Positions 1 through 29,928 of a DNA stretch of 29,928 nucleotides are shown piece by piece; positions within the stretch are counted from its first letter, which is position 1; every line of letters begins with the position of its first letter. The stretch is from a virus, in IMG/VR virus record IMGVR_UViG_3300030329_002747, positions 1-29,928 of that record; one strand, given 5' to 3'. A model generated the notes under the pieces. That model was not told the DNA's origin, ran no database searches, and saw nothing but the letters and a program-made list of their open reading frames with translations. Both the position numbers and the translations under genes were made by a program.

Positions 1-99
1 TAAGCCAAAATACTATAACAAGTGAGGGAGCTTTAAATAAATACCTTAAAACTAATGGCATATTAGTAATAGAATTTTGGGCTGAGTGGAACGATAAAA
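1..99. repeat. Left copy of 99-bp terminal direct repeat
   Basis: These 99 bases are identical to 29830-29928. A reading frame passes through the repeat without a break when the two ends are joined, so the contig is circular or circularly permuted with a unit length of 29,829 bp. A repeat of 99 bases inside a coding region is what a de Bruijn assembler leaves when it closes a circle at k = 99. I therefore read it as an assembly overlap rather than a biological terminal repeat. Confidence 0.95.
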
Positions 100-332
100 A
101 CTCTTGTAGTTTTTTAAAAGACCTAGAAGATTGTAATACTGTTAAGGCAGATATTGGAATTTGTACAGCGCTACAAGAAAAATATAACATAGAAGTCCTA
201 CCAACTTTAGTAGTTATTAACAATTCACAAGAAGTATGCCGATTTACAGGTAACTTGCTTTTTCAACTAAATGTTAACAAGAAAGAAGTACAAGCAAAAA
301 TAGATAGTATAATAATTAGTAAATTTGAATAA
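1..332 (+). CDS. Secreted thioredoxin-fold protein lacking CXXC (3' part; gene spans the junction)
   Basis: This is the larger, 3' part of a 126-residue protein whose start lies at 29781. Joining 29781-29829 to 1-332 gives an unbroken frame. The N-terminus is a signal peptide (hydrophobic LLLLVG core, cleavage near ISQ-N), so the product should be exported. The mature part matches the thioredoxin fold: a strand LVIEFWAEW where thioredoxins have FWAxWCGPC, then ALQEKYNIEVLPTLVVI containing the cis-proline strand. The redox motif is absent: the residues after FWAEW are NDKNSC, leaving one displaced cysteine. Disulfide reductase chemistry is therefore unlikely, and a binding or structural role in the envelope is my inference. 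Its TAA overlaps the ATG of the lysin gene, so it belongs to the lysis/envelope operon. Confidence 0.8.
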   Translation, partial: SQNTITSEGALNKYLKTNGILVIEFWAEWNDKNSCSFLKDLEDCNTVKADIGICTALQEKYNIEVLPTLVVINNSQEVCRFTGNLLFQLNVNKKEVQAKIDSIIISKFE

Positions 333-946
333 TGAAATTAACTTTAGATTTAATAGAAAATACAATAAAAGACAAAGGGTATAATTGGTTTGATAAAGGA
401 GATTATAATTTAAACATAGTAGGGGTTAGAAATAGTGCTACAGGTGATGAGGTTACAAATAAGTTTGACGATAAAATTACACTATCTTATAAAGTAGAGG
501 GAGAATGGCAATTTTATAGTTTTGACGCTACTACTGATCCTGGTAGATATTGGGTGGAAAATATAATGAGAGTAGAGGGTGTTGCTTGTTTAAAGCCAGG
601 ACAATACAAAGCATATAGAATAGACAAGCATAGAGGAAACTATGACGCTTTATGTCAAAGAGAGGGTGAGGTCACGGTATATAGAGATAACAACAAAGAC
701 GGTTGTTATGATTTAGATGATGACAATACACAAACAGGTTTTTTTGGTATAAATATACATAGAGCTACAGCTAGAAAAGGAAAGAAATCTAGTCAAGTAG
801 ATAAATGGTCTGCAGGGTGTCAAGTAATAGCAAGTAATGACGATTGGGAAGAATTTATATTTGCTTGTTATAAAGCAGAAGCAATTTGGGGTAACAAGTT
901 TACTTATACATTAATTAATAGCGAAGATATTTATGGGGATATTTAA
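332..946 (+). CDS. YkuD (L,D-transpeptidase)-like peptidoglycan lysin
   Basis: This 204-residue protein is the probable endolysin. Near the C-terminus it has GINIHRA (H143), then 16 residues, then SAGCQV (S160, C163). That fits the H-x(14-17)-[ST]-x-G-C signature of YkuD cysteine catalytic domains. No amidase, lysozyme or transglycosylase motif is visible here or elsewhere in the genome. There is no signal peptide, which fits release through the holin encoded directly downstream (14-nt overlap). YkuD enzymes usually form 3-3 crosslinks, but related phage proteins are thought to act on the peptide stem; cleavage is inferred from context. The start is the ATG overlapping the previous stop (TAATG). 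Confidence 0.78.
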   Translation: MKLTLDLIENTIKDKGYNWFDKGDYNLNIVGVRNSATGDEVTNKFDDKITLSYKVEGEWQFYSFDATTDPGRYWVENIMRVEGVACLKPGQYKAYRIDKHRGNYDALCQREGEVTVYRDNNKDGCYDLDDDNTQTGFFGINIHRATARKGKKSSQVDKWSAGCQVIASNDDWEEFIFACYKAEAIWGNKFTYTLINSEDIYGDI

Positions 947-1319
947 AAACATATTAGGAACTGAAAAGGTTATAGATGGAGTTGGAGAGATTTTAGATAA
1001 TGTCATAACAAACAAAGAAGAAAAACTAAACGCTAAAGCAAAGATTAAAGAAATAATGAACTCTTATAAAATAGAGGTTGAGAAAAATATAACTGCTCGT
1101 TGGGAAGCAGATACAAATGGTAATATACTTACAAGATCCGTAAGACCTTTAGTATTAATATTCCTAATAGTTTGCACTATGCTACTTGTATTTATTGATA
1201 GTGGTAGTATAGCTTTTCAAGTAGAAGACAAATGGACAGACCTATTACAATTAACTCTAATAACTGTTATTGGAGCTTATTTTGGTGGTCGTTCAGTTGA
1301 GAAATTTAAAAAGAAATAA
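933..1319 (+). CDS. Phage holin, 3TM_holin family
   Basis: This 128-residue protein matches the 3TM_holin family. An amphipathic, Lys/Glu-rich N-terminal half (about residues 1-60) contains the conserved ITARWEAD stretch. The arginine/proline motif SVRPL then leads into a transmembrane helix (about 71-88). A second hydrophobic helix (about 103-118) ends in GAYFGGRSVEK, the typical family C-terminus. Holins form the inner-membrane lesion that lets the lysin reach peptidoglycan. Its start lies inside the end of the lysin gene, so the two are translationally coupled. This is the best holin candidate in the genome; 29321-29509 and 29509-29784 encode further small membrane proteins. Confidence 0.85.
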   Translation: MGIFKNILGTEKVIDGVGEILDNVITNKEEKLNAKAKIKEIMNSYKIEVEKNITARWEADTNGNILTRSVRPLVLIFLIVCTMLLVFIDSGSIAFQVEDKWTDLLQLTLITVIGAYFGGRSVEKFKKK

Positions 1320-2052
1320 TATTAAAAAAGATTATCGTTTAAGATTAACTAAAGCAGAACACGATCTTATTAAAGAAATGCGTGTTTCTAATGGTGGTGT
1401 AGTTAATAATGTTCTTGTTATTGGAGATTTACACGAGCCTTTTTGTTTAGACAAATACCTAGAATTTTGTGTTTCTAAATATGAACAATTTGATTGCACA
1501 GAAGTTGTTTTTATTGGTGATATAATAGACAATCATTATTCAAGTTATCACGAAACATCAGCAGACGGAATGGGTGGAGCAGATGAGCTTGAATTATCTA
1601 TAAAGCGTATAGCTAGGTGGTATAAAGAATTTCCTAAAGCAACTGTAATAATAGGAAACCACGACAGAATGATTATGCGTAAAGCTCAAACATCAGCAAT
1701 ACCAAGCAAATGGATAAAAAGCTATAAAGAAGTTTTAGAAGTACCTAATTGGAATTTTGTTGAAAGATATGTAAAAGACGGAGTACAATATTTACATGGT
1801 GAGGGTGGTACAGCAAGAACAAAATGTAGAGCAGATATGCAAAATACAGTACAAGGTCATTTACACACCCAAGCCTACTGTGAAAGTTATGTAGGGCAAA
1901 ATTTTAGAGTTTTTGGTATGCAAGTAGGTTGCGGTATAGATCACGAAAGTTACGCTATGGCTTATGCTAAATACGGAAAGAAACCAGCTATTGGTTGTGC
2001 TGTTGTTTTAAACAATGGTAAGCTACCTATAAATCTACTAATGGAACTATAA
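1270..2052 (+). CDS. Calcineurin-like metallophosphoesterase
   Basis: All metal-binding motifs of the calcineurin-like phosphoesterase fold appear in order, numbered from the TTG at 1270: GDLHE (52-56), GDIID (83-87), GNHD (129-132), a lone His in YLHGEG (176) and GHLHT (196-200). The substrate cannot be read from sequence; phage members are usually linked to nucleic acid or nucleotide metabolism. The start is uncertain. The longest frame begins with TTG at 1270, 50 bases inside the holin gene; other TTG/GTG codons follow (for example TTG at 1297). The first ATG, at 1378, would remove a plausible helix (RLTKAEHDLIKEMR), so I favour a non-ATG start near 1297. It is the last + gene before the convergent nucleotide operon. 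Confidence 0.85.
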   Translation: MELILVVVQLRNLKRNNIKKDYRLRLTKAEHDLIKEMRVSNGGVVNNVLVIGDLHEPFCLDKYLEFCVSKYEQFDCTEVVFIGDIIDNHYSSYHETSADGMGGADELELSIKRIARWYKEFPKATVIIGNHDRMIMRKAQTSAIPSKWIKSYKEVLEVPNWNFVERYVKDGVQYLHGEGGTARTKCRADMQNTVQGHLHTQAYCESYVGQNFRVFGMQVGCGIDHESYAMAYAKYGKKPAIGCAVVLNNGKLPINLLMEL

Positions 2053-2102
2053 AAAATAAGGGCAAAAATATTAGAATGTTATCCCTACTAATATAATTGC
2101 CC
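2049..2102 (-). terminator. Rho-independent terminator of the minus-strand operon
   Basis: An imperfect inverted repeat (2060-2074 with 2088-2102, 13 of 15 positions pairing, 13-nt loop) lies just beyond the stop of the MazG-like gene. On the minus strand the stem GGGCAATTATATTAG is followed by a T-rich run (TTATTTTTT at about 2059-2051). On the plus strand no T run follows, so it is oriented to stop the leftward operon. Confidence 0.65.
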
Positions 2103-2108
2103 CTACCT

Positions 2109-2148
2109 AGAGTAGCAAAGTAATGAAAAAAGAAACTACTCTATATTT
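2109..2148 (+). terminator. Possible plus-strand terminator after the lysis genes
   Basis: A 7-bp inverted repeat, AGAGTAG (2109-2115) with CTACTCT (2136-2142), encloses a 20-nt loop and is followed by ATATTTTT on the plus strand. It would end rightward transcription from the lysis genes and it overlaps the stop of the minus-strand MazG-like gene. The loop is long and the stem short, so this is tentative. Confidence 0.35.
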
Positions 2149-2438
2149 TTAACAAAAGTACCATTAATCATTTTTCCTTTTCTGTCTGCTATTTCATGCC
2201 ACGCGTTTTTAATACAATCTTCTATTTTCAATCCGCATAATTCACTTAAATTAGTTAATACTATTACACAATCACCTATAGCGTCAGAAATTTCATTTAT
2301 ATCATTTTTTAATATACCTTTAGCTAACTCGCCTGTTTCTTCTTGTAGTTTTAAAAATTGTGTTTTAGGATCTCCTTTATCAAATATACCTTTTTCTTTA
2401 GCCCATTTTCTAATTAAATTAAATTGATCTAATTTCAT
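2136..2438 (-). CDS. MazG-like nucleotide pyrophosphohydrolase
   Basis: This 100-residue all-alpha protein carries the MazG/dUTPase-like metal-binding pattern: LQEETGELAK (E33, E34, E37) followed by NEISDAIGD (E49, D52, D56). Such enzymes hydrolyse (d)NTPs to (d)NMP and pyrophosphate. The length matches single-domain phage MazG proteins. It is the last gene of the minus-strand operon, 2 nt after the dCMP deaminase gene and immediately before a hairpin terminator. With the deaminase and the ThyA-like enzyme it can be read as a set that reshapes the dCTP/dTTP pool. The preferred nucleotide, possibly dCTP, cannot be read from the sequence. Confidence 0.85.
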   Translation of the reverse strand: MKLDQFNLIRKWAKEKGIFDKGDPKTQFLKLQEETGELAKGILKNDINEISDAIGDCVIVLTNLSELCGLKIEDCIKNAWHEIADRKGKMINGTFVKNIE

Positions 2439-2440
2439 AT

Positions 2441-2857
2441 TTATAAATTTATTTGTTGAACAATTATTGATTTTCTATTTTTTAAAAATTCTATTCCAGC
2501 AAGATCTTTATAAGCTTCATAATATACTACACGCGCTATTCCTGCTTGAAATATTAGCTTAGCGCAGTGTCTACATGGTGATAATGTTATATATAAAGTT
2601 GCTTTATTACATGAAATACCTCTTTTAGCACATTTTAATATTGCATTCGCTTCTGCGTGTAAAACTTCCCATTTAGTAATACTATTATTGTTTTCGCATT
2701 TATTATCCATCATGCTTGGCATACCATTAAAACCATCTGATATAATCATTTTTTCTTTTACTAATAAAGCGCCTACTTTTTTATTTAAAGCATGTGATAA
2801 TTTAGACCACTCTATAGCCATTTTCATATAAGCTTTATCAAATTTTGTAAAATTCAT
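2441..2857 (-). CDS. dCMP (deoxycytidylate) deaminase
   Basis: A zinc-dependent deaminase of 138 residues. The catalytic HAEANAI motif (H68, E70) and the zinc-binding SPCRHCAKL motif (C95, C98) have the order and spacing of ComE/dCMP deaminases. The GFNGMP segment (42-47) matches the substrate loop of that family. The reaction is dCMP to dUMP, normally feeding thymidylate synthase, whose homologue lies 5 nt upstream in the operon. A general cytidine deaminase is less likely because of the PCxxC arrangement and the genomic context. Confidence 0.9.
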   Translation of the reverse strand: MNFTKFDKAYMKMAIEWSKLSHALNKKVGALLVKEKMIISDGFNGMPSMMDNKCENNNSITKWEVLHAEANAILKCAKRGISCNKATLYITLSPCRHCAKLIFQAGIARVVYYEAYKDLAGIEFLKNRKSIIVQQINL

Positions 2858-2862
2858 TATAT

Positions 2863-3516
2863 TTATTTATTAATAAAATTATTATATAAATGTAAATTAT
2901 GTGCAAAATGGTAGTACGTACCAATTTCAATATTAAGTTTTTTAGATACTAATAATTGTAATCTTGAAAAACAATATTGATCGTTGCAGAAACCGTACCA
3001 GAGATCATTAGAACGCATCGTAACACACATGTTAAGTTTATCATATAATATTGTAAATTGCACAGCATAAGTACACGGGGTATCACTATTATACATATGC
3101 ATTTCTTTAGCGTCATATATACTTATTGCGGCTTGTCGAGTTTTAGGATTCTCTTTTAACATGCATATTACTTCATCTAGTTGACTGTTACGTTTCCACT
3201 GCCAACCATAATTAGAATTAACATCACCATTTTTATCAGCCATACGTTTCCATATCTCAGGTACTTTACCGTATAATTCACCTAGCTTTTTAATATTTCT
3301 ATTACTAGATAAATACCATTGCCATTCAGCTTCAGCGTAATCCTGCTTCCAATTACGTTTAAGATAATTAGAGTTTTTAATATAATTATCCATTGGGTTT
3401 TCTATTTCAAAACCCACATTAAATAACGTTTTTGTATTATCAAAATCAACGCCAAACTTTAATATTCTAGCATATAAATGATGAAAAGCTTTATTTGCAT
3501 TTAAAAATTTATTCAT
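2863..3516 (-). CDS. Thymidylate synthase / dCMP hydroxymethylase homologue
   Basis: The 217-residue protein aligns by eye with thymidylate synthase: EWQWYL (E64) for ELLWFL, NYGWQW for the VYGKQW region, TRQAAISIYD, the catalytic cysteine in DTPCTY (C148), the phosphate-binding MRSND (R168, S169) and LHLY near the C-terminus. Two features are unusual. The cysteine is followed by Thr rather than His. The Asn that follows G-L-P-F in thymidylate synthases and reads the dUMP pyrimidine is replaced by Asp (D179 in GFCNDQY). In T4 dCMP hydroxymethylase the corresponding residue is also Asp and selects dCMP. The enzyme may therefore hydroxymethylate or methylate dCMP rather than make dTMP. It overlaps the next upstream gene by 8 nt. 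Confidence 0.85.
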   Translation of the reverse strand: MNKFLNANKAFHHLYARILKFGVDFDNTKTLFNVGFEIENPMDNYIKNSNYLKRNWKQDYAEAEWQWYLSSNRNIKKLGELYGKVPEIWKRMADKNGDVNSNYGWQWKRNSQLDEVICMLKENPKTRQAAISIYDAKEMHMYNSDTPCTYAVQFTILYDKLNMCVTMRSNDLWYGFCNDQYCFSRLQLLVSKKLNIEIGTYYHFAHNLHLYNNFINK

Positions 3517-3784
3517 TTTCTGTATGTTTTTTTATTCCGCAGTAAATAAAATTAGAGTAACCACAAATGTATTTACGATTATTATTAGTTTTTATAGTTA
3601 GATTATCTAATATAGTTTGTTTTTTTAAATATGGAAAAAATCTTTTTGAAAACGCATGATCTAAATAACAATCAAATAAATACGTATCATTTGTATTTAT
3701 ATCTTTCCAAAAAGTACGTATATAACGACCTCCATATTTAGATATATTTTCTTTATTTATTTTTGTTAATATTGCTTTTTTCAT
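3509..3784 (-). CDS. Hypothetical protein, 91 aa
   Basis: I do not recognise this protein. It is 91 residues, basic and aromatic-rich (GGRYIRTFWKDI near residue 20), with two cysteines in the last third (YICGYS, IYCGIK). No signal peptide or membrane segment is seen. It overlaps its neighbours by 8 nt (downstream) and 32 nt (upstream), as expected for a translated member of this compact operon. Its position beside nucleotide enzymes suggests a nucleotide or host-takeover role, but nothing in the sequence proves that. Confidence 0.65.
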   Translation of the reverse strand: MKKAILTKINKENISKYGGRYIRTFWKDINTNDTYLFDCYLDHAFSKRFFPYLKKQTILDNLTIKTNNNRKYICGYSNFIYCGIKKHTENE

Positions 3785-4037
3785 TTATATAGTTATTTAA
3801 AGCTCCTAAATACGCAACAGCATCTAATAAATTATCTTCTTTATGATTATAACTTTCTCTTGATAATTTTAATGCTATTAACATTTTATATACATGTTCA
3901 GGTTTTAAATTTAAGCCCGTCATTCCATTAAATATTTTAGCTGCTCTTTCCATACCTTCAGAAAAAGGACCATATTGTCTTGATTTTTCTTCAGATCTTT
4001 TATTTATAATTTTATTTGCTTCATTTAAAATATTCAT
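3753..4037 (-). CDS. DUF6378-like phage protein
   Basis: A 94-residue helical protein with the layout of the DUF6378 family: NEANKIINKRSEEKSRQYG at the N-terminus (an RxxxYG-type motif), then LKPEHVYKMLIALKLSRES and DNLLDAVAYLGAL. Such proteins recur beside nucleotide-metabolism genes in many phages, and the final D-A-V-A-Y-L segment resembles the metal-binding helix of MazG-like folds. The molecular function is not established. The start overlaps the upstream stop by 4 nt. The family call rests on recalled motif patterns. Confidence 0.65.
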   Translation of the reverse strand: MNILNEANKIINKRSEEKSRQYGPFSEGMERAAKIFNGMTGLNLKPEHVYKMLIALKLSRESYNHKEDNLLDAVAYLGALNNYINEKSNINKNK

Positions 4038-4240
4038 TTCTTTTGATTTTCTATTATTATGTTATAAAAATATTTGTAGTATTTATCAAAGTCTTTTTGT
4101 GCGTCTTTAGTATATTTAAAGCTCCTAAATTCATCATAGTTATTTACAGTATATTCTATGTTTAAATCAGTATATTTTTTTTCTACTTTTTTATGAGCTA
4201 AAGCTATGGCTAAAGTATCAGCGTCTATAGTTACTTTCAT
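4034..4240 (-). CDS. Hypothetical protein, 68 aa
   Basis: The frame could open further upstream at 4285, but the ATG at 4240 is preferred. It overlaps the TGA of the upstream 38-residue gene in an ATGA arrangement, the coupling used throughout this operon. The product begins MKVTIDADTLAIALAHKK and is rich in Lys, Tyr and Asp, with a probable helical C-terminus (KDFDKYYKYFYNII). I recognise no family. A short opening beta strand followed by an alpha-helical body is all that can be suggested. Confidence 0.6.
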   Translation of the reverse strand: MKVTIDADTLAIALAHKKVEKKYTDLNIEYTVNNYDEFRSFKYTKDAQKDFDKYYKYFYNIIIENQKK

Positions 4241-4353
4241 TTTTCTTGTTTTATTGGTTCGCAAATCTCTCCACATTCTGAACATCTTTGAGAGTCAGAA
4301 TTACTTGGAGCATTACAACAATCTGAGTATATATCTATTATTTGTTTTTCCAT
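4237..4353 (-). CDS. Small zinc-ribbon-like protein, 38 aa
   Basis: This short gene encodes 38 residues with five cysteines: CC at 12-13 (DCCNAPSN), then CSEC (24 and 27) and C31 within RCSECGEICEP. The spacing suggests one zinc site built from a C-C/CxxC pair, as in small zinc ribbons. Both ends are coupled to neighbours: its ATG shares a base with the upstream TAA, and its TGA overlaps the next ATG. That arrangement supports real translation. The function is unknown; DNA or RNA polymerase binding would be typical for such phage proteins but is not shown. Confidence 0.7.
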   Translation of the reverse strand: MEKQIIDIYSDCCNAPSNSDSQRCSECGEICEPIKQEK

Positions 4354-4430
4354 TATCTATATCCTTTTTTATTAGCGTATTCGCTAGTTTTTACTATTAG
4401 TGCAAATGTTAAAAATATTATTAATTCCAT
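4353..4430 (-). CDS. Very small membrane peptide, 25 aa
   Basis: The ORF starts one base after the stop of the coiled-coil gene and its TAA overlaps the next ATG. It encodes 25 residues: an N-terminal hydrophobic stretch (LIIFLTFALIV) and a polar basic tail (KTSEYANKKGYR). The hydrophobic part is short for a membrane span but could insert. The start/stop overlaps on both sides are the main evidence that it is expressed. The function is unknown. Confidence 0.5.
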   Translation of the reverse strand: MELIIFLTFALIVKTSEYANKKGYR

Positions 4431-4431
4431 A

Positions 4432-4623
4432 TTATATATTTTTTATAATTAAACCTTGTACTTCATTCCATTGACTTTGAAGCTCTAATATTCTACTTTG
4501 TATGTTAGAATAAAGAGTATAATTATCTTGATCCTGATATTTTTTTTGTTCTTCTTCTAGCTCTTTTATTCTATTCATAAGAATAGATTTGTATTCTTCT
4601 AATAATTGTATGTCTTTTTTCAT
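4432..4623 (-). CDS. Coiled-coil protein, 63 aa; first gene of the minus-strand operon
   Basis: This 63-residue protein is almost entirely predicted helix with heptad-like Leu/Ile spacing (IQLLEEYKSILMNRIKELEEE; SRILELQSQWNEVQGLI), suggesting a coiled-coil hairpin or dimer. No domain is recognised. It is the promoter-proximal gene of the leftward operon, with its ATG about 20 bases downstream of a strong Bacteroidetes-type promoter, so it should be among the earliest and most abundant transcripts. That placement makes a host-takeover or regulatory role possible. Confidence 0.7.
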   Translation of the reverse strand: MKKDIQLLEEYKSILMNRIKELEEEQKKYQDQDNYTLYSNIQSRILELQSQWNEVQGLIIKNI

Positions 4624-4644
4624 TACTTATTGATTTTGTTTACA

Positions 4645-4676
4645 CAAATATATGTAAAATATTTTTAATAAAACAA
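4645..4676 (-). promoter_or_regulatory. Bacteroidetes-type promoter for the leftward operon
   Basis: On the minus strand TTG (4676-4674) is followed after 21 bases by TATATTTG (4652-4645). This fits the TTG-N(19-21)-TAnnTTTG consensus of the Bacteroidetes primary sigma factor, with the -7 box exact. The first gene starts at 4623, giving a leader of roughly 15 nt. It should be recognised by unmodified host polymerase and therefore fire early. Confidence 0.75.
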
Positions 4677-4745
4677 ATAAATAATTAATACTTTATTAAC
4701 AATTACAATGTTAATATCTTTTTATTTTTATAAAGTTATTTTTAT

Positions 4746-4752
4746 TATCTTG
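4746..4752 (+). promoter_or_regulatory. Candidate -7 box of the divergent rightward promoter
   Basis: TATCTTG lies 18 bases before the ATG at 4770 and is close to the TAnnTTTG box, one T short. No clear -33 TTG is found at the expected distance, so the assignment is weaker than for the leftward promoter. The 146-bp region 4624-4769 is the only divergent control region between early gene blocks. Confidence 0.4.
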
Positions 4753-4769
4753 CATAAAATTTATTGTTT

Positions 4770-4994
4770 ATGAAATTTACACAATTTAAAAAACAAGATG
4801 AAGTTAGAGATACTTTGATCTTGGAAATGATGAAAAACAAAGTAAGAAAAAATCATCTAGCTAAAGAACTAAATTTGTCTTATCCGACAATGCTCTCAAA
4901 ATTAGAGCAACCTTTTAGCTTTAAGGTTAGTGAGCTTTTGTTATTATGTGAAATAGTCGAACTTGATATTAACGAATTATTAATTAAATACTAA
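4770..4994 (+). CDS. Small helix-turn-helix DNA-binding protein
   Basis: A 74-residue protein, taking the ATG at 4770 rather than the TTG at 4764. Residues about 26-55 form a helix-turn-helix: KNHLAKELNLSYPTMLSKL has the pattern of helix 2, turn and recognition helix. The C-terminal part (SELLLLCEIVELDINELL) resembles the closing helices of XRE/Cro-type regulators. As first gene of the rightward early block beside a divergent promoter region, it is likely to control one or both promoters. No second regulator or integrase is present, so I do not read it as a lysogeny repressor. Confidence 0.65.
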   Translation: MKFTQFKKQDEVRDTLILEMMKNKVRKNHLAKELNLSYPTMLSKLEQPFSFKVSELLLLCEIVELDINELLIKY

Positions 4995-4998
4995 AAAA

Positions 4999-5406
4999 AT
5001 GGAAACTAAAAAATCAAAAATTACTGAATTAAATTTACAACAAGAAAAATTTAATGATATGTTTATTTTTACTATTGTCTTTGAAAATGGAGATATTGGT
5101 AAAATGTACAAAAAGAAAGACAAAACCTATGAGCAGGTAGGAGATGAGGTAGAATACACAATAAGCCCTAAGGGTACTGTTAAAATCGCTTTTAAGGGTG
5201 AATCAAAGTTTAACAACACTTCTACAAAGCCTAGTTATTCAAATAATACTAATGACGCTAAAGAAGATATTAGATTTAGTGTAGCTTTTAAAGGAGCTAT
5301 AGAATTAGCTGCAGGTGGTAAAATTGGAATAGATGAAGTAGAGAAGTTTACTGTTATGTATGATGAATTTTTAAAAGACAAGAAATCAGTAGAAATGCCT
5401 TTTTAA
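4999..5406 (+). CDS. Putative single-stranded DNA-binding protein (OB-fold-like)
   Basis: A 135-residue protein. Its first half alternates short beta strands (MFIFTIVFENGDIGKMY, EVEYTISPKGTVKIAF), compatible with an OB fold. A Ser/Asn-rich linker (about residues 72-85) leads to a helical segment ending in VEMPF. Bacterial and phage SSBs typically end in an acidic tail plus a hydrophobic pair such as DIPF, and VEMPF resembles a reduced version. Its place just before the replication initiator supports a replication role. No direct family match is claimed; a recombination mediator is an alternative. Confidence 0.45.
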   Translation: METKKSKITELNLQQEKFNDMFIFTIVFENGDIGKMYKKKDKTYEQVGDEVEYTISPKGTVKIAFKGESKFNNTSTKPSYSNNTNDAKEDIRFSVAFKGAIELAAGGKIGIDEVEKFTVMYDEFLKDKKSVEMPF

Positions 5407-5475
5407 CTATTTATTGTTAATAACTAATAATTAAATTTTATAAAATGTAAAATATTTTTATATAATTTTAGGCAA

Positions 5476-6264
5476 ATGAAAAAATCAATACTAGCTTCTA
5501 CTCCTTTTTTAATTTTAAATAAGTGTCTTCTCGTTAATTTAGGCGTGGACGCTAGTTTGGTTTTATCTGATCTTATACAAAAAGAAGAATACTTTAAAGA
5601 TAGCTCTCAAAATAATGGGGGCTATTTTTTTAATGTAACACAAGACATTAGCTGTAGTACAACTTTAAGTTATTATCAAATTCGTCAAGCGTTATCTGTG
5701 CTTGAGAAATGGGGCATAATTAAGGTAGTGCTTAAAGGTGTACCAGCTAAAAAGCATTTTAAGATAGACCATTCCCAGATCTTAAATTTTTTAACATCTA
5801 GTATTGAAAAAACTGAAGAACTAGATTGTAAAAATTTTAATAACAAGATGTTAAATAATTTAAACTCTATTAATAATAATAAAGAAATAAGAATTAAAAA
5901 TAAGAAAGTATATACACGCAAAGAAAAATTTTTAAATGATATTAAAGAATTAGATCCTAAAGAGCATATAGAGGACTTTGTAGATTACTGGACTGAAGAA
6001 AATAATGTAGGCAAACAGCGTTGGGAATTAGAGAAAACTTGGAATACTAATTTACGATACAAAAGGTGGTGTAAAAATCAAAAGAATTTTAGTAGAGGAA
6101 GTAGTGCAAATAATATGCCTGATTTTTTAGATAGTGCATATTTGAATAGAATAAAAGACGATCAAGCACAATTAAACAAATATTATTCTTGGCTCTGTTC
6201 TTCCTGCGGGTATGAGAAATATGAAACAGTAACAGGTTATATTAAATACAGAAAGAAAAGATGA
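5476..6264 (+). CDS. Replication initiation protein (winged-helix, DnaD/replisome organizer-like)
   Basis: This 262-residue protein has the two-part layout of phage replication initiators. The N-terminal domain (about 15-100) is a winged helix typical of replisome organizers: DASLVLSDLIQKEEYF, then FFNVTQDIS, LSYYQIRQALSVLEKWG and IIKVVLKGVPAKKHFKI. The C-terminal domain (about 150-205) has DFVDYWTE...QRWELEKTWN...YKRWCKNQ, matching the W/R-rich motif of many phage replication proteins. It probably binds the origin and loads the host helicase; no phage helicase, primase or polymerase is visible. A single Cys pair, CSSCGYEKY, occurs near the end. Its stop overlaps the next ATG. Confidence 0.7.
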   Translation: MKKSILASTPFLILNKCLLVNLGVDASLVLSDLIQKEEYFKDSSQNNGGYFFNVTQDISCSTTLSYYQIRQALSVLEKWGIIKVVLKGVPAKKHFKIDHSQILNFLTSSIEKTEELDCKNFNNKMLNNLNSINNNKEIRIKNKKVYTRKEKFLNDIKELDPKEHIEDFVDYWTEENNVGKQRWELEKTWNTNLRYKRWCKNQKNFSRGSSANNMPDFLDSAYLNRIKDDQAQLNKYYSWLCSSCGYEKYETVTGYIKYRKKR

Positions 6265-6674
6265 AAAATAGAAATTTAGTACATAAAGACGATTGGAAAA
6301 CTCCTGAAGATTTTTATAATAAATTAAATAGAGAATTTAATTTTAATTTTGATCCTTGTCCTTATATGCACAATATGGAATGGTGTGGATTACAAGTAGA
6401 TTGGGGATCTACAAATTTTATTAATCCACCTTATAGTAGAAAATTAAAAGAAGCATTTATTTTAAAAGCTATAGAAGAAAGTAAAAAAGGTAAATTATGT
6501 GTAATGTTATTACCTGTATCTACAAGTACAAAAATATTTCACGAACATATATTACCAAATAAAAAAGAAATTAGGTTTATAAAAGGTAGATTAAAATTTA
6601 GTGGATATAATACTAAAGGAGAATATGTAAGTAATAAGTGTGGTATGCACGATAGTATGATAGTAATATTTTAA
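6261..6674 (+). CDS. Phage DNA N6-adenine methyltransferase (Dam family)
   Basis: The 137-residue protein fits the compact phage Dam family. It has DDWKTPEDFYNKL (the D-x-x-TP-x-x-F opening), FDPCPY, the catalytic NPPYS motif (55-58 plus Ser) and FIKGRLKFSG, a near-invariant motif of the family. It should transfer a methyl group from S-adenosylmethionine to the N6 of adenine in phage DNA. GATC, the common target of this family, occurs often in the genome, so the phage does not appear to shed these sites. That fits self-protection or replication timing. It follows the initiator gene with a 4-nt overlap. Confidence 0.85.
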   Translation: MKNRNLVHKDDWKTPEDFYNKLNREFNFNFDPCPYMHNMEWCGLQVDWGSTNFINPPYSRKLKEAFILKAIEESKKGKLCVMLLPVSTSTKIFHEHILPNKKEIRFIKGRLKFSGYNTKGEYVSNKCGMHDSMIVIF

Positions 6675-6675
6675 A

Positions 6676-6816
6676 ATGATATTTATAAGTTTTATAAAAA
6701 ATGGTTTGTTGCTTGGGGTTAGACACTTTGAGCCAGATGAAATAAGAAAGTATTGGGAAATCCATATACTATTGTTAGTATTTCAAATAAATATATTTAT
6801 ACATACAGAAAAATGA
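6676..6816 (+). CDS. Small hypothetical protein, 46 aa
   Basis: A 46-residue frame starting 1 nt after the Dam stop and ending in TGA that overlaps the next ATG. It reads FIKNGLLLGVRHFEPDE, then YWEIHILLLVFQINIFI: a short charged loop flanked by hydrophobic stretches. I recall similar RHFEP-type small proteins in Bacteroidetes phages, with no known function. The coupling at both ends supports expression. Confidence 0.6.
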   Translation: MIFISFIKNGLLLGVRHFEPDEIRKYWEIHILLLVFQINIFIHTEK

Positions 6817-6911
6817 TAGAAATAAGTAATTTAAGTTTAGTAATATTAATAGTATTTGTTTTTATACTAGGAGCTTTAACTTGGGAATATATAAAAAGTC
6901 AAATTAAATGA
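6813..6911 (+). CDS. Single-pass membrane peptide, 32 aa
   Basis: A 32-residue ORF whose start overlaps the preceding TGA and whose TGA overlaps the next ATG. A hydrophobic helix (LSLVILIVFVFILGALTW) covers more than half its length and is followed by a short basic tail (EYIKSQIK), suggesting one transmembrane span with a cytoplasmic C-terminus. The function is unknown; superinfection or membrane-based roles are possible. Confidence 0.55.
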   Translation: MIEISNLSLVILIVFVFILGALTWEYIKSQIK

Positions 6912-7252
6912 AAGAACAAGATTTACATAATAGCATAGTAGATTATTTAAACTACTATCCACATATACTTTGGACTTCAACATTAGGGGGTGTTTATTTA
7001 GGTAAAGGAAACTACAAACAAAAAGCTCTAGTTAAGAAACATTATAAAAAAGGCGTACCAGACATTTTAATATTTGAACCTAATTTAAAGCATAACGGTT
7101 TAATGGTGGAGCTTAAAGTTAAATACAATAAACCTAGCAAGGATCAGAAACTATGGTTAGCTAATTTAACAGCAAGGGGATATAAAGCTGTAGTATGTTA
7201 TTCACTAGAAGAATTTATAGAAATATTTACTAAATACACAAAAACGATATGA
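6908..7252 (+). CDS. VRR-NUC domain nuclease
   Basis: A 114-residue protein with the VRR-NUC (PD-(D/E)XK) pattern: E3 and the helix around it, GVPDILIFEP containing the catalytic Asp, GLMVELKVKYNKPS containing the E-x-K pair, then QKLWLANLTARGYKAVVC. Single-domain VRR-NUC proteins in phages act as structure-specific nucleases, for example on Holliday junctions or flaps. It lies in the replication block, which fits a role in recombination or in resolving replication intermediates before packaging. Confidence 0.85.
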   Translation: MKEQDLHNSIVDYLNYYPHILWTSTLGGVYLGKGNYKQKALVKKHYKKGVPDILIFEPNLKHNGLMVELKVKYNKPSKDQKLWLANLTARGYKAVVCYSLEEFIEIFTKYTKTI

Positions 7253-7539
7253 GAAAAAAACACGAAGCATTTAAGAATATTAGAACAAAAGACGGTAGAG
7301 AAAACTTTAGATATTTTTTATTTGATATAGATAGAGGATCTACTACTGATGTATTTATACACAAAGAAACACAAAAGATAGAAAGTGAAGATGAATACAT
7401 ACAAAATAAAATGGAGTTTATACAAGATAAATATAACCCACAATTAATATATACAGAAATAAGCCCTTTAGGAAAGTGGGAGTACAATTTTTTAAAACAA
7501 TCAGGGGTTGCATTATTAAATGAGTTGTGCAAAAATTAA
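7249..7539 (+). CDS. Hypothetical protein, 96 aa
   Basis: I do not recognise this protein. It has a basic N-terminus (MRKKHEAFKNIRTKDGRENF), a central acidic and beta-rich region (YFLFDIDRGSTTDVFI) and a helical C-terminus (LGKWEYNFLKQSGVALLNEL). No Cys motif or membrane segment is present. It overlaps the VRR-NUC gene by 4 nt and the sigma-like gene by 13 nt, so it is probably translated as part of the replication block. Confidence 0.6.
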   Translation: MRKKHEAFKNIRTKDGRENFRYFLFDIDRGSTTDVFIHKETQKIESEDEYIQNKMEFIQDKYNPQLIYTEISPLGKWEYNFLKQSGVALLNELCKN

Positions 7540-8054
7540 ATATATATTTAGAGAATAGCTATAGTAAACTTCTAGAAATTAGTAGGAGAATCACTAGCAA
7601 TAAACACCCTGATTATGAGGACTTATTACACGAAACAATTATAGCTCTTTATAATTCGGATCAGGAAAAGATTAAAACAATAATAGAAAAAAAACAACTT
7701 ACTTTTTATATAGTTAGAATAATGTTAAATCAATATCAAAGTAACACAAGTCCTTACCATAAAAAGTATAGAAAGCAATACAACGAAAAACAATTAAAAG
7801 AATTTTATATTTATACTAAAGAACCTTTGACTAAAGAAAAGATGAAACAGTTAGAGGAAAAAGAAGATAGGTTACAATGGATAGATGAAAAGTTAAAACA
7901 TTTAAGCTGGTTTGATGTAGAGGTATTTAAGATATATTATAGAGAAAATTACAGTTTAAATACAATGAGTAAAGCAACAAAGATAAATAGAAGTACATTA
8001 GGGAAGTCAATTAGGTTTATTAAAAACTTTTTAAAAAATGAAAAACAAAAGTAA
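7527..8054 (+). CDS. Phage-encoded sigma-factor-like protein
   Basis: The 175-residue protein has the two-domain layout of small sigma-70/ECF-like factors. Residues 29-42 (DYEDLLHETIIALY) resemble region 2, followed by a helix with FYIVRIMLNQYQS. A charged linker (80-115) leads to a region 4-like helix-turn-helix (about 126-166): WFDVEVFKIYYRENYS then MSKATKINRSTLGKSIRFI. Start: no upstream ATG exists, so the GTG at 7527, inside the preceding gene, is used. It sits at the end of the replication block, just before packaging and late genes, the expected place for a middle/late transcription switch. Four late genes carry a shared motif unlike the host consensus that it may recognise. Confidence 0.65.
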   Translation: MQKLNIYLENSYSKLLEISRRITSNKHPDYEDLLHETIIALYNSDQEKIKTIIEKKQLTFYIVRIMLNQYQSNTSPYHKKYRKQYNEKQLKEFYIYTKEPLTKEKMKQLEEKEDRLQWIDEKLKHLSWFDVEVFKIYYRENYSLNTMSKATKINRSTLGKSIRFIKNFLKNEKQK

Positions 8055-8406
8055 AGGTATTGGTGATGATATAGCGAAATTCACCAAAGCAACAGGAATA
8101 GATAAGTTAGCTAAAAAAGTATTAGGAGATGATTGTGGTTGTGAGGAACGAAGAAAAAAATTAAATCAAATGTTTCCAAACTTTAAAAATATTAGGCAAT
8201 TTACAGAAGATGAGATTAAGATTTATGATGAGGTAGTGCCAGGAATAGAATTAAGGCAAAGGCTAAACGCAGAAGAAAAAACTATAGTAGCTACTTTATA
8301 TAATGGAGTGTTTGGTCAAAATCCACAGTGGAAAAGTTGTAGCCCTTGTAATAAACAAATAATGGATAACCTTAAAAAGGTATATGAAAAAAGCTGTAAA
8401 GTATGA
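8038..8406 (+). CDS. Conserved phage protein with Cys pairs, 122 aa
   Basis: The N-terminus (GIGDDIAKFTKATGIDKLAK) and the following DDCGCEERRKKLNQMFP stretch match a small protein I recall from many Bacteroidetes phages, without known function. Cysteines occur as C33-x-C35 and C101-xx-C104 (SCSPC), which could jointly bind a metal. The protein is basic and largely helical. Its start lies inside the end of the sigma-like gene and its stop overlaps the next gene. A DNA- or polymerase-binding partner of the sigma-like protein is an attractive but unproven idea. Confidence 0.6.
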   Translation: MKNKSKGIGDDIAKFTKATGIDKLAKKVLGDDCGCEERRKKLNQMFPNFKNIRQFTEDEIKIYDEVVPGIELRQRLNAEEKTIVATLYNGVFGQNPQWKSCSPCNKQIMDNLKKVYEKSCKV

Positions 8407-8534
8407 AACAAAAAGGTTTTAAATTTTCCCCAAACAAAAGGAGAAAGAGAAAAGGAATACATGCTAAAAGTAAAATGAGTAAATTAAAAAGCTCACAGAA
8501 TTATTATAAAAAATACAAAGGACAGGGAAGGTGA
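8403..8534 (+). CDS. Small, very basic protein, 43 aa
   Basis: A 43-residue ORF with about 40 percent Lys plus Arg, including KRRKRKGIHAKSK and YYKKYKGQGR. Its start overlaps the previous stop and its end overlaps the GTG of the HNH gene. Proteins ending in a K-Y-x-G-Q-G-R motif next to packaging genes are, from memory, common in Bacteroidetes phages. The composition implies nucleic acid binding. No fold can be assigned. Confidence 0.6.
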   Translation: MKQKGFKFSPNKRRKRKGIHAKSKMSKLKSSQNYYKKYKGQGR

Positions 8535-8794
8535 AAAAATATGTAAAAATATATATGGATTTTCACGATTATGTTATTGATGATGTAATACTGTGTGAGC
8601 ATTGTTCTAAACAAGCAGTTGATATCCACCACATTGATAGTCGTGGTCTTGGGGGTGATCCAAGAGGACATAAAAACCAAATAGAAAACCTTATTGCTTT
8701 ATGTAGAGCTTGTCATATAAAAGCAGAAACAGATAAACAATTTAATAATCAATTAAGAGAATTAAATAAACATAAACATAATCATAGCTACTAA
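8531..8794 (+). CDS. HNH endonuclease
   Basis: An 87-residue HNH nuclease. Two zinc knuckles (C22-xx-C25 and C58-xx-C61) frame the catalytic core DIHHIDSRGLGG (H33, H34) and NLIALCRACH (N53, H62), the complete H-N-H set. It starts with GTG, which overlaps the previous gene's stop. HNH proteins beside terminase genes are known to assist terminase in cos-type packaging, and this location (about 500 bp before the terminase small subunit) fits. A homing nuclease is less likely because no intron or intein is visible. Confidence 0.88.
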   Translation: MKKYVKIYMDFHDYVIDDVILCEHCSKQAVDIHHIDSRGLGGDPRGHKNQIENLIALCRACHIKAETDKQFNNQLRELNKHKHNHSY

Positions 8795-9273
8795 TGAAAA
8801 TAGAAAAAGTTAAAATAGCAGAATTAAATCCTGCAGAGTATAACCCTAGAAGAATGACTAACAAACAATATGAGGATTTAAAAAACTCATTAGAAAAGTT
8901 TGGTCTAGTTGATCCTATAATAATAAATGCAGATAATACAGTAGTTGGTGGACATCAAAGATTAAGAATAATGAGAGAACTAGGTGCAGAGCTTGTACCA
9001 GTAGTTAGAGTAAATCTATCTAAAGAAGATGAGAAAGAATTAAACATAAGGTTAAACAAGAATACAGCAGAATGGGATATGGATATGCTATGTAACTTTG
9101 ATATAGATGATTTATTAGAATGGGGTTTTAAGCATATAGAACTCGGTTTTAATATAGACAAAATAGAAGAAGATAAACCAACAACAATAACAGTAAAAGA
9201 GAAAGACATAAAACTAGCTAATAAATTATATGAAGATTTAAAGGCAAAAGGATATAAAGTAACTATAAAATAA
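8794..9273 (+). CDS. Stand-alone ParB/sulfiredoxin-like domain protein
   Basis: Residues 1-100 form a ParB-like N-terminal domain: ELNPAEYNPRRMT, DLKNSLEKFGLVDPIIIN and the hallmark VVGGHQRLRIMRELG. The following segment (LNIRLNKNTAEWD, DLLEWGFKHIELGF) is what normally links this domain to a DNA methylase in phage ParB-methylase fusions, yet the methylase is missing and the protein ends at residue 159. ParB-like domains bind CTP or act as nucleases. Here it lies directly before the terminase genes, so a role in DNA modification or packaging is possible. The stop is 10 nt before the terminase small subunit. Confidence 0.8.
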   Translation: MKIEKVKIAELNPAEYNPRRMTNKQYEDLKNSLEKFGLVDPIIINADNTVVGGHQRLRIMRELGAELVPVVRVNLSKEDEKELNIRLNKNTAEWDMDMLCNFDIDDLLEWGFKHIELGFNIDKIEEDKPTTITVKEKDIKLANKLYEDLKAKGYKVTIK

Positions 9274-9283
9274 ATTTAATAAA

Positions 9284-9667
9284 ATGGGCAAAAAAGAACA
9301 TAACCTAAAGAAAGAAACATTACTAGCAGCTTTAGAAAATAGTCTAGGAATAGTCAGTACAGCTTGTAATAGATCAGGCATAAGTAGAAGTAGCTTTTAT
9401 AAATGGTATAAAGAAGATGAAGAATTTAGACAAAAGGTAGATGAGATAGATAACCTTAAACTAGATTTTGTAGAAAGCAAACTATTTAAGAATATAGAAA
9501 ACGAAAAAGAGAAAAGTATTATATTTTACCTACAACATAAAGGACACAAGAGAGGATATATACAAAGACAGAATATTAATCTAACATCAAACGAAGAAGA
9601 TATAAAAAAGATTGAAATTGAAATCATTGAATCTAAAGGGAACAGTAGTTCTACAAAAGAATCTTAA
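9284..9667 (+). CDS. terS: Terminase small subunit
   Basis: The 127-residue protein has an N-terminal helix-turn-helix (LGIVSTACNRSGISRSSFYKW, written here as IVSTACNRSG and SRSSFYKWYK), then a helical oligomerisation region (DNLKLDFVESKLFKNI) and the IIFYLQHKGHKRGY motif common to small terminase subunits. It recognises the packaging site on phage DNA and forms a ring that stimulates the large subunit. It precedes and overlaps the large-subunit gene by 56 nt. Confidence 0.85.
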   Translation: MGKKEHNLKKETLLAALENSLGIVSTACNRSGISRSSFYKWYKEDEEFRQKVDEIDNLKLDFVESKLFKNIENEKEKSIIFYLQHKGHKRGYIQRQNINLTSNEEDIKKIEIEIIESKGNSSSTKES

Positions 9668-10787
9668 TGCTAGTACAAGAATTGTAGTTAATCAAGGTGG
9701 TACAAGAAGTAGTAAGACATATAGTTTAGCTCAATTAATAATATTAAAAGCATTACAATCAAAGGGAAAGGTATATACTATTTGTAGAAAAACGCTACCT
9801 GCTCTTAAATCTTCTGCCTATAGAGATTTTTTTAATATATTAGAATCACACAATTTATACAATCCTGATAACCACAATAAGTCAGAGCTTACATATAAGC
9901 TAAATGGAAATACAATCGAATTTATTTCTGTGGATCAACCAGCAAAAGTGAGAGGTAGAAAAAGAAACTATGTTTGGTTAAATGAAGCTAATGAGTTTAG
10001 TTTTGAGGATTGGGTACAATTAACATTAAGAACAACAGAAAGAATCTATTTAGATTTTAACCCCTCTGATCCGTACAGTTGGATATATGATAATGTGTTA
10101 AATAGAGAAGATTGTACTTTTATTAAATCAACTTATTTAGATAACCCCTTTTTACCAGAAGAAACAATAAAGGAAATAGAAAGGCTAAAACAATTAGATA
10201 GTAACTATTGGACTATTTACGGTTTAGGTGATATGGCTCAACCTACTGAAACTATATTTAGACAGTTTGAGATATGTAACAATATACCAACAGAAGCAAC
10301 GCTAATTGCTTTAGGTATGGACTTTGGTTATTCTAATGATCCTACTGCAATAGCAGAAGTATATAAGCTCAATGATGATTTATATATTAATGAATTGTTA
10401 TACGCTAAAGGTTTAACTAATCAGGATATAGCAAACAAATTAAGAGAATTAGGAATAACAAGACAGACAGAGATTATAGCAGATAGTGCAGAGCCAAAAA
10501 GTATAGAAGAAATACATAGATTGGGGTTTAATGTAAAACCTGCAAAGAAAGGAGCAGATAGTATTAATATGGGGATTGATGTATTAAGAAGATTTAAAAT
10601 ACATATTACAAAGAATAGTACAAACGCTATAAATGAATTTAAGTATTATAAATGGCTAGTAGATAAGAATGGTAAAGTAATAAATAAACCTGCGACAAAT
10701 CAATTAGATCACTTAATAGACGCTATTAGATATACTGCATTAAACAAGCTAACTACTAATTATAGTGGTAAGTATTATATATTATGA
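9612..10787 (+). CDS. terL: Terminase large subunit (packaging ATPase and nuclease)
   Basis: A complete large terminase of about 390 residues. The ATPase domain has Walker A GGTRSSKT (29-36), an RKTLP coupling segment, Walker B YVWLNEAN (E125) and DFNPSDP. The RNase H-like nuclease domain shows MDFGYSNDPTA (D237), ADSAEP (D291) and QLDHLIDAIRY (D366, D370). It pumps DNA through the portal and cuts the concatemer. No ATG lies at the right place: TTG codons at 9612, 9618 and 9627 are the candidates, all inside the small-subunit gene. The one giving LNLKGTVVLQK (9627) also fits the usual family start. Unusually, the portal gene lies about 13.6 kb away. Confidence 0.97.
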   Translation: MKLKSLNLKGTVVLQKNLNASTRIVVNQGGTRSSKTYSLAQLIILKALQSKGKVYTICRKTLPALKSSAYRDFFNILESHNLYNPDNHNKSELTYKLNGNTIEFISVDQPAKVRGRKRNYVWLNEANEFSFEDWVQLTLRTTERIYLDFNPSDPYSWIYDNVLNREDCTFIKSTYLDNPFLPEETIKEIERLKQLDSNYWTIYGLGDMAQPTETIFRQFEICNNIPTEATLIALGMDFGYSNDPTAIAEVYKLNDDLYINELLYAKGLTNQDIANKLRELGITRQTEIIADSAEPKSIEEIHRLGFNVKPAKKGADSINMGIDVLRRFKIHITKNSTNAINEFKYYKWLVDKNGKVINKPATNQLDHLIDAIRYTALNKLTTNYSGKYYIL

Positions 10788-10813
10788 ACAAAATGGTTAA
10801 AATTATATTTATA
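10786..10813 (+). promoter_or_regulatory. Late promoter motif, copy A (GAACAA-N14-TATTTATA)
   Basis: GAACAA at 10786-10791 is followed after exactly 14 bases by TATTTATA at 10806-10813, 4 nt before the tail chaperone ATG. The same two blocks with the same spacing occur at 19655, 20706 and 23403, always upstream of a late gene. The closeness to the ATG implies a leaderless or nearly leaderless transcript if this is a promoter. Confidence 0.55.
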
Positions 10814-10817
10814 TAAA

Positions 10818-11438
10818 ATGGGGGAAAAAATAGAATTATTAATACCTACAGGTTGGGAAGATATATCTATAGGTATGTATCAAGATTTTATGGAACTCCA
10901 AGAAAAAAAGCTACCAGAAGATGAGATGATAGTAAGTGTAGTTTGTGTTCTTTGTAATGTTGATAAAGAAAAGTTAGTTAGGTTTAAATATAAAGACCTA
11001 AAAGATATAAGCTCTACACTTATAAAGTTTTTAAATAAAAAACCAGAAGAAAAGGAATTAGTTAAGAAAGTAGATTTTAAAGGAAAGAAGTATGGAATGA
11101 TACCAAATTTAAGCTCTATTAGTTTAGGTGAGTTTGTGGATATAGAAGAACATTGTAAGCATAGTCATAAAAACTTGCATAAGATAATGAGTGTTTTATA
11201 CAGACCTATTGTAAAAGAAAAAGGAACAAGATATAGTATTGAGAGTTATGATCCTGATAAATACAAAGAAGATATGTTTAGAGATTTTCCAATCTTAGTG
11301 TCTTTATCAGCTCTAAGTTTTTTTTTTCGTTTAGGGAAAAAACTTCCTCTCACTTTAAGCAATTATTTAGTGGTGGAACAGGAGAAGAAAGTGCTGAGGC
11401 TTCAGCAATTAGTGAAAAATGGGGGTGGTACAACATAG
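10818..11438 (+). CDS. Tail assembly chaperone, short (G-like) form
   Basis: The 206-residue zero-frame product: a mixed alpha/beta N-terminal half (LLIPTGWEDISIGMYQDF) and the KYGMIPNLSSISLGEFVDIE motif, similar to Bacteroidetes phage chaperones, ending in a polar tail after residue 170. Chaperones of this kind coat the tape measure during tail assembly and are made in short and frameshifted long forms. A T10 run at 11318-11327 lies in the overlap between this frame and a long frame in the -1 register. Context fits: the tail terminator candidate follows directly. Recognition rests mainly on context and on the frameshift architecture. Confidence 0.7.
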   Translation: MGEKIELLIPTGWEDISIGMYQDFMELQEKKLPEDEMIVSVVCVLCNVDKEKLVRFKYKDLKDISSTLIKFLNKKPEEKELVKKVDFKGKKYGMIPNLSSISLGEFVDIEEHCKHSHKNLHKIMSVLYRPIVKEKGTRYSIESYDPDKYKEDMFRDFPILVSLSALSFFFRLGKKLPLTLSNYLVVEQEKKVLRLQQLVKNGGGTT

Positions 11439-11578
11439 TATTTGGATTAGCTAACGATAACATATTAAACATAGAAGCAGTTACAAAATTAGAATTGTAT
11501 TTGGTTTTGACTTATATGAGCTATCAACAGGACAAAATAGGAGTACAACAAAGTAATTATAATAAATTTAAAAAATGA
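10818..11578 (+). CDS. Tail assembly chaperone, -1 frameshifted long (GT-like) form
   Basis: Shifting by -1 on the T run gives a fusion of about 253 residues: 170 from the zero frame and 83 from the -1 frame. The -1 frame is open from 11282 to 11575 and ends with TGA at 11576-11578, overlapping the next ATG. Its product is clearly protein-like (EKWGWYNIVFGLA, AVTKLELYLVLTYMSYQ), with the WGWY and helix pattern seen in GT-type extensions. It has no usable start of its own near its beginning, and without the shift 11439-11574 would be non-coding. A sequencing error in the homopolymer would give only the long protein. Confidence 0.7.
11318..11327 (+). other. Probable programmed -1 ribosomal frameshift site (T10)
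   Basis: Ten consecutive T residues contain T TTT TTT in the zero-frame phasing (T of AGT, then TTT TTT), a perfect X-XXY-YYZ slippery heptamer for -1 shifting. The zero frame and the -1 frame overlap from 11282 to 11438. A second A-rich run (GGGAAAAAAC, 11334-11343) follows but is not phased for a canonical -1 slip. Confidence 0.68.
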
Positions 11579-12087
11579 TAACATATAAAAATATAATAGA
11601 TGATTTTAGTACAATAGCTACGAATCATTATTTAATAAATTCTTTCCATAGTGGATTATTAGATGAGGTAGATATAGACAAAATGGATCAAAGTAATTTT
11701 CCTATTTTATATGTAGAGCCAGGCACAACAACAGCAGACACAGGTGTATTAACTTATACTTTTACTGTATTTACTATGAATTTACTTAAAGAAGATTTAA
11801 CTAATAGAGATGAGGTTTGGACGGAAATGCTACAAGTTATGCAAGATATAATAGCAGAGTTTAAACAAAACTTATCAGTACAGACATCAGGGGGAGATAG
11901 TGGTAAAAAATATAGTTATGTTCCTGGAGAAGTTGTTTTAGAAACACCTATAGATATTGATCCATTTACAGTTAGATTTTCTAATATGCTTACAGGTTGG
12001 TCTGCTACACTATCATTAGAAGTTAATAATCCTAATTCACTATGTAATGCTCCTATAGAACCTAGTGATGAACAAAGAGATTCATAA
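11575..12087 (+). CDS. Putative tail completion/terminator protein
   Basis: A 170-residue protein. The N-terminus MITYKNIIDDFSTIATNHYLINSFHSG and the central TYTFTVFTMNLLKEDLTNRDEVWTEMLQ match (by recalled pattern) a tail protein that follows the chaperone genes in flavobacterial siphophages. The beta-rich second half (PFTVRFSNMLTGWSATLSLEV) suits a tail-terminator ring. Its ATG overlaps the chaperone stop and its TAATGG overlap couples it to the next gene. Phage order (chaperone, completion proteins, tail proteins, tape measure) supports the role, but the exact ring position is uncertain. Confidence 0.5.
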   Translation: MITYKNIIDDFSTIATNHYLINSFHSGLLDEVDIDKMDQSNFPILYVEPGTTTADTGVLTYTFTVFTMNLLKEDLTNRDEVWTEMLQVMQDIIAEFKQNLSVQTSGGDSGKKYSYVPGEVVLETPIDIDPFTVRFSNMLTGWSATLSLEVNNPNSLCNAPIEPSDEQRDS

Positions 12088-12680
12088 TGGCTATTAGATT
12101 ACAATTACGAAACCCAGACGGTACTTTTGCTACAGGTAATTTAATGAATACTGAAAAGGTATTTACAAAGTTTGGTAGTAATGTTATTAAAGGTGGTAGA
12201 AAAATATTAAACCAAAAAAAGAAAAGAGCAAAAGGAACTTTATTTGATGACTTTCATTATACTTTAAACATTAAAAAAACAGCTATGGAAATGGGCTTTA
12301 GATTTGGTGGAGCAGAGAAGTATTGGGAATTTGTAGATGAGGGTGTAAAAGGAGCAGGTGGTTTTAAAGGTAGTGGTAGAATGAGAGGTCAAGGAAGTCC
12401 GTTTAAATTTAAAACAAAACAGCCGCCATTAAACGCTATATTGGGGTGGGTTAAATTAAAGGGATTATCAGGTAAAAGTCAAAGAGGTATAGCTTTTGCT
12501 ATAGCAAGAACAATAAAACAAAGAGGTTTAGAAAGAACACAATTTTATACTAAACCAGTAAATGAAGAATTAAAAAAACTACCTGATGATTTATTAAGAG
12601 GGTTTGCTAAAGATATGGATAAATTAATAAGTAGAATACCTAAAAAAATGGTAGTAGTAAAAGAGAAAATGACTACATAA
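12087..12680 (+). CDS. HK97 gp10-like tail/neck completion protein
   Basis: A basic 197-residue protein with the pattern of HK97-gp10-like factors: EMGFRFGGAEKYWEFVDEGV, a glycine-rich loop (GVKGAGGFKGSGRMRGQGSP), then PPLNAILGWVKLKGLS and GIAFAIARTIKQRGLERT followed by FYTKP. Such proteins complete the head-tail or neck joint. It is 1 nt overlapped with the preceding gene and 13 nt before the next tail gene. The assignment comes from motif memory and synteny. Confidence 0.6.
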   Translation: MAIRLQLRNPDGTFATGNLMNTEKVFTKFGSNVIKGGRKILNQKKKRAKGTLFDDFHYTLNIKKTAMEMGFRFGGAEKYWEFVDEGVKGAGGFKGSGRMRGQGSPFKFKTKQPPLNAILGWVKLKGLSGKSQRGIAFAIARTIKQRGLERTQFYTKPVNEELKKLPDDLLRGFAKDMDKLISRIPKKMVVVKEKMTT

Positions 12681-12693
12681 AAAATAGAAAAGA

Positions 12694-14145
12694 ATGGCTA
12701 CAACAATAACACAAAAACCAAATTTATTAAGTGCAGTAAATACACCTATGATTTATATACTAAAAGAAGCTACTCCTGGTACTTACAATGGTTTTAAATT
12801 TAGATATGTATTAAAAGTAGAAGTAAACGGAACAGAAATAGCAGTTATTAAAATACATAAGAATCAATCTAATGTAGGTGTATTTGATATTAGTCACATA
12901 CTAAAAACTTATGTAGAAACACAATTAGTAAATCAAAATAATACTGCTTATAGTATACATAGTTTAGGAATTATAGAAACAGGAAAGCCGTTTAGTCAGA
13001 ATAGAGGTCAATGTGCTAAAGTAGAAGTAAAAGCATTTACAGAAGTAGCAAGTTCTGCAACTACTTCACCTGAGTTATCTTCTCAACAAGCAAACGCTAT
13101 AAGCTATTATATACCTTCAACAACACCTTTTACTAAAACAGCAAGTAATGTAGGTGGTTTAGATATTAATGGATCTAATTATCCTTTGCAATATTTTTTA
13201 AATGACGACAGTTCAGAAGATAGTTATGGTTTTTTTACTAATGCTCCAACAGTACAATTTGTTAGAGGTAGTAGTACAAGTGCAGATAATTTAGATCAAC
13301 TAACAATATGCTTTAAACAAGGTAACAACGCTTCTAGTAGTTTAATAACAGACGGAGAAAAACTAGAACAAATGGCTATACAATATTACAATAGTGCAGG
13401 AACTTTAATTGCAGGTACAAGTGGTGGAGCTACTGTTCATTTTTTTGCTAATAGTAATGCTAATGGTGGAGCTACTGCTGCTCAATCTGATACTGTAGAA
13501 GAAGCTATATTATATTTTGGTTGTGGAACTAAAAACCTACAAACACAAGATGATACAACAAATGCAAGACCTAGTAATTTTTCTAATTGGGCTTATTATA
13601 GAATATTTGGTTGTACATCAGCAGATGTAGACGATAGGTGTACTAAATACTATTATTTTTATAGATATGGAGCTAGTAGAACAGGAATAGATGATAGACA
13701 CCAAAGCTGTACAAGATATGATAATATTAGATTAGCTTGGAGAAATAGATTAGGAGCTTGGGATTATATGAACTTTAGAGGTAAATCAATAAAAACATTA
13801 AGTATAGATAGTAGCGAAATGGAAAGCGTACCAGGAAATTGGGATACAGCCACAGAAGATACATTTAACTATAATAACTGGGATAGAGGAAAGAAAACAC
13901 TATTTAAAACTGCAACAAGAAAAATACAAATAAATTCTGATTTATTAAATGAAGATGAAGCAGTATGGTTAGAAGAATTATTTACTTCTGATAATGTTCA
14001 AATACTAGGTGATGATTATACTATTATATACCCTGTTGTTATTACTGATAAGGCATATACAACAAAGACAAGCGTAAATGATAAAGTACAAATAAAATAT
14101 ACAATTAATTTAGAATACGCAAACAAAGTAAGAACTAACAGCTAA
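12694..14145 (+). CDS. Minor tail protein (distal tail or tip component)
   Basis: A 483-residue beta-rich protein. The N-terminal part (about 1-115) looks like an immunoglobulin-like or Dit-type domain. The middle is Ser/Thr/Asn-rich with a cysteine-containing aromatic patch (YYYFYRYGAS, QSCTRYDNIRLAWRNR). The C-terminal segment contains RKIQINSDLLNEDEAVWLEEL and YPVVITDKAYTTKTS, motifs I associate with flavobacterial phage tail proteins. It overlaps the huge next gene by one base. A position in the distal tail or baseplate is inferred from its place directly before the tip protein. Confidence 0.55.
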   Translation: MATTITQKPNLLSAVNTPMIYILKEATPGTYNGFKFRYVLKVEVNGTEIAVIKIHKNQSNVGVFDISHILKTYVETQLVNQNNTAYSIHSLGIIETGKPFSQNRGQCAKVEVKAFTEVASSATTSPELSSQQANAISYYIPSTTPFTKTASNVGGLDINGSNYPLQYFLNDDSSEDSYGFFTNAPTVQFVRGSSTSADNLDQLTICFKQGNNASSSLITDGEKLEQMAIQYYNSAGTLIAGTSGGATVHFFANSNANGGATAAQSDTVEEAILYFGCGTKNLQTQDDTTNARPSNFSNWAYYRIFGCTSADVDDRCTKYYYFYRYGASRTGIDDRHQSCTRYDNIRLAWRNRLGAWDYMNFRGKSIKTLSIDSSEMESVPGNWDTATEDTFNYNNWDRGKKTLFKTATRKIQINSDLLNEDEAVWLEELFTSDNVQILGDDYTIIYPVVITDKAYTTKTSVNDKVQIKYTINLEYANKVRTNS

Positions 14146-17100
14146 TGAATGTAAGATTAGTAGCATATAGAAAAGTATTAACAACTGATAATGATACTAC
14201 ACAATTTGAGTTAGATTTAGCAGAAGCTCCTAATATTGTAGTTAATTATAATTGGTTAGATATTAAAGAACCTACCCAAAGAAAAGGTAGTTTTAGCCAA
14301 ACTCTTAAAGTACCTTTCTCTGATCGTAATAATGAATTTTTTGAGAATTGGTTTAATGTAAATTTAGACGCTTTAATATTTGACACCAACACTAAATTTG
14401 ACGCTAAAGTATATGTTGATACCGTAGAACAAATGCAAGGTTTTATACAATTAAAATCTATCTATTTAAACGCTAGACAATATGAAATAGTAGTATTTGG
14501 TAATAGTGCTAATTTCTTTACAGACATAAAAGATAAAAAGTTAAGACAAGCCTTTGAAAATGATAATAATGGTGTTATAACAAGTGATGAACAATTAGAC
14601 CACTATTTAACTTCTGCTAATGTAGTTAATAGTTGGACGGAGGGGACAGGTATATCTACAATAGGTACTGATCCTGTAACAAGTGCGAGTAGTAGTAAAG
14701 ATGTTATATATCCAGTTATAGATTATGCTTTAACTAAAAGACCTTATACAATGGGTATGTTTAGCAATCCTTATGGTGGTGGAGCAGGAACTTTTGAAAC
14801 TCAAAACGAGTTAGGAATGGTTAGGACTACTAACCTAAAACCAGCTTTAAAGATACAAAGGTTAATGAGAATAATTGCAGAAAAAGCTGGATACACGATT
14901 ACAAGTACATTTATGGGTATTGCACAAAGTGGAGCTTTAACTGACACAGGTTATTTTAGCCAGTTGTTTATGACTTTAGCTAATGATAAGCATAAAACTA
15001 AAACATATTTTAACGGTTTTGGTTTTCAAGTTTCTATGGCTGGAGCAGTAACTCAAAATGTATCTCCTGATGAGGATAACTGGACGAATCAAAGTATAAG
15101 AGAATTAGGATTTACAAATGAATCTGATCCTAATTTTGACGCTTTTGGTTTATTTGATGATAACACACAAACAGTACTAGGTAATACAGTAGATTTAAAC
15201 ACTATTTCTATGCCTTACACTGCTTTAGCTAACGAAATGGGTTTACCTGAAGGCTATGGAAATAACTTTGGTATAGAAGCAGAATTTGATATTAGTTTTC
15301 CAGCACAATATTATGACGCTAGTTCAACAGGAAATAAAGATATACTAACAGTAACAGCTTATTTAGAAAAGCAAAATATACCTTTTGGTGAATCAGATGA
15401 TAATTGGGAAATATGTTTTCAGCAGCAATTTGGAATATTTGGTAGTGCTTTAAATAATGCTAATTTTAGTGGACAATTTTGGTTAAATGATTTAGCAGAG
15501 GGTGGAGCAGTTAATTTGAGGTTAAGATTTCAAACAGTATCAGAATTATTTGGATTAATAACTGACGCTAATGATACAACTTCTATAACAGTAAATAGTG
15601 GAACTATAAGAAGTATTAATAACGGATTATCAGGTTATACTAATGCTAGTTATGGAATGCAGGTAGTAATGGCTGAAAATATGCCTAATATAAACCAATC
15701 AGATTTTGTAAGAGATTTAGTAAATAGATTTAACTTAGTTGTTTTAAATGACCCAGATAACTCTAATAACCTTATTATAGAGCCTTACCAAGATTATATA
15801 GGTAGTGGTACTACACAATACTGGACGGACAAATTAGACCTATCAAAAGAACAAGTAGTAAAATCAACAAATGAGCTGCAAAAAGAAAAATTTGTATTCT
15901 CTGATCTTGAAAGTACAGACCACTTAAACGAAAGATATACAGAAAAGTTTGACCAAGTTTATGGATCTAAAACAGAATATGGTGGAGATTTTAGTAGTGG
16001 TGAGGGAAAAAACTTTAGCGTATTTACACCTTTTATAACACAAGGAATACCAACACAAGATAGTTATTGGTCGTGGGGTGGTGATAGTGGAGTTAATGCT
16101 TGTGTAGGTCAAATGTATAAAATAAATGAAATTGAACCTATAGAAAGAGAGGGTATAACAGACGGTAAGCCTAGATTATTTTATTATAGTGGAAACCCTG
16201 TAGATTTATCTTTACCTAATGGCAATCCTGTACCAGAAACAAATAATGCTGCTTATAGTTTTCATATACTAGGATATAGTAGTACAACCCACGCTTCTAC
16301 AGGTAATAAATTTCCTATATGTAGTCAATATAATTTAGACAATTTAGATACAGGTATAGCTGCTACTACAAAAGCTCTTTTGTGGGATTGGGTAAGTCCT
16401 AGGTTTTCTAGTCCTTTTTGGTGTCATAATCCTTTTGGAACTAATATAACTGAAAAAGGATATTATTATGATTATTGGTCGCAATACTTTAATGAGATAT
16501 ATAATAAGGAAGCTAGAATAATGGAATGCTACTTAAATTTAACACCTACTGATATTGTAGAATTTGAAGCTAACGCTTTTAAAAACCCTGTATATATAAA
16601 AAATACTTTATGGAGAATTTTAAAAATAGACGGACATCTAATAGGTGGAAATAAATCAACTAAAGTAACTTTATTAAAAGCTATAGAAAAACTAAATTAT
16701 GATTGTTCTGGTGTGCCTGGTAGTTTTAATGCAGACGGAACTATTACTTTTGTAAACCCTGCAGACGGTACTACAGAAGTTACTATTACTAATGAATGTT
16801 GCGAAGATATAAATGATGATTGGACTTTTATGGTTACTAATGATAGTACAGGTGTTGGTACTTGTTATCATAATTTAAACACAGATATTGTAAATGGTGG
16901 TATTAGTGATGTTACAGGATCCATACAAGGAATAGGAGCTAATACTCCTGTAATGTTGCCTATGATTTCCTCAACTACTAATTCAATAGAAATAAGAAAA
17001 GGTAGTGTTACAGCTCAATATTCAACTGCTTTATTAGAATGTATTACAATAGGAACAACAACAGAGGATTTAAAAACACAAAATATAGCTAATTCTTTAA

Positions 17101-17513
17101 AGTTAAGTCCTTATAGTATGACTTATTTAGAAATAGATATTATAGGAACTATAGTAAAAGGAGCTAGTAATATAGGAGCTACTTTTTATGGTAAATATAG
17201 CACAATATTAAAAAGAAAACTAGCCTATGCTTTTGACGGTACAGCAGGGGGTGTTACTGTAAGAAAAACAGAGGGTACAGGTTTTCCAACAACACCTACA
17301 ATAGATTTAACAGAATTTACTGATAAAGGATATTTTAAAATTACTGTTACATCTAGTAGTGCTGATTATACTATTAAATGGGTAGCAAAAGCTAATTTTA
17401 TAGGGCAAAGGCTACCAGGATCAGACGGAACTAAATTATATCAAGATTTGGCTATCTATCAAAATGAAGATATAATATTATTCCAAAACAATGATGTATT
17501 AGAATGGAATTAA
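14145..17513 (+). CDS. Large tail tip/hub protein, probable receptor-binding role
   Basis: The largest protein in the genome (1122 residues). The first 600 or so residues are beta-rich with motifs such as VVNYNWLDIKEPTQRKGSFSQ (given here as NYNWLDIKEP and RKGSFSQTLKVPFS) and FVRDLVNRFNLVVLND, which resemble tail hub proteins that bind the tail tube. The C-terminal 270 residues (from about CSGVPGSFNADGTI, with a CCEDIND pair) are Thr/Gly-rich beta sandwiches, the usual make-up of receptor-binding domains. The order, before the tape measure, is reversed from lambda. A hub with receptor-binding extension is the most economical reading. Confidence 0.6.
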   Translation: MNVRLVAYRKVLTTDNDTTQFELDLAEAPNIVVNYNWLDIKEPTQRKGSFSQTLKVPFSDRNNEFFENWFNVNLDALIFDTNTKFDAKVYVDTVEQMQGFIQLKSIYLNARQYEIVVFGNSANFFTDIKDKKLRQAFENDNNGVITSDEQLDHYLTSANVVNSWTEGTGISTIGTDPVTSASSSKDVIYPVIDYALTKRPYTMGMFSNPYGGGAGTFETQNELGMVRTTNLKPALKIQRLMRIIAEKAGYTITSTFMGIAQSGALTDTGYFSQLFMTLANDKHKTKTYFNGFGFQVSMAGAVTQNVSPDEDNWTNQSIRELGFTNESDPNFDAFGLFDDNTQTVLGNTVDLNTISMPYTALANEMGLPEGYGNNFGIEAEFDISFPAQYYDASSTGNKDILTVTAYLEKQNIPFGESDDNWEICFQQQFGIFGSALNNANFSGQFWLNDLAEGGAVNLRLRFQTVSELFGLITDANDTTSITVNSGTIRSINNGLSGYTNASYGMQVVMAENMPNINQSDFVRDLVNRFNLVVLNDPDNSNNLIIEPYQDYIGSGTTQYWTDKLDLSKEQVVKSTNELQKEKFVFSDLESTDHLNERYTEKFDQVYGSKTEYGGDFSSGEGKNFSVFTPFITQGIPTQDSYWSWGGDSGVNACVGQMYKINEIEPIEREGITDGKPRLFYYSGNPVDLSLPNGNPVPETNNAAYSFHILGYSSTTHASTGNKFPICSQYNLDNLDTGIAATTKALLWDWVSPRFSSPFWCHNPFGTNITEKGYYYDYWSQYFNEIYNKEARIMECYLNLTPTDIVEFEANAFKNPVYIKNTLWRILKIDGHLIGGNKSTKVTLLKAIEKLNYDCSGVPGSFNADGTITFVNPADGTTEVTITNECCEDINDDWTFMVTNDSTGVGTCYHNLNTDIVNGGISDVTGSIQGIGANTPVMLPMISSTTNSIEIRKGSVTAQYSTALLECITIGTTTEDLKTQNIANSLKLSPYSMTYLEIDIIGTIVKGASNIGATFYGKYSTILKRKLAYAFDGTAGGVTVRKTEGTGFPTTPTIDLTEFTDKGYFKITVTSSSADYTIKWVAKANFIGQRLPGSDGTKLYQDLAIYQNEDIILFQNNDVLEWN

Positions 17514-17686
17514 AAGAAGAAATAAATATAAAAGGTTTGTACTTAACAGCAATATTAAAAATTGTGAGCAATATTAATTTTGAAGATAAAGATTATAATT
17601 TTGTTTATGGTATAGATGAGTACACAGAAGATATAAGTAAAATAAAAAAACAATTTAAAAGATTATGGCTAAACAAAAAAAGGTAA
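17504..17686 (+). CDS. Hypothetical protein, 60 aa
   Basis: A 60-residue frame starting 10 bases before the tip gene ends and finishing 22 bases inside the tape measure gene. It is largely helical (LYLTAILKIVSNINFEDKDYN) with a basic end (KKQFKRLWLNKKR). No family is recognised. Position between tip and tape measure suggests a small tail-assembly factor. The overlaps favour translation, but overlap with two large genes also lets it be partly fortuitous. Confidence 0.5.
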   Translation: MELKEEINIKGLYLTAILKIVSNINFEDKDYNFVYGIDEYTEDISKIKKQFKRLWLNKKR

Positions 17687-19656
17687 TTGAGCTAGAGGTA
17701 CAATCAACTAAAGCAGTACAAGGATTAGATAAAACCTCTAAAGCTATGAAAGGTGTAGGTACTTCAAGTACACTTGTTTCAAAAGGTTTTAAAGGTATAG
17801 CAGTGGCAATGAAGGCTATGGGTTGGGGTATTTTAATTGGTTTGTTAGCTGCAGTATTTGAGGCATTTAAAAGAAACCAAGCAGTAACAGATTTAGTAGC
17901 TAGAGGAATGGACACGCTACAAAAAGTAGTTAATGTAGTGGTAAAAGTATTTCAAGGAGCTTTAATAGTAGCAGACGCTTTAACTTTTGGCTTGTTTAGG
18001 TTATCAGGAGCAAGTGATAAAGCTAGTGCAAGTTTACAAAGACAAAGAAATGAAGTTAGATTACTACAAGCACAAGAACAATTAATTACTTTGCAATTTC
18101 AAAAATCTGCTGAAGTACAAAGACAAATTAGAGATGATGAAAGTAAATCTATAGAAGAAAGAAAAAATGCAAATCAAGAATTAGGTAGAATACTAGATGA
18201 GCAACACGCAGTTGAAATGAAAAACGCAAATAGGGCTTTAGAAGTAGCAGAAAATGAATTAAAAGCAAACAGTAATAGTATAGAGTTACAAGAAAAAGTA
18301 ATACAAGCAAAAACTAAAGTAGCAGAAGTTGACGAAAGGATTACAGGTCAAAGAAGTGAAATGTTAGTAAATATAAATTCATTAAATAGAGAAAACCAAC
18401 AATTAGCTAAAACTACAGGGGGTGTATCGACATCAGTTAAAGAAGCAACAAAATCTTATGAAGATTTAAACAAAGAAATAAAAACTGCTTTAGGATTAGA
18501 TAAAACAGTAGAAAGTATTACTAAACGAATTAAAGAAGCAACAGAGTTAAGAGCAGAAGCAATTAAAAAAGAAAAAGAAGAATTAGAAAAATTACAAGGA
18601 TCTGAAAAAAAGTTTAGAAAATCAAGTCAGAAAACACTTAAAGAATTAAAAGACAAACAAAGGGATATATTGTCTGAATGGACGGATACTTTATTTACAG
18701 TATACCAATATGATTTTAAATTATCAGAAAAAGAAAATGAAAGAAAAAGAAAAGAATTTGAAGCCAATAAACAAAGGATTGGAGATGAAATGACTTTAAT
18801 AAAAGAACAAATAAAAGAAGAAGAAGAAGCATTAAAAGGTAGAAATTCTAGGAGAAAGCGTAGAGTAACTAAACACAATAAAGAAGTAGAGGAAAAAATA
18901 GCTGAACACAAACAAAAAATGATAGATAGTGAAGATGAATTTAACAGAAAAATAGAAGAAGCTAGACAAATGGCTAGAGATGAGCTGGATTATTTTTTAG
19001 GTACGGATCAAGAAAAAGAACTTATAGATTTACAAGAACAATTTGATAAGCGTATGTTAATGGTAGAGGGTGATATAGCTAGTCAATTAAGATTACAAGA
19101 TTGGTTCGGTCAACAAATAATAGATATAAAACAAAAATACGCAGCTGAAGAAGCGAAAATAGAAAAAGATAAAGAAGACGAAATTTTTGCTCTAAAAACA
19201 CAAAGTATAGAAAAATCATTTGCAATAGCTTCTAGTTTAACTTCATCATTAGGAAAGTTAGCAAGTGATAATGTTAAAGCTCAAAAAAGTGCAGCTTTGT
19301 TAGGTATAACTATAGATACTGCTGCCTCTGTTTCAAGTGCTGTTAGGGGAGCTATAGCAGCAGCAAAAGGTAACCCAGTATTAACCCCTTTACTTATTGC
19401 AGAATTACTAGCTATTGTGTTTGGTGGTATGGCTCAAGCTAAAGGAATATTAGCTAAAGTACCTGGTGGTTCAGATAGTGGATCTCCTGATTTACAAAGT
19501 TTACAAGGTGGAATAGGAGTTGGTAGTGTACCTAGAGTGCCTACAGACAATAATATAGATTTAGATGTGCCACCTGTTCAAGCGTTTGTAGTAGAAAGTA
19601 ATGTTACAGGCAAACAGGCTTTACAAAATGACCTAGAGTTACAAGCAACGTTGTAA
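17665..19656 (+). CDS. Tape measure protein
   Basis: A 663-residue protein with tape measure architecture. The N-terminus has the repeat-like ELEVQSTKAVQGLDKTSKAM, a hydrophobic segment (about 45-70, GWGILIGLLAAVFEAF) and a second hydrophobic stretch near residue 95. Residues about 120-520 are long, charged coiled coil (Glu/Lys/Gln-rich). The C-terminal third has another hydrophobic region (TPLLIAELLAIVFGGM). Tape measures set tail length, at roughly 0.15 nm per residue, so a tail near 100 nm is inferred. It is preceded by the tip gene rather than followed by it. Confidence 0.88.
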   Translation: MAKQKKVIELEVQSTKAVQGLDKTSKAMKGVGTSSTLVSKGFKGIAVAMKAMGWGILIGLLAAVFEAFKRNQAVTDLVARGMDTLQKVVNVVVKVFQGALIVADALTFGLFRLSGASDKASASLQRQRNEVRLLQAQEQLITLQFQKSAEVQRQIRDDESKSIEERKNANQELGRILDEQHAVEMKNANRALEVAENELKANSNSIELQEKVIQAKTKVAEVDERITGQRSEMLVNINSLNRENQQLAKTTGGVSTSVKEATKSYEDLNKEIKTALGLDKTVESITKRIKEATELRAEAIKKEKEELEKLQGSEKKFRKSSQKTLKELKDKQRDILSEWTDTLFTVYQYDFKLSEKENERKRKEFEANKQRIGDEMTLIKEQIKEEEEALKGRNSRRKRRVTKHNKEVEEKIAEHKQKMIDSEDEFNRKIEEARQMARDELDYFLGTDQEKELIDLQEQFDKRMLMVEGDIASQLRLQDWFGQQIIDIKQKYAAEEAKIEKDKEDEIFALKTQSIEKSFAIASSLTSSLGKLASDNVKAQKSAALLGITIDTAASVSSAVRGAIAAAKGNPVLTPLLIAELLAIVFGGMAQAKGILAKVPGGSDSGSPDLQSLQGGIGVGSVPRVPTDNNIDLDVPPVQAFVVESNVTGKQALQNDLELQATL

Positions 19657-19682
19657 ACAAATATTAACAAATTATATTTATA
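19655..19682 (+). promoter_or_regulatory. Late promoter motif, copy B (AAACAA-N14-TATTTATA)
   Basis: AAACAA at 19655-19660, 14 bases, then TATTTATA at 19675-19682, only 3 nt before the ATG of the protease gene. The first block overlaps the tape measure stop. It shares the TGTAAACAA context and spacing with copies A, C and D. Confidence 0.55.
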
Positions 19683-19685
19683 AGT

Positions 19686-20699
19686 ATGAGCAAAGAAAAA
19701 CTAAAAAAAGTAGAACTAATTATAGATGAAGAATCAGAGAGATTTGGTGTTGAAGCAATCAGCTTAGTAGAGTTTCCAGCGATAGAGTCGGACTGGGTTT
19801 TTTTTAATCAAGACCAATTCTTAACTTTAGCTAAATTAGATGAAGAACAAAAAACTTTAGTAGGAGCAGTATTAATACCTAATAAAGAAATTCCTAGATA
19901 CGATCAAGAAAAAGACGAGAAGTATATTGTTTATTTTACAGAAGATACTATAAAACAAGCTCAGGAACTATTTATGTCAAGTTTAAGAAACAATAGTGCT
20001 ACTTATGAGCATAAAGTACCAGTAGAAGGAATGACAGTTGTAGAGAGTTGGATTAAAGAAGATAAGAAAAACGATAAATCTAATTCTTTTGGTTTTAATA
20101 AACTTCCACTTGGAACTTGGTTTGTAAAAATGAAAGTTAACAATCCTGAAATTTGGGATAGTGTAAAAGAGGGTAAAGTAAGAGGGTTTAGTATTGAGGG
20201 ATATTTCACAGACAAATTAATTGAAGCGTCAAGACCTAAAGATATTATAGATCTAGCAGAAGATTGTACTGATTGCCCTGATGAGATTACATTAGGAAAA
20301 ATTAGAGATTTAATATTAGAGAATGAATTAGCAGTTGTAGGAGCTTTAGATGGAGAACCTTTATTTGCCACAAAAGAAGAAGCTAAGATATATGCTGAAA
20401 TGTTTAAAGGGTGTAAAGGTTTCCATACACATACAGTAAATGGTGTAGTTAGATACATGGCTTGTGAAACACACGAAGATAGTGTTAAGAAAGAATATGT
20501 AGAAAATGAGTTTGGTAAAAAGAAAAAGAAATATACTAAAAAATATAAATACGCAGAATACGCTGCTTTTGTAAATAGACAGGCTATGGCTGTTTATAAA
20601 TGGGATCAATGTATAAGAGATATGGTAAAAGAATATGGTAGCAAAGAAACTGCTGCCAAAGTATGTTCTGCCATTAAAAATAGGACAGTAAAACGCTAG
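19686..20699 (+). CDS. XkdF-like prohead protease
   Basis: A 337-residue protein matching the XkdF-like putative serine protease family of Bacteroidetes phages: RFGVEAISLVEFPAIESDW, LVGAVLIPNKEIPRYD, YIVYFTEDTIKQAQELFM, the TYEHKVPVEGMTVVESW stretch and GKVRGFSIEGYF. The protease matures the capsid by trimming the scaffold and capsid termini. A C-terminal domain (about residues 200-337) contains a CTDCP motif, a His-rich CKGFHTH segment and a basic tail with WDQCIRDMVKEYG. Its place before scaffold and capsid genes supports the role. It starts 3 nt after a late promoter motif. Confidence 0.8.
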   Translation: MSKEKLKKVELIIDEESERFGVEAISLVEFPAIESDWVFFNQDQFLTLAKLDEEQKTLVGAVLIPNKEIPRYDQEKDEKYIVYFTEDTIKQAQELFMSSLRNNSATYEHKVPVEGMTVVESWIKEDKKNDKSNSFGFNKLPLGTWFVKMKVNNPEIWDSVKEGKVRGFSIEGYFTDKLIEASRPKDIIDLAEDCTDCPDEITLGKIRDLILENELAVVGALDGEPLFATKEEAKIYAEMFKGCKGFHTHTVNGVVRYMACETHEDSVKKEYVENEFGKKKKKYTKKYKYAEYAAFVNRQAMAVYKWDQCIRDMVKEYGSKETAAKVCSAIKNRTVKR

Positions 20700-20705
20700 T
20701 CCTGT

Positions 20706-20733
20706 GAACAATAATTTAAGTTTAATATTTATA
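20706..20733 (+). promoter_or_regulatory. Late promoter motif, copy C (GAACAA-N14-TATTTATA)
   Basis: GAACAA at 20706-20711 is followed after 14 bases by TATTTATA at 20726-20733. The scaffold ATG is 14 nt further on, behind an A-rich stretch that may serve as the ribosome entry region. Confidence 0.58.
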
Positions 20734-20747
20734 AAAAAAAAGTAACA

Positions 20748-21407
20748 ATGAGTACACTAGAAAAAATCAAAACGCTTTTATCTTCTAATAACGAAGAAAG
20801 CAAAGAAACAAAAATGTATGCTGAAATGATTTTAGATGACGGTAGAGTATTAGCAACAGAAGATGAGCAATTTATGATAGGCTCAAAAGTTATGGTTGTT
20901 GGTGATGACGGTGAAACTTCCCCACTAGGAGCAGGTAGCTACACAATGTCTGACGGAGCTAAATTAACTATAGATGAAGATTCTAAAATAGTTGATATGG
21001 GTGAAGAAAAAGAAGCAGAAGATGTAGAAGCTGAAAAAGAAGAAATGGCAGACGCAGAAGATACTGATTGGGCTAAAACTTTTGAAGAAATGAAAGATAG
21101 AGTTGCGGCTTTAGAAAAAGAAGTATTTGGAGATAAAGCAGAAGAAGAAACAGAAGAAATGTCAAAAGAAGAAGTTGAAGAAGAAGTTATTGAAGAAGAT
21201 GAAAAAGTAGAAATGTCTAAAGATATGGTAAACAGTTTAGTTGAAGAAGTAGAACACTTAAAAGCTAAAATTGTTGAATTAGAAAAAGAACCAGGAGCAG
21301 AGGGTTTTACTCACAATCCTGAAAATAATACTAAATCAGTAGAAAAAGTTGATTTAGCTACAATGTCTGCAAGTGAAAGAGCAGCATATTACATTAATAA
21401 TAAATAA
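20748..21407 (+). CDS. Capsid scaffold protein
   Basis: A 219-residue, very acidic protein. Residues 1-85 are beta-rich (KMYAEMILDDGRVLATEDEQ; ILDDGR and GAGSYTMSDG), and residues 85-190 are Glu/Lys-rich coiled coil, the signature of phage scaffolds. The protein sits between the protease and the major capsid protein, where scaffolds always lie. It should form the transient core for procapsid assembly and be removed by the protease. No enzymatic motif is seen. The C-terminal TMSASERAAYYIN may be the capsid-binding helix. Confidence 0.75.
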   Translation: MSTLEKIKTLLSSNNEESKETKMYAEMILDDGRVLATEDEQFMIGSKVMVVGDDGETSPLGAGSYTMSDGAKLTIDEDSKIVDMGEEKEAEDVEAEKEEMADAEDTDWAKTFEEMKDRVAALEKEVFGDKAEEETEEMSKEEVEEEVIEEDEKVEMSKDMVNSLVEEVEHLKAKIVELEKEPGAEGFTHNPENNTKSVEKVDLATMSASERAAYYINNK

Positions 21408-21423
21408 TTAAAATTTTAAAAAA

Positions 21424-22419
21424 ATGGCGAAATTAAATGAATTAAACAAACAGTACCATTTTGATGTTACTGTTAACCCTGCAACTACTTACGCAGGTGA
21501 ACAAGCACTGCCTTATGTAACTGCTGCGGTTAAGTCAAATGACACAGTAGCTAAGGGCTATGTAAGAACAATGGACGGTTTAACAAGTAAAGCGGTTATT
21601 AGTAGTTTAGTAACTACTGATCCTATTGTTGGAGCTGCTTGTGGCTTTTCTGACGCAGGGACTACTACATTAGGAGAAAGAGTATTAACTGTTACTGATC
21701 TAAAAGTAAATCGTGAGGTATGCCGAAAAACTTTATTCCCAACTTGGGTTGGAAAAAATATGACTCAAAACGGAGATTTACCTAATAGCTTTTCTGACTT
21801 CTTATTAGAAGTTGTTGCAGGTCAAGCTTCTGCTCAAATAGAAAATGGTATTTGGGTAGGTGACGCTTCAGGAATATTTGGAGCAGGTTTTGTTTCTGAT
21901 GACGGAGTATTTGACCAATTAGGTCTTAATGCTTCTGCAACTGCAGATTTTACACAAGTTACAATGAATGGTGTAGGTACTGCAACTGACGCTACTAATA
22001 TAGATAACGCTTTAGCAGCAGTATATGATACTGTTACAGGTAGTCACCCAGGACTTGAATTTAAAGAGGGTTTTGGATTCTATATGAATAACAAAATGTA
22101 TAGTTTTTATGCACAGTATTTAGCAGGTGTATCTACAGGGCAGGGTATTAATATGTTAGGTTTAACATTAAATCCTGAAAACCTTAGTTATTTAGGTCAC
22201 CCCATATACAGGTGTCCTGGAGCCCCAGACGATTGCATAGTTGCAACATACAAAGACAACTTAGTATTTGGTACTAACTTAGGAACAGACCTAACTGAAG
22301 CTCAAATTATTCCAACTTACCAATATGACGGTAGTGATAATGTAAGAGTTGTTATGAACTTTGGAATTGGAGTACAGACAGGAATTGGAACTGACGGAGT
22401 TGTTGGTGTTACATTCTAA
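21424..22419 (+). CDS. Major capsid protein
   Basis: A 331-residue protein of HK97-fold size, directly after protease and scaffold and followed by a strong terminator. It has an N-terminal arm (to about 50), then a mostly beta/alpha domain with VNREVCRKTLFPTWVGKNM, SFSDFLLEVVAGQASAQIE, FYMNNKMYSFYAQYLAG and LSYLGHPIYRCPG; the end DNVRVVMNFGIGVQTGIG is typical of Bacteroidetes phage capsids. The codon and context bias is unlike its neighbours: Asp codons before Gly/Ala are nearly all GAC, consistent with high expression. Capsid assembly is the clear role. No cleavage site was determined. Confidence 0.88.
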   Translation: MAKLNELNKQYHFDVTVNPATTYAGEQALPYVTAAVKSNDTVAKGYVRTMDGLTSKAVISSLVTTDPIVGAACGFSDAGTTTLGERVLTVTDLKVNREVCRKTLFPTWVGKNMTQNGDLPNSFSDFLLEVVAGQASAQIENGIWVGDASGIFGAGFVSDDGVFDQLGLNASATADFTQVTMNGVGTATDATNIDNALAAVYDTVTGSHPGLEFKEGFGFYMNNKMYSFYAQYLAGVSTGQGINMLGLTLNPENLSYLGHPIYRCPGAPDDCIVATYKDNLVFGTNLGTDLTEAQIIPTYQYDGSDNVRVVMNFGIGVQTGIGTDGVVGVTF

Positions 22420-22432
22420 ATTGAATTAAATT

Positions 22433-22462
22433 AAGGGGTATGAAATACTACCCCTTTTTTTT
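22433..22462 (+). terminator. Rho-independent terminator after the capsid gene
   Basis: AAGGGGTA (22433-22440) pairs with TACCCCTT (22449-22456) around an 8-nt loop and runs into 8 consecutive T residues (22455-22462). It should end most capsid transcripts and leaves some read-through to the following tail gene, which has no matching late promoter motif. Confidence 0.85.
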
Positions 22463-22496
22463 AAAAGGAATATTAATAATTAAAAAATAAATAAAC

Positions 22497-23099
22497 ATGG
22501 CTTGTAATTTAACAAAAGGTTTAGCAGTTGATTGTAAAGACCAGATAGGTGGCTTAAAGCGTATTTTCTTTGTAAAGTCATATTGTAAAGACATTAGAGC
22601 TAACGCTACTTTTGATGGCACAGATACTAATGTTATGGATACAGCAGGGTTTGCTAACTGGGATATACAAAGTGGTGGAGCTGTAACAGTATTTCAATAT
22701 GATTTAAGACCTAATCTATCTTCAATGACAGTAAACTTTAATAGTGATCCTGCAACAGGAACTACTTTTTTTGAACAAACTTTGTCTATTACTATGCAAA
22801 AATTAAGCGTTGCTCAAAGTAATGAACTTAAATTAATTTCTTATAATAGAAGTCAAATTTTTGTTCTTGATATGAACAACAATTTATTTTTGTTAGGTAT
22901 GGATAATGGAATGGACGTATCAGGTGGTACTGCTGTATCAGGAGCAGCTAAATCAGATATGACAGGATTTACCCTAGAGCTTAGAGGTGAAGAATCTGAC
23001 CCATTAATTTGGATTAATGCAACTGCTGGTGTAGCAACTGCTAAATACCCATTTGATGGTTTAACTGATGAAGCAAATTTAACTATTACTACAGGATAA
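22497..23099 (+). CDS. Probable major tail (tube) protein
   Basis: A 200-residue beta-rich protein: LAVDCKDQIGGLKRIFFVKSY, GGAVTVFQYDLRPNLSS, FFEQTLSITMQKLSVAQSNE and GFTLELRGEESDPLIWIN. Size, strand pattern and position between capsid and connector genes fit the tail tube protein of flavobacterial siphophages. No chaperone or tube gene with a better match is present near the tape measure, so this is the best candidate. A head decoration protein is the main alternative. It lies between two terminators, suggesting a separately controlled, abundant transcript. Confidence 0.5.
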   Translation: MACNLTKGLAVDCKDQIGGLKRIFFVKSYCKDIRANATFDGTDTNVMDTAGFANWDIQSGGAVTVFQYDLRPNLSSMTVNFNSDPATGTTFFEQTLSITMQKLSVAQSNELKLISYNRSQIFVLDMNNNLFLLGMDNGMDVSGGTAVSGAAKSDMTGFTLELRGEESDPLIWINATAGVATAKYPFDGLTDEANLTITTG

Positions 23100-23122
23100 T
23101 AATAAATCGTTACTGAAAAAAG

Positions 23123-23150
23123 AAAGGGAGCAAATTAGCTCCCTTTTTTT
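23123..23150. terminator. Bidirectional rho-independent terminator
   Basis: AAAGGGAGC (23123-23131) and GCTCCCTTT (23138-23146) form a 9-bp stem with a 6-nt loop (AAATTA). On the plus strand it is followed by a T run to 23150. On the minus strand the stem is followed by T-rich sequence (CTTTTTTC), so it should also stop the leftward small gene at 23169-23306. Confidence 0.85.
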
Positions 23151-23168
23151 ATTAAATACTTTTATTGA

Positions 23169-23306
23169 TTACCAAGCAAATGGTGTCATTAATTTTACCA
23201 ATTCTTTTAATCTTTTTTCTATTTTTGGAGTTGATTTATTACTGTTTTTTAATAACATTAATTTTGACAACTCATTACTTAATTTTGAATATTCTTTATA
23301 TGTCAT
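23169..23306 (-). CDS. Small basic helical protein, 45 aa, antisense to the late block
   Basis: A 45-residue minus-strand ORF in an otherwise rightward region: MTYKEYSKLSNELSKLMLL, then TPKIEKRLKELVKLMTPFAW. It has heptad-like leucines and ends in a distinctive aromatic TPFAW, and its start is preceded by AAGTA as at 4623. It is flanked by a bidirectional terminator downstream and a divergent region with late promoter motif D upstream. Expression is inferred from composition and position. Without the ORF the stretch 23151-23400 would be an unusually long gap for this genome. Confidence 0.5.
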   Translation of the reverse strand: MTYKEYSKLSNELSKLMLLKNSNKSTPKIEKRLKELVKLMTPFAW

Positions 23307-23402
23307 TACTTGTTTGTTTTAATTAATATACTTAAATATATAAAAAAAATTTAATATATATACTATAATTATTAAATATTTTTAATAAAAAGTACAAGTT
23401 GT

Positions 23403-23430
23403 GAACAATATAATGACTTTTATATTTATA
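23403..23430 (+). promoter_or_regulatory. Late promoter motif, copy D (GAACAA-N14-TATTTATA)
   Basis: GAACAA at 23403-23408, 14 bases, TATTTATA at 23423-23430, ATG 12 nt later at 23443. The block is preceded by TTGT like copy B. The divergent region 23307-23442 thus serves the small minus-strand gene on one side and the connector/portal block on the other. Confidence 0.58.
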
Positions 23431-23442
23431 ATAAACTATATT

Positions 23443-23661
23443 ATGGCTTGGAAAGTAAAAGAACAATACAAAGATTTTAAACCCTTAAATATGAACTTGG
23501 CTTATGGTGAGTTAAGACCTCATCAAGTAAATAATTTAAGTGATGAAGTAAAAGAAAAGTATTTTACAAACGAATCTAAAAGTAAAAAGAAAAAGGTAAA
23601 AACTAAAGAGGTTAAAGTAGAAGAAGATTTAGATTTTATAGGGGGTAACAATGGGAACTAA
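23443..23661 (+). CDS. Hypothetical protein, 72 aa
   Basis: A longer frame begins with GTG at 23401, but that start lies inside the promoter motif, so the ATG at 23443 (MAWKVKEQYKDFKPLN) is chosen. The 72-residue product has LAYGELRPHQVNNLSDEVKEKYF, then a lysine-rich stretch (SKKKKVKTKEVKVEEDLDF) and an Asn/Gly tail. It resembles the small proteins that precede portal genes in Bacteroidetes phages, of unknown role. It is the first gene of the transcription unit that includes portal and connectors. Confidence 0.65.
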   Translation: MAWKVKEQYKDFKPLNMNLAYGELRPHQVNNLSDEVKEKYFTNESKSKKKKVKTKEVKVEEDLDFIGGNNGN

Positions 23662-23794
23662 AACAGAAAATGTAGATATAAATACAAGTATGTATGAGGA
23701 GCTTATTGAAAAACTAGCTACTGTTGAAGATTCAGAAGAACAAGCAAGATTAGTTAAAGAATATTATACTAAAATTTTTACAGTTAGAAGTTAA
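23651..23794 (+). CDS. Small acidic protein, 47 aa
   Basis: A 47-residue ORF starting in the tail of the preceding gene and ending in TAATG shared with the next. It is mostly helix, with a charged core (YEELIEKLATVEDSEEQARL, then VKEYYTKIFTVRS). Coupling on both sides supports translation. No family is recognised. It might act with the neighbouring appendage or portal proteins. Confidence 0.6.
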   Translation: MGTKTENVDINTSMYEELIEKLATVEDSEEQARLVKEYYTKIFTVRS

Positions 23795-24405
23795 TGGCTA
23801 CATACAATTTAAATTATACAAGTGGAATGGCACAAACTCAATATGTATATTTTTATGAAAATATTACAAGTGCTATTGATACAAGTTTAATATCTGGTAA
23901 ATTTTTATTGTTTTATATAAGAGGTCGTAAGACAAATTGGATAAGAACTGTTGCTGCTTACCCTACTGATAGTGAAGATTATAATAGTCCTACTTGGTTA
24001 AATAATAATAGATATTGGACTTTAAGGCTAACAACTGTATATCCTACTACAAGTAATATATCTAATTTTGACACTACAAATAATTTAGCTAAAAGACAGG
24101 GAGCTTTTGTGCCTCCTATTAATGAAACATACGATATAGATTTATATTATACCTCACAAAATTATTTAAATGTTTTAAGAACAGATTTAGCTACAAAAAT
24201 AGACGGTATAAATATAGTTTTAAATGTTACAGTAGATAAAGGGTTTTTATCAGATCATTCACAAGATTTACCTATAAGCTATTATACAGAATATGCAAAT
24301 AATGATTTAATAGAAGCTAGTGTACCTTTAGAGGGATATAGCGATAGTAACAATAGAGATAATCAATATGGTACTCAAAATTGGCAACCAACATACGATT
24401 CATAA
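23794..24405 (+). CDS. Virion protein candidate, 203 aa
   Basis: A 203-residue beta-rich protein with many Tyr, Asn and Thr residues (TQYVYFYENITSAID, LLFYIRGRKTNWIRTV, GINIVLNVTVDKGFLSDH). No known motif is seen. The composition is that of surface or decoration proteins. It overlaps the preceding and following genes by one to three bases, so it is co-translated with the portal. I would call it a structural protein, with low certainty about location. Confidence 0.5.
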   Translation: MATYNLNYTSGMAQTQYVYFYENITSAIDTSLISGKFLLFYIRGRKTNWIRTVAAYPTDSEDYNSPTWLNNNRYWTLRLTTVYPTTSNISNFDTTNNLAKRQGAFVPPINETYDIDLYYTSQNYLNVLRTDLATKIDGINIVLNVTVDKGFLSDHSQDLPISYYTEYANNDLIEASVPLEGYSDSNNRDNQYGTQNWQPTYDS

Positions 24406-26624
24406 TGAAGAAAAAAGATAACATATCAGTAATACATTTAGCAGAATATAATCTGCCTACTATTAATGAAACAACTAATAAAGAATGGGTACAGTTTGGA
24501 TCTGATAATTTATACCCTCAATACTTATTAGAACTATATAATGGTAGTAGTATAAACAACGCTATTATAAAAGGTGTAAGCTCTATGATATATGGTGAGG
24601 GTTTAGACGCTACAGACAGAGATGAAAGCGATAGTAAAAAAGAGAGTTGGTTAGCTTTAAATGGTTTACTACACAATTCACCAAAAGATACTTTAAAATG
24701 CCTAGCATTTGATTTAAAGTTATTTGGTATGTGTTATGTTAATACTATATGGAATAGACCTAGAACAAAGATTGTAGAGGTTAGGCATATACCAGCACAA
24801 TATATAAGAAGTGGAAAACAAGACGCTTATGGAAATGTAAATGAGTATTATTATAGTGCTGATTGGACAAACACAAGAAAAAACAAACCCAGACACTATA
24901 AAGCATTTGATTTAAAAGACAGAAAAGACGCTAACCAGGTATTATGTATAAAAGATTATTCTCCTGGAAGTCATTATTACGCTACACCTGATTATCAAGG
25001 ATCTACCAGCTATATACAATTAGATATGGAGATTGCACAATTTCACTTATCTAATATAAAGAGTGGTATGTTTCCAAGTATGGCTATTAATATGGCTAAT
25101 GGAATACCAACAAGAGAAGAAAGAAGAACAATAGAAAGACAAATTAATGCTAAGTTTGGTGGTAGTGGTAATGCAGGTAAAATACTATTAACCTTTAATG
25201 ACGGTAAAGAAACTGCTCCTGAAATAGTACCTATCAATGCTAATGACAATTCTGATAGTTACCAATTCTTATCTACTGAAACAACTAGAAAAGTTTTAAC
25301 TGGTCATAGGGTTACAAGTCCTTTATTATTTGGTGTAAAGGGTGACGGTAGTGGTTTTGGTAATAATGCAGATGAATTAAGAGATTCCTATTCGCTATTT
25401 AACAATACAGTTATTAAACCATTCCAAAACACGCTTTTAAACGGTTTAGAACCAATATTTCACGCAAACGACATAGACCTTGATTTATACTTTAAAACGC
25501 TTAAACCTGCTGATTTCATAGATATTAGTAATGTAGGTAAATTAGATGAAGATGAGCAAGAGAAAGAGGGAATAGATACAGGAGATGAGGGAGAGCCAAT
25601 AAAAAAAGAATTTAAAGCTCTTGATGATATAGACACAAAGCCTACAAAACAAATGATGAGAGAAGCTAAAAAAGGTCTTGAAATGCGAAAAGAATATGGA
25701 AAGGGGGGTACAGAAGTTGGTGTAGCAAGAGCAAGAGATATAATGAATGGTAAAAATCTTTCTATTGAAACAATAAAAAGAATGTACTCATTTTTTAGCA
25801 GACAAGAAGAATCAGTAAAAAATGGAAAAGGTTTTAAAAAAGGCGATAAAGGATACCCAAGTGCTGGAAAAATAGCATGGTTGCTTTGGGGTGGTGAGGG
25901 TGGCTTTGATTGGGCGAAAAGAAAAGTAGAAGAAATTAAAAGAGTTGAGGGAGAATCTTTAGAAAAAGAAAATGAGTGTAATCATATGTCTAATAATGAT
26001 GAGCAATCTTTTATAGAATACTTTACACAAAACGCAATAAAACTAGATGAGGATTGGGAAGAATTAAGAGTAGATAAGGTAGAAAATAATGAAGAAGATG
26101 AGGAAAAATTTTACAAGTTTGCTACTGATGTACCAGGTGGAGATACAGCAGGTAATTTATTACAACAAGCAACTAAAATAGGATTGTTTAAATTATACTA
26201 TAGGTATTCTTCTAACATATCTTCAAAAAGTAGAGATTTTTGTAGAATAATGGTTGCTTTGAGAAAAGCTAGAAATGTTTTTACAAGAAAGGCTATTATT
26301 AATTCAGGTAGTAGAGCTGTAAATCCAGGCTTTGGTAAGAATGGATCTAACACCTATTCAGTTTGGAATTGGAAAGGTGGGGTTTATTGTCATCATTTTT
26401 GGGAAAGGGTTTGGTATTTTAGAAAAAGAGTACCTAAAGGAAAGACAATAGAAATAGACGGAAAAACATATAAAGGTGGTCAAGTGCTACCTGACACAAC
26501 AATTAGAAATTATAAAAAAGTTACAAACGCTTTTGCAGAGAAAATGGGAGTAAATATGCCTTTTAATGACACTCTAGCTACAACTGCTCCTATTAACACT
26601 CCAACAAGAGGAAAATACAGTTAA
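24405..26624 (+). CDS. Portal protein fused to a MuF-like C-terminal domain
   Basis: The ATG at 24405 (sharing the previous stop) is preferred over a TTG at 24381, giving 739 residues. Residues 1 to about 390 resemble a portal protein: LGSDNLYPQYLLELYNGSSI-type opening (SDNLYPQYLLEL), FDLKLFGMCYVN, IAQFHLSNIKSGMFPSM and VTSPLLFGV. About residues 480-510 hold GYPSAGKIAWLLWGGEGG with WAKRK, a motif recurring in Bacteroidetes phage head proteins. About residues 565-680 (FYKFATDVPGG, SRDFCRIMVALRKAR, NPGFGKNG, GGVYCHHFWERVWYF) resemble the MuF/minor head domain. These are usually separate genes; here they form one protein at the head vertex. Neither part shows a disrupted motif. Confidence 0.72.
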   Translation: MKKKDNISVIHLAEYNLPTINETTNKEWVQFGSDNLYPQYLLELYNGSSINNAIIKGVSSMIYGEGLDATDRDESDSKKESWLALNGLLHNSPKDTLKCLAFDLKLFGMCYVNTIWNRPRTKIVEVRHIPAQYIRSGKQDAYGNVNEYYYSADWTNTRKNKPRHYKAFDLKDRKDANQVLCIKDYSPGSHYYATPDYQGSTSYIQLDMEIAQFHLSNIKSGMFPSMAINMANGIPTREERRTIERQINAKFGGSGNAGKILLTFNDGKETAPEIVPINANDNSDSYQFLSTETTRKVLTGHRVTSPLLFGVKGDGSGFGNNADELRDSYSLFNNTVIKPFQNTLLNGLEPIFHANDIDLDLYFKTLKPADFIDISNVGKLDEDEQEKEGIDTGDEGEPIKKEFKALDDIDTKPTKQMMREAKKGLEMRKEYGKGGTEVGVARARDIMNGKNLSIETIKRMYSFFSRQEESVKNGKGFKKGDKGYPSAGKIAWLLWGGEGGFDWAKRKVEEIKRVEGESLEKENECNHMSNNDEQSFIEYFTQNAIKLDEDWEELRVDKVENNEEDEEKFYKFATDVPGGDTAGNLLQQATKIGLFKLYYRYSSNISSKSRDFCRIMVALRKARNVFTRKAIINSGSRAVNPGFGKNGSNTYSVWNWKGGVYCHHFWERVWYFRKRVPKGKTIEIDGKTYKGGQVLPDTTIRNYKKVTNAFAEKMGVNMPFNDTLATTAPINTPTRGKYS

Positions 26625-26627
26625 AAT

Positions 26628-27200
26628 ATGGCAATACAACATACATTATTTATAAGTACAGATAGATTAAAACGAGATTCAGCATTAGGTGGTTCGGTAG
26701 ATGATAATTTATTATTACCATATATTCTTATGGCTCAAGATAGATACATATTACCAATATTAGGAACTGATTTAAACGATAAGTTAATTTCAGACATTCA
26801 AGGTAGTAGCCTAACAGGTAACTATTTAACGCTTTTACAAACATACATACAGCCTGCTTTAGTACAGTTTGCTTTTGCTACTGTTCTTCCTTTTTTGCGT
26901 TTAAGAATGGTAAATAATAGCGTTGTAACAATGGATAGTGAACAAGGTAGTAGTGTGAGCCACGAAGAATTAAAACCTCTTATAAACGCTAGTATGGATC
27001 AAGGAGAGTTTTATAGAGAAAGGTTAATTGATTACATACAAAACAATACATCTAGCTTTCCTGAATATTCTACTAATACAGGAGCTGACCTTAATCCAAC
27101 AACTCAAAACTATTACGCAGGGTTAAATTTAGACACAGCTCCTTTAAGTAATAAAGCTAAATCTTTTTTACAAGGAGCAGATATAACTATATGTTGTTAG
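26628..27200 (+). CDS. Head-tail connector (gp6-like)
   Basis: A 190-residue mostly helical protein with the layout of gp6-like connectors in Bacteroidetes phages: LLPYILMAQDRYILPILGTD, LNDKLISDIQ, YLTLLQTYIQPALVQFAFA and PFLRLRMVNNSVV. Connectors form the ring below the portal. It lies 3 nt after the portal gene, as expected. The last residues (ADITICC) end in a Cys pair. Confidence 0.7.
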   Translation: MAIQHTLFISTDRLKRDSALGGSVDDNLLLPYILMAQDRYILPILGTDLNDKLISDIQGSSLTGNYLTLLQTYIQPALVQFAFATVLPFLRLRMVNNSVVTMDSEQGSSVSHEELKPLINASMDQGEFYRERLIDYIQNNTSSFPEYSTNTGADLNPTTQNYYAGLNLDTAPLSNKAKSFLQGADITICC

Positions 27201-27201
27201 A

Positions 27202-27324
27202 ATGATTACTAAACAAAAAGTCAAAGAAAGACAAAAAAATATTAATAAACTTAAAACTTATTTGAAACAAAATGGCAAATGTAAAACTGACAGACAAAAC
27301 AGCCCTAGAGGAACAGCTAGGTAG
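27202..27324 (+). CDS. Possible small basic protein, 40 aa
   Basis: A 40-residue frame filling the 71-base gap after the connector gene and overlapping the next gene by 53 bases. It begins MITKQKVKERQKNINKLKTY and is strongly basic. The start lies 1 nt after the connector stop, in keeping with this genome's packing. The long overlap with a well-supported gene makes it doubtful. No family is recognised. Confidence 0.3.
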   Translation: MITKQKVKERQKNINKLKTYLKQNGKCKTDRQNSPRGTAR

Positions 27325-27802
27325 TGGTGATTTATTTATGGTTGTTGATGTGAATGACACTACAGGTAGTAGTGCAGGAACAAGCAAAAAACTTGATACA
27401 AAATTTTTAATACAAACTGATAAAATTTCTTTAAGTAATGCAGAAGTACAAGCCTTAAATAGTACCCCTAAAACATTAGTAGGAGCTTTAAGTGGTTATA
27501 TGATTACAGTTTATAGTGTTAATGTACTATGTACTTATGCCTCATCAACAGAAACATCTAGTAATGATTTGTATTTAAGTTATGATAGCTCTAGCACAAC
27601 TGTTTATTGGAAATATATGAGAGATTTTATGAACAACAAAACAACAGACCTAACTTTTTGTTTTGCAGCAGATACAGCAGCAGGTGGAACTTGCACAACC
27701 TCAATTTTAAACAAACCTTTTTTAATGTATTCTAATAATGCTTTTAATGGTGGTTGGACAGCAGATGTTTATGTTACTTACGCTTATACTAAAATATTAT
27801 AA
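27272..27802 (+). CDS. Virion appendage/fibre-like protein
   Basis: A 176-residue protein starting MANVKLTDKTALEEQLGSGD, then LFMVVDVNDTTGSSAGTSKK and LDTKFLI. This opening module (DxT-D-V-x-D-T-T, G-T-S-K-K) recurs at the N-termini of tail and virion surface proteins in Bacteroidetes phages. The rest is Ser/Thr-rich beta sheet. It shares a base with the following envelope gene. The role may be a capsid or tail appendage; it is not long enough for a classical fibre. Confidence 0.55.
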   Translation: MANVKLTDKTALEEQLGSGDLFMVVDVNDTTGSSAGTSKKLDTKFLIQTDKISLSNAEVQALNSTPKTLVGALSGYMITVYSVNVLCTYASSTETSSNDLYLSYDSSSTTVYWKYMRDFMNNKTTDLTFCFAADTAAGGTCTTSILNKPFLMYSNNAFNGGWTADVYVTYAYTKIL

Positions 27803-28830
27803 TGGACACTTCTAAATATATATATGCTTTACTAATAATGGTAGTATTGGGATTGGGTACTTGTAAAGCTCAATTTTTTAAATACGCTACTTTTTATACT
27901 TCTATGAGTATGAATACTAGCATGGTAGAGGATCAAGATTTTATAGCAATAAATAAAGGATATGAAGAAACTACACAAATTAATGAATACGATTATAACT
28001 TCACTATTGGAATACGCAAAATTGCTAGGTTTGATTTTGAGCAAAAAGTTAAAACTTGGTACTATGGTGATGAGCAAAGCTATAGCGATAACACTACTAT
28101 TGGTAATAATAGTGGGTGGGAGTATTTACTTAATTATTCTTTTATACGCCATAGGTCTGAAAAATTTACTAATCAGGATTTTTGGATTAGATATTTAGGA
28201 AACAATGGGGTAACAAAAATTCAAGTAAAAAATGATGAAGCTAGAGATTTACAATTTAATTCGTTTGATACTAGATATAGAATAAATAAAGGTCGTTGGG
28301 ATTTTACATTTGGGGTTGTTGGTAGAAGTCATAGGATATACGGTTACAATCCAATAGAGGACACTTGGGAAAGTGGAGAGGAAAGTTTCTTTGATTTAGC
28401 AGAAGATTTTGGTTATTCTAGTCAATTTGTTAACGGTAGATTTCATTGGTTTAAAAATGGAGAATTACTAGCTACTTCAAATGATGAGTTTTTTAAGCAT
28501 TATTTTGGTTCAGCTATAGCAGAATATAACAGGAACGAAATAAACGCATTAGGAAGCGTCTATGAGCTTTCTGGGGTACTTGGGGTGTCTTATTATAAGT
28601 ACAATAATGACTTTTGGTTGTTAGGTTGGGCTAATGTATTGCCTTATCACTATGGATTAAATGATTTTAGTTATGAATATGAACAACTGCCAATAGATTT
28701 AGATTTAGGTTTAGTTACAGGTTGGAAAATAACAAAGTCATTAGGGATATTTATAGAGGGTACTTATTTAAGGTACTGGGAAAAACCTATCTATGAATGT
28801 AAATTAGGGTTTAACTATTTAATATTTTAG
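27802..28830 (+). CDS. Predicted outer-membrane beta-barrel-like protein with signal peptide
   Basis: A 342-residue protein. A signal peptide (YIYALLIMVVLGLGTCKAQ, cleavage near KAQ-F) precedes a body of alternating aromatic/hydrophobic and polar residues (FTIGIRKIARFDFEQKV, WEYLLNYSFIRHRS, WDFTFGVVGRSH, LDLGLVTGWKITKSLGIFIEGTYLRYW). It ends in a C-terminal strand with aromatic final residue (LGFNYLIF), as in outer-membrane barrel proteins. I recall similar genes in marine flavobacterial phages. Phage-made outer-membrane proteins could block superinfecting phages, replace a receptor or aid lysis. Experimental role is unknown. It opens the envelope/lysis block, one base after the appendage gene ends. 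Confidence 0.65.
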   Translation: MDTSKYIYALLIMVVLGLGTCKAQFFKYATFYTSMSMNTSMVEDQDFIAINKGYEETTQINEYDYNFTIGIRKIARFDFEQKVKTWYYGDEQSYSDNTTIGNNSGWEYLLNYSFIRHRSEKFTNQDFWIRYLGNNGVTKIQVKNDEARDLQFNSFDTRYRINKGRWDFTFGVVGRSHRIYGYNPIEDTWESGEESFFDLAEDFGYSSQFVNGRFHWFKNGELLATSNDEFFKHYFGSAIAEYNRNEINALGSVYELSGVLGVSYYKYNNDFWLLGWANVLPYHYGLNDFSYEYEQLPIDLDLGLVTGWKITKSLGIFIEGTYLRYWEKPIYECKLGFNYLIF

Positions 28831-28832
28831 GT

Positions 28833-29318
28833 ATGAAAAAATTATTATTCTTTTTAGTATTTAGCTTTGGCTTTAGTCAAACTAATTGTGAATTATGCGT
28901 TGAGCAAAATGGCTTTTATTGTGGTGATGATGAGAGTAACTGGACACAATATAGCCCTAATGGTTGTGTTCCTAATGGTTTAAATAACTTGTTTTACCTT
29001 AATGACGGTTGGTTAGATTGTGTTGACGGATCAGACGAAGCAGACGCAGTACCTACCACTTTAGCTGAATGTGATATATACAATATCTCTGATACTATAT
29101 TTATAACTGACACTTTATATATTAACATTACTGATACTTTAACAATAACAGAGTATATAGATTGTCAAACTGGTCTACCTTGTGAAAATGTAGGCATAAT
29201 TGAGATACTTAAAAACTCTCAAAACGAAAATAAAATATATAATCTTGATGGAAAGGAAATATACAGAAGAAAAGGGTTATATATAGAGAATGGAAAAATT
29301 AACTTTAAATTAAAATAA
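28833..29318 (+). CDS. Secreted Cys-rich protein with LDL-receptor-A-like motif and T9SS-like C-terminus
   Basis: A 161-residue protein with signal peptide (MKKLLFFLVFSFGFSQ). Eight cysteines (19, 22, 30, 45, 63, 80, 111, 117) are spread over the mature part. Residues 45-69 include CVPNG and LNDGWLDCVDGSDE, matching the calcium-binding D-G-x-x-D-C-x-D-G-S-D-E core of LDL-receptor class A modules, with one of the six usual cysteines replaced (N57 before DGW). A Thr/Ile/Asp repeat (87-108) leads to KIYNLDGKEI and RRKGLYIENGKINFKLK, similar to type A sorting domains of the Bacteroidetes T9SS. Export past the outer membrane and binding to a surface are inferred. It is 2 nt after the barrel gene. 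Confidence 0.65.
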   Translation: MKKLLFFLVFSFGFSQTNCELCVEQNGFYCGDDESNWTQYSPNGCVPNGLNNLFYLNDGWLDCVDGSDEADAVPTTLAECDIYNISDTIFITDTLYINITDTLTITEYIDCQTGLPCENVGIIEILKNSQNENKIYNLDGKEIYRRKGLYIENGKINFKLK

Positions 29319-29320
29319 AT

Positions 29321-29509
29321 ATGAAAGAAGTAATAAATAAAATAATTCAATCAAGAAAATTTTGGTATGGATTTTCTATACTAATGGTTATAATGTTTTC
29401 TCAAGATTTAGGAATTAGTGAAACAAAAATGAATAGCCTTTTGGTTGTTGGTGTAGCCCTAATTATAGGTCAAGGATTAGCAGACAAATCTTGTAATATG
29501 AAAAAATAA
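29321..29509 (+). CDS. Small two-helix membrane protein
   Basis: A 62-residue protein with two hydrophobic segments (FWYGFSILMVIMFS, then LLVVGVALIIGQGLA) and a polar, basic end. It lies between envelope proteins and the lysis genes, overlapping the next ATG by one base. A second holin, an antiholin or a superinfection-exclusion membrane protein would all fit. No family is recognised, and 933-1319 is the better holin. Confidence 0.6.
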   Translation: MKEVINKIIQSRKFWYGFSILMVIMFSQDLGISETKMNSLLVVGVALIIGQGLADKSCNMKK

Positions 29510-29784
29510 TGGCTACTGAAATCTCTGAAAATACCAAGCTCCAACTGAATCTCAAAACAATTATTGCTATTATTGTTTTAGTTAGTAGTTTTGTAGGACA
29601 ATATTACGTTTTAAGTAATGAAATAGAACTAGCAAAAAGATTGCCTGAAAGTGAAATATCACGATCAGAGTTAGATTTGAAGCTCGAATTAATCAGTAAA
29701 ACGGTCATGTCAAACGCAGACAAACTAGAAAAAGTAGAAACAAGCATGGAGAAGATAGAGGAGAGGGTTTACGAGTTAAAATGA
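29509..29784 (+). CDS. Membrane-anchored coiled-coil protein (spanin- or antiholin-like)
   Basis: A 91-residue protein with an N-terminal cytoplasmic tail, one transmembrane helix (about 17-38, IIAIIVLVSSFVGQYYVL) and a periplasmic coiled coil (about 60-91, KLEKVETSMEKIEERVYEL). The topology matches i-spanins, which bridge to an outer-membrane partner; here a lipobox partner is not obvious, so the name spanin is tentative. Its TGA overlaps the ATG of the thioredoxin-fold gene, within the lysis/envelope operon. Confidence 0.55.
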   Translation: MATEISENTKLQLNLKTIIAIIVLVSSFVGQYYVLSNEIELAKRLPESEISRSELDLKLELISKTVMSNADKLEKVETSMEKIEERVYELK

Positions 29785-29928
29785 GATTTCTAAAATACAT
29801 ACTACTATTGTTGGTAGGGCAAGTTGCCATAAGCCAAAATACTATAACAAGTGAGGGAGCTTTAAATAAATACCTTAAAACTAATGGCATATTAGTAATA
29901 GAATTTTGGGCTGAGTGGAACGATAAAA
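29781..29928 (+). CDS. Secreted thioredoxin-fold protein (5' part; continues at position 1)
   Basis: The start of the junction-spanning gene: ATG at 29781 overlaps the TGA of the coiled-coil gene. The first 17 codons encode a signal peptide (MRFLKYILLLLVGQVAIS) with export motif ISQ-N. The frame runs off the window inside the 99-base repeat and continues in phase at positions 1-332. The complete protein is 126 residues and is described at the first part. Confidence 0.8.
   Translation, partial: MRFLKYILLLLVGQVAISQNTITSEGALNKYLKTNGILVIEFWAEWNDK
29830..29928. repeat. Right copy of 99-bp terminal direct repeat
   Basis: Identical to 1-99. The match begins at the second base of a codon in the thioredoxin-fold gene and ends at the last base of the window, showing that the contig closes on itself. 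Confidence 0.95.

Follow-up and report, generated by a model that had tools for sequence, protein, structure and literature searches.

The phiEco32 protein gp36 is ECF-like, and MotA of T4 is a phage activator that works with host sigma-70. Phage sigma factors with late motifs are already known from phiEco32 and 7-11, in which the phage sigma redirects the host polymerase to structural genes via a short phage-specific motif and early genes are served by host promoters (PMC4331800). The phage analysed here is proposed to resemble phiEco32 in combining a phage-encoded sigma and a late motif with host promoters for the early genes. The phiEco32 motif TAATGTATA is a single -10-type block, whereas that of the present phage has two blocks at fixed spacing; unlike phiEco32, the proposed system belongs to phages of Bacteroidota, with starts predicted to be nearly leaderless. 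Late promoters of T4 (TATAAATA, gp55) are similar in their AT-rich -10-type late box and phage sigma-like factor, but the box has the reverse orientation and there is no -35 block in T4. Sigma-A promoters of Bacteroidota (TTTG / TAnnTTTG) come close in that TATATTTA is one base from TAnnTTTG; the present motif differs in ending in A and not G, in having AACAA in place of TTTG, and in its fixed spacing. The Nonlabens (Persicivirga) phages P12024L/S (Inhavirus) encode a syntenic sigma, gp35, and AACAA occupies the corresponding position at seven of their late sites; they differ in the -10 (CGTTAATA) and in a spacer of usually 15. Searches of the open literature yielded no account of late promoters for (marine) flavobacterial phages, and the North Sea flavophage paper mentions neither sigma factors nor promoters.

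The window, i.e. the whole stretch of DNA analysed, spans one IMG/VR virus record from end to end (29,928 bases) and has a direct terminal repeat of 99 bases (1-99 = 29830-29928). Genes of nucleotide metabolism run leftward from about 4.6 kb, and the early and late blocks run rightward; the terminase, protease and portal genes matched known families in protein family searches. The window as a nucleotide query had no match among isolated phages. By capsid protein, its nearest isolated relative was Nonlabens phage P12024L/S (24% identity), and the host is therefore probably a flavobacterium. Small HTH proteins are also encoded. Marine flavobacterial phages are abundant, and the motif set could serve as a sequence-only marker of late genes for a large uncultured family.

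Copies of the motif and their conservation

The window has five exact copies of RAACAA-N14-TATTTATA, each of them on the + (late) strand. The - strand and the pattern read backwards gave no match, and among spacings of 5 to 25 only 14 gave any. In a random-sequence comparison of the kind suggested by the preliminary description, these five matches stood against about 0.02 by chance (same-length Markov sequences; mean 0.025 for order 1 and 0.02 for order 3, maximum 1). With three mismatches allowed, 70 matches were obtained against 53.5 ± 7.4 expected, which is not clearly above chance; the loose pattern drowns in the AT-rich background, and the signal therefore resides in the exact copies.

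Predicted late promoter A (10786-10813, +; PWM 24.2) lies 4 nt 5' of the ATG at 10818 of the gene after the large terminase (10818-11438, +), which matches phrog_32199, of unknown function, and had been called a tail chaperone. Predicted promoter B (19655-19682, +; PWM 28.4) lies 3 nt 5' of the ATG at 19686 of the head maturation protease (19686-20699, +; PF14550 Peptidase_S78_2, E = 3.3e-19). Predicted promoter C (20706-20733, +; PWM 27.0), 14 nt 5' of the ATG at 20748, would serve the major capsid gene together with a scaffold-like gene (20748-21407, +; weak match to phrog_24921) that sits between protease and capsid. A terminator-like hairpin with a T tract follows 3' of the major capsid gene (22433-22456, +). 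Predicted promoter D (23403-23430, +; PWM 30.4) lies 12 nt 5' of the ATG at 23443 of the 72-residue gene (23443-23661, +) that opens the portal block. These four copies, with their invariant 14-base spacer and their position 3-14 nt before a start codon, had all been described from the sequence, and each was recovered as an exact match; the count of four was too low, a fifth exact copy at 7788-7815 within the sigma-like ORF having been missed.

Upstream regions were taken for the IMG/VR orthologues of 36 window genes, with up to two mismatches to the motif allowed. The motif preceded the gene after the terminase in 23/24 unique upstream regions, the protease in 71/77, the scaffold in 70/75 and the gene at 23443 in 24/25 (92-96% for the four genes), and was almost absent upstream of the 32 others, among which the gene at 4770 came highest (4/22). 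The scan of related genomes proposed earlier thus singled out the same four genes. In this comparison the capsid gene's own upstream region was without the motif, and the large terminase had none directly upstream in relatives. In being confined to the late strand and to positions before structural genes, the shared motif is like the late promoters of a phiEco32-type phage sigma.

A capsid-protein search returned 80 loci, of which 63 held a total of 113 occurrences of AACAA-N12-TATATTTA (RAACAA-N14-TATTTATA parsed two bases earlier), all on the capsid strand and almost only at this single sharp spacing. Both blocks were retained in the family consensus, TTRTRAACAA-N10-TT-TATATWTATW, which is longer than the extent first given to the motif and has a spacer of variable sequence. 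The distance from motif to ATG ranged from 3 to 20 nt in the family, with constant internal spacing. A palindromic operator, TTGT-NN-ACAA, was considered and rejected, being present in some copies and not conserved across the family. Whole-genome scans of 27 family genomes gave 79 matches, 78 of them on the majority strand of their own genome, and one match for the backwards control. The strict form of the motif occurred in at least 120 IMG/VR loci. Among the loci listed, 92 carried family proteins, with 114/121 matches within 22 nt of an ATG, and 28 were without a family homologue, 22/28 matches there being without a nearby ATG.

The sigma-like protein and the copy inside its gene

The gene at 7527-8054 (+; GTG start) encodes the 175-residue protein that is proposed as the ECF-like sigma of the late promoters. 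Its description as sigma-like held: it matched the sigma factor phrog_1740 weakly (E = 9.8e-4), had a predicted sigma fold, and was present in 27/27 family records above 21.2 kb, including 21/21 chosen by capsid only; the 12 family records without the gene were all shorter than 21.2 kb. The protein had no Pfam match, the Pfam sigma-70 profiles that mark ECF (group 4) factors included, and is therefore called ECF-like and not filed as an ECF member. In an alignment of 23 sequences, region 2 had DLLHE and the C-terminus a helix-turn-helix. The AF2 model was helical and two-part (mean pLDDT 76; pTM 0.47, which leaves it uncertain how the parts lie relative to each other), and with 175 residues the protein falls within the size of ECF factors, which consist of regions 2 and 4 only (about 150-200 residues). 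Best Foldseek matches in the PDB were nearly all sigma factors, ECF foremost, at weak E-values (best 8e-3), and included a chain of an RNA-guided transcription complex and, matched over nearly the full length of the protein, sigH, sigL, sigE, SigK and SigW; matches among viral models were annotated sigma-70/RpoE. No relative was found in GTDB genomes scanned with the sigma alignment.

The earlier likening of the AAC core to the -35 of ECF factors was borne out by RAACAA throughout the window family and AACAA in P12024L and in the distant contig G044. Two sigma subclades of the window family differ in region 2.4 and share the same -10. Across the family both the sigma gene and the motif are universal, and their co-occurrence there therefore cannot separate cause from shared ancestry.

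The fifth exact copy (7788-7815, +; PWM 22.6) lies inside the sigma-like gene. The chance that the peptide spells the exact motif by codon usage alone was 0.13, so that the presence of the copy by itself would not be notable, whereas its conservation is. In a set of 34 distinct sigma genes, the nine motif codons had a synonymous purity of 0.997, and amino-acid-matched codons from the rest of the gene one of 0.837 (0/20000 permutations reached 0.997), and the motif windows ranked at the top of 145. At codon 87, where relatives change K to E, the DNA still reads GAACAA. The copy was confined to the window's own subclade. It is followed, 222 nt before the next start codon, by the conserved Cys-containing gene g8038 (8038-8406, +), which adjoins the sigma gene and is a homologue of P12024L gp37 (BLASTP E = 2e-10), and then by the terminase genes, among them the large terminase (9654-10787, +; PF04466, E = 3.8e-32), which is probably served by this promoter; all these genes are otherwise without the motif. 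P12024L has its counterpart late motif at 22059, between the sigma gp35 and gp37. On the simplest reading, this suggests that the copy at 7788 is an intragenic late promoter for the terminase block (8038-10787).

Related lineages and their putative -10 boxes

In P12024L, gp35 is annotated as a sigma factor, and its sigma-70 region 2 was confirmed (PF04542, 25.2 bits against a cut-off of 24). P12024L and the window share the order VRR-NUC / sigma / g8038 homologue / terminase. When the window sigma and gp35 were compared directly as profiles, region 2 alone could be aligned and the overall match fell short of significance; their homology therefore rests on synteny. Seven late starts in P12024L carried AACAA-N15-CGTTA (six) or the same blocks at N14 (one). 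Its clade had 29 AACAA/CGTTA sites at spacing 15 and at most three at any other spacing, and 27/29 unique sites had an ATG no more than 10 nt away. Searched for more widely, the P12024L code turned up mostly as isolated single matches.

The capsid protein of G044 was 67% identical to that of P12024L, and its sigma merely 35% identical over 80 residues. This sigma lies in the same genomic place, adjoining the g8038 homologue, with a Pfam sigma-70 score below the cut-off. The CGTTA code was lacking in G044 (1 match); instead, AACAA-N14-AGTTWTAATA preceded the gene after the terminase, the protease and the portal block (4 exact sites, 3 of them before an ATG, in this one genome). For the gene after the terminase, AACAA started 31 nt 5' of the ATG in the window and in seven of eight distant contigs (G044, L425-L430, L434; L432 differs). 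The -10 boxes varied among the distant contigs with sigma homologues, and L430 had the variant AACAG at the -35 position; in five further distant contigs the pattern gave no clear second sites.

A constant putative -35, AACAA, thus goes with a putative -10 that differs between sigma lineages, and a constant distance from -35 to ATG despite changing -10 boxes fits a transcription start at or next to the AUG. With moderate confidence, these phages may represent a deep Bacteroidota lineage with a syntenic ECF-like sigma, in which the late -10 has diversified (TATTTATA, CGTTAATA, AGTTWTAATA and others), the -35 has remained AACAA at a fixed distance from the start codon, one promoter is embedded in the sigma gene, and many late mRNAs are leaderless. 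Such a natural series of syntenic sigmas, in which several -10 boxes go with a single -35, would be a ready system for studying how the DNA specificity of sigma region 2 changes.

Proposed late transcription and its alternatives

Very likely, to judge from the comparative evidence, which supports the link first drawn between a promoter-like motif and the phage sigma, the motif copies are late promoters read by the ECF-like sigma of the phage on host core RNA polymerase. Promoter activity, recognition by the sigma-like protein, timing and start sites are predictions from sequence comparison. Host-type promoters (TTTG-N-TAnnTTTG) would start the early operons, the sigma gene included. A perfect one, TTTG-N21-TATATTTG, stands before the leftward early operon (4645-4677, -), and upstream regions of the rightward early gene mostly had TAnnTTTG or a near variant. 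Host core polymerase carrying the sigma product (7527-8054) would then read (T)RAACAA as -35 and TATTTATA as -10 at fixed spacing and activate five late units: the terminase block from the 7788 copy within the sigma gene, the tail block from 10786, the protease from 19655, scaffold and capsid from 20706 with an end at the terminator near 22433, and the portal block from 23403. In related phages, the -35 core would have been kept as AACAA, and the -10 would have shifted from one sigma lineage to the next. The isolated phage P12024L makes the proposed promoter set directly testable, and the set would give orthogonal promoter parts for Bacteroidota.

The contrast between the motif and the host TAnnTTTG box drawn in the preliminary description stands on the last base and is smaller than it seemed: TATATTTA matches 7/8 positions of this host -7 box and departs from it at the last one, where 97-100% of family sites have A in place of G, so that the Bacteroidota sigma-A box is not completed. 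This near match gives some ground for an unlikely alternative, that the -10 is recognised by host sigma-A and that a DNA-binding activator of the phage, bound at AACAA, replaces the -33 element in the style of T4 MotA; the inverted repeat TTGT-NN-ACAA in some copies and the small HTH proteins of the phage also fit it. Against sigma-A and its activator stand the near-constant A at the host G, the presence in relatives of CGTTAATA or AGTTWTAATA, neither of which is a host sigma-A box, the lack of conservation of the TTGT half across the family, and the conserved synteny of the ECF-like sigma gene.

Still less probable is that the late promoters are recognised by a host-encoded ECF sigma, with another role for the sigma-like protein of the phage. 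Flavobacteria have several ECF sigma factors, and CGT-box promoters of F. psychrophilum resemble the P12024L -10 (PMC9723704), but late expression would then depend on a host stress regulator, a universal and syntenic phage sigma gene would be left without targets, and the motif is specific to the phage strand and marks late genes only. That the motif is instead an mRNA or translation-initiation element of highly expressed genes is very improbable: its place directly 5' of start codons and the use by flavobacterial ribosomes of A-rich upstream sequence and not Shine-Dalgarno (PMC6847099) would suit such an element, but the distance to the ATG varies over 3-20 nt at fixed internal spacing, the capsid gene itself is without the motif, a conserved intragenic copy lies 222 nt from the next start, and a pair of blocks on either side of a non-conserved spacer is in keeping with DNA recognition by a protein.

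Homology with the T4 late box was ruled out by the reversed orientation, the obligatory AACAA at fixed spacing, and CGTTAATA or AGTTWTAATA in relatives. T4 late promoters have TATAAATA on the non-template strand with no -35, as opposed to TATTTATA with its obligatory partner block here, and the likeness, which had been offered as perhaps a coincidence, is judged coincidental.

With the phage ECF-like sigma as reader of the motif, several late mRNAs would probably have no leader or almost none, because several start codons are very close to the -10; the nearly leaderless mRNAs envisaged for copies A and B are a sound expectation on these distances. Leaderless mRNAs are a minority in F. psychrophilum (5.5%; PMC9723704). 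A weak sixth candidate, ATACAA-N14-TATTTATA (29078-29105, +; PWM 15.3), lies inside the gene at 28833-29318 and was shared by close relatives only (synonymous-site test p = 0.097).

Sigma and late-motif variants in relatives

The -10 block of the late motif was altered to TATATATAC in a subclade of relatives (L133, L160, L178, L180 and L189) in which the sigma was also diverged (L260, L261), and this subclade possibly uses a further code. The sigma homologue in the record behind L140 (G005:C1:17930-18424) carried one in-frame TGA; that genome was otherwise normal for the family, with a single strict late motif.

The gene beside sigma (8038-8406) encoded a small Cys-containing protein with the motif CGCEERR...CSPC, which could be a transcription partner or a packaging protein. 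Adjacency of this gene to the sigma gene was retained even in very distant phages.

Other promoter-like elements

Promoter-box matches occurred in both directions in the divergent early region (4630-4770). The one facing left was of host type, TTTG-N21-TATATTTG; the one facing right, TATCTTGC, fitted TAnnTTGY, the SM5 box of F. psychrophilum (PMC9723704). ATACAA-N14-TATTTATA (29078-29105), within the 28833 gene, was kept by closely related phages, although its spacer varied, and is a possible weak promoter for the lysis genes across the terminal junction.

Genome ends and portal protein

A direct terminal repeat of 99 bases (1-99 identical to 29830-29928) indicates that this record holds one complete unit, ~29.83 kb long. 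The portal protein (24402-26624) had a long C-terminal extension, with a phrog_2859 match at 409-529, which possibly arose by fusion to a second head protein.
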